From: Nematopogon swammerdamellus
Lineage: Eukaryota > Arthropoda > Insecta > Lepidoptera > Adelidae
Reading direction: 5' to 3'
Length of the DNA stretch: 64,000 bases
Assembly (NCBI GenBank): GCA_946902875.1
Contig: OX336336.1
Coordinates: 25,623,558 to 25,687,557, forward strand
Below the pieces are notes generated by a model, which searched no databases, was not told where the DNA came from, and was given only the letters and a program-made list of their open reading frames with translations. Of the stretch, positions 1 to 64,000 are shown piece by piece. A program made the position numbers and the translations under genes. Within the stretch, counting starts at the first letter, position 1, and each line of letters begins with the position of its first letter.

Positions 1-702
1 CTCACAAACATCAGTCTTTTCCAAAAAGTACTGACGGAGATTGCATACCTCGCGGTTGTGCAGGTTCTTGGCATTTAACATACCTCGACCCCCACACTTC
101 CGCGGGATATACAACCTCATGACCGATGATCGTGGGTGGTGCATACGGGATTTCGTCATCAGCGTCCTGACCTTTCTGTCCAGCGAGTCCAATTCGGTCT
201 GAGTCCATCTGAGAATACCGAAGGTATATACGAGCACAGGCATGACCCAACCGTTATAGGCACGAATTTTATTGCCGCCTGACAAAAGGCTATTTAGCAC
301 TTTTGTAAGACGGTGAAAAAACTTTTCCTTAACAGATTGTTTCATGTCCGTATCCTGTATGTTGAGAGCCTCCGATATTCCCAGATATTTATAGGTTTCG
401 TCTTCGGAGAGAGCTCGAATATTCATAGACTCCGACAACTGTATGCCGCCGGAGTTCACGACCACACCACGTTCCACATGGATGGTCCCACATTTTTCCA
501 AGCCGAACTCCATTCCAATGTCGTTGCTGAAGCCTTCAGTTATCTTCATCATCGACATTAGTTCAGTGTCCGACTTGGCAAACAGTTTGAGGTCATCCAT
601 ATAAAATAAGTGCGATATTCGAGAGCCTCCTCTTCGAAGACAGTAGCCCAGCTCTGAGTCCTCAAGCAGAGTGCTAAGAGGGTTCAGAGCCAGACAAAAT
701 AT
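1..702 (-). mobile_element. R4/Dong-like non-LTR retrotransposon, reverse transcriptase fragment
   Basis: The minus strand reads continuously as the palm and thumb part of a non-LTR reverse transcriptase: FYMDDLKLFAK (catalytic YMDD near 592-603), then NDIGMEFGLEKC, KYLGI and NKIRAYNGWVMPVLVYTFGI further left. YMDDLKLFAK followed by SNDIGM-FGL-KC is typical of the R2/R4 (Dong) group. The element is cut off on its 5' side at about 702, as expected for 5' truncation during target-primed reverse transcription, and runs off the left window edge. Family assignment is from memory of the motif order; fragment status is clear. Confidence 0.8.
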
Positions 703-1318
703 TATTATTTTCCTTTATTTCACATATTGAAAATTTTACATTAATTTTATATATATTATACAAAAAAGTAATAAAAATACACAAAATTAATATAAAAATT
801 ATAATTATTATTATTGTTGTTTAGATACACTAGCAGCTTAAAGTAGATGCGTGTACATCGAAGTTGGTAAATTGATGGTGCACTTGTTAGATTTTTTTTG
901 TTTTGTTTTTTGGTTTTTGTTTTTTTTGTTTTGTGGTGATTTGGAACGTTGAAAAGTGGACTGTATGATGATTGGATTTCTGACCTTAGTTTCATTCCAT
1001 AGGTGTGATTCTGTCGTTATTTCTGCTTACGGTTTCGGTAGTTTCCAGGGTCGACCCTTTCTTGTATGGAAGTCTCTTGAATGCTTCTTGCTCCGAATAA
1101 TAATGATTAATTTCCTTTTGTCACCGGTTGGTTGTTGCAAGTCAGGTTGATTGTATGTGAATGTAATATGATATGGAGGTAGGTCAGGAAAAGGATTTTT
1201 TTTCTCTACTCATGAAGTTTTCGACCTACCTACAATAATATCATTGCCATAAACAATTTAGTGATGCCAATGATATAAAGTTAAAATCCCTAAAAATGTG
1301 AAGAATAACCAGTTTTGT
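703..1318. other. AT-rich interval, no gene seen
   Basis: No coding exon is recognisable. Bases 712-800 closely match 61430-61520, so that part is a dispersed repeat. Bases 885-945 are a T/G-rich run. Confidence 0.5.
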
Positions 1319-1680
1319 TTTTTTTTTTTTATTTCGTTCTAAAGTTTGTGGTTTTTTATATAGATGTCAAGTCTGTTTTTGAAGCTGTTCAATGAAGTAG
1401 CACTAATCACTTCCTCTGGGAGTCTGTTCCACGAGTCAACTACCCGGTTGGCAATAAAGTGTTTTCTTGGGTTTGATTTGCTTGAGGTTCGGTTTAGTTT
1501 TAATGAGTGTCCACGTAGGTGATTGTTCGTATTCATTGTGTACATTAGTTTGAGATCTGCCACATCATACCGTTCTGACAAAATTTTGTAAGTTTCGATG
1601 AGGTCACCTCTGTGCCTTCGTTCTTTCAGTGTGGTGAGGCCCAACGCCTCTAGGCGGTTCTCGTATGACACGTTTCTTAT
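1319..1680 (-). mobile_element. CR1-type LINE, 3' end (C-terminal domain of ORF2)
   Basis: The minus strand encodes a 110-residue open segment with LGLTTLKERRHRGDLIE, LRGHSLKLNR, NPRKHFIANRVVDSWNRLP and SLNSFKNRLD. This is the conserved C-terminal tail of CR1/Jockey-type ORF2 and matches the tail of the larger LINE at 52840-56640. A T run at 1319-1331 is the poly(A) tail in minus orientation. It is a 5'-truncated insertion. Confidence 0.8.
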
Positions 1681-1769
1681 ATAGTCGATTATAAAATTAG
1701 TTAAAAATTAGGCGTTAGTTACGGTGTCTGGCTTTTAAACTTGTTATGTAAAATCGTAAAATTGTATAA

Positions 1770-1962
1770 AATTGTAACTAACACACTTTGTCGACACACT
1801 GGACTGGCTTAAAATCAGCGCTGCACACACAGCCTCAGTACTGAGCTGGAGTGTCGCGGCATAGGCTGTGCCAGATCCTTTTTTCTCTTCACACTCGTAA
1901 ATGTATATTTAACGACGTATTTTAAATTTAAATAGGGAAAATAAACATTCTTTCTTTCTTTC
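1770..1962 (+). repeat. Retroelement 3' tail with (TTTC)n end, copy 1
   Basis: A sequence with GGCTTAAAATCAGCGC and GCGGCATAGGCTGTGCC ends in a TTTC microsatellite after AAATAAACA. The same sequence and tail recur at 38995-39186. The microsatellite tail suggests the 3' end of a retroelement; no coding part remains. Confidence 0.6.
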
Positions 1963-1984
1963 TTAAAATTGTATTACTAATTTC

Positions 1985-2160
1985 AGCACACTGACTAATA
2001 TGAATGTTCACTTAGGTGAACACTCAAACTAAACCGAACCTCGAGAAAATCAAACCCAATGTAACACTTTATTGCCAAACGGGTATAGTTGACTGAACGG
2101 AATCCCAGAGGAAGTGATTAGTGCTACTTCAGTGAACAGTTCAAACTTGATATGTACCTG
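1985..2160 (+). mobile_element. Degenerate CR1-type LINE tail, opposite orientation
   Basis: Read on the plus strand this is a decayed version of the 1319-1680 tail (RGHSLKL-like, then NGIPEEVISATS-like), so the two form an imperfect inverted repeat. Frame is broken. Confidence 0.55.
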
Positions 2161-2218
2161 TAGAAAAAAAAAACATATATAACTTATGTCCATGGGCGCC
2201 ATTAGACACCTCAAGGCG

Positions 2219-2626
2219 CCATATCGTCGCTTAAGTATCAACACCGCGGAAGTCATTTTTAAACGGAAAAAATTTTTTAATGTCATTGGATAGAGAATTC
2301 AAAGACGCGTCTTCTAATTGGTTGCTCAAATGCCTAACGACCAATCAGATGCCGTAGAGGGCTAAGAATGTACAGCGCGGAAGTCACCCGTTTCGGATTG
2401 TTTTGGCAAACACAGCGTATGTCATCAGTCCAACATAGTGTTCGCCGCGCGAGGGTGTGATTGTGTATTCGACGATTGAAAACTACGGAATATACTTTGA
2501 AAACGGAAGAGAAAAGAGAAAATAAAGATGCTTGAAAAACTTGCGAAATAATAGGTTTTTTGTTGTTCCTGTAAAATGGCCGAAAATGACTTCCGCGGTG
2601 TTGATACTTAGGCGACGATATGTCGA
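2219..2626. mobile_element. Inverted-repeat (MITE-like) element
   Basis: Arms of about 45 bp at 2219-2263 and 2581-2626 are reverse complements (each holds AGTATCAACACCGCGGAAG in one orientation). There is no coding potential between them. Confidence 0.6.
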
Positions 2627-2853
2627 GATAATAATTAAAAAAACAAAACATGGAAACAAAAAAATGTTTAATAAATACAATACAAAATTTATAATTTAAA
2701 AAAACTAAACAATAATATTAATATGTTTGTCTCTACTGCTGCAGTGACGTTACCGTTGCCGTGTCGTTATCGTATAGTAATCATAAAGTCATAAGCCAGA
2801 CAGACAGACAGATTTTGTGCTTTATTAGTAAGGATATTTGTATTACTGAACAG

Positions 2854-3285
2854 GACACACTGAACGCGCCGGCCGCGTCCGAAGTGTCGTTCGAGGAGCA
2901 CTGCCGCTACCGCTACCTGTTCAACTACCGCGGAGTCGCAGCGAGCTTCCGGCTCAAGCACCTCTTCCTGTGCCGCTCCCTCGTCTTCCACGTCGGAGAC
3001 CAGTGGCTCGAGTTCTTCTACCCATCACTCAAACCCTGGGTTCACTACGTACCCGTCCATCCGAAGGCTACACAACGCGAGATCAAACAGTATGTGGAGT
3101 TCTTTAAAGAACACGACGAGCTAGCGAAGGAGATAGCGGAGAGAGGTTTCAAACACATCTGGGATAATCTGAGGATAAAGGATGTGAAATGCTACTGGAA
3201 GAGCCTGTTGGAACAGTACGCTAAGTTGATGAGGTATCAAGTGGTGAAGGATACAAGTTTGATTGAGATTAAGGTTAAGAAATAG
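2854..3285 (+). CDS. POGLUT1: Protein O-glucosyltransferase 1 (rumi), last coding exon
   Basis: This exon starts right after the acceptor TACTGAACAG and reads 143 residues to a TAG. It encodes the C-terminal third of a CAP10-type glycosyltransferase: [17 protein letters not shown], then [40 protein letters not shown] and [10 protein letters not shown]. In the family this region helps bind UDP-glucose. The enzyme adds O-glucose to EGF repeats such as those of Notch in the ER lumen. Earlier exons are not visible in 1-2853 and must lie off the left edge. The C-terminus ends in KVKK rather than the KDEL-like ER signal I would expect, so retention may differ or the end may be mis-spliced. The family call is strong because nearly every residue block fits. 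Confidence 0.93.
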
Positions 3286-3789
3286 TGAAGTTAAGCAGGT
3301 AAGATTACTCTGTGATAGGCCGGCCGGCGGGTCTAGTTCGAGTATACAGGTATTATTTGATAATTGTTTATTTATGACAGATATTGGTGATATGAAGATA
3401 CAGCCTGTATAAAGGCCTTTCACCAACATGGCCACCCGGCCTATTTCGAAACGAAAATGTAAATGAATTATTATTGAACACTTGGCGTATTTATTGAGGT
3501 ATTTATGATTTTATTTTGTATGAAATTTTTAAAATATTTACTTATAAAAAATGCTATGTAAGATTGTTTACTCTAAATGACTGCTTTTTCCTAGATATTT
3601 GAGGAAGGTAATTAACTTAATTAAGAATAAAATTGTTTTAGATTTTCTTTTTAGGAAATTTTACTTGTACAATAATATAAAATTCGTAGGTATATTCGTA
3701 GATTATTGAGGTGAATATTTAAACACAAAATCTTCGAATCAAGGTTTTAATCAACTAAAATCGTAGTAACATAATATTATAAGAAGGAA
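3286..3789 (+). other. POGLUT1 3' untranslated region and AT-rich flank
   Basis: No coding sequence follows the stop. The stretch is AT-rich and contains a candidate poly(A) signal; beyond it nothing specific is seen. Confidence 0.5.
3626..3631 (+). promoter_or_regulatory. Candidate polyadenylation signal of POGLUT1
   Basis: AATAAA lies about 340 bases after the POGLUT1 stop and is followed by a T/G-rich stretch. It is the first canonical hexamer noticed on the plus strand after the gene. Confidence 0.45.
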
Positions 3790-4510
3790 AATTATTGACA
3801 GACAATGATGACAATAGGGATATCGTCACATGCTTGAGTATTGTCGAAATGTTCTCCTTTTCCCACTGCTGGATCGAGGTTAGATGTTCGGGTATTGACT
3901 TCAGATTCTAATATATCTTCATCTTCTGGAATAATCTCACCGACATCACCAGGAGGAGCTAAGTGTCTGTTGGAGACGGTTACCTCCCTTCAGCTTTGCA
4001 AACGAACACGAGAGTAAAAGGGGTTGGACTCGATGAGCTCTACGTCTTCCACGAGAGGATCGTATTTGCTCGCTGACGTGCTTCTTCATAAGGACTCGTC
4101 CTGGACTACTGAGCCACGTCGGAATCGATTGACCGTTTGATGACCGTCGGGGATGCTTGAACATTCTCTCGTGCGGTGTAGCGTTAGTTGCAGTGCATAA
4201 TAGAGATCGAACGCAATGCAAGGCTTGAGTGAGAACACCTTCCCAGTTCTCTACAGCAAGATTTTGAGATTTTAGCGCCAACTTCACTGTTTGCCAAACG
4301 ATTCCATTGTATCTTTCGACTTGTCCATTGCATGGTGGATTATACGGTGTAGTTGCACTAGTAGCGATGCCTTTTTCATTTAGGAAATGCTTGAGTTCAC
4401 CAGACAAAAATGATGTGCCTCTGTCGGAGTGTACGTAGGTTGGCATTCCAAACATAGAGAATATTTCTGTGAGGTGCCGTTTGACTGTATCAGTGCTGAT
4501 TTCTTGGCAG
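3790..4510 (-). mobile_element. Ty3/gypsy-type LTR retrotransposon, integrase fragment
   Basis: The minus strand encodes the second half of an integrase core: YVHSDRGTSF (second catalytic Asp), ATTPYNPPCNGQVERYN (catalytic Glu in QVERYN), then NATPHERMF. Downstream frames retain acidic pol tail sequence (GEIIPEDEDI) near 3900, but in a different frame, so the reading frame is broken. No LTRs were recognised on either side. It is an isolated decayed remnant. Confidence 0.8.
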
Positions 4511-5106
4511 GGGATTTACGATTTGTAACCTTTTGGTTCACTCGATCTAAATATATTTTGAATTAAAAGAAGAATATATGTTTAATCACAGATATATTAA
4601 GAACTTATATTTACAACTAACACAAGAATTACATAAAAATGCAGAAACTTGAATACATCGGAAAGTAGCGCAGAGTTGAAGAAACAATTTAAATATCTTA
4701 AAATATTTTGTTACACTTTGAAAAGAACATCACACTTTTAAGAGAAAACAGAATCAAAATGTGTAAGTAAAATTATAAAACAGTTTTAAGACCACTTTAG
4801 ATAGTTTTTTAAGATAAAGAAGACTATGAAATAGATCTAAATATTTAAGAATCTCTACAGTACATCAATATTTTATTTATTATTACACGTAATAGCATTT
4901 TAGTTTAAATCCTAGCTGTCTAAAAGTAAAACTTATTAATGTTTCACTCTCGCTGGCGATGTCGCCAAACTATTGACAATCTTTCTTTGAAGAATTGTAA
5001 AAAAAACTCCCGACCACTTGCTTTGGCTGCTTGCACACTAGACGATAACTGCACGGCAACAACCCAACAATGTAAGAAAAACATATGAATGTTGACGGTC
5101 AACATT
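4511..5106. other. AT-rich interval, no gene seen
   Basis: No exon or clear repeat was recognised in this stretch, which is strongly AT-rich to about 4970. Confidence 0.4.
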
Positions 5107-5735
5107 TCTTCGCTCAGTTCGGGAGTTGTCTAAGTGCCACAGAGCATATTTTACAGGAGAGCTGTTTAAAGTTTATAGTTTGGTTTTCACTGTGTGATTG
5201 CGTTACTGTTAAGCATATGTTTGGAAACTGACTAACTGTATTAGAATCGCTAAAAACAATAAATTCCTTAACATTAATGAAATAAATAACATAAAAACAC
5301 TATTTTTCTTTGGAGATAGACAAAACTGACTAAACGGACGTTGCGAATGGCGGACATAGCACAACACACACTGGATATAGAGGTCACTTAGCTGACATCA
5401 CCTTTAATTTGTATTTTTGCTATGTCCCATTGCTCGTCCGTTATTGGCTGTTTGGTCGTTAGAAGCTGTGGAATCTTAGAGATAGGACGAAAATGTATTG
5501 TGAAACTGTATGGTGCCATAGAATAATAATGGCTTTAATTTTGCACTGTCAGTATGGAGATAGCAATAATATGCCCGCTTTATTAGATAAAATGAAAAAA
5601 AAAACCGCTTTATTAGATAAAATGTTTTTACTTTTTAAATGCAGAAATATGCAGAAAAATCTGCTGAATCAACCTGCATTCAAAGCTCATTTTCGCTAAA
5701 AATGTGACTTAGACAACTCCCGAACTGGAGCGACG
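5107..5735. mobile_element. Probable inverted-repeat element
   Basis: About 28 bp near 5107-5135 (GTTCGGGAGTTGTCTAAGT) recurs as its reverse complement at 5706-5733. The interior is non-coding. Boundaries are uncertain, and an insertion inside a larger repeat is possible. Confidence 0.45.
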
Positions 5736-6082
5736 ATTTGACGGGGCGACATGCCGTCACCGCTGTTCATACATTTTGTTTCCCCTACTGAGGTGCCGCG
5801 TTTGCGCCGTGCCGTATTCGCCACAAGCGGCTGGCAACATAGATACATGTGTATAAACTGTTCATTTTCCAAGTAAATAAAAATGCAATAACATTTAGCG
5901 GACTTATTTTATGTATGTATTTGCCTTTATTTTTATTAAATTTTGCAATTACAAATGATTTTATTATTTATTTCAGCATTATCCTGAACAATATAGATAT
6001 ATTTATTTTTTGGTTTCACAATAGCTAGCTTGCAGCATTAAGTAATTTGGCTGCAAAAATGTTTCACTGTAAACTTGTTATA

Positions 6083-6538
6083 GGGCCGAAACTTAAAACC
6101 GCGATGCGACGTCGCATCGCCAGAAGCTGACGCTTCGCAAAAGCTTACGACATGATTTGTGTCGCGCATTCCTGCAATGTGATTGACACTTGTGACTTAA
6201 TTTTACTTCGTTCTGGGACACCGTTTATGCAAGACATAAAAACAGTTTGACGGAACGCCCCGAAGAGAGATAATTTTTTTTATTTTTCTTTCATTCCAAT
6301 GTTTTTACTATAATAAGTATCTTCTTAGTGATAATATAAATTCGACAAGAATTTTTATGATCCATGTCACTAGAAGACATCCTCAATAATGCAAAAATAT
6401 GTTCAGTTAAGTTCACGATCCTGGAATGGTTAGCGAACTAAGGGCAGTATGTCGCTTTGCAATGTGAAATCGCATCGCATCACGGTTTCACGGTTTTACA
6501 CGTTGCGAATTCGCAGCGCGGTTTTGAGTTTCGGCCCT
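6083..6538. mobile_element. MITE-like element with terminal inverted repeats
   Basis: The left end GGGCCGAAACTTAAAACCGC and right end GCGGTTTTGAGTTTCGGCCC are near-perfect inverted repeats. The interior is non-coding; an open frame beginning at 6457 crosses the right end and is not credible as a gene. Confidence 0.7.
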
Positions 6539-6822
6539 TAATGTGTTCAATTATAATTTACGTTTTGAATATGGTATTTTTTAAACTGGCTTTATTCGCT
6601 CACATAATTTATCTGACCAAACTCCAAACAGTTTATAACCCAAACATTTGCAACATAATAACACCCAGACTACATCATCAGCCGGACATCAGAAACGTTG
6701 ACTACAGAATTTTAGAGCTACAGAGTTTCACAAAAGACACGCCGAAAGAAAATGACTGTGTTCTTGAGAAACTTTTCACTATGCACTATCTCAAAGGTTA
6801 CTTGACTTAACAACGGATGCGC

Positions 6823-7003
6823 TCACCGACCACTGAGCGTTGGGACGCAAGAAAGAGTCTTTGCAATATTGAAACCGTGTACACCAAAAATCGATGGTGT
6901 GCAGATTGAGACGGGGAGTCAGGTGGGCGTCTCGAGCTATGACCAATCAAGATGCGGCGCTCACCGGGCGTACGTTTCATTCCTTAGGCTGAGTGGTCGG
7001 TGA
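6823..7003. mobile_element. Short foldback element next to the Serinc 3' end
   Basis: TCACCGACCACTGAGC at the left and GCTGAGTGGTCGGTGA at the right are inverted repeats about 180 bp apart. It lies about 110 bp downstream of the Serinc stop codon, so the Serinc 3' UTR may run into it. Confidence 0.65.
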
Positions 7004-7113
7004 CTATCAAGCACCAAAGTCACCCCCTTTCAGACTTACACTACACAGTACAAATCTGGCGGCCTGTTCTTAGTTTCCGGACAGAAAGAGTGATCGCTAG
7101 GGTTTGCGGGGTT

Positions 7114-7252
7114 CTAGTTGAACTCTCTGTTGGGGAGGACGACGGGAGCGATGAGGGTCCACACGTAGATGGTGACGCAGCACCAAGACGAGATGATCTT
7201 GATCCACATCGAGCCGGTGTTGTAGTTCATGGACTCGAGAGATGAGCTCGGG
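7114..7252 (-). CDS. Serinc: Serinc exon 11 (C-terminus and stop)
   Basis: After the acceptor ATCGCAG the exon completes an Asn codon and reads [20 protein letters not shown] to NREFN and a TAG at 7116-7114. It encodes the last membrane helix and the conserved short C-terminal tail. Confidence 0.93.
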
Positions 7253-10200
7253 CTGCGATACGAAATAAGAAATATTTATTTTTAATTCACATGTTTCAAG
7301 CAGTAGGTGGGTCTTTGTGCCTTACTTGCTGTAATTTAACAGAATTATTGCAGCACACCGATTGCGCTGCTTACCCCGATCGTCGCGCCACAGCGTGTGG
7401 TATGTATGTATGTATGTTTCAAACCAGATTTCCACGGTTCAACATTCACACTCCATGGTTTCTGTCTTAAGAGTTTTGAAGTTTAGCTGTTGATTGATTG
7501 ATTGATTTCAGACATCACCCATTTATACGACACAAGAGCAATAAAGAGAATCGCTAGAACCACTCCAACTCCGTAGGGATGTCGGCTTCTTAAGTGTGTT
7601 CTATCGCTTATTCCATGGCGAATGCTCGGAGGAGCTGTTTAACGCGATTCCGCCGTCCCATTTCCACCTCCGCACCGCGCGCAATGAGCAGAGATTGCAA
7701 CCCTCCTCGGGGGTGATATTGGCTGCGCCTGAGGCTTCGACCTCGAACACAGCCAGCTAGTTCGGAAATAAAAAAACCCTACACGCTGGACTTATCGTCG
7801 ATGCGTACCAATCGGTTCTGCAAATCTTTCCTCTACTGAGTCGGGAACGCTCTCCCTGCCCATATATTTCCCCCCAAGTACAGTCTCGGATTATTCAAGA
7901 GGGGCGTGAATGGGCACCTGTCAGGCCGGCATGGCATTCGCAAACCCCGCATACCCCCGAATATCCATGGGCGTCGTTAGACACCTTATGGGTGGTTCAG
8001 CGCCATATGTCGGGCTGTCAATAAAAAAAAATATCCTAGAAGTTGCAAGAGCATTGCTTTAAGTAAATTGGTAGGAATGTTGGCAACATTGTGCACAGGT
8101 CCCATAGATGGTACCTCTATTTAGCAGTGATATATCTGATCTGTGAAAGTAACCGCCGACGGGACACTCACTTGTACCAATTGGTGAGCGTCATCATGAT
8201 GTACAGCGTAGCCAGCGCGAACATGCAGTGGAAGAAGGACCACGAGTAGGCGACGCTGTCACCCTCGTTGTCCCACACCTTGCCGCCGCCCTCGCCGCCG
8301 TCGGCGCCATCTACCGTCAGATAGCCTACGTCAGCCCCGCGCCCGCATGCACACACACACTCCCCGTTAGACATTGTGATCGACAACGGCGCCCGCATAG
8401 AACACGCAACGTGCACTGTGCGGTCGGTTATCCAGTCGCAGAACATTGAACAAATGGGTGGATCAACTTTTTCTCGTAACGTTAAAACCGGCTGCAAAGT
8501 CAAATAAAAAAAAAGTGTATTACAATTTATTACTCAGATGAAAATCGATAAGTATAAAATACTTAGATTTATAGGCAATTGAAATAAAAGTAGAGAACTA
8601 TTTAAAATAAAACATTAACCAAATTTTTAGGGGTGACCCAGGGGACAATTTTGTCCCCAGTTTTGTATGGAAAAAAGGGGTTGTCCTCAGGGTAACCAAT
8701 TTTTTTTAAATTACTCAAAATTCTTTGTGCAACTTCTTTCTTATTAATCAATTACTTATCTATCTATAGTTGCTGTAACTATTAAAATAAGGTGAATTTG
8801 TCAAGATAATACTCCGTTTTCAGACAGATACCAAAAACAAGAAAAGTTGATTCACCCAAATAGTCATGGATGAACGCATGTAGACCTCCCGTAGGCCACA
8901 GCTTAACACTTTCACTGACACAAAGATGATCTTAGGTTTCATGATATGGACACATAAAATTTCCACACAATCTCACACGGCGGATGGCCGAGTGGTTTGG
9001 GAAGCGGCTTCTCATGCGAGAGGTCCGCGGTTCGAATCCGGTCGGCGTGTAGGTACCAATAAGTTTTTTCTGACGAAATTAATTAATATTAGCCACATTG
9101 CATCTCTCCCCATGCATGCGTAAAGGGCGACTAAGATATAAGAACAAGATGCCGTGCATAAGGGTGACAGGCTAACCACCTCTCACCTTGGCACGCAGCT
9201 GGCACGCTTCATGTAGCTGGTGTGTCTTCGTGCCTTACTTGCTGCTTGATAGATATTTTGTCCTAATACTTTGCTAAATTGTGGTGGTCAGTGTTGTGCT
9301 GTAATTGTTTATTAATCATTCATATGGCAGTAACTCTGCACTCGAACTTGTCACAATTTGTACTATCCGGTTCGATTACACACACGAAGAAGAACCGGCA
9401 AGAAACTTCGCAGGTTATTTTTATTTAATTTACAAGAGTACTTGCTGCACAACACCGACTACTCTGCTTACTCCGATTGTCGGGATACAGTGTGTGGTTA
9501 TGTATGCATGTAACTTCAATAGTATTGCTGCAAAATCACAACGAAATATGGAAACAGTCATTTTGCTACGTCTTAACTTCAACAAGTTCGACAAATCCAC
9601 GAAAGCACATCACTTTTTTATGCAACAAAAAATATGTACCTTTTACAATTTACCGTTCCCATGTAAGCTCATACAGAAAGAAATGAATGCATCAATATAC
9701 AATAGCTTTCACATACAACTGAAACTATAATGGATTTAGGGTGAGTATTTCCACTCCCACTTAAGTAAAGTCTGTATTTTAATATGTACCGTGTGGGGCC
9801 GGTACTTTAAAAGAATAGCCCCACTGCATCTCTCCCCGTGTATGTCGTAAAAGGCGACTAAGGGATACCTATGACTCCCTTCTTATATTACTAGATGGTA
9901 GGGTACCCGCCCGGGTTGGTACCACCGCACTGAATGAAAGGTCGGTCGAAACGGCTATGTAAATAGTTTGTGTTTTCCGTCCAGTTCAGTGTAGCCGGCA
10001 TGACCGAAGGGAAGCACTGACGTGGCACCAAGTTCACCCGGTGTTATGGGCTGACATCACGGATGTTGTAGGTGATGTAGCCAACCGTGTCAGTTTCCAT
10101 AAAAAAAAAAAAAATTCGAGAGAGCACTTTGACATGTCAAACTTAGTGCCAGCTTATTTTCCTGGAGATGTGTTGAATATAAATATGTTTTTATATATCC

Positions 10201-13200
10201 ACTATTTAATACATTAACATCACACAAAAAAATCTGCTTATGATCACAATCCGATTGTAGATGGGGCAAGCACAAAAAAAAAGTTGTGGGTATGATGCAT
10301 TAATACAATTCTGAGTTGTGCTTTTCTTATTAGGAGTGATTTAACAGAAAGAAATAATAATACCAACAAAAATAAAAAAATAATCAAATTATAATTTCAG
10401 TAAAAATATCGTAAAAACATGTTTCCCTACAAACATGTTATGTTTTCATAGTAATAAGAATAGTACAACTTCGAATTTTATACATATAATCATCTAATAA
10501 CTACTGAAAGAATATGCCAAAAACAGGCAACCCCGGAAATGTCAATTTGGTCTCTGATAAAAAAACAGAGCTTAGTGCTAGGAATAACGTTATGTGACAT
10601 ATCATATGGGGAATATGTCACATACCGTAACTTTAGGCACTAAGGGGCAATCTTTCATCCATTCACTGTGTCACTCAAGGCTGGTATTTGACAGATATTG
10701 TATGGGGAAACGGTCACATAACAGAACTTCAGACACTAGGGGCCAGCCTTTCATCCAGTCACTCTTTTCACTAAGGGACGGTAATTGACAGATATTGTAT
10801 CCAGAATCTGTCACATAACGTAACTTCAGACACTAAGGGCCAGTCTTTCATCCTGTCACTGTCACTCAGGGCCGATATTTGACAGATATCGTACGAGGAA
10901 TCTTTCACATAATGTAAATTCAGACACTAAGGACCAGTCTTTCATCCAGTCACTCTGTCAATCGGGGCCGGTATTTGACAGATATCGTACGGGAATAACA
11001 TCTTACTGTCACTTGAACATACCTTCTGACACTGAGTGGAAGGATGAAATTCCGGCACTAATTGGAAGTAGAAATACTATAAGGCTTAATGATGATCATT
11101 ATGGTTGTCGTGTTAGTGAGCTGTTGGCGGGACAAAACGAGATTTTTACAAGTCATACTGAATATGCATGTGTGTCAATGAAATATTATTATGTAACATT
11201 GTGTGTTCTTTATGGTGAAATAAATATTGGAATTTGTTAGTGACCTATATCACCCGGTTATGACATACGGGTGTGAAACGTGGACTCTGACGGTCTCTGT
11301 TATACAAAGGTTGAAAGTTGCCCAGCGAGCAATGGAGAGAGCCATGCTGGGAATATCGCTACGTGATATGGTATGTAAGGAGGCAATTTGCCGAAGCAAC
11401 AAGGTAGTTGATATTGGACATCGGCTGGATAAGCTCAAGTGGCAATGGGCTGGGCACGTCAGTCGAAGAGACGACGACCATTGGATTAACTGTATCCTAC
11501 AATGGCAGCCGCGGACAGGAAAACGGAATGTGGGAAGACCACCCGCCAGGTGGGATGACGACATCAATTACGTTGGCAAAAAGCAGTGGTTCCGTAGCGT
11601 TGTAGGAATGGAGGAGAATTGGAGAGCTTCATGAAGTGCCTCAAAACAAGGCTACGCGACGCTGCATTACAAATGTCTGCATCGCTTATAAGTACCATCT
11701 CGGAGTTGAATTAGCGTAACTTAAGAGCATACTCTTGACACTTGCGATTCTAACTAAACTTGTTTCCGTAGTTGAGTTGATGTGACAATTTCTGTATTTT
11801 CTTTTTTAAAGGAAATTATAACATTTTTAATTTTATTTTCAAAATCATAAAAGGGAAGCTTCAGACTGTATAATCCTAGTTATTTTCATCCAAATAAAAC
11901 AAAAATAAAATATTCTTCACATTTGTTTTCACAACAGGGGTCGAGTTCAGCACCTTCGGCCAAAATCTATTCGTCGGTTAACTCTACGATAAACGTCACT
12001 TTCGCCGACAGATAAATATTAACCAAGACTTACCGGAGGTGGTGGAGTTCACTGAGTCAGCTTCGGAAACAGGTTAATAATCGCAAGTATCGAGCATGCT
12101 CGCAAGTAGAGTGTTTTCATTTTACGAAGGCACGAGGGGTATGTAGGAAGTGGTGTGAGACCGCGCGGAGCTCAGTAGGGAACGACTCGGTTCGACGGAG
12201 CGACGTGGAGACGAACGTGCGTGACGAGAACGTGCGTAACGACCTAGCATCGAGTTCGTTCTCTACTGAGCTCCGCACGGTCGCCTCTCGCACCACTTCC
12301 TACCTCGTAGCCCTTATGCCTTCGTAAAATGAAAACACTCTAAGCGGTGCCGAGGAAGGAATGTCGCGAGTGTGTGAGTGTGTGCTTGGGTCGGACGGAC
12401 AGCCGAGCGATCCTACCTTCGTTGCCGATCAGCCCTCCTTGCCCTGATGTGGCGCCGCACCGCATCGAACCACCACACCAGTATATTAGTATATATATAT
12501 TGTGAGTCAGTTGCTATTTAAATAAATACATACTTATTGTGTCATACAAGGTGATTCCGCAGTTACTGCATTAAATTAGTAGGGATTACTCTATACAGGG
12601 TGTTTGATGACTATAGTTCCTAAAGCAAACCAGGTACTCCTGAGCCTATTTGGAGCAAAAAAGTTACCCGACATTTTCTTCTACGGTGAACTTTTTTTTT
12701 CCATACTAAATTAAATAAATTTTATTTAGTTTGAGGGAAAAAAAAAGTTCACCGTAGAACAAAATGTCATCTAACTTTTTTGCTTCAAATAGGCTCAGGA
12801 GTACCTGGTTTGCTTTATGACCTATAGTCATCAAACACCCGGTATATCATAATAACGAAAATAGTGAAAATACTCAATAAATTAAAAGTTTCCATTTACA
12901 AACTAATACGAGATTTTAATGTAAAAAGGACCTAACGTGTGCGCGCGGTGCGATTAGGCATAGTCGCATCGACATCAACATTCTGTGGTAAAAAAAAAAA
13001 ACGAATAGATTAAACACAAAGTTTAAATTTTAACCACATAAATAAATAAATTAACACATTGTGCTGTTAAATTGCATTAGACTCAAAGCAACGGACTCAG
13101 CTTTCACTAGAATTGTACACAAAATCAATGATAAGTGGTGGAATGAGCAGGTGGACCACGGGCAATATAAATTTTATAACTTCATGCTAAATATCGTAGA

Positions 13201-16200
13201 GGTGGACTACGGACAATAAAAAAAAATGCCCGTAGTCCACCCAGGTGGACTGAGCAGGTGGACCACGGGCAATATCAATTTTATAATTTCATGCTACATA
13301 TCGTAGAGGTGGACTACGGACAATAAAAAAAATGCCCGTGGTCCACGCAGGTGGACTGAGCAGGTGGACCACGGGCAATATCAATTTTATAATTTCATGC
13401 TACATATCGTAGAGGTGGACTACGGACAATAAAAAAAATGCCCGTGGTCCACGCAGGTGGACTGAGCAGGTGGACCACGGGCAATATCAATTTTATAATT
13501 TCATGCTACATATCGTACTGGTGGACTACGGACAATAAAAAAAAAATGCCCGTGGTCCACCCAGGTGGACTGAGCAGGTGGACCACGGGCAATATCAATT
13601 TTATAATTTCATGCTACATATCGTACAGGTGGACTACGGACAATAAAAAAAAAATGCCCGTGGTCCACCCAGGTGGACTGAGCAGGTGGACCCCGGGCAA
13701 TACCCCCCGGGGGGCCCCCTTGATGTTGTATTATTATTATATGCAGGTGAACAAGAACAGTTGATGACGATAACCGGTGTGCAGGTTCTGCATAAAAGAG
13801 GATGAAAAGCCCTTACACATCCTTTGTGAATGTGAAGTGCTCATTCACAGTAGAAGCCGCATTTATGGGGGTTATATTTTTAACCGATGTCAAATACAGG
13901 CACTCTATTTACTGATACTGACATCTTTCACCTAAATAGATTTGGAAATAAGATTATAAATGCATTGATGAGCGAATAAGTATCACCCACACATGCATTC
14001 ATAACTAGATTAACACAATCATTAAATAGTGCATTTATCATCATTATCAATACCATTGAGGTTTGATGTTATTTTATTTTATTTTCTTACCAATCTGTTG
14101 GTAAAATTTTCTCATTGTTATTCTTTCGGCTAAAGGTTTATTTTTATTTTTTCTTATATTTCCATATCTTATATTTCCTAACCCGTAATGAGTGTAATCC
14201 TTTATGGAAATCTTTAATAGGCCATCGTTAAGTGTTCTTTCTGTATAATTTGTATGACTTGTTCTGTTGATTTCCTGAAAAGTAGAGAAAAAAAATTTTT
14301 TCCTCATAGATATATAAAGTGCTTCATTATTCATGTCAAACATTTCGGGAGGGTTACATAGACACTCAAATAAACACGCTGTGCAAAAAAAATTATATGT
14401 CTTTAGCATTACTTTTCGAGAAATTTAACAAAACATGTTTGCTACCTAAACATTAACCTGTGTGTAACAGTAGGTAACTTGCATTGTACGAGGTCAATGA
14501 CCGTACTATGTTCAAACGCAGAACAGCTGCTTGTTGTAAGTAAGTCACAAGGTCACTATGATTGGTTTTTACAGCTACTTATTTGATTTTATTTTTTTGT
14601 TAGGAGAAAAAATGCTCCTATAAACATATGATTTTTTCTTACGTAAAGTGTTGATTTGAGTGCGTATGTTGCTCTCCCGAAATTTATGACATAAATAACG
14701 AAGCACCTTATATGTAGAATAGAGGGATGGTCACCTGAGTTGCCCTCCTTGGCGAGAACGTGCTCCGACATGGTGATCTTGGAGGAGGAGGACGCGGTGC
14801 GCAGCGACGAGTAGAGAACGCAGCACGTCCAGATGCACAGCCCGATGATCGACTCCTTGTCGAACGACTGAGACAAAAACGGCTCGCGTTTAGTTCGTGC
14901 GTGTGTGCGTGCGTGCGTGTGTGTGAGGGTGTGTGTGCAGGTTCTGTATAAAACTGTATATGGGTGAATCAACTTTTTCGTGTAACGTAAAAACCAGCTG
15001 CAAAGTCAAATACAAAAAAAAAGTTTATTACAATTTATTACTTAGTTGAAAATCAATAAGTATAAAATACTTAGGTTGATACGCAATTGAAATAAAAGAA
15101 AGAGAACTATTTCAAATAAAACATTAACCAAATTTTTAGGAGTGACCCAGGGGACAATTTTGTCCCCAGTTTTGTATGGAAAAAAGGGGTTGTCCCCAGG
15201 GTAACCAATTTTTTTTTAAATTAGTCAAAATTCTTTGTGCAGCGTCTTTCTAATTAATCAATTACTTACCTAGGTCGCACTGACAACAGGGCTCAGCGGC
15301 CCTAACTCTCACACTTTAAATCATTATCATTTCATGTTCCTACATGAAGCAAATGATTTGTGAAATTGCAAGATTTTAATGATCGGAACGTCCTCTTGGT
15401 GATAGATAACATATATTGGGGTGGCAGTGTCAAATTATTGTGATGAACGAATAAATATAAAATATAGAAACAGGTGTAGTGTAGGCGGACTGCACTTACC
15501 CTATACTCCCTCTGTCGCGGAATGATACAGACAAATAAATAAATGTCATTTACTCATAGTACATACATACACACACCGACAGTGGCGGCTGGTGACTTCA
15601 GTGACCGGTAGTGCGCTAAGTACCTACCTACTTAAATACCAAATTACCCAACACATTCCCCTCATGTTATTTTAAGATCGGGACTTCCGATTTTTTTAAA
15701 TGCCTGCGTTTAATAATTATGTACGTACCTAGTATGAATATTCTCAAGACACTCAATGAGTTGCAAAAAACAAGAAAAGAAATCCAAACAACTTTTTTAA
15801 CTAATTTTAGTACCTTTATGAACACATCCATAGACCACAACACTACTGCAGCTTTAAAAAAGAAAACAGTAGTAATGCCCCAAAAATACTTTAAAAAAAT
15901 ATATAAAAAAAAAAATAAAAGCATTTGAAAAGTAGGAATTGAACCCGGGATCACCTGATTGTAAAGCCTTACCTTTAACCAACGCATAGGCAAATATCGG
16001 CACCACTTACTTCACAGTATCACACAGAAAACACAAAACCTAACCATATCCCATTTCAAATATTCGCGCGCTAACGGGTATGTGACATCACATGACAGCG
16101 CGCTGACTCTAGCTAGACAGACGGACTCGTGCAAAACGAATCGCTCGCGACGCGACGCGTCGCACGCGCGGCTATTCACGATATAGCGTCCTTGTTTGGC

Positions 16201-19200
16201 GCTCGTGCGCCGCACGCAGAACTCCATTTCGGCCCATACTGTTTCTATGAAGTATCTTTTGTCTCACGCGCCAGCGGTGTATTGCCGATCTCCATACATT
16301 CAGCATGGGAGACCCGCGTGCGCTCTCCGATTCCGCGCGGGGCGCGCGTTTACTCGCAAAAAAGTGTCTTGTGATCTATAAAATAAGGTCGAATTCACAT
16401 TCGTATTTATTTGGAGTACGATCTTTATGGTTTTAATGTAGGTATATTGTAAGATATTATTTATTTTGAGTGAAGTGAAGACTTCTCGTGGTATGGTAGT
16501 GCGGCACACGAGCGCACTTTAGGACCAGCCGCCAGTGCACACCGACTAGCATATATATTCGGCAAATAAAATAATAAGTGTGCCATTGATGGTACAGATA
16601 TCTCACCAGCGCGGGTGAGCCATACTTGTAGTTGTAATGCGTATAGATACGCATAGACACGTGCTCCTGTGTGCGTAAGCACAGATTACTTCATAGTTAC
16701 TTCGTAACAGATAAATCACTCCATAGAAAATGTTCCTACCTTCGGGCTTTAATAGCCTACTGCTTCACGTCGCCAATCGCTGCGTGCGAAAATGTACCAT
16801 AACGATCGAGTGTAAAGTGCTTATTGCTTTGCAGCTGCGCGCAGTTGCGTGGGCGAGCGTCTATGTATACTTCGCCCGGCTGATGAATTTCCACTGAAAT
16901 AGACCGCCGGCGGCCCGTCAGGCGGTAGGTAGTTAGCGCGCGCAAGTACATACAGTGCGTGAGGCCTGGCGTAAGTACATGTAGCGTTAGCAAACTCACA
17001 CACACACACAGGAGCGCGTGTCCTATACGCATTACAACTACAAGTATGGCTCACCCGCGTTTGTAAGATAAAACATCTGTATACTATCAATAATATGTGT
17101 TTTATTTAATAGGTACGAGTTCCCCGCAGCAAATCCCCGAGCTTTAGAAAGAGACCGTCCGGCTGTAGAGTCGTCACTGTTGCACAAACTTGCGTGTCTC
17201 TGTTCGACGGCGACGACGCTCTACAACCGGACTGTCTCTTTCTAAAGCTTGACACTCATTTTTTTACATACCATTTTATTGATTTGATATACCTTTCCTT
17301 AATTTTTTTAAAGCTAACCCTGGCATTTGCCAAAAAAAAGCAGCAAGTTTAAAATATAAAAAAAAATATGTTTAATTAAGCATATATTTTGCTCTATGAA
17401 AATATGAAAGGTGAATTTCGTTTTGAAAAAAAAAAAAAAAAAAGATTTGCATGTCAATGTTTCTACCCCTCATTGGCCGTTCCCGCATTTACGGAAACAT
17501 GATGAAAACGGTTGATAACTGAGACAAATTAGGTGCGATATTTTCCTTGTATTTTGACTTTAATGCAATAATAACAGGTTCACAAAGTATCGCACGCGAG
17601 ACATTGCCGGCGGTGGCGCTGCACCCGACTGAAGTCAGCTACGTATATGTACAGAGATATAAAGGTAGCCACATGGTAACATACACTGTATCCGGATAAT
17701 AAGGGTAAGCAGAGTAATTGGTGTTGCGCTGAACATACTCATGTAAATTACAGCACAACACCGACCACCGCGTTTCACAAAGTATTACGACAAGATCAAC
17801 AATCAAGCAGCAAGTGAGGCACGAAGACCCACCTGCTGCGTGACTCGGTGGAAGGACTGCGCCAAGGTGAGAGGTGGCTATCCTGTCGCCCTTTAGCGCG
17901 GCACCTTGTCCTTATCCCTTAGTCGCCTTTTACGACATGCAGCGGGGCTAATATTTTTAAGTACCGGCCCCACACAGTACGCGATAAAGTTGAGACAAAC
18001 ACTTAACTCTGTTACACTAGTATGCTGGATCTGGATGGATTTTTGTGACTATTTGATTGCCACAATTTTGGCTCTGATAGCAGCATCGAGCGTCCACGGA
18101 ACTAAATGTGTCATTTTAACTTCTTTGCTATTACAATCTGTCTGCACTTGCATGACATTCAGTTATGTGTCTTCTTTGCTTTTAAAATGGCAAGAATCAA
18201 ATTGCGCCAAATTAGCGAGTATCAAATCGGCAAAAATGGCGAGAATGAAATTGCGATAAATTAGCGAGAATAAAGTCGCAATAAAATGGCGAGAATGAAA
18301 TCGCGCCAAATTAGCGATTATGAAATTGGCAAAAATGGCGAAAATCTAATTGTGCCAAATTAGTGAGTAATTCGACAAAAATGGCGAGAATGAAATTGCG
18401 ATAAATTTTCGAGAATAAAGTCGCAATAAAATGGCGAGAAAAATTGCGCCAAATTAGCGATTATAAAATCGGCAAAAATGGCGAAAATCTAATTGCGCCA
18501 AATTCGCAAGTATCAAATCGGCAAAAATGGCGATAATCAAATTGCACCAAATTAGCGAGAATCTCATCGCACCAAAATGGCGAGAATCAAATCAGCACAA
18601 GAAATAATTGCCACTTTGTAAATTCCAGAGTACTACTATAAAATTATAGTTGAGTGATGGATGAGTGAAGCTGAATAGAGCGCGAGAAGTGTGCGTTCAC
18701 CTTTTTTTTTTTTTTTTGACAGCGCGACATGTGGCGCCGAGCCACCCATAAGGTGTCTAACGACGCCCATGGACATTCGGTCGTATGCGGGTGTTGCGAA
18801 TGCCATGCCGGCCTGACAGGTGCCCATTCACGCCCCTCTTGAAGGACCCGAGACTGTACTTGGGGGGAAATATAGTCACCTGAGTCTTGCCGTCGCTGTT
18901 CCCCGAGCCGGGCAGGAACGACGCGTTGCAGTTCTGGCCGGAGTTGGAGAGCGCCGACCAGGTCAGGTACACCGTGTACAGAGCCACCACCTATCGCAGT
19001 GTACGCTATATTATAGTTTTATTGTGTTATCCTCGGTAGCTCAATGGTGCGATCGTTCGATTGTCGTTCACGATCATGAGCACACCTGGGAGCGGTCAGA
19101 ACTTGCATGGGCGACCGTTCGACCGTTGGAGGCTGACCGTGCTACGGATCTCTGTAGGTCTCTTCCCCTTAAGGTAAGCCTTAATAAGTGATAGGGTTTA

Positions 19201-22200
19201 ACCCAACCGGGTTGGTACAACCGCACTGACTGAAAGTTCGGTCGAAAAGGCTATGCAATTCATTCATTTCCATCCAGTTCAGTGTAGCTGGTACGAACAA
19301 AGGAAAGCCACTGACACGGCACCTAGTTTACAAGGTATTCTGGTTTGACATCATGGATGTTGTAGGTGAGGTAGGCACCCATATCAGATTCCTTTTTTAT
19401 AATTTTTTTTTATTCTTAATTTTTTTTAAGGCTTTAGCCATTCCTGGCTATGCCAGACCCATAGTAACTATATTGGTATATCAGATTCCTTAAAAAAAGA
19501 CAGAATCTATAAAAAAAACAAAAATCACAAAAGTAGTTGTGTGAAATGAGTACGGCCTGTTCGCAAACCCGCGAGTAGAGTCGACGTAAGCGGCATACAT
19601 ACGGAAGACTGCAGAAGCCCGGAGCGGGGCTGCACCTCCTGCACGGAGGGCAGCACGGAGATGGCGCTCGCTATCACCACCAGGATCAGGTTGAACGAGA
19701 TGAAGAACTTGTTCAGGTCGCAGTTGTCGCCGTTCCGGCCCTGCGCACACGCGCGCAACACGCGTCATCATTATTATTTGGTAATAGTGTGCGACACTAA
19801 GGCCCACTTGCACCAACACAAATTTAATATATAAACCAGTTTAACTCGCTAAACCAGTTTAAGCTAGCACCCTTTGACTGTGGGAACCGCGTTTAAATCC
19901 ATAACTCGCTACTTAACTTTAAACTCGTGTTGGTGCAAGTGGGCCTAAGACCTACAACGATAAAAAAGTATGGACGCCGGACTGTCAAATGCTTGTATGG
20001 GAACTAGCGTCGCCGGGTTGCGGGGAGCGGAGTGTACTTACCGATGATAAGATATTCCACTATTGTGCACACTAAACTTGGCTGTGGTGTTTTTACACGT
20101 AAACACAGAGCATGCGGGCATTTTATACAGGTTTTTGCGAACGCGGCCGATGACAGACTGACGGGCCAGCGCGCGACCGTCCAATGAAACAAGTATGCTT
20201 TTACTTATATCGTGTTACGCTGGCGAGGATAGGGTTCGGGGTCCATACCTTTTTTATCGTTCTAGACTACGACCTTTCCAGGTTTATGGTTTCTTTTCCC
20301 CCTTATGACCTCTTCACGCTGACCCATGCAAGGCAATCCCTGTCACATCGAATTGAAAGTTCTTTTTTTATTATGTTCAGGAAAAAGGTTGTTTTTGTGA
20401 AAAAACTATGGTATTAGTATGAGGGGCTTGTTTAACTATTTGGTATTTAACTAGTTCAAATTTCAACAAGAGTCCATTATTTTCCTTTGGAAATGAATAT
20501 TTTAGTACGAGATGGTAGTATTATTTTGTAGCACGATTGAGACCTAGCATTTAAACCGTTATTACGTACTATACAAATGCAATGCCCAGTAAATTCACTG
20601 TTCATTTGGAAAATGCATGCTTTTGAACCATGTTTCATAGAAACAATTATAGAAATAAAATTTTAAACGCCACTGGGCAAAGCGCTCACGATTGCACGAG
20701 AAACTGTCCCGACAGATGGGGCAAAGCGCCTGGAACCAATTATCTGAAGACACCATCAGCACCCCCTCAATTAGTTAAAAAACCAATTAGACAAAAAAAA
20801 ACAGGCTCGCCACCTCTCACCTTGGCACGGTACTTCCACTGAGTCATGCAGCAGGTGGGTCTTCGTGCCTTACTTGCTGCTTGATCGATTTAATCTTGTT
20901 CGAATACTTTGCGAAACGTGGTGGTCAGTGTTGTGCTGTAATTGACCAGAGTTCTTGCAGCACAACACCGATTACTCTGCTTACCCCGATTGTCGGGATT
21001 CAGCGTGTATGATATGTCTGTATGTACAAAAAAAAAACAAAAAATACAAGTGCACTATAAAAACCGAAATCCATAATTTTTGCTTGCTTTAGCATCGCCT
21101 TCAACTCTAGGGTTAATTTTTTTTTTATTTCATACATTTTTATATTTTTTTAAATAGTTTTTTATTTCACAGTTTTTTTATATCGATTCATATTTTAATA
21201 CAATGACAGAGAAAATTTCAAAATCCTATTTAATACTTTTTAGGTCTGTGGTATAGTGCTGACGTATCGACATGCTTATGTTTTCTTACTGCTGAAAAAG
21301 TCCACACCACAAAAGTTTTGCTGAAGGTAACCACATACCGTAGTTTTTGTTGATTTTTAAAAAACCGCTGAATCAATTTCGATATAATTTATATGGGAAC
21401 ACCTCTGAAGTATGACCTACCAAACAAAAAAAGAATTTTCAAAATCGGCCCACAATTGACGGAGTAATCGTGTAACATAAAAAAAAAAACATACAGTTGA
21501 ATTGAGAACCTCCTCCTTTTGGGAAGTCGGTTGAAAACAGAATCCACACACCAGCTGTCAGCTGTCAGTGTTTCAAATAAATAAATATTGTGCGAATTGC
21601 GATCCGACAGCGGAGCGGCGGGGCAGGTGAAGCGTACATACGTTGGTGTAGAAGAGATACAGCAGCACGACGCCGGTGATGGCGAGCGCGTAGCAGATCA
21701 GCATCCCCAGCAACAGAGCGGCGTACCAGCACTTGGACTCGTGCTCCTCGTAGTTCGCTGTCCCAACGTCAACATCAACACATTAGTAGAGTTTCAGCGG
21801 CCTACCGTAGCACTCGGATCGTACACTACTAACAAGGGTCGACCGAAACTGACTTTTCATTCTCGGCCGAGACCGATACCGAGAATAGATAAATTATTTA
21901 AAAAAAATATTTATATGCGCAAATTTTGTATTATTATCTAATTAGCAGTTTTAATAAATATTACAGGGTTATCCATTTATAGAGGGGTCCATAAGTTGCA
22001 AATTTCCACTAAGTTTATCATGTAGACCGAGTTAAGAGATGAATTTTAGTGAAAGATTTGTTTGCCGGAAATGTGTAGTTTCGGAGAAAAGTTTTTTTCC
22101 CCATAGGAAATTAATTTTTCATACAAAATAAAAAAAATTAATTTTTTAAAGCACCAAAACATTGGTTTTGAATATATGTAAATGTATGTAAAAACAAGGA

Positions 22201-25200
22201 AAGTGGTATGGGTGAATGTATTGGTGGTTTAAAATAAAATAACCAGAGGCGGCGCATGTCGTTTTTGCATAAATTCCTATTCAAAATAAATGTTTTGGTG
22301 CATTAAAAAAAAAAAATCGAAAATTTATTTTGTATGAAAAATATTTTTTTCAAAATTTTTTTTCTCCGAATCTACACATTTCCGGCAAACAAATCTTTCA
22401 CTAAAATTCATCTCTTAACTCGGTCTACATGATAAACTTAGTGGGAATTTGCAACTTATGGACCCCTCTATAAATGGATATCCTATTACAGCACCAAAAA
22501 AGTTATTTTTTGGACATTTTTGCCCTTTAAAGACTGACTTCTCTCGTCGTACAACTGCCCAGCTCTGCTAAAGGGCTGTTCTTGAGCGGGACTTGGCATT
22601 GTTTTAACTTTAACCCTTTGGCCATAGCCACTCTTATATGCTTACCTCCCTTGAGTCCCATGCCATTTTCGCCGCGCGCGAAATTTTGGCGCGCGCATTC
22701 CCCCTGACCGAAATAATTAACTTATCATTAGTTGATGTTAAAAAACACCCCAACCCCGGGGGAGAAACATCCCGACTTGGCAACACTACAACACGCCATC
22801 TCACTATTATTATAGGTTGTCTCATTCTTAAACGAGATTTATCAGCGCCTCAATTGCTAGCTACATGCAACGAATTCAAGGTCAAACTTTTGTCTCTATT
22901 TGGTGAAGCCATATGAACCGAAGCGATTCGGCGCTTCACGTCTGTGTGCGTGTGCGAGCTGTGTGTGTATGGTGCTGCCGGCATTTGCGCCAACACACGC
23001 GCGTGGACAAGTACATGTGTATTGTATGCACTAACACATCTTTGGCGCAGAGTTGAAGTATTTTGTCAACAGACCCCCTTGCACCACCTCCCCGCGCCGC
23101 ACCGCCTCCGCGCCTCCGCGCCGACGCGACGCGAGACGTCCGCGTTTCGTCTATAATGTTCGGATCACTTTGGATACTTTTTAATTTTTTTTTCATGATA
23201 TTTTGAGATGATTTTTTTTCTTTACCTTCAAAATAATTAAGTGAGGTGGTGCTTCACTTGCTTCCCCTGGGGCAACGCCACTGCGGTCTACCGGTGTTAA
23301 CTTGCTCGCTGACTCACAATTAATTAATAATTTTTTGCAATCCACATGGCATAAGGTGAACCCCTGTTGTTGTTGTTGTTGTTGTTTTGGTTTGGGGTTG
23401 GCTCTAGGCCTGCAAACTAATCCCGCTTGGTTGGGGACCTTCGTGCAAAACCCCGCAGTCTCCAGCTACCCCAGCCAGCCTATGTCTTCCATGAAAGCCA
23501 CAAGTCGACCGGGTTGTCTGCAGGCCTTTTTTTTTTTTTATGGAACCTGCAAAATATTCTCCAAGCATCTCCAGCCCTCAGAGGCTAGAGATGGCTTGGA
23601 CAATTGTTTAATAGGTACTGCGGGGCTGGCATAGTCGCAAGGCGGCCAAAGTCCTAAAGATAAAAAAAGAACTCACACAAATACTCGCGGTATAAAAATA
23701 TATAATAAATGTAGGGATACTCACAGACCCAGGACTCGGCCCAAGTGTGGGCGAAGTCAATGATGAGCACCAGCTGGATGAGGATGAAGAGGAAACCGCC
23801 GATCATGCCGAAGTACATCCAGGTCACGCCGAACGTGGTGCCCGGGATGAAGAACGCACCGATTATGCCTCCGATCACCAGAAGGAACTTCAGGCCCCAG
23901 AATCTGTACAAATGCATAAGTAAATGAATGTATAAGTCAGGGGCGTGCATCCCATAAAGGCAGAAAAGCACTGCCTACCCTGAGTAAAATCCCAATTCCA
24001 CCCACCCAAACAATCAAATTAAAACGTACTGAACTTCTCGACTTCACTAAAAACATAAATTTGAATTTGCCGCGCGTTTCTGTCTAGCGCGCGCGGCGCG
24101 GGACGATCAGCGGCGCTCGCACGCTCCGCGCGGCAAAAGCAGGCGACATGATACCTGTCGGGCACGCACACTATTACTCAAATCCTGCGTCATATACGCT
24201 GCCTATACACTGGAATTGTGCGTTTGTATGCGTGTTTCGATGCGCGGTTTTACTAGGCAGGGTAGGCTAGCTTTCGACCCACTAACACCACTACAATCCC
24301 TCGTCGGTCGGTCGTGCGTGAGTGACTCGTGCCGCGTGCGCCCATGTGCGTGATACTCGATCGACACTGCACTAGTGTTTTAGCAGATGCGATCTTGATA
24401 ACTTGTGTGCGAGTACGTAGTATGAGCGACAGTACGAGTGAGTGTGTTTAAAATCGTGTTTTTCTCGAGGTTTTGATCACAAAAGTAGAATGGAGGGACT
24501 AGATTGTCAAGTGTGTGGTCTGATATGTCTCATAAAGTTAATACATCTATGTTTTTCAAAGTTCAAAAATATTTGAGTTTATGTACGGCACTGCACACTA
24601 GTCGTTGAGATTGATTCTGTTTAAATCACACAAAAGGCTTTTTTCAAAGCCACCCTGGATATCTGTATATATGACATGTCGTGTAACTGAAATTCATTCA
24701 TTTTATGGACATCTGAGGTGGCAATGAAACAAAAATCATCATCTGGAATTTCTTCATGTGGACACGAAGATGTGAGAGATGAAAACCGGGCTGAAAATGA
24801 AAGGGTAAGAGTAATAAAGTCCAACCTGTTTTTAAATTAAGTACCTACTTATTTTGAATCTTTCTTGCTGCCTGCCTACCCGGTCTCAAATGTCGGTGCA
24901 CGCCACTGGTATAAGTGGAGATGTAGTGAATGAATAGATTAAAAAAAAGTGCAGGTCATAAAAAACCAAACAGTTTTTTTTTTATTTGAGGACATATAAC
25001 AAAATCAATTTTATGGGGACCTGTCGATGAGCAGAAAAGAGATCTAACTTTTGGAAGAGTGTATGTAAAACTGCAAATAAATTTATAAAAAATTAATAAA
25101 TAAAGGAATACTGAAAAATCACTCCTTGAGATTGCAGCCTGGCGACCCAGCTGTTTTAAGGTACTCACTATACGCATATATGCCATTATAGAAAGCTAAT

Positions 25201-28200
25201 ATTTCCAAAACATCATTCCAAACTTTCACGAGGTGCTGCCCGATAGATAAGCAGAGAGGGTGAGGGAGGAGGGAGGGGGGAGCGGGGAGGAGGGCTGGGG
25301 AGGAGGGAGGGGTAGGGGAAGTGGGAGTCGAGTGACGAGGAGAGGAGGGGCGGGAGGAGGGAGGGGGAGGTGTAGGAAGAATGGAGGAAGGAGGGGAGGT
25401 GGAGAGTTAGGGGGGAGGGTCACGCTATAGAAGCATATGTAGTAGAAGTATAGCTTAAGTAGTACATATAAGAACAAGCACCTTTTTTTTCTCAAATTTA
25501 TTTGCAGTTTTAGATAAGCCCTTCCAGAAGTAAGACGTGCTGTTAGTATCGGACCCTTAAGATGGAAAGTAGGCTTACCCGTTTTGGACGCCGGCTCGGG
25601 GATCCTTGGAGGAGCGAACGCCGATCATGATGAGCGCCATCAGCACGAAGAACAAGCACACGGCGAAGCATATCCTGTCGCGCGGCACCAGACACAAAGT
25701 TAGGTTAAGTTACAAGTGGCTGAGACGGAGGGGCCAAAGCACATGCTGCGACTAGCAAATATCACCTCCGCGAAGGTAGGTGCCTAGGCTATACTGGCCT
25801 AGAGGAGAACACAGCCGAGGCTGCTATGAGGCCATCTTACATACAGTACGGTGGTACCAACCAAGTCGGATTATCAGGTGTCCCACGACACCCCACCTTT
25901 TTTTACTGTAAAGCGGATTATCCGGATTTTCGTCTATAAGGACTACCCCCCTGGTACCAATTAATCCGGATAATCGGGGTTCTACTGTACTTGCATATGA
26001 CTCCCTTCTTAATTACTAGGTGGTAGGGTTTAACCCGCCCGGGTAGGTACCACCGCACTGAATGAAAGGTCGGTCGAAACGGCTATGTAAATATTTTGCG
26101 TTTTCCGTCCAGTTCAGTGTAGCCGGCACGGCCGAAGGGAAGCACTGACGTGGCACCAAGTTCACCCGGTGTTATGGGCTGACATCACGGATGTTGTAGG
26201 TGATGTAGCCAACCGTGCCAGTTTCCATAAAAAAATAAATAAAAAAAAAACTATAATATCTATGAAAAATTAAATTTCCCTACAAATTTTCTTGACGGCT
26301 CTTCTTCGTGGGTGTAAAGCAAACCGGATAGAACAAATTGTGACACGTTCGAATGCAGTCTCAACTGCCATAAGAATGCTCAACAAACAATAAACAACAA
26401 TAGCATTACTCACCGATATACAGCGAGGTGCCCTATAGCGCCGTCGCAGTCCACCTGGTAGGAGCCCGGCACGTACCCGTTCGTACTGTTCACACAGAAC
26501 GGCACCTACGCGGGACAATACAGAAATGTAAACAGATACGTCATATTTTGCTAATGGTTGTCTGAGTAGGTATATAAGGTGTTTCGTTATTCATATAGTT
26601 TCTTTCAGGGGGTTGTTCTGTATACATCCTAAACTGAGTAACTTTTGTTCTATAGCTTTTGGAAATTGAAAAAAAAAAAAAATTCACTTTCCCCATACAT
26701 TTGGAGGTTAGGTCTGCCCTTAACCCTTTCGTCGCCGGGACCGCTAGGGCCCAGTCATGCGCCCAGGCCAAGGCTTTACGAAACTTCCACCGTACTACTA
26801 CTACAATTAAACATATTTTTGAAAGCACTTTTCAAAATCACATATGTGTGCGCCTGGCCTCACAAAATGACTATAGGCGCACACAAATATGTGCGACTGG
26901 CGCCACCTATTTATATGAAAGCACTTTTTCTAAATCACATATGTGTGCGCCTGGCCTCACAAAATGACTATAGGTGCACACAAATATGTGCAACTGGCGC
27001 CGAAAGGGTTAAATGTATGGAGAAAGTGAATTTTTTTTCCAATTTCCAAAAGCTGTAGAACAAAAGTTACTCAGTTTAGGATACAGAACAACCCCCTGAA
27101 AGAAACGACATGAATAACGAAACACCTTATATAAGAATTAATAAAATATGTATGTATGTATGCATGCCCCAACGACATAGGCTGACATTCATTGTCGAAT
27201 GTTCGAAGCTTAGCACTGTCTAACTAAGCTAAGCACGAGTCCGATTAAAGTTCACTAACATTTTGTACAGGACTCTCATAGTCGAGACTAACGCTTAGAA
27301 CGAACTATGCTAAGCCAAGTAATAGTCCAAGTTAAACTTCACTTTTTTTCTTTTCCTGGTGATTCACCATCGTGGTGGATCGCACCATTGCTCATACTGA
27401 AATATAGGGTGTTTTTCGTAGGGTGTTTTACGCACGCTGTCAGTCAAACCAACGTCACTGGACACTGGCAGTAATAAACAAATTTCCTATTCGTTTGGTT
27501 GCCACTATTTAAAAAAAAGAAATAACCTGTCGTGAGGGGACAGGACAGCCAGTGTGTCAATGCTCTGTGTATTCTATTCTGCGCTACTCCCTCATTTGTA
27601 CTAAAATGAAAGAGACAGAAAACTCGTAAGTTTGCTGTCGAGGCTAAAGTCATCGTAAGACTAGACTTGGACTTGGCTTAGTTTTCAAACTCAAAGACAG
27701 TTGCTTTGCGTGCTGTTTGAACTCAGAGACGAACTAAGCACGCTCGTTGCGACTATGAATGTCACTCATAGAGTCCTAATAAGGACCTTAACAGGACACT
27801 GCAGACTAAACAAACACCTACACCGAATGGGCCTTAGCGACAAACCGGTGTGCAGGTTCTGTATAAAAGAGGATGAAACGCCCGTACACATCCTTTGTGA
27901 ATGTCAAGTGCTCATTCACAGTAAAAGGCGTATTCTTGGGGGTAACATTTTCAACACATGTCAAATACAGGCACTCAACCCCAAGAATATAACTGGGTTC
28001 AAAGCGGAAATCGGACTTGGGGGTGAGCTATAAACTTTTGAGAGATCACAATATATCTTCCTAGGTCACAGTGACAACAGGGCTCAGAGGGCTCCTGACT
28101 CTCTCTTTAAATCTTAATCAGCAGGGGCACGCCGAGCAGCACAGCGACACGGCCGACGTCGCGCAGCAACATGCCGACTCATCTTACATGCGGTACTTAC

Positions 28201-31200
28201 GTGCTTGAGTGCATCGTGGAGGCCCGGCGAGAGTGTGATGCAGGCGGCCACGGTCACCAGCAGCAGCATGAGCGCGTACATCAGCCGGCTCGAGGTGGAG
28301 TTGGTGCCGCTGGGGCACGCCGAGCAGCACAGCGACACGGCCGACGTCGTGCAGCAACGTGCCGACTCATCTTACATGCGGTACTTACGTGCTTGAGTGC
28401 ATCGTGGAGGCCCGGCGAGAGTGTGATGCAGGCGGCCACGGTCACCAGCAGCAGCATGAGCGCGTACATCAGCCGGCTCGAGGTGGAGTTGGTGCAGCTG
28501 GGGCACGCCGAGCAGCACAGCGACACGGCCGACGTCGCGCAGCAACGTGCCGACTCATCTTACATGCGGTACTTACGTGCTTGAGTGCATCGTGGAGGCC
28601 CGGCGAGAGTGTGATGCAGGCGGCCACGGTCACCAGCAGCAGCATGAGCGCGTACATCAGCCGGCTCGAGGTGGAGTTGGTGCAGCTGGGGCACGCCGAG
28701 CAGCACAGCGACACGGCCGACGTCGCGCAGCAACATGCCGACTCATCTTACATGCGGTACTTACGTGCTTGAGTGCATCGTGGAGGCCCGGCGAGAGTGT
28801 GATGCAGGCGGCCACGGTCACCAGCAGCAGCATGAGCGCGTACATCAGCCGGCTCGAGGTGGAGTTGGTGCAGCTGGGGCACGCCGAGCAGCACAGCGAC
28901 ACGGCCGACGTCGCGCAGCAACATGCCGACTCATCTTACATGCGGTACTTACGTGCTTGAGTGCATCGTGGAGGCCCGGCGAGAGTGTGATGCAGGCGGC
29001 CACGGTCACCAGCAGCAGCATGAGCGCGTACATCAGCCGGCTCGAGGTCGAGTTGGTGCAGCTGGGGCACGCCGAGCAGCACAGCGACACGGCCGACGTC
29101 GCGCAGCAACATGCCGACTCATCTTACATGCGGTACTTACGTGCTTGAGTGCATCGTGGAGGCCCGGCGAGAGTGTGATGCAGGCGGCCACGGTCACCAG
29201 CAGCAGCATGAGCGCGTACATCAGCCGGCTCGAGGTGGAGTTGGTGCAGCTGGGGCACGCCGAGCAGCACAGCGACACGGCCGACGTCGCGCAGCAACAT
29301 GCCGACTCATCTTACATGCGGTACTTACGTGCTTGAGTGCATCGTGGAGGCCCGGCGAGAGTGTGATGCAGGCGGCCACGGTCACCAGCAGCAGCATGAG
29401 CGCGTACATCAGCCGGCTCGAGGTCGAGTTGGTGCAGCTGGGGCACGCCGAGCAGCACAGCGACACGGCCGACGTCGCGCAGCAACATGCCGACTCATCT
29501 TACATGCGGTACTTACGTGCTTGAGTGCATCGTGGAGGCCCGGCGAGAGTGTGATGCAGGCGGCCACGGTCACCAGCAGCAGCATGAGCGCGTACATCAG
29601 CCGGCTCGAGGTGGAGTTGGTGCAGCTGGGGCACGCCGAGCAGCACAGCGACACGGCCGACGTCGCGCAGCAACATGCCGACTCATCTTACATGCGGTAC
29701 TTACGTGCTTGAGTGCATCGTGGAGGCCCGGCGAGAGTGTGATGCAGGCGGCCACGGTCACCAGCAGCAGCATGAGCGCGTACATCAGCCGGCTCGAGGT
29801 GGAGTTGGTGCAGCTGGGGCACGCCGAGCAGCACAGCGACACGGCCGACGTCGCGCAGCAACGTGCCGACTCATCTTACATGCGGTACTTACGTGCTTGA
29901 GTGCATCGTGGAGGCCCGGCGAGAGTGTGATACAGGCGGCCACGGTCACCAGCAGCAGCATGAGCGCGTACATCAGCCGGCTCGAGGTCGAGTTGGTGCA
30001 GCTGGGGCACGCCGAGCAGCACAGCGACACGGCCGACGTCGCGCAGCAACGTGCCGACTCATCTTACATGCGGTACTTACGTGCTTGAGTGCATCGTGGA
30101 GGCCCGGCGAGAGTGTGATGCAGGCGGCCACGGTCACCAGCAGCAGCATGAGCGCGTACATCAGCCGGCTCGAGGTGGAGTTGGTGCAGCTGGGGCACGC
30201 CGAGCAGCACAGCGACACGACCGACGTCGCGCAGCAACGTGCCGACTCATCTTACATGCGGTACTTACGTGCTTGAGTGCATCGTGGAGGCCCGGCGAGA
30301 GTGTGATGCAGGCGGCCACGGTCACCAGCAGCAGCATGAGCGCGTACATCAGCCGGCTCGAGGTGGAGTTGGTGCAGCTGGGGCACGCCGAGCAGCACAG
30401 CGACACGGCCGACGTCGCGCAGCAACGTGCCGACTCATCTTACATGCGGTACTTACGTGCTTGAGTGCATCGTGGAGGCCCGGCGAGAGTGTGATGCAGG
30501 CGGCCACGGTCACCAGCAGCAGCATGAGCACGTACATCAGCCGGCTCGAGGTGGAGTTGGTGTAGCTGGGGCACGCCGAGCAGCACAGCGACATGGCCGA
30601 CGTCGCGCAGCAACGTGCCGACTCATCTTACATGCGGTACTTACGTGCTTGAGTGCATCGTGGAGGCCCGGCGAGAGTGTGATGCAGGCGGCCACGGTCA
30701 CCAGCAGCAGCATGAGCGCGTACATCAGCCGGCTCGAGGTCGAGTTGGTGCAGCTGGGGCACGCCGAGCAGCACAGCGACATGGCCGACGTCGCGCAGCA
30801 ACGTGCCGACTCATCTTACATGCGGTACTTACGTGCTTGAGTGCATCGTGGAGGCCCGGCGAGAGTGTGATGCAGGCGGCCACGGTCACCAGCAGCAGCA
30901 TGAGCGCGTACATCAGCCGGCTCGAGGTGGAGTTGGTGCAGCTGGGGCACGCCGAGCAGCACAGCGACATGGCCGACGTCGCGCAGCAACATGCCGACTC
31001 ATCTTACATGCGGTACTTACGTGCTTGAGTGCATCGTGGAGGCCCGGCGAGAGTGTGATGCAGGCGGCCACGGTCACCAGCAGCAGCATGAGCGCGTACA
31101 TCAGCCGGCTCGAGGTGGAGTTGGTGCAGCTGGGGCACGCCGAGCAGCACAGCGACACGGCCGACGTCGCGCAGCAACATGCCGACTCATCTTACATGCG

Positions 31201-33192
31201 GTACTTACGTGCTTGAGTGCATCGTGGAGGCCCGGCGAGAGTGTGATGCAGGCGGCCACGGTCACCAGCAGCAGCATGAGCGCGTACATCAGCCGGCTCG
31301 AGGTGGAGTTGGTGCAGCTGGGGCACGCCGAGCAGCACAGCGACACGGCCGACGTCGCGCAGCAACGTGCCGACTCATCTTACATGCGGTACTTACGTGC
31401 TTGAGTGCATCGTGGAGGCCCGGCGAGAGTGTGATGCAGGCGGCCACGGTCACCAGCAGCAGCATGAGCGCGTACATCAGCCGGCTCGAGGTGGAGTTGG
31501 TGCAGCTGGGGCACGCCGAGCAGCACAGCGACATGGCCGACGTCGCGCAGCAACATGCCGACTGTGTGCACATTATATACATTATAACTGTGTAGACAGC
31601 AACAGTTCCCGCCAAAAACCCCTCCATACCACCCTTGCTCACTCATCTTGCGGGTAGGTTGAGGCCGAGTCGCAGACTGCATACTGCAACTTCGCAGGGA
31701 TATCGGCTCCCTACGTGTGTTCTATCGCTTATTCCATGGGGAGTGCTCGGAGGAGCTCTTTAACACGATCCCGCCGTCCCCTTTCCACCTCCGCACCACG
31801 CGCTCTGGGCAGGGTATGCATCCCTACTTAGACACCTTATGGGTGGCTCAGTGCCACATGTCACACTTTCTATGACAAAAAAGACACAGAAAAAAAGGGG
31901 AAAGAGTTAGGGTCGGGCGAGCACTTGCGCGAGGACTAGACGATCTTTATCGCTGGAGACCCCGTGTCGCGCTAAAAACGGAATAAGATATACGTGTGGA
32001 AGTGCAGTGTGCGTACGCAAACAACGAAAAAGACGTTAAAATCTAGTGATAAGGTATCGATCGGAGCGAGAGTGAAGCCGCTTTCCATAGTCTGGACTTC
32101 CTTCCGGAGGTGACCATGGGACTCGGAGATCTGCTAAGTCGGGTGAGTGAGTGAGTTGCTTTAGCCATCTTTCTCTCGCCTCATTTGCCTCTGCGCTGAG
32201 TACCACAGTTATAAGTGCTACTTACAACATTTTTGAAATTCGACTGTTTACATATACCTAAAACATAATATGGTGTTTGACATCGATGTCTATTTTATAG
32301 ATTGGCCCATCCCATACATCACTCCCGAAAAAATATGTTCTCGACGAGACCTGCATATAATGCAGATTTCACGGACAGCCGCTTCATACGGCGTGTGCGG
32401 CGCGTGTTGAACGCACGCAGGTCTGTATCGAGTCGGTGACGCGTGTGTGCAGCATGCCCGATTGCTGTTAGAAAGAGTGACAGTGACAAACGTTGTTGTT
32501 TGTTTCGCCTGAGCTTGTTATGGCGTGTTAAGAAGCCATGCTGTCACGGATAGGATCGTGTGACGGTGGTATCGCGTTCTCGTTCTCGCTTGCCTGCTGG
32601 TGATGGGAGTGGGCGGAAAGACGGCAAACGCGCCGGTGGGCGAGCGATGATGTCTTTCTCGCTCGCTCTTGTCATCTGTGGGCAAGTGGGGGCGGGAGCG
32701 CGATAGCACCGTCGTAGGGATTGTGTCACGTATCACAATACTGAGTGTGAATGCACGCTCACTTGTACCGACGTCTAGCACAAGTTGCATCGTACGACGT
32801 TTGATCTATAAAATAGACATCGATGGTGTTTGACAATACTTTTGCATAATTATCTCTCAAGTGTTTTTATGATATGACGCACCGATTGCGTAGTGACTAA
32901 TCCGTAGATTCAACTGTGCCGTGCATTTGTGGGGCTTGGCTCGATTTCCTCGAGTGACACAAAAAAAAAAAAACAATGGCGGACCAGACAACCGTCTGTC
33001 CACATTCACGGCGCAAATCTTTGATCCTTTATCTTGGCAAACACACGACGAGGCCACACATAGCTACTTCAGTGGCTGGCTCGCACGGATAGCACTGCAG
33101 TAAGTGTTATCTGGGGGGTCAACAAGATACAAACAAAGAAGATTACAGCGACTTACCAGGGCCGTCGAGAAGAGACCGAGCACTGCCCCCAT
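7114..33192 (-). CDS. Serinc: Serine incorporator (Serinc/TMS1 family), complete gene, 11 exons
   Basis: The coding exons join in frame as 33157-33192, one 165 bp copy of exon 2 from the 28201-31561 array, 26414-26505, 25579-25674, 23725-23903, 21642-21757, 19603-19740, 18880-18990, 14735-14867, 8172-8310 and 7114-7252. The sum is 1344 nt, 447 residues, close to the usual family length. Family landmarks in order: [12 protein letters not shown] start, cysteine-rich [72 protein letters not shown] and a PNREFN end. Serincs are multi-pass (about 10-11 helices) membrane proteins linked to phospholipid scrambling and serine-lipid biology; some vertebrate members restrict retroviruses. The oddity is the 18-fold tandem exon 2. 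The start ATG has an insect-like CAAC context. Intron phases were checked at every junction. Confidence 0.95.
7290..7425 (+). repeat. Dispersed repeat family X, fragment
   Basis: Carries the markers GTGGGTCTTTGTGCCTTACTT and, further on, GCTTACCCCGATCG...CAGCGTGTGGTATGTATG seen in at least six other places (9105, 17690 minus, 20790, 36655, 48350, 60925). It looks like a retroelement-derived tail; type not known. Confidence 0.5.
7560..8035 (+). mobile_element. Jockey/CR1-like LINE 3' end (family J)
   Basis: Plus-strand reading gives decayed [12 protein letters not shown], then PRRLP-like, then YSLG-F-RGVNGHL, the typical C-terminus of Jockey-like ORF2, followed by a 3' UTR ending AATAAAAAAAA. 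At least six other copies in the window share this end (18712 minus, 31690, 43785, 45065 minus, 51385 minus, 57655). It lies in Serinc intron 10. Confidence 0.7.
8172..8310 (-). CDS. Serinc: Serinc exon 10
   Basis: Encodes [20 protein letters not shown], then [20 protein letters not shown] and TLTNWY. The donor is CAA|GTGAGT. Two in-frame acceptors are possible: GTAG at 8311-8314 (exon start 8310, favoured because DGADGG fits the family spacing) or GTAG at 8326-8329 (exon start 8325, adding five residues). Both keep frame. Confidence 0.9.
8456..8857. mobile_element. MITE with GGGTGAATCAAC termini, copy 1
   Basis: Terminal inverted repeats GGGTGGATCAACTTTTTC and GAAAAGTTGATTCACCC bound a 402 bp non-coding element, flanked by AAAT on both sides (8452-8455, 8858-8861). 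An internal palindrome GGGGACAATTTTGTCCCC is present. A second copy without its right end lies at 14962-15276. It sits 145 bp upstream of the Serinc exon 10 acceptor. Confidence 0.75.
8980..9075 (+). mobile_element. tRNA-derived SINE head (family L)
   Basis: Contains a pol III A box (TGGCCGAGTGG) and B box (GGTTCGAATCC) in tRNA-like spacing, then GTCGGCGTG and a T-rich stretch. The same head occurs at 36111-36040 (minus), 40913 and 41963, so it is a SINE and not a tRNA gene; the acceptor stem does not pair convincingly. Confidence 0.75.
9105..9510 (+). repeat. Dispersed repeat family X
   Basis: Contains GGCGACTAAG, CTTCGTGCCTTACTTGCTGC, GTGGTGGTCAGTGTTGTGCT and GCACAACACCGACTACTCTG, all shared with other family X copies. 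An open frame beginning at 9305 is embedded in the repeat and is not credible. Confidence 0.55.
9780..10115 (+). mobile_element. Family X end plus composite SINE body and tail (5'-truncated)
   Basis: From about 9889 this matches the body and 3' end of the full-length SINEs at 19029 and 62608 (CACTGAATGAAAGGTCGGTC, TTCAGTGTAGCCGGCA, GATGTTGTAGGTGATGTAGC, TTTCCATAAAAAA). The pol III head is missing. Confidence 0.7.
10116..10585. other. AT-rich interval in Serinc intron 9, nothing recognised
   Basis: No exon, repeat or coding frame of note was seen here. Confidence 0.4.
10590..11000. repeat. Tandem repeat, about 105 bp unit, four copies
   Basis: The block TTGACAGATATTGTATGGGG...GTCACATAACGTAACTTCAGA...CTTTCATCCAGTCACT recurs about every 105 bp with roughly 10-20 percent divergence. 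It is non-coding. Confidence 0.7.
11240..11634 (+). mobile_element. RTE-clade LINE, C-terminal ORF fragment
   Basis: Reads [49 protein letters not shown] and [16 protein letters not shown], the highly conserved C-terminal tail of RTE-type endonuclease/reverse transcriptases. It is 5'-truncated, with its frame still open over about 130 codons, which suggests a fairly young insertion. Confidence 0.85.
12108..12342. mobile_element. Foldback element, long inverted arms
   Basis: GAGTGTTTTCATTTTACGAA at the left is the reverse complement of the right end, and the arms continue inward through GTAGGAAGTGGTG and GAGCTCAGTAG with a short loop. There is no coding sequence. Confidence 0.8.
12597..12842. 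mobile_element. Foldback MITE, nearly perfect hairpin
   Basis: The left arm starts GGGTGTTTGATGACTATAG and the right arm ends with its complement. The arms pair for about 110 bp (with AGGTACTCCTGAGCCTATTT in the stem) around an AT-rich loop. Confidence 0.85.
13130..13705. repeat. Tandem repeat of about 106-110 bp with an internal hairpin
   Basis: Five to six units share CAATATCAATTTTATAATTT and CTACGGACAATAAAAAAA. At each unit junction GCCCGTGGTCCAC and GTGGACCACGGGC form a hairpin around AGGTGGACTGAGCAG. Later units have a length divisible by three, creating an open frame from 13438 that is a repeat artefact. Confidence 0.8.
13775..13960 (+). mobile_element. LINE C-terminal fragment (zinc-knuckle tail), decayed
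   Basis: Reads NRCAGSA-like shifting to CRFC-type: [20 protein letters not shown] and the following lines match the LINE fragment at 27664-28118. Frame is interrupted. Confidence 0.65.
13961..14734. other. AT-rich interval before Serinc exon 9, no gene
   Basis: Only low-complexity AT-rich sequence is seen. A 111-codon open frame at 14074-14409 (minus) has no recognisable domain and is probably chance. Confidence 0.4.
14735..14867 (-). CDS. Serinc: Serinc exon 9
   Basis: Encodes [20 protein letters not shown], then [20 protein letters not shown] and EGNS with one extra base. The acceptor is TGTCTCAG and the donor TCAG|GTGACC. It carries one predicted membrane helix followed by a polar cytoplasmic loop. 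Confidence 0.93.
14962..15276. mobile_element. MITE with GGGTGAATCAAC terminus, copy 2
   Basis: About 90 percent identical to 8456-8765, in the same orientation, including GGGGACAATTTTGTCCCC. The right terminal repeat is absent. Short LINE pieces flank it (14930-14955 resembles 27846; 15270-15350 resembles 28060), so it inserted into LINE debris. It begins 95 bp upstream of the Serinc exon 9 acceptor. Confidence 0.7.
15270..15350 (+). mobile_element. LINE 3' end fragment
   Basis: TGACAACAGGGCTCAG and the following bases match the 3' end of the LINE at 28050-28118. Confidence 0.55.
15580..16537. mobile_element. Non-autonomous hAT element with 8 bp target duplication
   Basis: Termini CAGTGGCGGCTGGT and ACCAGCCGCCAGTG are inverted repeats (one mismatch) flanked by identical 8 bp CACACCGA at 15572-15579 and 16538-16545. 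The 8 bp duplication and CAGTGGCG end are hallmarks of hAT. There is no transposase. A tRNA-like SINE at about 15935-15995 is nested inside. Confidence 0.88.
15935..15995 (-). mobile_element. tRNA-like SINE head
   Basis: The minus strand has TTGGTTAAAGG (A-box-like) and GGGTTCAATTCC (B box) about 30 bp apart, then an A-rich tail. No clear cloverleaf acceptor stem was found, so a SINE is more likely than a tRNA gene. Confidence 0.55.
16568..17100. mobile_element. Foldback element, about 530 bp
   Basis: GGTGAGCCATACTTGTAGTT near 16614 recurs as its reverse complement near 17045, and similarity extends outward through AATAAAATAATAAGTGTG. The interior is GC-rich and non-coding. It directly follows the hAT element. 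Confidence 0.65.
17134..17245. repeat. Inverted repeat, 110 bp
   Basis: AGCTTTAGAAAGAGAC at the left pairs with GTCTCTTTCTAAAGCT at the right, and CTGTAGAG/CTCTAC continues the stem. It is a compact hairpin of unknown origin, possibly a very short MITE. Confidence 0.6.
17246..17689. other. Intron 8 sequence, nothing recognised
   Basis: AT-rich, with an A run at 17427-17444; no repeat family or exon was identified. Confidence 0.35.
17690..17970 (-). repeat. Dispersed repeat family X, minus orientation
   Basis: Contains the reverse complements of the family X markers (GGTAAGCAGAGTAATTGG, CAGCAAGTGAGGCACGAAGA, CCTTAGTCGCCTTTTACGAC). Confidence 0.55.
18184..18605. repeat. Degenerate tandem repeat, about 30-33 bp unit
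   Basis: Alternating blocks such as AATGGCGAGAATGAAATTGC and CCAAATTAGCGAGTATCAAA repeat about 13 times with many substitutions. It lies in Serinc intron 8. Confidence 0.75.
18712..18876 (-). mobile_element. Family J LINE 3' end abutting the Serinc exon 8 donor
   Basis: In minus orientation this reads [20 protein letters not shown] and then the family J 3' UTR. Its upstream limit coincides with the splice donor of Serinc exon 8 (exon end 18880, donor GTGACT, LINE-like sequence from about 18874). Confidence 0.75.
18880..18990 (-). CDS. Serinc: Serinc exon 8
   Basis: Encodes [20 protein letters not shown] and [17 protein letters not shown] in phase 0 (37 codons). The acceptor is GCGATAG and the donor [18 protein letters not shown] is a family signature. 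Confidence 0.94.
19029..19408 (+). mobile_element. Full-length composite SINE with tRNA-like and 5S-like promoter parts
   Basis: Starts with CTCGGTAGCTCAATGGTG (tRNA A-box-like), continues with a 5S rRNA-like stretch (GGTCAGAACTTGCATGGGCG, decayed relative to the copy at 62608), then the shared body and a T/A-rich 3' end. It lies in Serinc intron 7. Confidence 0.7.
19603..19740 (-). CDS. Serinc: Serinc exon 7
   Basis: Encodes [40 protein letters not shown] and GLLQSS in phase 0 (46 codons). The acceptor is GTGCGCAG and the donor TCC|GTATGT. Confidence 0.94.
19797..19948. mobile_element. MITE with AGGCCCACTTGCACC termini
   Basis: TTAGGCCCACTTGCACCAAC at the right (as complement) and AAGGCCCACTTGCACCAAC at the left form terminal inverted repeats about 150 bp apart. 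There is no coding sequence. I recall similar short elements in other moth genomes. Confidence 0.8.
19949..20789. other. Serinc intron 6 sequence, no feature recognised
   Basis: Mixed AT-rich sequence without a recognisable exon, repeat or domain. Confidence 0.35.
20790..21030 (+). repeat. Dispersed repeat family X
   Basis: Contains GTGGGTCTTCGTGCCTTACTT, GTGGTGGTCAGTGTTGTGCT and GCACAACACCGATTACTCTG. Confidence 0.6.
21040..21545 (-). repeat. Dispersed repeat with a GAGAACCTCCTCCTTTTGG end
   Basis: The right end TTGAGAACCTCCTCCTTTTG...GTCGGTTG and the left part (TAGCATCGCCTTCAACTCTA) are shared with 58200-58615 in the opposite orientation. It is a common interspersed repeat, class uncertain. 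Confidence 0.55.
21642..21757 (-). CDS. Serinc: Serinc exon 6
   Basis: Completes a Ser codon then encodes [20 protein letters not shown] and [18 protein letters not shown]. The acceptor is GGGACAG and the donor AAC|GTATGT. It contains one membrane helix. Confidence 0.93.
21963..22487. mobile_element. Foldback element with long arms, 525 bp
   Basis: Arms of about 130 bp at both ends are reverse complements (for example GTCTACATGATAAACTTAGT at the right), and weaker pairing continues inward. The interior is AT-rich and non-coding. Confidence 0.85.
22611..22735 (+). mobile_element. Fragment of TTAA-terminated (piggyBac-like) MITE
   Basis: Begins TTAACCCTTTGGCC and then matches the terminus of the elements at 48775 and 59212 (GCTTACCTCC, TTTTCGCCGCGCGC, AAATTTTGGCGCGCGC). 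Confidence 0.6.
22790..23283 (-). mobile_element. hAT element fragment, related to 35109-36602
   Basis: The right end, read on the minus strand, is CAGTGGCGTTGCCCCAGGGG followed by AAGTGAAGCACC, matching the start of the 35109 element. Internal similarity extends to about 22790. The other terminus is missing. Confidence 0.7.
23355..23530 (-). mobile_element. LINE 3' end with (CAA)n tail (family Q), copy 1
   Basis: The minus strand ends in a CAA repeat and encodes decayed WLGSWRS-type sequence; near-identical copies are at 57840-58190 (minus) and 61018-61165 (plus). Confidence 0.65.
23725..23903 (-). CDS. Serinc: Serinc exon 5
   Basis: Encodes [20 protein letters not shown], then [20 protein letters not shown] and [11 protein letters not shown]. 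The acceptor is TGTACAG and the donor TCT|GTGAGT. This is the best conserved block of the family, with two membrane helices. Confidence 0.95.
23938..24908. mobile_element. Non-autonomous hAT element, 971 bp, 8 bp target duplication
   Basis: Ends CAGGGGCGTGCA and TGCACGCCACTG, flanked on both sides by GTATAAGT (23930-23937 and 24909-24916). There is no transposase. It lies in Serinc intron 4. Confidence 0.9.
25248..25425 (+). repeat. Homopurine G-rich tract in Serinc intron 4
   Basis: About 175 bp is almost entirely G and A on the plus strand, with many runs of three to seven G, interrupted by few pyrimidines. The transcribed RNA (minus strand) is the C/U-rich partner. Confidence 0.85.
25579..25674 (-). 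CDS. Serinc: Serinc exon 4
   Basis: Completes an Arg codon then encodes [20 protein letters not shown] and [12 protein letters not shown]. The acceptor is GCGACAG and the donor CGG|GTAAGC. SSKDPR is a family signature after the second or third helix. Confidence 0.95.
25725..25860 (-). mobile_element. Family L SINE body fragment
   Basis: Matches, in reverse, the body of the SINE at 41963 (GGCTGAGACGGAGGGGCCAA, AAGGTAGGTGCC, GAGAACACAGCCGAGGCTGC). Confidence 0.6.
25995..26245 (+). mobile_element. Composite SINE body and tail, 5'-truncated
   Basis: Same body as 9889-10115, ending in TTTCCATAAAAAA. It is preceded by a pogo-like terminal sequence (AATCCGGATAATCGGGGTTC, TACTGTA) at 25965-25990. 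Confidence 0.7.
26414..26505 (-). CDS. Serinc: Serinc exon 3
   Basis: Encodes [20 protein letters not shown] and [10 protein letters not shown] plus two bases of Arg. The acceptor is CGCGTAG and the donor ATCG|GTGAGT. It starts in phase 0, which fits the phase-0 end of any full exon 2 copy. NST is a potential N-glycosylation site in a luminal loop. Confidence 0.93.
26565..27133. mobile_element. Foldback element with nested TTAA element
   Basis: Outer arms (ATAAGGTGTTTCGTTATTCAT at the left, complementary at the right; also CAGGGGGTTGTTCTGTAT) pair for about 140 bp. Between them lies the TTAA-bounded element at 26729-27012. Confidence 0.8.
26729..27012. mobile_element. TTAA-bounded element carrying the 97 bp repeat
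   Basis: Begins TTAACCCTTTCGTCGCC and ends GGCGCCGAAAGGGTTAA, so terminal inverted repeats sit on TTAA target sites as in piggyBac. Inside are about two units of the 97 bp repeat that also forms the array at 61998-62600. Confidence 0.75.
27134..27663. other. Serinc intron 2, nothing definite
   Basis: No exon or known repeat was recognised; a few short direct repeats around CTAAGC are present. Confidence 0.35.
27664..28118 (+). mobile_element. LINE C-terminal fragment next to the Serinc exon array
   Basis: An open segment reads [40 protein letters not shown] and then a tail; C-x2-C...H...C at the end of LINE ORF2s is typical of clades with an RNase H region. The 3' end directly adjoins the truncated 19th copy of Serinc exon 2 at about 28119. 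Confidence 0.75.
28201..28365 (-). CDS. Serinc: Serinc exon 2, most 3' complete copy (copy 18 in transcript order)
   Basis: Complete 165 bp copy nearest exon 3. It carries three private or rare changes (Ala6Thr, Cys20Gly, Cys3Arg), so it is the most diverged copy, consistent with an array edge that escapes homogenisation. Its donor GTAAGT is intact. Confidence 0.6.
31397..31561 (-). CDS. Serinc: Serinc exon 2, most 5' copy with the real upstream acceptor
   Basis: Encodes [40 protein letters not shown] and [15 protein letters not shown] (55 codons, phase 0 at both ends): the cysteine-rich N-terminal segment and first membrane helix. The acceptor GTGCACACAG at 31562-31571 is outside the repeat unit, and the donor is CAC|GTAAGT. 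This copy is the best candidate for the exon normally used. It has Cys at residue 3 and Met at residue 10. Confidence 0.92.
31690..31880 (+). mobile_element. Family J LINE fragment, internally deleted
   Basis: Reads TATCGGCTCCCTACGTGTGT, CTTATTCCATGGGGAGTGCT ([15 protein letters not shown]), then jumps to the 3' UTR (ACACCTTATGGGTGGCTCAG). It lies in Serinc intron 1. Confidence 0.65.
32281..32825. mobile_element. Non-autonomous hAT-type element in Serinc intron 1
   Basis: Terminal inverted repeats CATCGATGTCTATTTTATAG and its complement are flanked by identical 8 bp GTGTTTGA at 32273-32280 and 32826-32833. The interior is 545 bp, GC-rich and non-coding. Confidence 0.88.
33157..33192 (-). CDS. 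Serinc: Serinc exon 1 (start codon)
   Basis: ATG at 33192 reads [12 protein letters not shown] and meets the donor CTG|GTAAGT in phase 0. MGAVLG is the almost invariant Serinc N-terminus. The context upstream of the ATG is CCAAC. Confidence 0.94.
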
Positions 33193-35100
33193 GTTGGCAG
33201 CTCACCGATTAGTATCGCAATAATATAGTGACCGAAAACAGTTCCTCAACAAGAAAATTCCGCGTTTTGCAAATATAAAGAAAATCAATTGATTTCGCTC
33301 GCAGCGCAGCAAAGAATGCAGCGCAGCCTCCTCCTCAATCACAATGACATGACAGCTCTCGTGACCAAAGATTAAATATGTTTTTTTTATTCGTCCCTTT
33401 TCGGGACAGGCAATACAGCCTTTTCTGTTGTACTTTTAATGTCTGTTGTTTTCTTCTCGTATTGCGAGAATCTCAAAAATAAATATTTTTGACGTAATAA
33501 CGTCACGTCTTATAAATTGATGAACACCGGCTGCAAGCACGAAAAAGTGTCACGTTCCATCTTAGCCTGTGTGTGCAAGCGAGAGCGCGAACAAGCGATA
33601 GAGAGGCACAATCGGCCCAAGCCGAAAGCGAACCAAGGGAATCCGATATTCGTTTGGTCGTTTATGTGATTTCGTGGCTCAGTGGTAAGAGTGTAGGATT
33701 TGTATTTTTTGACCATGGGTTCGAATCCCTCAAAAATTTTATTTTTCTTTTAGCAATGTTACGGTGTGTAGAATTTTTTTAGGGTGTTTAGTTTTTTTAT
33801 AACCACCTAACAATTATTTTCGGAAATACAAACTTAACAAAAACGACATGCGCCGACTCAACATTAAATTAGGGTTAATATAAAGAAGATGCGACCACTT
33901 TATGACGTTATCACGTAAATTATCGTCCGTAAACCGACTTTACAGACAACCATTTTTTTTTCCAAAGATTATAATAGTTTTATTGCTCGTGAAGTCGTGA
34001 CAGACAGACTGCAGAACCACAGACGAGTGTCTCTTTGTAGTAAGCACCTGACAATTGTCACTGCTGGAAAAAAAATGCCTTGCCTTGCCACGCACAACGC
34101 ATAAATTGTAACGAAAGTCGAGAAGCGAAGCAAGTTCGTCGGTCATCGTACTGAATAGTGTATAGATAAGGTGTGTAAATATTATATAATTATGATAATT
34201 TGAAAGGAGAATGGAGGTAACATACTTTGCGGAAAAACTAAATCCACCGCCCCGACATAACCTGTTAGTGTGGCTATTCCCTAGAGTGTTTTTATAAGCC
34301 GGAGGCGCAGAGGGAGTGCAGCCGCCGGCCGTCGTAACACAGCGCAGGCACCCGTGCGAGCCGGCCTGAGGCTGGTCGCCGAAGGCGACCAAAAAGCCGA
34401 AGCTGCGGAGAGACTGTATGAGTAGAGTGTAGGGTACAGCGCACATAATTTTCTTGATATCAGTTTTATTAAAATCTAAAAATTTACATTTGAAAAGTAC
34501 ATCGATTAAATTATTATATAATTTTTCTACTTTTTTTCATTTTGATGGTAATAATGATTTCAATTACCTGGCAATTTTTATAGCAGTCACTGATATGCCT
34601 TGGTCAGAATCCAGCCTGATCCTATTTTGAAGGGCTCGTAAAAACGCAATTTTACTATTCGTAGCACATCACTATTACATTAAATAAGGCAACATTATTT
34701 TGCAAAGTGACATTAGCTACTGTCAGTTTACTTCGTCTGATTAAAAATACGACTTTAGCTTGACTTCACTTTATATGGCGCTTGAACGCAGCAACGCCAC
34801 AAACATAGTAGTCCGCAACCCGAAAATAGCGGGAAAAATGAACTTCGCGGAAGATGTGTTTTAGGGAGATTTTAAAGGGTTAATTTGGTGGTGGCGGCGA
34901 GCGTAGACTGTATCGCGAACTACGAAATGTTGCAACGATTCGTAGATCGCGACACGTATTCAAACTCTTTGGCGGCGCGCGTGTAGCCAAAATGAATTAT
35001 GTACAAAGAGTTTGATACGTCGTAGCTGCACTCCCGTTAGGTTAGGTCTTCCTGTGATGTTCTATGTTAAAGGCACAGAGAAAGTAATAAGTTATTATAG
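33193..35100. other. Upstream region of Serinc, no gene
   Basis: Should hold the Serinc 5' UTR and promoter, but no TATA box or other element could be assigned with confidence. A 168-codon minus-strand frame at 33940-34446 has no recognisable domain. One tRNA-like repeat lies at 33665-33740. Confidence 0.4.
33665..33740 (+). mobile_element. tRNA-like SINE head
   Basis: GTGGCTCAGTGGTAAGAG (A box) and GGGTTCGAATCCC (B box) have tRNA-like spacing, followed by an A/T-rich stretch; the expected stems do not close well. Confidence 0.5.
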
Positions 35101-35629
35101 GTAAAGATCAGTGGCGGTTCCCCAGGTGAAGCAAGTGAAGCACCGCCTCACTTAATTATCTTGAAAGTAAAGAAAAAAAAAACATTTCAAAATATCAAGA
35201 AAGAAAACTTAAAAAAGTCAAGTATATCCGATCCGAACTGATCACAATATTAGAGCCGCGGCGCGGAGGAGGCGGAGGCGGCTGGTGCGACGCGCGCGAC
35301 GGTGTTAGTGCATCAACACCACCAACACAGCACGCACACACACACAGACGTGACGTGTGACGTGTCACGTACGGCATGGCATATGGTGACTCACCCCGGC
35401 CCGGTGCGGCGACGAATCGCTTATTTTGATATCGCTTCACCAAGCGTAAAGACAACAGGTTGACCTTGGAGGCTTTGGATGTAGGGAGCAGCTGAGGCTC
35501 TGATAAATGGCGCCGGACGAGACATCTATATGCAATTAAAAGAATGCAGAGCGAGATGGGGCTATTCACGTTTTCTATAAGTCGGTTTGTTTTACCTCCG
35601 TGACATAATGGCGAAATTCGCACTAGTTA

Positions 35630-35705
35630 CGGTAAGTTTCATAGCTCAATGGTATATGCTTCGCTTTTCAATCTAGTGACGTTGGTTCGAATCTCACTTT
35701 TGCGA
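35630..35705 (+). mobile_element. tRNA-like SINE head
   Basis: CATAGCTCAATGGTATATGC (A box) and GGTTCGAATCTC (B box), then a T run. Confidence 0.45.
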
Positions 35706-35811
35706 ATTCTTTTTTTTTTTTTTTAGGGTTCCGTATCCGGGACGGGACCCTATTACTAAGCCTACGCCGTCTGTCTGTCTGTCTGTCTGTCCGTCCGTCC
35801 GTCTGTCTTTT

Positions 35812-36111
35812 TTTTTTATGTAATCCGGTATGGGTGGCTGAGCCGGAGGGGCCAAAGCGCATGCTCCGACCAGCCAATATCACCTCCGAGAAGGTAGGTG
35901 CCATACCGGAGACTTCCCTGGATTGCTGGCTATACTAGACTAGAGGAGAACACAGCCGAGGCTGCTATGCGGCAGCAGCAGGTGTAGGTATGCTATGCAT
36001 ACACGTAAATTTTTTCGTCAGAAAAAACTCATTGTTACACGCCGACCGGATTCGAACCTCGCACCTCTCGCATTTGAAGCCAATGCCCAAACCACTCGGC
36101 CACCCGCCGCT
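35812..36111 (-). mobile_element. Family L SINE, near full length
   Basis: Head near 36111 (TGGCCGAGTGGTTTGGGCAT, B box GGTTCGAATCCGG) and tail near 35812 (ATCCGGTATGGGTGGCTGAG in plus sense, preceded by a T run). Confidence 0.7.
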
Positions 36112-36260
36112 TGTCTGTCCGTCCGTCTGTCCGAGGCCTGTATCTCTTGAACCGTAATTTGGTAGCCCGTTGAAATGTTCACAGAAAATGTGTTATTATG
36201 GCCGATATAACAAAAAATAATGAAAATAAGAAAAAGTAAAAAACTCACGGGGGTTCCCAT

Positions 36261-36318
36261 AGATGGCGCGCGCGCATACACTTTTTGGTTTCAAAAAGTG
36301 TATGCGCGCGCGCCATCT
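36261..36318. repeat. Perfect hairpin with 27 bp arms and a 4-base loop
   Basis: Arms 36261-36287 and 36292-36318 are exact reverse complements (AGATGGCGCGCGCGCATACA... in the left arm) around GTTT. Confidence 0.95.
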
Positions 36319-36369
36319 ACCAAATAGATGATGAATCATTTTCTAATCGTGACTAACTAACATGAAGTA

Positions 36370-36410
36370 TTTCATAACACGCCATCTAGATGGCGTGGCG
36401 TGTTATGAAA
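36370..36410. repeat. Second hairpin, 14 bp arms
   Basis: TTTCATAACACGCC at 36370-36383 pairs with GGCGTGTTATGAAA at 36397-36410; the loop contains ATCTAGAT. Confidence 0.85.
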
Positions 36411-36654
36411 TTCATCTAGTGGCGCTAGCCGTGACATGGCGATACGGTACCCTCGGTGCGCGATTCGATAGTAGTTTTTGGTTAAGTATTGTTAGGGCCA
36501 AAAAAAATTAGGTTTAGGTTTTTCAATTTATCATAAAGTAATAGCAATGTAGGTGGATTTTTTAGTCGCCTCACTAAGATTTATAGGTCAAAGCCGCCAC
36601 TGGTAAAGATATGCTCCGAAGCACTATATCTGTTATAGTTAAATAAAGCATCAT

Positions 36655-36990
36655 GTTATACTGTATGAGGCCGGTACTTAAAAAGAATAGCCCCACTGCA
36701 TCTCTCCCCGTGCATGTCGTAAAAGGCGACTAAGGGATAAGGACGAGATGCCGTTCTAAAGGGCGACAGGCTTGCCACCTCTCACATTGGCATGGTCCTT
36801 CCACCAAGTCGTGCAGCAGCAGGTGGGTCTTTGTGCCTTACTTGCTGCTTGATAGTTATCTTGTCCGAATACCTTGCTAAATGTGGTGGTCGATGTTGTG
36901 TTGCAATTTTCCAGAGTTCTTGCAGCACAACACCAATTACTCTGCTTACCCTGGTTGTCGGGATACAGCGTGCGTGGTATGTATGTATAT
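36655..36990 (+). repeat. Dispersed repeat family X, near complete copy
   Basis: Contains the whole marker series in order: CCCCACTGCATCTCTCCCCG, AAAGGCGACTAAGGGATAAG, CCACCTCTCACATTGGCATG, GTGCCTTACTTGCTGCTTGA and CAACACCAATTACTCTGC. Confidence 0.65.
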
Positions 36991-37085
36991 GTTATCCTAA
37001 CAGGAGTGTAACTGGGTCACACAAGTCTAATTTTGTTTGCGTCTTACAGACCAACAAATACCTTGCCTTTTGCACATTGTTTGTC

Positions 37086-37240
37086 AGCCCGGTAGCTCTG
37101 TGGTGCGGTCAGTGGATGGATGGGTGACTGACCGCTCAACTGTTGGAGGCTGACCGTGGTTCAGATTCCATGTAAAACTGTAGGTCCCTTTCCTTCTTAA
37201 CTTACTAGGTGGTAGGATTTATTTAACCCGCCCGGATCGG
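37086..37240 (+). mobile_element. Composite SINE, truncated after the head
   Basis: CGGTAGCTCTGTGGTGCGGT, GGATGGATGGGTGACTGACC and CTGTAGGTCCC match the head of the SINE at 62608; the body stops at CCCGCCCGGAT. Confidence 0.65.
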
Positions 37241-37249
37241 TTGTTGTTG

Positions 37250-37845
37250 TTGCGTGAACACACTCTACCTCAGCCGGTGTGCGACAGCGTGAACACACTC
37301 TAACTCTGCCGGTGTGCGACAGCGTGAACACACTCTAACTCTGCCGGTGTGTGACAGCGTGAACGCACTCCAACTATGCCGGTGTGCGACAGTGTGAACA
37401 CACTCTAGCTCTGCCGGTGGGTGACAGCGTGAAAGCACTCTAGCTCTGCCGGTCTGCGACAGCGTGCACACACTCTACCTCTGCCGGTGTGAGACAGCTT
37501 GAACACACTCTAACTCTGCTGATGTACGACAGCGTGAACACACTCTAACTCTGCCGGTGTGCGACAGCGTGAACACACTCTAACTCTGCCGGTGAGCGAC
37601 ACCGTGTACGCACTCTACCTCTGCCGGTGTGCGACAGCGTGAACACACTCTTAACTCTGCCAGTGTGCGATAGCGTGAACGCACTCTAACTCTGCCGGTG
37701 AGCGACAGCGTGCACACACTCTAACTCTGCCGGTGTGCGACAGCGTGAACACACTCTAACTCTGTAGGTGTGAGACAGCGTGAACGCACTCCAACTCTGC
37801 CGGTAAGCGACAGCGTGAACACACTAGCTCTGCCGGTGGAAACCA
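37250..37845. repeat. Minisatellite, 36 bp unit, about 16 copies
   Basis: Unit GCGTGAACACACTCTAACTC plus TGCCGGTGTGCGACA, diverged by a few bases per copy. Since 36 is divisible by three it yields a 12-residue repeat frame on the minus strand, which is an artefact. Confidence 0.9.
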
Positions 37846-38994
37846 GCTTCAGAGTGCCCAGCGTTCTAGTAACCTACATACTTACGACTAGCGTTTCTAA
37901 CGTGTACTTCACGAGCTAGCTATTGTGGACCAGGCCTACATCGGATAATCAAACGCTCGAATAATACGGACTATATTGCACTTTATTCACTTCGGATTGC
38001 TTGTTTTAATATTTAAGGCAGAAATAAGACTCAAAAGGTCAACTTTAAACGAAATTATTGAGCTATTGGTGAAGATAAAAAATCTGTAAAAAATATGTAT
38101 TGATCTTTAATTAACAAACATAGCGAAAAAAACATACTTTACTACTTTGGAAAGGCGTTAAATAAATCTCCTCTCGTCCTAGTCAACGCAGACTAGCTGA
38201 CGAGGGCTTGAAGCGAGCCGAAACGTGAAGCATGCGCGGGAAATTTAGAGTGGCCACTCGCTAGTCCCGGCCTCGATTAATACCCTCCTCTACTGCCGAT
38301 GGGCCCGGATATGTTCGGTGAAGCCATCCCAAGCTTAGATCCACACCTTCCTTGAAATCATATATTTGACTAACACCCCAGGGCGGAAAATATGGCTTCG
38401 AGGATACTGCGGGTGGATGTGTTAAATCAAATAATAACTACATTCATATTGCTGTTTTATTCACATTCTGAAATGAAATATGTATGTAAATACAATACAA
38501 TATACATACAAGTTTAGAACGAAAATCTAACTAGGCATACAAAAAAAACTTTAATTTTAACATAGTCAAGACAACCAATTTGATTTAATATTATATTTTT
38601 ATATGTTAGTACTAAGCATGTACTCGCTTTTTATTTATTTATTAGATAAATATATATGTATATCCTGGTCGGGACGTTTTTCTTCTCTTAATTTTCGGCT
38701 TTGCATTTATCTAATGAATAAACACAATTATATTTAATTTGTTTTTTATCTTCTTCCGGAAGATCTACAAAACAATTTTGCATCGGATAAACCTTGGTTT
38801 AATGCGAACTTCGGATAATGTGTGTTCTACTGTTGGGGAAAATGAAGTTTCGTCTTAAAATTTTTTTTTTAGTATTCACATTTTCAATATTCTGTATATT
38901 AATTGCGTAAATTTTTAATAATAACATACACATCTGCTAACATACTAACATATTTAGGCTAAGTTATGGTTATTTTAGGCTAAGTTGGATCATG
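37846..38994. other. No gene; possible old pogo-like remnant
   Basis: CATCGGATAATCAAACGCTC near 37940 and TTCGGATAATGTGTGTTCTA near 38810 resemble pogo/Tigger ends (compare 39254), which would make this a decayed element of about 0.9 kb. Nothing coding is seen. Confidence 0.35.
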
Positions 38995-39186
38995 TTCAAA
39001 AATGTTTTGACTGTGTGTGGGGGCAGGCTTAAATTCAGCGCCGCACACTCCCAGCTCGGAGACGAGTGGGTGTGTAGCGGCAAAGGCTGCGCCTGTCCTT
39101 TTTTCTCTTTTAGTTGTTTTGTACCGTGTTATGTTAAGGATTAATTTAAGAGAAAATAAAAATCATTTCTTTCTTTCTTTCTTTCT
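38995..39186 (+). repeat. Retroelement 3' tail with (TTTC)n end, copy 2
   Basis: GGCTTAAATTCAGCGCCGCA, GCGGCAAAGGCTGCGCC and a TTTC tract match 1770-1962. Confidence 0.6.
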
Positions 39187-39253
39187 TACATCTGAAAATT
39201 GTACGCATTTACATATTATTGTAAACATGCACGTAATGATATATAATTATATA

Positions 39254-39596
39254 CAGTAGAGCCTCAATAATCCGTACGCAGGCTAATCCGAACGCCTCTA
39301 TAATTCGAACAGCGCCAAGTGACCCCCTCTCGCTGACGAATCTAGGAATGATGAGTCTTTTATTGACAGTTCTAGTTTAAATGTCAAGAAAATACCCCAC
39401 TCGCAAGCCATATCATCAGTCATCACTTAACATTTGCTTGTGCAATGATCTCTCGTTATCTAAAAAGATTATGCTACGTAATTTGAGGGACAAGGCTTTT
39501 TATTTTTCAATAAATAGAACCCTACTATAATCCCAACGCTTCGTGAGTCCGAACAGGGGTAGTTTTTTTGTAGTTCGGATTATCAAGGCTCTACTG
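39254..39596. mobile_element. Pogo/Tigger-like MITE at a TA site
   Basis: Ends CAGTAGAGCCTCAATAATCC and GGATTATCAAGGCTCTACTG, flanked by TA. AATCCG/CGGATT terminal motifs are typical of pogo-type Tc1/mariner elements. Confidence 0.85.
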
Positions 39597-39880
39597 TATA
39601 CTACTTTTTATACACCATACTCGTTAATGTATACGGCAATTATAAATAATTGCATAGACAGTGTGTTTTACAAACAACTCACACATAGATTGAGGTAAAC
39701 ATTTACGTAATGGTACACAATCACACATTATAAGATGCGCAGCATAACTCTACCGATGAAACTCGTTCCGTCTCTATCGTGCACATTCACTATAATATCG
39801 TGCGGCACTGATGGAGGGTACACCGGCTGAGTTACGGAGGGCGGCACGCCTGTATGACACCATACCTCTTGTATAATGCA
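39597..39880. other. No feature recognised
   Basis: Unique-looking AT-rich sequence between the MITE and the tandem array. Confidence 0.3.
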
Positions 39881-40510
39881 GACGTTTACATATACCATGT
39901 TACGTATATACGTGCTCGCTACGCATTTACATATACCATGTTACGTATATACGTGCTCGCTACGCATTTACATATACCATGTTAAGTATATACGTGCTCG
40001 CTACATGTTTACGTATACCATGTTACGTATATACGTGCTCGCTACGCATTTACATATACCATGTTAAGTATATACGTGCTCGCTACATGTTTATGTATAC
40101 CATGTTACGTATATACGTGCTCACTATTATATACGTGCTCGCTACGCCTTTACATATACCATGTTGAGTATATACGTGCTCGCTACATGTTTACATATGC
40201 CATGTTACGTATATACGTGCTCGCTACGCATTTACATATACCATGTTAAGTATATACGTGCTCGCTACATGTTTATGTATACCATGTTACGTATATACGT
40301 GCTCACTATTATATACGTGCTCGCTACGCCTTTACATATACCATGTTGAGTAATACGTGCTCGCTACATGTTTACATATGCCATGTTACGTATATACATG
40401 CTCGCTACGCATTTACATATACCATGTTGAGTATATACGTGCTCGCTACATGTTTACATATGCCATGTTACGTATATACGTGCTCGTTACGCGTTTGCGT
40501 ATACGCTACG
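39881..40510. repeat. Tandem repeat, 41 bp unit with higher-order structure
   Basis: Basic unit TTTACATATACCATGTTACG plus TATATACGTGCTCGCTACGCA. Units with CGCA and CATG ends alternate, giving an 82 bp dimer, and a larger 182 bp period (including an insertion CACTATTATATACGTG) is duplicated at about 40079 and 40261. It sits just beyond the 3' end of the PANK4-like gene. Confidence 0.9.
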
Positions 40511-40572
40511 CATTTGCACGTAAGGTATGCTTTACTAATCGAGACGCAGTTTCAATCTGAAAGTGGCGTCCG

Positions 40573-40775
40573 TTAAACGGTAGGTTTATCTTCATAGAGA
40601 AAGACTACAGAGAAGAGGGGGCCGCCGAGACGGTGCGCGAGCCAGGCGTTCTTCACGACGGCCATTTTGAGCGAGTCGACGGCGAGGCGCGCGTGCAAGT
40701 TGGTGTGAAGAGCGCGCCCCATGCCCTCCAGAAGCACAAGATCCACGCCGCGAGCTATCAGCTCCCGGCAGAGAC
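40573..40775 (-). CDS. Pank4: PANK4-like exon 5 (C-terminus)
   Basis: After ACTTGCAG it reads [40 protein letters not shown] and ends [13 protein letters not shown] with TAA at 40575-40573. EGMGRA is a DUF89 signature. Confidence 0.93.
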
Positions 40776-43700
40776 CTGCAAGTTAACACCCCGTCGTTTA
40801 AATGAATTTTAACGTTATACAAAAGCGCGACATATGGCGCCGAGCGAACCAAAAGGTGATAAAAGCACTATTCAACTTATGGGTCGCTGCATCGGTCTAT
40901 TGCTAAGGTGCGTGGCGGGTGGCCGATTGGTTTGGGCATCGGTTTCTCATGCGAGAGGTCCGAGGTTCGAATCCGGTCGGCATGTACCAAGAGTTTTATT
41001 CTGACGAAAAAAAAATTATGTGCATACCTACGCTTACTGCTTCACTGTTCGGAACTGGTGCTAAACTGTAGGTCCCTTCCCTTGCCCCTTACTTAGGCTC
41101 AAATTGTAGCCAACTGGTTTGGTACCACCGTATGGTAAGATGGCCGCATAGCAGCCTCGGTTGTGTTCTCTAGTCCAGTATAGCCAGCAATACAGGGAGT
41201 CTCCAGTATGGCACCTACCTTCTCAGGGGTGATATTGGTTGGTTGGTACCACCGCACTGAATGAAAGGTCAGTCGAAACGGCTATGTAAATAGTTTTCCG
41301 TCCAGTTCAGTGTAGCCGGCACGACCGAAAGGAAACACTGACGTGGCACCAAGTTCACCCGGTGTTATGGGCTGACATCACGGATGTTGTAGGTGATGTA
41401 GCCAACCGTGTCAGTTTCCATAAAAAAAACAAAAATCAGGTGCATTTTGACTTGAGTTTTATTGCTCTCATTTTTATTACCCAGAACCGCAATTTAAGCT
41501 ATTTCAAAACCTATCGTAATGTCTAGACAACGGAAAAGTTTAGGTATCACGGAATATGTCTGCAGCAAAATGATCCCAGCTTAGTTTACTAAGCGACTTC
41601 AGTTGCCAGTAAAGAGATAACATTGAGCGTTCAAATAAAACCTAAAACGACATTGTCACTATCATGATAGAGATGATAAAAGAACCATTCAGCATTTCTT
41701 CATATTTAATAAATATACAGTGAAATCTTAAGGACTGTTGTCCTTAAGATTTTAAGCCTTAAGCACAGGTTATGAAATAGATAAAAAAAGAAAAATACCG
41801 CGCACGCAAAGTCAGACTTATATTCTTCTTGCGATTCATATGCTTTATATATTTTTATAAACAATATTAGCAAACTGCTTTCCTACCCTCATTATGAAGT
41901 TTTTAGTTGCTTTTATCTTGTATGCTCTGGTCTTAGGAGATATTTATCGCGGAGAGGTAAGCGGTGGGTGGCCGAGTGGTTTGGGCATCGGCTTCTCATG
42001 CGACAGGTCCGAGGTTCGAATCAGGTCTGCGTGTACCAATGAGTTTTTTCTGACCCTTCCATACCTATGCTACGTCCACACCTGCTGCTTCACCGTTCGG
42101 AACCGGTGTAAAACTGTAGGTCCCTTCCCTTGCCCCTTACTAGGTGCTAGGCTCAAATTGTAGCCGACTGGGTTGATACCACCGCACTGGATGTAAGATG
42201 GCCGCATAGCAACCTCGGTTGTGTAGCCTAGTCTAGCCCGGTATAGCCAGCAATCCAGGGAAGACTCCGGTATGGCACCTACCTTGTGATGTGAAATTGG
42301 CTGGTCAGAGCATGTGCTTCGGTCCCTCCGACTCAGACAACCATACCGGATTACATAAAAAAAACAAAACCTGCAAAAGAAAAGACCGTTCTCCCAACAC
42401 CGTGCAAGGCCAGCAATTCAAACAGAAGACTATCACAGAGACGGGATATATATGACTACCTTCTTATATTACTAGGTAGTAGGGTTAAACACGCCCGGGT
42501 TGGTACCACTGGACTGAATGAAAGGTCGGTCGAAACGGCTATGTAAATAGTTTGTGTTTTCCGTCCAGTTCAGTGTAGCCGGCACGACCGAAGGGAAGCA
42601 CTGATGTGGCACCAACTTCACCCGGTGTTATGGGCTGACATCACGGATGTTGTAGGTGATGTAGCCAACCGAGTCAATTTCGATAAAAAAAAAACCTACC
42701 GACATCCAGCGTCCTCAAATCGAGACACGGCCCCCTCTGGCCGTTCGACCTGACGACTAGATCGCTTCGCTCGAGCGCGCCCGCCACGAGCGGACACATG
42801 AGCGCCGCCCGCCGCACCAGCTCTTCGAGTTCGTCGGCCGTGACGTCATTGAGCGCGGGCCGCTCGTTGGCGCACAGCACGACGGCCGTGCCGCGCGCGA
42901 GCAGCGCGCGCGCAAGCGGCAGAACGCCCAGCACTATGTCGACGCCGCTGTTGTCGACGAATATGGCGGCGCATCGGTGCGCACCGTTCTGGTGGACAAA
43001 TAGCGAGATTTATTTATTTTAGACAGGCAGCCTAGGCTGATACGTCTAAATCCAGTTAAAATTTGTTGTTTTTCGTCATTATCTTAGATTTTTTTATTAT
43101 TATTTTTTTTATTATCATTCTTGAGCACTCTTTTTGAGATTATGTTTTATTTGTTAGATATTTATCTAGTCTATTTTTGAATTGGTTGGTACCATTGATT
43201 GCTGTTCTGTTTCAAGGTGGACTGTGAGATATTGCATTCTGCAATAGAAATAGGAAATAAATATTTTTCACTAGCTTTTGCATGCGGCTTCTAAGGAAAA
43301 GAAAATAAATGACATAAAACAATGAAATAAAAAAAACAAAAATTGCTTTATATAAAAATTACAAATACAAAAACCCCCGACCCGCGTTTTTATATTTTTA
43401 TTTACATAGCGGTCCCCTGACTCCTATAAGTAAATAAACAGAAATTATTTTTTACTTTTAAAGGGTCGGTGGTTTTTATATTGGTAATAAATTTTTTTTT
43501 TTATGCATACTGACATGGTTGGCTACATATCACCTACAACATCCATGATGTCAGCCGATTTACATAATCATGCAAATTGGTTCACTTTTTAAGATAATAT
43601 ATTTTTTGATTACTTAATTACAACCATCCCAATTATAAACCTGCTTTCTAATAAAAAAACCGCATCCAAATCGGTCCATCGGTTTGGGAGCTACGATCCC

Positions 43701-46700
43701 ACAGACAGGCGAATCTACTGCGTTCAGTCAACTTGCACTATTCCATATTGAATTTTATCTATCTAATGAAGAAATACAAAGCGATTCCGCCGTCCCCATT
43801 CCACCTCCGCACTATGCGTACTGGGCAGGGGATGCACCCCTATTCAATCGACCTACCACGGATCAACCGGTTCTGTAGGTATTTTATTCACAGAACAATG
43901 AAACTGCCGGGACCTGCCCATCTATTTCCTCCCAAGTATAGCCTGGGTTTTTCAAAAGGGGCGTGAAAAGGCTCCCCTGTTAGGCCGGCATGCCATTCGC
44001 AATCCCCGTGCATCACAGAATGTCCATGGGCATCGTTAGACACCTACTTGTAGGTGAAACGATGCCACATGTCGTGCTATTCGTAAAAAAAAAAAAAACA
44101 TATAAAAATTAAAAAATAAACAATAATAGTTTATGTAGGTATATCGAGCCAGTCGCCCACCAAAGCAGTAATAACAAAAATGCATATGTATATGCAAAAT
44201 ACAATGCATTTCCTCCCAATAACACTTGTCAGGCTTAGTGATAAGCAGACATCGGAATCCGCGGGGCACGAATACGACCTTGTTAGGGATTGACTACGTC
44301 GATCAATAAATAATCGACACTGTTATCGATACTCATATTTATTTGTTTATTGTATTTTATTCATGTCATATTTCAGACCTGAATACTTATATACCTACAG
44401 TACTTATATAAACATGTATACTTTATGTTAACGATTAAGTAAATATAATACATATTTATATAAGGTCTTTCAAAATTAGTTCATAGTACGCTAAGGGGGG
44501 GTTCTGTATCATATAGGGAGTAAAACCTATATAAATTTTTTTGGACCTTATGCTTTTTTTAAGTAAAAAATTTTTTTATGTAGGTATTTAAATAAAAAAA
44601 TAGGTGGTTGATTTTTATAACCTAATCGATTCAGTTTCATAACAGTAACAAAAAAGTCTTCATGACCATTATGATGTAACACGTGTAAGTTGGTAAAAAA
44701 AATTAAATTCTTTCTATTCCATACTAATAAAACTAAAATTGTGGTTTGAACAGATTTGTATTGTACCTACAAAGTAAATACAACATTTGTTTATTATATC
44801 TTATTTTCTATAGAAATACTCTTAGTTTTAATAATCGACATTATTTCATATTATTCTAAAATAACGATCGATTTTCGATATTTGTGGATACATTGTCCCA
44901 TCACTAAACAACCTTGAATCATTCGTGCCCCGCGGATTCCGATGTATGGTAATAACGCAAATGTATTTTAACACAATCTAATCCAAAGTGTCCCAACTGC
45001 AGATATGTAAATACTGGCCGAACACACAAGATAACATCTGGTCAATGAACCATATTGATTTTTATTTATTGAATGCGCGACATATGGCGCCGAACCGCCC
45101 ATAAGGTGTCTAACGACGCCCATCGACATTCGGTCGCAAGTGGGGGTTGCGAATTCCAAGCCGGCCCGACAGGTGCCCATTCGCGTCCCTCTCGAAGGAC
45201 CCGAGACTGTACTTGGGGGGAAAAATATAGGCAGGGAGAGCGATGCAGAGCTTAGCGGTTCTGTAGATCAGAACCGATTGGTACACATCCATGGTAAGTA
45301 CATACGTGCACGGAATGTGGTTTGTAGGTTCCATATCTCAAAGAGGTGACTGAACCAAATGGTCTCACTCATGCATGAGTCCATCCGTATGTTTTGTCAT
45401 GGGGTCATAACTTCTAAACGGTTGATCGTACCAAGTTGAAATTTGGTATGAAATTAGAGAATATAATTTGGCATAAACTCTAGAAGACATTTTTAAAGTG
45501 TATTAAAAATTTCCCCCACAGGCATTGGCGTAAATAGGGCCCGGACCGTACCGACGCGTACCGGTCGTCTATGAATTTTTTTATAAAAGTTTTCATAATA
45601 ACCTCAAGCCGATCTAGCCACTTGTCCAATCCATCTATAAGCCACGGCCTTTTTTGAATCCTCTGTAAAGCCTCATTCAGACCGAAAACGGCGTCCTGCT
45701 CCATAATGGATGTGACAGCTTGGGCTCCCCAGTCAAACATATTACCTGCAATACAAATTATGTCAATAAATTAATTCAGGTGAGTTCAATTATTAAATAT
45801 TATATAAACTGTAATAGTACATACTTATATGCATATATTATAGTTATATTTCTTAATTATATTTTACATTTCCACACTGAAGTCTTTTGCTGCTACCTAC
45901 ATACTTACATTTCACAACTTTTTTTTTTTTTTTTTTTTTATTGAAACTGACACGGTTGGCTACATCACCTACAACATCCGTGATGCCAACCCATAACACC
46001 GGGTGAACTTGGTGCCACGTCAGTGCTTCCCTTCGGTCGTGCCGGCTACACTGAACTGGACGGAAAACACAAACTATTTACATAGCCGTTTCGACCGACG
46101 TTTCATTCAGTGCGGTGGTATCAACCCGGGTGGGCTGAACCTAGTGAGGTAAGAAGGGCGGGGGCTGCAATGCCACGTTGTACGTAGACAGTGTATAAAG
46201 TAGAAGAGCTGTTGTACAAACCGGCGAGCACTCCCCGGCACAATTCGGTCCATCGTTCGCGCGTGTCCGGGAGCGAGTCGAGATGAGCGAGCCGGTCGCT
46301 AAGGCGCGCGAGCGCCGCTTCGTTTTCCAACTTCTTTTGCTGTTTCCACAAGTCAAAAAACCCCTGGGAACGAAGGCATGTTTCGTTCAAGTCAAGAAGC
46401 AATCGGATCGTCAACCGGCCATGAGCGCTAGAAGTACAACAGTCTCTCTTAGTACGCCCGCTCCGCTCGGGGCCGCGACCCCGACGCGCGAGCCCGCGCT
46501 CAACTCAAACAACATCACATAAGTCATTCATAAGTTAAGCCATCGAGATTAAATAGAGGATGCATTGCAGATAAAGTTTCAAACAAATCAAGTTGCAACA
46601 ACTGAGGTATGAGAGGAGAGTTGCAATAAGTGAGATATGAGAGGAGAATTGCAATAACTGAGATATGAGAGGAGAGTTGCAATAACTGAGGTATGAGAGG

Positions 46701-47597
46701 AGTTGCAATAATTGAGATATGAGAGGAGAGTTGCAATAACTGAGATATGAGAGGAGAGGTGCAATAACTGGGGTATGAGAGGAGAGTTGCAATAACTGAG
46801 ATATGAGAGGAGAGTTGCAATAACTGAGATATGAGAGAGTTGCAATAACTTGGGCGTGAGAGGTGAGTTGCAATAACTGGGGTATGAGAGGAGAGTTGCA
46901 ATAAGTGAGATATGAGAGGAGAATTGCAATAACTGAGATATGAGAGGAGAGTTGCAATAACTGAGGTATGAGAGGAGTTGCAATAATTGAGATATGAGAG
47001 GAGAGTTGCAATAACTGAGATATGAGAGGAGAGTTGCAATAACTGAGGTATGACAGGAGAGGTGCAATAACTGGGGTATGAGAGGAGAGTTGCAATAACT
47101 GAGATATGAGAGGAGAGTTGCAATAACTTGGGCGTGAGAGGTGAGTTGCAATAACTGGTGTATGAGAGGTGAGTTGCAATAACTGAGGTATGAGAGGAGA
47201 GTTGCAATAACTGAGGTATGAGATGAGGGCTTATAAAATATATTATAATTTATAAGTTATGTATAAAGCGCTCATTTTATTTGCCCTATGGGCGATACAA
47301 ATCTACAATTTCACAACAAAATATAAGCAAGAATTATTTATTGAGACAATGCACTCACACTGGATTGGTCCGAAGCTCTCTGAGGGCTTCCACATAGCAA
47401 GTTTTAAATTTGAGCGCACGGATCTCTGCGGTCGGATCAGAGTCGAGCATCGCGCGAGCCACATATTTATCCGTGAGCTTCTCCAGTGTGGCCAGCCAGT
47501 AGTCGCGCGCAGCCGCGTCTCCCACCAGGTCCAGGGTGTCGGGCGAGTAGCGGTCTGGCGCCGCCAGAAGCCAGCGTAGGCTGGCCAATTCCTCCAT
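40573..47597 (-). CDS. Pank4: PANK4-like DUF89 phosphatase (4'-phosphopantetheine phosphatase type), complete gene
   Basis: Five exons join in frame: 47359-47597, 46222-46427, 45603-45745, 42700-42988 and 40573-40775; 1080 nt, 359 residues. It matches the C-terminal DUF89/ARMT1-like domain of animal PANK4 throughout: [71 protein letters not shown] (metal-binding Asp/Asn, residues 208-213), [12 protein letters not shown] (237-246), [12 protein letters not shown] (308-319) and [11 protein letters not shown]. The kinase-like N-terminal half of vertebrate PANK4 is absent; the start ATG is at the DUF89 boundary, as I recall for insect homologues. In the family this phosphatase opposes coenzyme A synthesis by removing phosphate from 4'-phosphopantetheine or damaged forms. 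The call is strong; substrate is inferred. Confidence 0.93.
40913..41100 (+). mobile_element. Family L SINE
   Basis: Head GGTGGCCGATTGGTTTGGGC, B box GGTTCGAATCCGG, then the body to CTGTAGGTCCCTTCCCTTGC. It lies in PANK4-like intron 4. Confidence 0.7.
41130..41430 (+). mobile_element. SINE bodies: family L piece then composite SINE tail
   Basis: 41130-41225 resembles the family L body (AAGATGGCCGCATAGCAGCC), and 41226-41430 the composite SINE tail ending TTTCCATAAAAAA. Confidence 0.65.
41963..42365 (+). mobile_element. Family L SINE, full length (about 400 bp)
   Basis: Head GGTGGGTGGCCGAGTGGTTT with A box, B box GGTTCGAATCAGG, body GAAGACTCCGGTATGGCACC and an end at CCGGATTACATAAAAAAA. It is the most complete copy and serves as the reference for the others. 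Confidence 0.8.
42440..42695 (+). mobile_element. Composite SINE tail abutting the PANK4-like exon 4 donor
   Basis: Body and tail as elsewhere (TTCAGTGTAGCCGGCACGAC), ending TTTCGATAAAAAAAAAACC immediately before the exon 4 donor at 42699. Confidence 0.8.
42700..42988 (-). CDS. Pank4: PANK4-like exon 4 (catalytic core)
   Basis: After TCCACCAG it reads [40 protein letters not shown] and [20 protein letters not shown], ending LDLRTLDV plus one base. The donor is TCG|GTAGGT. It holds the DNSGVD and NERPALND metal/phosphate-binding motifs. GC content is far above the flanking intron. Confidence 0.94.
43500..43575 (-). mobile_element. Composite SINE tail fragment
   Basis: GACATGGTTGGCTACATATC and CCTACAACATCCATGATGTC are the reversed SINE 3' end. 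Confidence 0.55.
43785..44085 (+). mobile_element. Family J LINE 3' end
   Basis: Reads [12 protein letters not shown] sequence then TTCCTCCCAAGTATAGCCTG, GGGGCGTGAAAAGG and the 3' UTR to an A run. Confidence 0.65.
44249..44944. mobile_element. Terminal inverted-repeat element, 696 bp
   Basis: CATCGGAATCCGCGGGGCAC at the left and its complement at the right bound an AT-rich interior. No clear target duplication was found. It lies in PANK4-like intron 3. Confidence 0.75.
45065..45275 (-). mobile_element. Family J LINE 3' end
   Basis: Minus strand: [30 protein letters not shown] and the shared 3' UTR. Confidence 0.7.
45603..45745 (-). CDS. Pank4: PANK4-like exon 3
   Basis: Completes Gly then reads [40 protein letters not shown] and KWLDRLE. 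The acceptor is TATTGCAG. The donor GAG|GTTATT is weak (T at +3 and +5 side), but it is the only one that keeps homology and phase. Confidence 0.92.
45920..46145 (-). mobile_element. Composite SINE body and tail
   Basis: T run followed by GAAACTGACACGGTTGGCTA and the full reversed body to AACCCGGGTGG. Confidence 0.75.
46222..46427 (-). CDS. Pank4: PANK4-like exon 2
   Basis: Completes Val then reads [40 protein letters not shown] and ends CRGVLA plus one base. The acceptor is ACTTCTAG and the donor GCCG|GTTTGT. Confidence 0.92.
46565..47235. repeat. Minisatellite, 28 bp unit, about 23 copies, in PANK4-like intron 1
   Basis: Unit GAGATATGAGAGGAGAGTTG plus CAATAACT, with variants (GGTATGAG, GGGCGTGAGAGGTGAG) and a few 25-26 bp units. 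A block of several units is itself duplicated (compare 46610-46860 with 46900-47150). All three minus-strand frames are open across it. Confidence 0.95.
47359..47597 (-). CDS. Pank4: PANK4-like exon 1 (start codon)
   Basis: ATG at 47597 reads [40 protein letters not shown] and [15 protein letters not shown] plus two bases. The donor is AGT|GTGAGT. An earlier in-phase region exists upstream, but this ATG aligns with the start of the DUF89 domain. Confidence 0.9.
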
Positions 47598-48614
47598 ACT
47601 ACTAACTTCACTGGGCCGAAAGCGCGGGGCGCTTCATTCGCCTATCTTTCGACGTGTATACGGTCGTACAGTGAAAGCACAGGCGACGAGGTTATATCAC
47701 AACGGCGGCGGGAGATATCTGCTTCCGCAAACAACAATAGTTCTAAATTCTCTTTGGCAAACAACTGGTATTTATTTTATTCTATTAAACTAACAAAGGA
47801 ACTGTAAATTGAATTCCAATCGTGAAGCTATTCAAAAGTTCCAAACTGCAAAATATACCATGAAAGGACAATGAAAGATAAAAAAATCCAGCAGCTGAGG
47901 GGAAAGCACAGATTACGATTAAACCGTATCTCATTACATCCGTGTTCCATTATAGATCCATCCTTATTTTATTCATACTAAAACAAGAGTTAATGGTTGG
48001 TTGACAGAGCAAATAATGCGTATGTTATGTTGCCGTGAATCTTACAAACCACAGACAAGAATAATCACGACGAGCCCTTCAAGACAGGATCAGGCTGGCA
48101 TAGGACTAAAGCATTGCATGTCGTAAGACGGAGGTTACACGCTAGGTTTGGCATCAGTTCAGTCCGTCACCTTGGTCACGAGTCGTGACAATGTGGTCGT
48201 GACTCACGACCAGATTGACGCCAGACTGATGCCAGACGTAAAATGCATTCGCACTATCAGTCTGCCATCAGTCTAGTACCAAAATATTTTAAAATCCATC
48301 AGTCTTGTCCATCAGTCCATCGGTCAATAGATTCAACGGTCAGTCTGTCTGTCTGGACTCTGGGTATCCCGACAACGGGATATCAAGGACAAGACTCCGT
48401 CCTAAAGAGCGACAGGATAGCTAGCCATGTCTCACTTTGGTATCGTTCTTCCACCGAGTGGTGGATACTCGTGCCATACGGGCTGCATGATTAAAGGGCT
48501 CCTTAAAAACTTACATGTAGCATGTAATTATATGTACGTATTAATAAGTATTCTTATTATTATTTTTATCTCCAATTGTCACGCAACTCTTTTGCTACTA
48601 CCTACTTACATTCC
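47598..48614. other. Upstream of the PANK4-like gene, no gene seen
   Basis: Holds its 5' UTR and promoter, not resolved. Bases 48350-48480 resemble family X (AAAGAGCGACAGGATAGCTA, TTCTTCCACCGAGTGGTG). Confidence 0.4.
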
Positions 48615-48770
48615 ACTATATTATCGAATCTCAAACATCCAAAGGTTGACTGTAAGAAATCTCTGTAAGGGATAAGTCCGCCTTTGCACCTTATGTAAAT
48701 TTTCCAATGTATTTGTTACTGTTTAATGTTTACTGGAGCAATAAAGAATTTTCTATCTATCTATCTATCC
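48615..48770 (+). mobile_element. LINE 3' tail with AATAAA and (TATC)n
   Basis: CTCAAACATCCAAAGGTTGACTG... and GGGATAAGTCCGCCTTTGC lead to GCAATAAAGAATTTTC and a TATC microsatellite. The same tail occurs at 63230-63330. This tail type is widespread in Lepidoptera as a LINE 3' end. Confidence 0.65.
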
Positions 48771-48774
48771 TTCC

Positions 48775-49510
48775 CTTTGGCTCCAGCCATATTAATATGC
48801 TTACCTACAGTTGACTCCCAGCCCTTTTCGCCGCGCGCAAAAACGCAAAATTTTGGCGCGCGCGCTCCCGCACAAATTCGAATATCCCGCCTCAATCGGT
48901 CGATTCATCACTGATCTGTATTCAGTCTTCTTTGTACTGAAATTGCGCATTCAGTCATACCGAACACTTCAGGATTCACTTATTTAGAAGCACAGACCGA
49001 TTTTTTTAAGTCCAGGCAAAACAAAACTCACTCGACATTTTTTTTTATTTTTTCTGACCAAAACTGTATAATTTCCTCCCACAAGTCGCCCATCAAAATA
49101 TAGGTATTGAAACGTACTCTAGAATACGGGTACCCGAAATACGGTACAAGATCTGTGTGTTCCAGTGTCTGTGGAAATGTCAGTTGTTATGGGAGCCCTT
49201 TTTTTTTTTATATTTTCAAAAAATATTTTCTGTGTGAAGGTGATTGTGTTGCCCAGTCATGTTTGAGAATAGTTACTAGTAAATTTAACCAAGAATGTAT
49301 ACCAGTATTCAGTTCTACTATGAAAAATTGGTAGAATTAGTGATGAAATGAGCCGCGCGCCGCCGCTCCGCGCCGAACCCCGATCGGGGTTTGCGGGACG
49401 TGACTGGTGGTCGATGTATTAACACCATGGAGCTACGACTCCGGCCGCCGCGCCCGCGCGTGGCTTGGTACCTCCATGATTAACACCGATCGGGGTTTCC
49501 GGCAGCCGAA
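48775..49510 (+). mobile_element. piggyBac-like MITE copy, 5' end damaged
   Basis: About 90 percent identical, in opposite orientation, to 59212-59886 from CTTACCTACAGTTGACTCCC to TTGGTAGAATTAGT. The TTAA at the left end is lost. The right part is replaced by GC-rich sequence with the palindrome CCCGATCGGG twice. Confidence 0.7.
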
Positions 49511-49897
49511 GGCTGAGATGTTACAGGAGGCCAAATAATACTCCGTATGGATAGTATTATACACTTTTAATTAAGGTCGAAGTACAATGAGACAATTCGA
49601 TTAAGTATGCACGTAGTGTTGGTGGTGTCCCAGCGCGGAATGTGTCGACCCACCGCGCCTCCTCTCCTGCCTGCCTGTGCTCTCAAGTGCCGTGTCGGTG
49701 TGATGTAGGTGTGCGTGCGTGTATGCAGCCGTATGTATGTGTAACACTTCATGTAATAAAAGAAAACGCGATAGTATGTGGACGCCCTAGTTAGTAGTAT
49801 TATATTCTTTGGTCTGTGGGCAACACCGAAACTGTCATCACCTGTCAATGTGTTTTGGAGGTTTGGGTTATGGTTGGTTTTTGATGAAAGGTTTTAT

Positions 49898-50652
49898 CAG
49901 TGTTGCCGTTTTAGTGACTTTGTCACTAGATCTAGTGAGTTTTTGACGTCTTTGGTGACATTTTTTAAAAACCTAGTCACTAGAAAAAATCTAGTGGCTT
50001 TTAGTGACTTTTAATAGTGATAAAATTTGAAGCACGGAGATTGACTTGGCTGTATACCCTCATAGATTTTACCTGTTCTTCATCACATCATCACATCATA
50101 GATCATCGACGATCTATGAACTTGAACGAATTAATCAAAATAATCGCTTTGGCTGTATATACCTTTGCCTTTTCAAGCAAATTTTCAGTACAATGAACAT
50201 TGTAAAAACTAAACAACGAAATAGACGAGCCACCAAAACTCTATTCAATACTTTTGATAAGGAACGAACTAAAAATTTTGAAAGAAAGCGGCCACACTTA
50301 CATTATACCTCCAGAAGTCCTGTCAAAAATTACGAAAACTACGAGAACCGTAAATAGAGAAACAGAACCAACAGCTACAACTTCTACAGAACCATCCACC
50401 TTCCCTGTGTCGGAAGAAGATGATGAGGAAATAATTCAATTAATTGAATTTTAAATTACGCAAGTGTAAACATTGAATGAATAAATCATTGATTATTTCA
50501 AATTTTATTTTATTATATCTTATTTTAAAAATGACGCTCTGAAAAAAATATTTAGTGACTTCTAGTGACTCTTTGAAGTAATTTTTTCCCCAATTCTAGT
50601 GACTTTATGGCAATAGTTTGGTGACTTTCTTTTTTCCTAAGCGGCAACACTG
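49898..50652 (+). mobile_element. hAT element, 755 bp, with a transposase remnant
   Basis: Ends CAGTGTTGCCG and CGGCAACACTG, flanked by GGTTTTAT at 49890-49897 and 50653-50660. It contains the C-terminal remnant of a hAT transposase and is an internally deleted derivative. Confidence 0.9.
50192..50453 (+). pseudogene. hAT transposase C-terminal (dimerisation domain) remnant
   Basis: One frame reads FSTMNIVKTKQRNR then ATKTL, the conserved end of the hATC domain, and a second frame continues RNELKILKESGHTYIIPPEV to an acidic end EEDDEEIIQLIEF. The switch of frame near 50250 shows a frameshift. The DDE catalytic core is absent. Confidence 0.75.
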
Positions 50653-50971
50653 GGTTTTATAATTTAGTTTTGTTTTTGCAATTAGCAAAGAATACATTAG
50701 TCATCTGTCGGCGGGGCGGTTTGTGCGTGTCGAGCACAGATTACCAATATATATGTCTGGGGGGGGAGTGTCGAGTGTCGTCCGGTACTGCGGTGCTGTG
50801 CTTTTCTTTGCTTGTTGGTTGATTGGAGATTGGAGCTGTTCATCCACAGGTTCAGGTGCTGTCGTCCTAGCCTTGATTTTGTGCCGTGCGGTGAGCGATG
50901 TGATCATCTACCGCGAGCCTGCGCAAATGTGCGTTCTGCATTCGAGTGGAGTGTACTGCTAAAACGCGAGG

Positions 50972-51117
50972 ATGGTGCCTGTGGCACTGGAGGGCGCGGC
51001 GGCGGGCGGCGCCAGCGCCGGAGAGGGCGCCGCGCGCGGCGGCTCCATCTCGCTGGCGATGCTGATAGACTTCATCGTGCAGCGCACCTATCACGAGCTC
51101 ACCGTTCTTGCCGAGTT
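50972..51117 (+). CDS. MED14: MED14 exon 1
   Basis: ATG at 50972 reads [40 protein letters not shown] and HELTVLAE plus two bases. The donor is TT|GTAAGT. Confidence 0.92.
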
Positions 51118-54100
51118 GTAAGTTCTATTACATTTGACATTGTCCTCATTTTGTACAGTACCCGGCAGTAAGTTTTTTTTATGGAAACTGACACGGTTGG
51201 CTACATCACCTACAACATCCGCGATGTCAGTCCATAACACCGGGCCAACTTGGTGCCACGTCAGTGCTTCCCTTCGGTCGTGCCGACTACACTGACCTGG
51301 ACGGAAAACACAAACTATTTACATAGCCGTTTCGACCGACCTTTCATTCAGTGCGGGCGGGTTTTTTTATTAATTTTTTTTTTATTGACTATGCGACATA
51401 TGGCGCCGAGCCACCCATAAGGTGTCTAACGACGCCCATGTACATTCGGTCGTATGCGGGGGTTGCGAATGCCATGCCGGCCTGACAGGTGCCCATTCAC
51501 GCCCCTCTTGAAGGACCCGAGACTACTTGGGGGGAAATATATGGGCAGGGAGAGCGTTCCAGAGTTTACCGGTTCTGTAGAGGAATGATCTGCAGAATCG
51601 ATGTTAAACCCTACCACCTAGTAATATAAGAAGGGAGTCATATCCCCTAGTCGCCTTTTGCGACATACACGGGAAGAGATGCAGTGGGGCTATTCTTTTA
51701 AAGTACCGGCCCCACACGGTACAAATTATTTATTTATTATTTATTTTACACAATTTGTTTGTAATGCCGGCACTTCACTTGGCTTAGCGTATTCGTGTAT
51801 TTGGCAAAAATTTCCGTTTCGTCTCCCTTTAATGGCTTGTTTAGAGCAAGATAAAACTAAAATGTTTGCAACAAACACGAATACGCTAAGCCAAGTGAAG
51901 TGCCGGCATTACAGTTAACTAATGCTGATTACTTTTCTCACATCACAGGCTGCCGCGCAAGACAGACATGGAGCGGAAGGTGGAGATCTACAAGTTCAGC
52001 GCGCGCACTCGGCAGCTGTTCGTGCGGCTGCTGGCGCTGGTGAAGTGGGCGAGCAGCGCCACCAAGGTGGACCGCTCAGCGCACATCATGGGCTTCCTCG
52101 ACAAGCAGGCGCTGCTGTTTGTGGAGACGGCGGACGTGCTGGCGCGCGTCGCTCGCGAGACGCTCGTGCACGCACGGTGAGCTTTATTGTTGAAACCGCA
52201 ACATCTATTGCCGAGCCACAAGTTCAGCGCTCGAACTCGGCAGCTGTTCGTGCGGCTGCTGGCGCTGGTGAAGTGGGCGAGCAGCGCCACCAAGGTGGAC
52301 CGCTCGGCGCACATCATGGGCTTCCTCGACAAGCAGGCGCTGCTGTTCGTGGAGACGGCGGACGTGTTGGCGCGCGTCGCTCGCGAGACGCTCGTGCACG
52401 CACGGTGAGCTTAATTGTTGAAACCGCAACATCTATTGTCGAGCCACAAGTTCAGCGCTCGAACTCGGCAGCTGTTCGTGCGGCTGCTGGCGCTGGTGAA
52501 GTAGGCGAGCAGTGCCACCAAGGTGGACCGCTCGGTGCACATCATGGGCTTCCTCGACGAGCAGGCGCTGCTGTTCGTGGAGACGGCGGACGTGCTGGCG
52601 CGCGTCGCTCGAGAGACGCTCGTGCACGCGCGGTGAGCTTTTTTTTTTGAAACTGCGACATCTATTATTTATTTATTTTTTAATGAACAAGCAGCTCTGG
52701 CTGATGTGTTCATATCAGTCTTTTTTTTTTATAATGAATGATTGTTTTTATTTTTTTATTTTTTTTTTTAGTTTTCGTACTTGGGCACTGTAGCTATTTG
52801 TTTGTTGATGTACTTTTTATGTATTTATCTAATCGGTTTTTATTTATTTATTTATTTATTTTATTTATTTATTTTAAACACTGACAGCTAACAGCTGGTG
52901 CGTGTATTCTGTTTACTAATTTATGAGTGCACTTGTATTGTTTTTAAGTATTTTTGTTTGTTTGTTTTTTGTTTTTTTTTTTTGTCTAATTGGTTTTTTA
53001 AAGAATTAACCGAGGGGGCGCTGACGGTGTCCTCAGATAATTTGTTCCAGGCCCTTACGACCCGGTGCGTCAGAAAATGCTTCCTGGGGTTGGTTCTATG
53101 TGTGGGCCATTTTTGTTTTAATGAGTGACCGCGAAGACGTTCTTCAGTGCTCCTTTCGTACATTGACTGTAGACTTGGTACATCGTAGCATTCTTTTAGG
53201 ATTTTATAGGTTTCTATAATGTCTCCTCGTTGTCTCCTTTCCTCAAGAGTTGTTAATCCCAGTGCCTGTAAGCGATCTTCATATGTTTTATTTTTAATTG
53301 ATGATACCATCTTTGTTGCTCGTCGCTGTACTCTCTCTAGTAGCTCAATATCTTTTTTAAAATATGGACTCCAAATTTGGTAGCCATATTCAAGTAGTGG
53401 TCTTATATATGTCTTGTAGAGTTTCAGAAACAGTTCTGCGGTGATGGAGGAGAAGGCTTTCCTTATTGTATAGAGAAGTGAATTTGCTCTCTTCACTAGC
53501 TCAATTATGTGCGCTTCCCATTTTAGATCTTCTGATATAACGACTCCTAAATCCTTTTGCGACTTAACTGGTTGTATTTGGTTTCCACCAATGTTGTATG
53601 AGAGCTTTGGGTTTTTAGACCCTATGTGGAGTACTGTACATTTACTGCTGTTGAGTGAAAGTAGCCATTCTTTTGTCCAATGTAGAATTTGGTCAAGGGT
53701 GTCTTGTATGGTCTGATGGCTTATAAGAGGGTCTGCAAAAAATTTTGTATCATCGGCAAAGAGCGAGAAGCTGAGTTTCATGATGGCTGGTAGGTCTGTG
53801 AGAAATATCCCAAATAAGATTGGCGCGACGATCGATCCTTGCGGTACTCCGCTGAGTACTGGTAGAGGTTCAGATAGTTGTTCGCCAACTCTCACTCGGA
53901 ACTTTCTATTTGTTAGAAGATCTTTCAGCCACAGTAGTAGTTTTCCACGGAGTCCAAAGTGGTCCAATTTGTGAATAAGTCGGTTTATCTGGACACGGTC
54001 GAAAGCTTTTTCATAATCTAAGTATATTATGTCCATTGGCTTACGCTCATCCCATGTTTTGGTCCATATGTTCATGCATTCGAGTAGGTTTGTTATGGTT

Positions 54101-57100
54101 GAGCGCTTGGGTACAAAACCGTGTTGTTGGCTGATGATAATTTTTTCTTGTGTTAAAATGTTCTTAGTGAGTCACAGACAATTTTCTCCATAGCCTTGCA
54201 TATAATGCTCGTCAGACTGATTGGGCGGTAGTTCGATGCTGCAAGTTTATCCCCTTTTTTGTATATCGGTGTTACTGTTGCTTCTTTCCAGTCTGACGGT
54301 AGTTTGCCAGTTTTAAAGGATAAGGTCATTATAAATGCAAGGTGTAGGCACAACTCTGGGGAACATCTTTTCAAATAGATTGCAGGTATACCATCCGGTC
54401 CCATTGATGTTTCATCTTTAAATCTTTTTAATACTTTCAGAACTTTCTCCGGGGTAAACTCCACCATTTCTAAAGTATTCTCTACTCTTGGAACAGCGAC
54501 TTGTGGTAAGGGGTCATCATTCTCTTGTACAAAAGATTTTTTAAACTGTTCTGCAAATGTGTTTGCTACTTCGAAGTGGTCGGTTATAATTTCTTTTGTG
54601 TCGGCTTTCCGCAAAGCTGGCGGTATACTAACTTTGGAGGATAGTTGTTTCCGGATGTAACCGTAGAAAGCTTTTGGCCCTAAAGTGATTATATTATCCT
54701 CGTACTTTTTCCTTGATTGTCTTGTCAGATATACAATTTGGTTGTTTACTTTGCGGTAAGTTTCGTATGTTTTTTGGGATTTATTTAATTGGTAAAGTCT
54801 CCACAGGTGCTTTTTTTGTTTAATCATATCAATGACTTGCTTGTTTATTCAGGGCTTGTTGCTTAATTTTTTCTTGGGTGTTGAGACAGGAACATGTGTA
54901 AGTAATGTATCTTGTGTTATTTTTTTGAATTGTGTCCAAGCATGTGTCACATCTGTTGCAGATGTGTCAGATAAATTTTCTTTGTTCAATGCTTTTCGTA
55001 TTATTTCGTAGTCAGCTTTCATGTAATTTGGACGAGGTTTTTTAATATTATTGTGAGATTTTTCTAAAATAAACTGAATAGTTGCTACCAATACTAAATG
55101 GTCACTTTTGCCAATATTTGCGCAGTAATCGATTTTTGTGCAAAGACTATGGTCATTGCACATTATGAAGTCGAGTAGAGATTCTTCATTATTGCGTTTT
55201 CTTGTGTTTTGTTCTACAAGTTGTTGCAAGCTTGAGTTTGTGTATGTTTTAATAAATTTTTCATGTAATGCGTTGTATCCATCTAATTTTTTTAATGGCC
55301 ACTGGATGTCGGGTAAGTTGAAATCACCTGCGATCAGTGTAGTTCCCTGCTGGGATGCCCGCTCAATCATGTCAAAGAGATCTGTGTCTGATTGTTCCAA
55401 AGTGTAATGGGTTGGGCGGTACACCCCGGCTAGTAGCATTTTAAAGTTGCCATACTCTATGTCTAGCCATAATGCTTCCACATTTGTTCTGTCATAGGTA
55501 GAGTTTCTTCTTGCTATAATAGGTATGTTATTATGATCGTTAGCAACATAGATTGCTACACCTCCACTTGCCTTTTTGCCGGTAGTTCGGTCTTGCCGAT
55601 ACAAAGAGAATCCAGGTATGTTCACAATGCTATCTTTTATTTCAGGTTTCAGATGTGTCTCAGTTATAATAATGAATGTAGGTTTTAATGTATTTATGTC
55701 TGCTAGTAAAAGGTCGAATTTTGCCGTTAGTGAAGCCAAGTTCGTGTAGTGTATGATCAGTTCGGTTACATCTGACGATGTTACTTTTTTGACAGTTTTA
55801 TAATTTTTGGACAATTATTTATGTATTTTATAGTCAGATCTTTTTCTCCGCCTTGCGTTCTTTCTTCTAGTTCCTGCCTGAGCTTTTTCAGATGGTCTCT
55901 TTGGTAAGGTGTCAGATCTGCTTTCGCTGTTACAGGGGCTTGCAATTTGGACTTGTTCTTCAAGATTTGAATTGCTTTTCGCTTACCTGACATAAATAAC
56001 AATCTTTATTGGGCGTGGTGTGGAGGCTCCAGGCTGAGGCTTACCGAGGCGGATAACAGCGTGAGGGCGCTCGGGCTCCGGCAGTGAGTCCAGGGTACGT
56101 TGGACACTTTCTGCATCATCCTTCTTGCGTTGGTCAGCATTCTCCGCTGCAGACTCCTGGATTCCAAACAGGATAACATTGGAGCTCCTCATCTTCCTGT
56201 CCTCTAGCTCTTCGATTACTGGATCGAGGTTTAGTCCCTTCGTATGACTATTCTTTAGGTTGTCGATTTCTTTGTTTAATTTTTCCAGCTGGTTCTTGAG
56301 GGATGACACCGCTTTCTTGAGGCTTGGGAGCTCCTTGATGCCAGTTTCGCAATCCGGGCACAGGTATCGAAGTGAGTGAGTCGCAAGTTGGAAAACTCGC
56401 ATTTCTGTAGCACTCAGTGCACTGCACTTGACACACACTGGGCGGTCACACCCAAAACATACGATGCCAGGGTTTTTCTCGTCCATAACGTTTTTCTTGT
56501 CACACTTGGAGCAAGACATCTTGTTTTGAAGTTGAAAAACTTTTATTTATGTATGATTTATTTAGTTAACTGAGTTTTGTAGAACACTGTGGGTAGTTTT
56601 TTGTTTACATTCGCAGTTGTATCAAAGCTGATTTTTTAAAGATGTTTTTCCTTATTTAATATTATTTATTTTGCAGAGATAACACTTTTCCTATAGTTTT
56701 AAATCACAAGCTTTTTATTGGTGATACTTTTAGAGCAATTTAGTAACTTATAACAATTTTCAGTTAAAACAGAGTTTTGAAGGTGTTTGTGTTTGGGGAG
56801 TCAATCACATCCTGTGGGAGTTTATTCCAGGCGTTCACCACTCGATTTGTTATGAAGTGCTTTCGGATGTTTGTGTTAGAAGCTGTCTGGTTAAGTTTTT
56901 TGCTGTGACCACGAAGGTGATAGTTCTGGTTCAGGTCAAACATTTCAATTAAGTCTGGGCAATCATACTTTGAGGTGAGTATTTTGTAGACTTCAATGAG
57001 GTCTCCTCTGTCGCGGCGTTCTTCCAATGTGGTCAGTTCAAGTATTTTTAATCTTTCTTCGTAGCTCAAGCTTTTTAGCTCGTAGGGAATTTTGGTGAAT

Positions 57101-60100
57101 CTTCTTTGAACTTATTCCAATTGGTGGATGTCTTTAACAAAGTATGGTTGCCATATCTGGAATCCGTATTCCAAAAGCGGTCGAACATAAGTCTTGTAAA
57201 TTTTAAGCATTATAAGTGGCGACAACACGAGGAAGCTCTTTTTTATGAGATATGTCAAGGAGTTGGCTCTTTTCACTATATCTGTGATGTGGGGTTCCCA
57301 TTTGAGATCGGAGGAGATGGTGATACCAAGGTCCTTTTGTAAATTAACTGGTGTCAGTTGTGTCTTGTCCAGGTACTAGGGAAGTTTCGGGTTTTTCTTG
57401 CCCAAATGTAGAACTGTGCATTTTTGTGCATTAAGCTTTATGAGCCATTCCGAGGACCGAGCCACCTATAAGGTTTTTTTTTTAATCTAAATTTTTTTTT
57501 AAGGCTCTAGCCATTCCTGGCTATGCCAGCCCCATAGTAACTATATTGATATTTTAATGTACTTCAGCATGATTCAACGCCTGTGACTTTACAAAAAAAC
57601 TTCTCGCCCCAAGGCTTCATGTACTTTAAAAAAACAGGTTGAGTCTGTACCTATAAGGTATTTCACCCAAGTACCGTCTCAGGTCCTTTAAGAGAGGCGT
57701 TAATGGACACCTGTCAGGCCGGGATGGCATTCGCAACCCCCGCATACGACCGAATGTCCATTGGCGTCGCTAGACCCCTTATGGGTGGCTCGGCGCAATA
57801 TGTCACGCTTACTATAAAAAAAAGGTGTCTAACGACGTCCATGAACATTTTGTTGTTGCTGTTGGTGTTGCTTTGGTTTGGGGTTGGCTCTGGGCTTGCA
57901 AACGAATCCCGCTTGGTTGGGGACCTTCGTGCAAAACCCCGCGATCTCCAGCTACCCAGCCAGCCTATGTCCTCTATGAAAGCCACAAGTCCACTGGGGC
58001 GTCTGCAGACCTCCACAACGGAAGATGGAGAACGGAGTATGTTCCTACATTGGTTGTCAAGCACAGTGTACTCCAACAAAACATGCTCGGCCGTTTCAGC
58101 CGTCGCCAAGCATCCCCTGCACAGTGGACTATCCGTAATACCCATGATGTGTCCATGGACGTTCGCCAAGCATTAAACTCACTTTTTGTGTCCCTTTTTA
58201 ACCGACTTTAACAAAAGGAGGACGTTCTCAATTCGACTGTATTTTATTTTATTTTTTTATGTTTGTCCCATCAGAACTTTCGACTGGGTGAACCGATTTT
58301 GATGATTCTTTTTTTATTTCAAAGCTGTTGCTTCCCGTGTGATCCCATTTCAATTTGGTCAAGATCGGATGGGAAAGCGAGGCTGAATTCGGCGATTCCG
58401 CCGAGTACATCAATAGCAAAAAATTACTAAAAAACTGTGAAATAAAAAACTATTTAAAAAAATATAAAAACCGTCTTCAAAAATGTATGAAATAAAAAAA
58501 AATCTAAACCTAGAGTTGAAGGCGGTGCTAAAGCAATCAAAAATAACCGACCGCCTTTAACTCTAGGGTTTGATTTTTTTTATTTCATACATTTTTGAAG
58601 GCAGTTTTTGTGTCCCTTTTTATGTATACTGATGAACAATAAAGTATATTTTAATTTCAACAACTGGCACACATATAATTTTCCTTAGGCCTATTAATGG
58701 TGTGCTCGTCCTCTTAGACTGCCGACGTTCCACATGGCGGCTGCGGTGGAGGTGCTGACGCTGGGCACGTACAGCCGGCTGCCGGCGGTGGTGCGCGAGC
58801 GGCTCGTGCCGCCGCCCGCGCTCACGCCCGCCGAGCGCCGCTCCACGCTGCGCGCGCTCGCGCACGTCGTGCGGCAGCGGCTCACCACCGCGCAGCTGCC
58901 CAACGATGTCAGGAATCTCAAGGTCGGTGCTGACAAACGTGGAGGTTTCCCTCCTGACATCACGGATGTTGTAGGTGAGGTAGCAAACCGTGCCAGTTTC
59001 CATAAAAAAAAAACAAAACAAAATATAATAATTGATTTATTACATTGATTATTGAATAGTAATAATAAATATAAATAAACTTAACGGATACAGCTTGTGG
59101 TATGTATATGTATGTATGTATGGATATAAAATGGTTCTTAAAGAAATGAGTGCTCAAGAACGATTTGTTTAAAAATAAATCTAAAAAAAAACACATATCT
59201 AAATGATGATTAACCCTTGCGCTCCCACAGCACCCGGCCGGGTTTTACGACGCGCCAATCCGTCAACTCCCACAACACCCGGCCGGGTGTCGGCGCGGCG
59301 CGGCTCCCTATTTAATTCATAACTAATTCTACCAATTTCCTATCAAACAACTGATTACTGGTATACATTCTTGGTTAAATTTACTAGTAACTATTATCAA
59401 ACATGACTGGGCAATACATCACCTTCATACAGAAAATATTTTTTGAAAATGTCAAAAAAAAAAGGTGGACCGTCTGACATTTCCACAGACACTGGAATAC
59501 ACAGATCTTGTACCGTATTTCGGGTACCCATATTCTAGAGTATGTTTCAATACCTATATTTTGATGGGTGACTTGTGGGAGGAAATTATACAGTTTTGGT
59601 CAGAAAAAACCAAAAAAAAGATGTCGAGTGTGTTTTGTTTTGCCTGGAGTTCAAAAAATATGTGCTTCTAAATAAGTGAATCCTGAAGTGTTCGGTATGA
59701 CAGAATGCGCAATTTCAGTACAAATCAGACTGAATACAGATCATTGATGAATCGATCGATTGAGGCGGGATATTCGAATTTGTGCGGGAGCGCGCGGGCC
59801 AAAATTTTGGGTTTTTGCGCGCGGCGAAAAGGGCTGGGAGTCAACGGTAGGTAAGCGTATGAAAATCGCGTGAGCTAAAGGGTTAACTTAAAACTTTTAA
59901 CTGGGAAAGCCAAGGCTGCCTCTCTATAAAATTAATAAATAAATAAAAAAAACAGCCAAGTGCGACTTGAACTCGCGCACCGAGGGTTCCGTATCGCCAT
60001 GTCATGGTCAGCGCCACTCACGCCATCTATGTATTATTTAAAATGCTACATACTCTTTTCGGTAGACATTATTTGGTTCTTGTATGGGGAGCCCCTTGAA

Positions 60101-60435
60101 TTTTTTACTTTTTCCTTTTTTGTTGCTATATCGGCCATAATAACACAATATTCTGTGAAAATTTCAACGGGCTACCTATTACGGTTCAAGAGATACAGCC
60201 CTCGGACAGACAGACGGCGTAGGCTTAGTAATAGGGTCCCATACGACAGATACCGAACCCTACAAATAAATGTAGATTGGTGTGTCTGGTCGGGGTCGGC
60301 AGGTGGAGAACGGGCGAGCCACGTTCACGGTGGGCCAGGAGTTCAGCGTGGCGCTCACGGTGATGGGCGACGCGCCCAGCCTGCCGTGGCGGCTGCTGGA
60401 CATAGCCATCCTAGTGCAGGACAACGAGACTGGCG
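50972..60435 (+). CDS. MED14: Mediator complex subunit 14 (MED14), first four exons
   Basis: Exons 50972-51117, 51949-52176, 58718-58922 and 60303-60435 join in frame and encode the N-terminal 237 residues: [95 protein letters not shown] and [20 protein letters not shown]. This is the RGR1/MED14 N-terminal region, the scaffold that links the head, middle and tail modules of Mediator in the nucleus. The full protein should exceed 1400 residues, so most of the gene is off the right edge. The N-terminal Ala/Gly-rich segment before SLAML is a usual variable region. Exon 2 is followed by two tandem partial copies. Confidence 0.94.
51180..51360 (-). mobile_element. Composite SINE tail, minus orientation
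   Basis: GGAAACTGACACGGTTGGCT then the reversed body to TTCATTCAGTGCGG, in MED14 intron 1, about 60 bp after the donor. Confidence 0.75.
51385..51600 (-). mobile_element. Family J LINE 3' end
   Basis: Minus strand: [30 protein letters not shown] and the shared 3' UTR with a T run at the start. Confidence 0.75.
51601..51720 (-). repeat. Family X end, minus orientation
   Basis: CATATCCCCTAGTCGCCTTT, GATGCAGTGGGGCTATTC and GGCCCCACACGGTAC. Confidence 0.6.
51761..51912. mobile_element. Hairpin MITE just upstream of MED14 exon 2
   Basis: Arms 51761-51798 and 51875-51912 (38 bp, GTAATGCCGGCACTTCACTT...) are perfect reverse complements. The element ends 36 bp before the exon 2 acceptor. Confidence 0.9.
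51949..52176 (+). CDS. MED14: MED14 exon 2 (functional copy)
   Basis: After CATCACAG it completes Leu then reads [40 protein letters not shown] and ends RETLVHA plus two bases. The donor is CG|GTGAGC. Confidence 0.94.
52177..52632 (+). pseudogene. Two tandem partial copies of MED14 exon 2
   Basis: Copies at 52216-52404 and 52444-52632 repeat the last 187 bp of exon 2 (from KFSART to VHAR) at a 228 bp period, each followed by GTGAGC. They lack the first 40 bp of the exon. The 39 bp spacer starts GTGAGC and ends GCCGAG or GTCGAG. Copy 2 is fully open. Copy 3 has TGG changed to TAG at 52502-52504, Lys to Glu in FLDEQ, and other changes. Confidence 0.92.
52633..52839. other. T-rich intron sequence
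   Basis: Low-complexity T/A sequence with no coding features. Confidence 0.4.
52921..54170 (-). pseudogene. LINE ORF2, reverse transcriptase and C-terminal part
   Basis: Reads [45 protein letters not shown] (catalytic FADD), [15 protein letters not shown] and the tail [17 protein letters not shown] to [11 protein letters not shown] one-base frameshift near 54160 separates it from the upstream half; [17 protein letters not shown] is still readable across the junction. Confidence 0.9.
54153..55814 (-). pseudogene. LINE ORF2, endonuclease and N-terminal RT part
   Basis: The endonuclease has [30 protein letters not shown] and [10 protein letters not shown], the AP-endonuclease-like motifs. An in-frame TGA near 54849, in place of an expected Trp codon before INKQ, interrupts the ORF. 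The RT then begins, with [12 protein letters not shown] and [19 protein letters not shown]. Confidence 0.9.
55781..56519 (-). pseudogene. LINE ORF1 with PHD-like zinc finger
   Basis: Starts [20 protein letters not shown] with paired cysteines C-x2-C repeated four times (to YLCPDC), then a coiled-coil-like stretch [18 protein letters not shown]. It ends early at 55983; the remaining part ([20 protein letters not shown]) is in another frame, so ORF1 is frameshifted near 55990. Confidence 0.85.
56641..57465 (-). mobile_element. Second CR1-type LINE, 5'-truncated
   Basis: Minus strand: C-terminal tail [49 protein letters not shown] (to 56764), and in broken frames further right the RT thumb ([35 protein letters not shown]). 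It is a different subfamily from 52840-56640 and lies directly behind its 5' end. Confidence 0.8.
57655..57830 (+). mobile_element. Family J LINE 3' end
   Basis: CTTTAAGAGAGGCGTTAATGGA, CCTGTCAGGCCGGGATGGCA and CTTATGGGTGGCTCGGCGCA, ending at an A run. Confidence 0.65.
57840..58190 (-). mobile_element. LINE 3' end with (CAA)n tail (family Q), longest copy
   Basis: Minus strand reads [34 protein letters not shown] and [17 protein letters not shown]: the terminal C-x2-C...H zinc-knuckle of an RNase H-bearing LINE clade, with the tail CAACAACAA. Confidence 0.75.
58195..58615 (+). repeat. Dispersed repeat shared with 21040-21545
   Basis: Starts ACCGACTTTAACAAAAGGAG, then TTCTCAATTCGACTG and CCGATTTTGATGATTC, and ends with two inverted TTTAACTCTAGGGTT stretches. 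Confidence 0.55.
58718..58922 (+). CDS. MED14: MED14 exon 3
   Basis: Completes Arg then reads [40 protein letters not shown] and [17 protein letters not shown]. The acceptor is CCTCTTAG and the donor AAG|GTCGGT. Very GC-rich. Confidence 0.93.
58950..59020 (+). mobile_element. Composite SINE tail fragment
   Basis: TGACATCACGGATGTTGTAG to TTTCCATAAAAAAA, starting about 28 bp after the exon 3 donor. Confidence 0.7.
59212..59886 (-). mobile_element. piggyBac-like MITE at TTAA sites, complete
   Basis: Begins TTAACCCTTGCGCTCCCAC and ends GCTAAAGGGTTAA, so CCCTT/AAGGG terminal repeats lie on TTAA on both sides. It is 675 bp, non-coding, with CCCGGCCGGG palindromes near one end. A second, damaged copy lies at 48775 and a terminal fragment at 22611. 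Confidence 0.8.
59945..60265 (+). repeat. Dispersed repeat, inverted relative to 35720-36450
   Basis: CGCACCGAGGGTTCCGTATC, CGGTTCAAGAGATACAGCCC, CGGACAGACAGACGGCGTAG and AATAGGGTCCCATACG. Confidence 0.6.
60303..60435 (+). CDS. MED14: MED14 exon 4
   Basis: Reads [40 protein letters not shown] and NETG plus one base. The acceptor is GTCGGCAG and the donor GCG|GTTAGT. Confidence 0.93.
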
Positions 60436-60436
60436 G

Positions 60437-60690
60437 TTAGTTATATTTATTTATTTATTTCATTATTTTAAACACTGGCAGCTGACAGCTGGTGCGTGTA
60501 TTCTGTTTTTTTCATTTATGAGTGCACTTGTATTGTTTTTAAGTATTTTAGTTTTTTTTTTTGTCTAATTGGTTTTTTAAAGAATTAACCGAAGGGGCGC
60601 TGACGATGTCCTCAGATAATTTGTTCCAGGCCCTTACGAGCCGGTGCGTCAAATGCTTCCTAGTTCTATGTGCTCTTTTCTCACTGCTGC
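60437..60690 (+). mobile_element. 3' end of the CR1-type LINE, in sense with MED14 intron 4
   Basis: Nearly identical to 52860-53110 (GGCGCTGACGATGTCCTCAG, TTGTTCCAGGCCCTTACGAG), with TTTA repeats at the end touching the exon 4 donor. Coding sense is the minus strand. Confidence 0.85.
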
Positions 60691-60744
60691 ATAGTCTGAT
60701 CGCATCATTGTATTAATATATTCGGCCTGAACAGGTTATGTTCT

Positions 60745-60920
60745 TGTCAGCCTCGGTAGCTCAGTGGTGCGGTCTGTCGTCTGTTGTTAAGCACACCTGG
60801 ACGCGGTCAGTACTTGGATGGGTGACCGCTCGACCGACCTTTCATTCGGTACCAACTCGGGCAGATTTTTCTAGCTAGTAAGAGGTAGGAAGGGAAAAGG
60901 GGTAGGTCCCTTGTTTTATG
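60745..60920 (+). mobile_element. Composite SINE head with 5S-like segment
   Basis: CCTCGGTAGCTCAGTGGTGC, then GTTAAGCACACCTGGACGCG and GTCAGTACTTGGATGGGTGA, matching the 5S rRNA internal control region. Confidence 0.75.
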
Positions 60921-60924
60921 TGGA

Positions 60925-61165
60925 ATCCGAGTACTGTGTGGGACCGGTACTTAATAAGAATAGTCCCACTGCATCTCTCCCCGCGCATGTCGTAAAAGGC
61001 GACTAAGGGATAAGCGGCCTGCAGACACCCCGGTCGACTTGTGGCTTTCATGGAAGACATAGGCTGGCTGGGGTAGCTGGAGACTGCGGGATTTTGCACG
61101 AAGGTCCCCAACCAAGCGGAATAGTTTGCAGGCCTAGAGCCAACACCAAACCAAAACAACAACAT
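60925..61165 (+). repeat. Family X fragment followed by family Q LINE 3' end
   Basis: CCACTGCATCTCTCCCCGCG to GACTAAGGGATAAG is family X; 61018-61165 (GACTTGTGGCTTTCATGGAA, ending CCAAAACAACAAC) is the plus-sense 3' end of the LINE at 57840. Confidence 0.65.
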
Positions 61166-61167
61166 GT

Positions 61168-61290
61168 GGAATCCGAACCGCGGTCAGCCTTCATCGGTTG
61201 AGCGGCGAGCCACCCATCCAAGTATTGACCGCGTCCAGGTGTGCTTATGATCACGACCGACTGCACTACTGAGCTACATAGGCTGACAAA
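61168..61290 (-). mobile_element. Composite SINE head, minus orientation
   Basis: Reverse of the head: GGTCAGCCTTCATCGGTTGA, ACCCATCCAAGTATTGACCG and CTACTGAGCTACATAGGCTG. Confidence 0.7.
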
Positions 61291-61997
61291 TCCGTTGTCT
61301 CTGCCTAACCCACTGCGAAACAGGAGTAACGCTTTGTATATGTGTATGTTTTCTTTATATTTTATGATTTTTACTCTAAATGACCCGGTGAAAGGTTTTT
61401 TTTTTAAATTATATTATTATTTTATTATGCTATATCTCTTTATTCACGTTCTTATAATATATTACATTAATTTTACATAAATTTTACAAAAAGTAATAAA
61501 AATACGCAAAATTAATATAATGTAAATAAAAACGGTAATTTCCGCCGGCGGCGGGAGGCAGGCCTCCAAGCACACCGGCGGGTGCAGGCCGTGGCTACGG
61601 AACTCTCCGAGACGACGCGAGGCAAGCTACGAGCGATAGGTGGTGGTACTAGACACGTAGGCCACCACCACCCCCATCTCGGAGAGCTCCGTATCCGCCG
61701 GACTGCACGGCGATGTCGTCGCGCAGCTCTTTCACATATCTCGTTCTTCGTGCGCGCATCGCCTCAAATTTGCACTGCACCACCGGTAGCGGGGGCACTA
61801 GACAGGACGCGAGGTCCCGATGACCCCAAGCTTGCCGGTGGTGGACATCGTCCTCGCCGTAGTTCTTGTGGCTCGGCCGACGTCAACGCTCCATCTTCGT
61901 CGTCGATGATATGCACCGACGACGACGTGGAGCTGGGTGGTGGGGTGTGCGTATGTGATGAGAAGAAGCACGGCGGTTCTCGTGATGGACGATATTA
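61291..61997. other. AT-rich then GC-rich interval, no gene assigned
   Basis: 61430-61520 repeats 712-800. 61540-61990 is GC-rich with an open frame of 139 codons from 61582 that has no domain I recognise; its composition suggests transposon-derived coding sequence. Confidence 0.4.
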
Positions 61998-62600
61998 TTA
62001 ACCCTTTCGGCGCCAGTCGCACATATTTGTGTGCACCTATAGTCATTTTGTGAGGCCAGGCGCACACATATGTGATTTAGAAAAAGTGCTTTCATATAAA
62101 TAGGTGGCGCCAGTCGCACATATTTGTGCGCGCCTATAGTCATTTTGTGAGGCCAGGCGCACACATATGTGATTTAGAAAAAGTGCTTTCATATAAATAG
62201 GTGGCGCCAGTCGCACATATTTGTGCGCGCCTATAGTCATTTTGTGAGGCCAGGCGCACACATATGTGATTTAGAAAAAGTGCTTTCATATAAATAGGTG
62301 GCGCCAGTCGCACATATTTGTGCGCGCCTATAGTCATTTTGTGAGGCCAGGCGCACACATATGTGATTTAGAAAAAGTGCTTTCATATAAATAGGTGGCG
62401 CCAGTCGCACATATTTGTGCGCGCCTATAGTCATTTTGTGAGGCCAGGCGCACACATATGTGATTTAGAAAAAGTGCTTTCATATAAATAGGTGGCGCCA
62501 GTCGCACATATTTGTGTGCACCTATAGTCATTTTGTGAGGCCAGGCGCACACATATGTGATTTAGAAAAAGTGCTTTCATATAAATAGGTGGCGCCAGTA
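61998..62600. repeat. Tandem array, 97 bp unit, about six copies, starting at a TTAA terminus
   Basis: Each unit contains GGCGCCAGTCGCACATATTT, ATAGTCATTTTGTGAGGCCA and GTGCTTTCATATAAATAGGT. Inner units are almost identical; the outer ones carry GTGTGCACC instead of GTGCGCGCC. The left edge is TTAACCCTTTCGGCGCC, the same terminus as the element at 26729. The right end runs into the SINE at 62608. Confidence 0.92.
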
Positions 62601-62607
62601 TTTGTGC

Positions 62608-62990
62608 CTCGATAGCTCAGTGGTGCAGACAGTCAACTGTCGCTATTGAATGTTAAGCAACGCTGGGTGCGGTCAGTACTTGGATGGGTGACCGCTGACC
62701 GTTGGAGGCTGACCGAGGTTCGGATTCCTCGTAAAACTGTAGGTCCCTTCCCTCCTATTCTTACTTGGTGGTAGGGTTTAACCCGCCCGGGTTGGTACCA
62801 CCGCACTGAATGAAACGTCGGTCTAAACGGCTATGTAAATAGTTTGTGTTTTCCGACCAGTTCAGTGTAGCCGGCACGATCAAAAGGGGGAAGCACTGAC
62901 ATGGCACCTAGTTCACCCGGTGTTATGGGCTGACATCACGGACGTTGTAGGTGATGTAGCCAACGGTGTCAGTTTCCATAAAAAAAAAGC
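62608..62990 (+). mobile_element. Full-length composite SINE (tRNA-like A/B boxes around a 5S-like segment)
   Basis: The head CTCGATAGCTCAGTGGTGCA has a tRNA A box. 62651-62692 (GTTAAGCAACGCTGGGTGCG, GTCAGTACTTGGATGGGTGA, CCGC) closely matches the 5S rRNA internal promoter. GAGGTTCGGATTCCTC then gives a tRNA B box. The body and 3' end match the many truncated copies, ending TTTCCATAAAAAAAA. Confidence 0.85.
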
Positions 62991-63229
62991 TAAAAAATCC
63001 TTTAATTCTGAATGGACAAGTATGTATGTATATATTTAGGTATTATGTATTATATAAATTGTAATTCATATGTATTTAATTTAATCTATAAATAGTAATT
63101 TATACGTTTAATTAACTAGTATGTACTTACGTATGTGGTGTATATTATAGTATATTATAGTTATTTTCCTTATATTATATTTTACATTTCCACACTCAAG
63201 CCTTTTGCTACTACCTACTTATATCTCGC

Positions 63230-63330
63230 AACATATGACTCTCAAACATCCAAAGGTTGACTGGGAGAAATCCCTGTAAGGGATAAGTCCGCCTTTGCCC
63301 CTCATGTAAATTTCTTATTGTGTGTTTATG
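63230..63330 (+). mobile_element. LINE 3' tail fragment
   Basis: CTCAAACATCCAAAGGTTGA and GGGATAAGTCCGCCTTTGCC match 48625-48700. Confidence 0.6.
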
Positions 63331-63374
63331 TTTGTGGCGGTGACTCATTGGGCACATTGCACATTTCATGACAG

Positions 63375-63643
63375 TGCAGCAAGGTGGGGCACTTTCCCCC
63401 ACGCGCCAGCGGACTTACGTGCCCTACTAGTACCACCACGTCGCCCCAGCTCCTCAGTCTTCGGCTAAGCAACCTAACGTGTATACATGCACTGCGCCTG
63501 AGCATCCGGCTCGCGCTTACGTTGTGCTTGTGGGCAATATAAAGTATTAACCTAAACTGTTGCGTTTACTTTAGCTCCCACACACCGAGACTCAAGTTAA
63601 GTGGACACGGACATATATTACTTATATCACTCCAACACTTACA
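63375..63643 (+). mobile_element. Long terminal repeat of a Ty3/gypsy-type element
   Basis: A GC-rich stretch with a TATAAAG box at 63538-63544 ends in CACTTACA just before a primer-binding-like sequence. The left border is approximate; the partner LTR would be beyond the right edge. Confidence 0.6.
63538..63544 (+). promoter_or_regulatory. TATA box of the LTR
   Basis: TATAAAG about 105 bp before the end of the LTR, in the expected place for transcription to start inside the LTR. Confidence 0.5.
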
Positions 63644-63644
63644 T

Positions 63645-63662
63645 TGGTGACCCCGGCGGACG
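63645..63662 (+). promoter_or_regulatory. Primer binding site-like sequence
   Basis: TGGTGACCCCGGCGGA starts within two bases of the LTR end. TGGTGACCCCG is the usual sequence at this place in many arthropod gypsy-type elements. Confidence 0.65.
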
Positions 63663-63705
63663 GATAATTTTGAACACTCGGACAGTTAAAATCATAAAGT
63701 GAACT

Positions 63706-64000
63706 ATGGACGAGTATGGACGCCCACTGCCTCTGCAGTCGCGACCGGCGGCGGCGAACCCCATATCGCAACCTACAGTGCCCGTGGGGGTGCCCGCGTC
63801 CCCCGCCCAGCCAATGGCTCACGTCGACATGGGCGAGCTGGCAGCAATCTCAGTGGCAAACCTGGCCGACAAGATTATGGAGAATGCCACCAAGACGGAC
63901 ATCGCGGCGATCGACAGACGCCCAGCAGCTTCATCAGCGTCGTCAAAACTGGAGGACACCATAGCAGAGATGTCCAGACAACTCGCGCAGCTGACAACCG
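63706..64000 (+). CDS. gag-like ORF of the LTR retrotransposon, 5' part, runs off the edge
   Basis: ATG at 63706 opens a frame without stop to the window end (98 codons): MDEYGRPLPLQSRPAAANPI near the start, then MGELAAISVANLADKIMENA and LEDTIAEMSRQLAQLTT. The ATG lies 44 bp after the primer-binding sequence, as expected for gag. LADKIME followed by a short coiled-coil-like segment is what I recall from the C-terminal part of gypsy-type gag, so the capsid region may be missing here. Pro/Ala-rich start; no CCHC knuckle is reached before the edge. Confidence 0.65.
   Translation, partial: MDEYGRPLPLQSRPAAANPISQPTVPVGVPASPAQPMAHVDMGELAAISVANLADKIMENATKTDIAAIDRRPAASSASSKLEDTIAEMSRQLAQLTT

Follow-up and report, generated by a model that had tools for sequence, protein, structure and literature searches.

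The Serinc gene of the moth Nematopogon swammerdamellus (Lepidoptera; Adelidae) carries its second coding exon in 18 complete tandem copies, which raises the question of whether one copy is chosen per transcript or whether the array is a satellite of coding sequence lying within an intron. Here we report an analysis of the locus and its neighbourhood, according to which the extra copies are most likely removed as intron and the array looks like genome instability rather than a new route to protein variants. The initial annotation of the locus had left both options standing; the intronic satellite is retained, and the choice of one copy per transcript is not.

Sequence and analysis

The sequence studied, referred to as the window, is a stretch of 64 kb of contig OX336336.1 in assembly GCA_946902875.1 (C4:25623558-25687557) with a GC content of 0.436. 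The contig (C4) measures 29.7 Mb in a genome of 699 Mb and 39 contigs. Serinc lies on the minus strand and was assembled as 11 exons with GT-AG splice sites, encoding a stop-free protein of 447 amino acids; its exon borders and reading frame were predicted from the sequence and not from RNA. The protein matches lepidopteran Serinc over its full length at 65-73% identity (named proteins among the best 120 of 2,328 relatives in a protein search), and in a midpoint-rooted tree it is basal in a clade of 65 tips, itself counted (support 0.999), whose named members are all Lepidoptera. The alignment comprised 119 of 121 homologues, two (P0001 and P0012) being left out for length. TRF arrays were considered if they had a period ≥60, a copy number ≥1.9 and a GC content ≥0.60. 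The features discussed are listed in Table 1.

Table 1. Position, strand and character of the features at the Serinc locus and of the MED14 arrays (positions in the window unless the piece L013, C4:25697558-25707557, is named).
Feature	Position	Strand	Remarks
Serinc exon 1	33157..33192	(-)	not amplified; one match in window
Serinc exon 2, copy 1	31397..31561	(-)	adjoins native acceptor (GTGCACACAG); putative working copy
Copy-1 spacer and exon-2 copies 2-18 with spacers	28178..31396	(-)	17 more full copies, period 188; putative intronic satellite
Truncated exon-2 copy 19	28119..28177	(-)	start of exon 2 followed by foreign sequence
Non-LTR retrotransposon, 3' part	27665..28118	(+)	zf-RVT match of 25.5 bits, under the Pfam cut-off of 27.5
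Serinc exon 3 (VPFCVNST...)	26414..26505	(-)	not amplified
Serinc exons 4-11	7114..25674	(-)	single copy each
MED14 exon 2, copy 1	51949..52176	(+)	complete; native acceptor and donor
MED14 exon-2 array	51991..52666	(+)	3 copies; 228-bp unit of last 186 bp of exon and 42 bp of intron with donor
MED14 exon X (160 bp)	L013 2191-3869		9 copies at 187 bp; 27-bp spacer
MED14 exon Y	L013 5266-5709		2 copies at 232 bp; mirror form, first without donor, last complete

Structure of the Serinc array

Apart from exon 2, the Serinc exons each match the window once (10/10), and no convincing tblastn match to a second canonical exon 2 was found in the window outside the array. A whole-genome DNA search with 382 bp of the array, which worked at the level of DNA similarity and skipped very common words, placed nine of nine matches at the Serinc locus. 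Unit comparison and TRF (28119-31563, period 188, 18.3 copies, 99% matches, score 6722, far above chance) bore out the annotated layout, a 165-bp exon repeated 18 times at an exact period of 188 bp. Every complete unit is exactly 188 bp long and consists of the exon and the spacer GTAAGTACCGCATGTAAGATGAG (minus strand), whose annotated length of 23 bp is correct and whose sequence is identical in all 18 copies. Copy 1 begins at 31561, the units run to 28178 with the last donor at 28200, and a stub extends to 28119. Coding capacity and splice donor had been described as intact throughout, and all 18 exon copies do have an open frame and a GTAAGT donor. The truncated 19th copy was likewise recovered; it retains 59 nt with 96.6% identity to copy 1. 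Some 5 bp separate it from the 3' terminus of the non-LTR retrotransposon piece, so that the distal end of the array was probably lost. Tails related to this piece occur at 13772-13905 and 15269-15322.

The copies differ at nine sites, in agreement with the handful proposed earlier: the known ones at exon residues 3, 6, 9, 10, 20 (two sites) and 31 are joined by silent sites at residues 23 and 42. Over 153 pairs the identity averages 99.0%, 18 pairs are identical, no pair differs at more than five sites, and copies 1 and 4 have the same sequence. The variants of site 7 are split 9:9 and clustered (6 runs, p=0.04), and copies 11-12 equal copies 13-14 in sequence; both patterns are expected under unequal exchange or gene conversion.

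The junction between units (GATGAG/TCGG) and the native junction (CACACAG/TCGG) have an AG in common. A comparison of the array junction with viral contigs gave no match, and a search for public proteins that read through the spacer gave one (71% identity over 63% of the query), with no evidence of an array elsewhere. The Serinc unit contains no G4 motif built on runs of three G; a single G4 candidate built on two-G runs lies antisense to the gene.

Splicing of the Serinc array

The native CAG acceptor is present at copy 1 only, and copies 2-18 follow GAG; with a terminal AG in every copy's spacer, the array has 18 nominal acceptors, one of them native. An acceptor inside the array combines GAG with a pyrimidine fraction of 0.38 and is preceded by the purine-rich 23-nt spacer, which starts with the preceding donor. 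The 11 predicted acceptors used as reference (10 of Serinc, one of MED14) are CAG or TAG with pyrimidine fractions of 0.44-0.81. The native exon-2 acceptor is itself weak, with a fraction of 0.50 that is not above several others, so that the contrast in acceptor quality depends mainly on CAG versus GAG.

When exon 1 is joined through the copy-1 acceptor to the sequence up to donor k, the frame is open at k = 1 and reaches a stop at codon 103 for every k from 2 to 18 (17/17). The annotated scheme, 18 possible donors after one acceptor, is therefore rejected. The use of copy k would require acceptor k, a GAG located 23 nt beyond a donor; pairing that acceptor with the donor of its own copy leaves the frame open for all 18. 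The intron from a donor to the adjacent next acceptor would measure 23 nt and, to our knowledge, insects do not splice introns of about 23-27 nt. Introns of about 25 nt are known in ciliates, according to the part of PMC5014332 used here. The stops reached from donors 2-18, the GAG acceptors and the 23-nt intron together make exon 1 - copy 1 - exon 3 the likely path of the Serinc transcript.

The 17 extra donors might nevertheless act as decoy U1-binding sites in intron 2 that tune Serinc output through the stop and subsequent decay. That each of them leads to the stop at codon 103, and that spacer and donor are unchanged in all 18 copies, would suit such a role, but nine variable sites placed at random would leave the 23-bp spacer unchanged with a probability of 31%, and we regard regulation by decoy donors as improbable.

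Variation among the copies

Of the nine variable sites, seven alter an amino acid and the other two leave the protein unchanged. Under neutrality about 67% of changes would alter the protein, 31% would be silent and 2% would create a stop, so that alterations would make up about 68% of the altering and silent changes combined (p=0.73); the variation among the exon-2 copies looks neutral. Position 15 is cysteine in 118 of the 119 homologues and is changed to arginine (Cys15Arg) in nine of the 18 copies; Cys32, found in 118 of 119 homologues as well, is lost in copies 6 and 18. Both cysteines are retained in copy 1. The neutral-like variation and the loss of cysteines argue against 18 working variants.

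Copy 1 itself departs from the residues that are near-invariant (shared by at least 95% of the 119 homologues) at 5 of 29 positions, as against 5 of 162 in exons 3-11 (Fisher test, p=0.008, for a post hoc contrast among mutually related homologues). The departures are L13S, G18A, S19T, C22M and K67H, and position 22 is cysteine in all 119 homologues. Array-to-gene conversion could be the cause of this divergence. The unamplified exon 1 departs at one of four near-invariant residues, so the shift may be a trait of the whole N-terminus.

A transcript might also join a donor to a non-adjacent acceptor and thus repeat the exon, yielding proteins in which the first membrane helix occurs at least twice in frame. 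As a symmetric exon (phase 0-0, 165 nt), exon 2 would preserve the frame at any copy number, and introns of 211, 399, 587 nt and so on would be available; the acceptors are poor, however, and the copies carry no sign of selection, which leaves exon repetition a low probability.

That the length of the array, or its existence, is an error of assembly is quite improbable. The copy number given here is that of the assembly and not of raw reads, and copy number alone could be off, but the nine sites differ in the pattern described for site 7 and for copies 11-14, three more exon arrays lie nearby on the same chromosome-scale contig, and an exact 188-bp unit cut at the exon border would be unexpected from error.

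Choice of the Dscam type works by pairing between docking and selector RNA, and the complementarity of the Serinc spacer to intron 1 and to the rest of intron 2 does not exceed chance expectation, with longest runs of 9 and 10 (p 0.96 and 0.77, 200 shuffles). Mutually exclusive choice of one of the 18 copies as a means of diversifying the Serinc N-terminus is thus highly improbable: all copies are open, have the same phase, strong donors and a terminal AG, and can each be read from their own acceptor to their own donor, and Dscam1, as treated in the part of PMC9013439 used here, likewise has many tandem copies of one coding exon of which presumably one is used per transcript, but the moth spacers, 23 bp long in Serinc and 27 bp in MED14 exon X, would be too short to splice as introns, a single acceptor is native and the others are purine-rich GAG, and the variation is neutral-like, with half of the copies lacking a near-invariant cysteine.

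Exon arrays in MED14

The finding of the initial annotation leaves out an exon array of MED14 in the window and further MED14 arrays just beyond it. Exon X and the start of exon Y, the exon that follows it, correspond to residues 498-559 of MED14 in solved Mediator complexes (7ena, which we take to be the human Mediator structure; E about 8e-5). Some 1.5 kb upstream there is a Med14 RM3 domain (E 2.7e-18). From the Serinc array to array Y the distance is 51.6 kb. All four TRF arrays that pass the thresholds in 150 contiguous kb (C4:25587558-25737557) are coding exons. The same thresholds returned no array in 13 arbitrarily placed 10-kb pieces from eight other contigs, which were set at round coordinates irrespective of exon content and provide counts rather than a rate. 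The units of the four exon arrays have a GC content of 0.64-0.71 and a CpG observed/expected ratio of 1.0-1.2.

In the MED14 exon-2 array, copy 3 has a stop (TGG to TAG) and two other amino-acid changes. Copies 1 and 2 differ in five codons, all silently, which plain neutrality of copy 2 does not predict. In exon X, the donor and the CAG acceptor tail are present in all nine copies, and the variable sites comprise three changing and two silent ones.

A donor is carried in the unit of three arrays (Serinc, MED14 exon 2 and exon X) and an acceptor in two (exons X and Y). A unit that brings a donor and no native acceptor would be harmless if the first copy is used, as may be the case for Serinc and MED14 exon 2, and one that brings an acceptor and no donor would be harmless if the last copy is used, as may hold for exon Y. 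Such a first-copy or last-copy rule would fit three of the four arrays, exon X being the exception. All copies of exon X have acceptor and donor, so the first-copy logic is weaker there, and at 160 nt the exon would keep the frame at certain copy numbers only.

Comparison with known systems

Exon stuttering was described by Hron et al. (2026; PMC12954441), in the parts of the paper used here, as the direct tandem repetition of border-spanning parts of an exon in the adjacent intron. In the chicken it affects 236 introns in 115 genes, with 190 introns located on dot chromosomes and 46 elsewhere; arrays hold 1-44 copies (median 4), exon matches span 20-187 bp (median 36), and GC-rich coding sequence is named as a possible correlate. 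The case displayed consists of imperfect tandems with less than 20% edit distance. These parts present it as a peculiarity of birds that goes with GC-rich dot chromosomes, apart from an unpublished note about gerbils.

In comparison with that description, the moth arrays share the defining anatomy of exon stuttering and would work in the same way. The repeated segment spans an exon border and includes a splice site in four of four arrays, the copies lie in the adjacent intron, the exons are GC-rich and the copies many (2-18), the coding region of the host gene is intact (Serinc, 447 amino acids with no stop), more than one exon of a gene is hit, and other local tandem repeats are near. The moth differs from the birds described there in that the host is an insect, with the arrays on a 29.7-Mb contig rich in TE-like repeats and not on a small, repeat-poor dot chromosome, in that the whole exon is copied in two of four arrays (165 and 160 bp), and in that copies within each of the two large arrays share about 99% identity and repeat at an exact period. 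Exon stuttering as reported in those parts goes with differences in intron length between individuals, and the moth case is represented by one assembly. Searches of the open-access literature, judged by the titles and abstract starts of the best matches, gave no report of exon arrays of this kind in insects, nor any invertebrate case; within the open literature searched, no paper on Serinc and exon duplication and no second paper using the term exon stuttering were found.

In the general model of intron gain, exonic sequence that is duplicated in tandem supplies additional splice sites. The Serinc array differs from the intron gain by tandem genomic duplication treated in the part of PMC4974935 used here, since no new intron arises within the exon and the copies lie in the existing intron 2. 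It resembles the satellites of Drosophila gigantic introns, as covered in the part of PMC6508621 used here, in being a satellite in the intron of an expressed gene, and is unlike them in that the repeated unit comes from the gene itself and comprises a coding exon together with its donor.

Origin of the arrays

The locus is probably best explained by recent local amplification of the exon-stuttering type, in which copy 1 is spliced, the remaining copies form part of intron 2, and a regional or wider mutational process is at work. The first step would have been a tandem duplication of the complete exon 2 together with the initial 23 bp of intron 2, and the AG shared by the two junctions is compatible with a first duplication mediated by microhomology. 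Spread and homogenisation may then have proceeded through unequal exchange or gene conversion, as the pattern among the copies suggests. Exon 1 would be joined to copy 1, which has the sole native acceptor, and the copy-1 donor to exon 3, so that copies 2-19 would leave with intron 2 and Serinc would stay intact. As three exons of the neighbouring MED14 are likewise arrayed, the process may be a regional or wider one that acts on GC-rich exons.

More tentatively, and with considerable doubt on our part, this process, regional or genome-wide, might turn GC-rich exons into satellites, by way of border-crossing units of 187-232 bp (about the length of one nucleosome), and feed mutations back into the gene by gene conversion. 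If this is true, exon stuttering extends beyond vertebrates and has a consequence for how proteins evolve, and the working Serinc exon 2 would already bear the mark of feedback in its departures from near-invariant residues. The presence of four arrays in two neighbouring genes on an ordinary large chromosome suggests that the GC-rich exon itself, and not the type of chromosome, is the cause. The near-perfect units with whole exons make the mutational mechanism, the splicing rule that would shield the gene, and back-mutation from array to exon directly testable. Such arrays also call for caution in annotation and should not be taken for splice variants.

Other repeats in and near the window

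TRF repeats occupy 13.5% of the window, of which 40% is the Serinc array, versus 6.5% of 190 kb of further sequence. GC-rich direct repeat pairs were also seen by self-comparison in the pieces L009, L019 and L020 (GC 0.53-0.58); one pair in L009 (4363-4648 and 7321-7608) is 289 nt long, 89% identical and 3 kb apart, with a GC content of 0.55. A GC-rich direct repeat pair in L014, whose two copies are interrupted by stops in each of the six frames, was rejected as a coding array and resembles a TE.

Within the window, a palindromic unit of 97 bp is repeated in tandem at 26820-27001 (about two copies) and at 62009-62599 (about six), the two sets being 96-99% alike and in opposite orientation. 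An inverted repeat pair at 26571-27133 (132 nt, about 89%) surrounds the first set, an arrangement reminiscent of a small inverted-repeat transposon that contains a tandem repeat. Further tandem arrays are located at 13137-13702 (106 bp), 37252-37838 (35 bp), 39885-40504 (41 bp) and 46591-47227 (28 bp). A fragment of a retroelement integrase core domain (rve) lies at 3946-4515, and a repeat of about 184 bp at 51173-51356, possibly a SINE, has six more copies in the window at 90-96% identity and one weaker copy.
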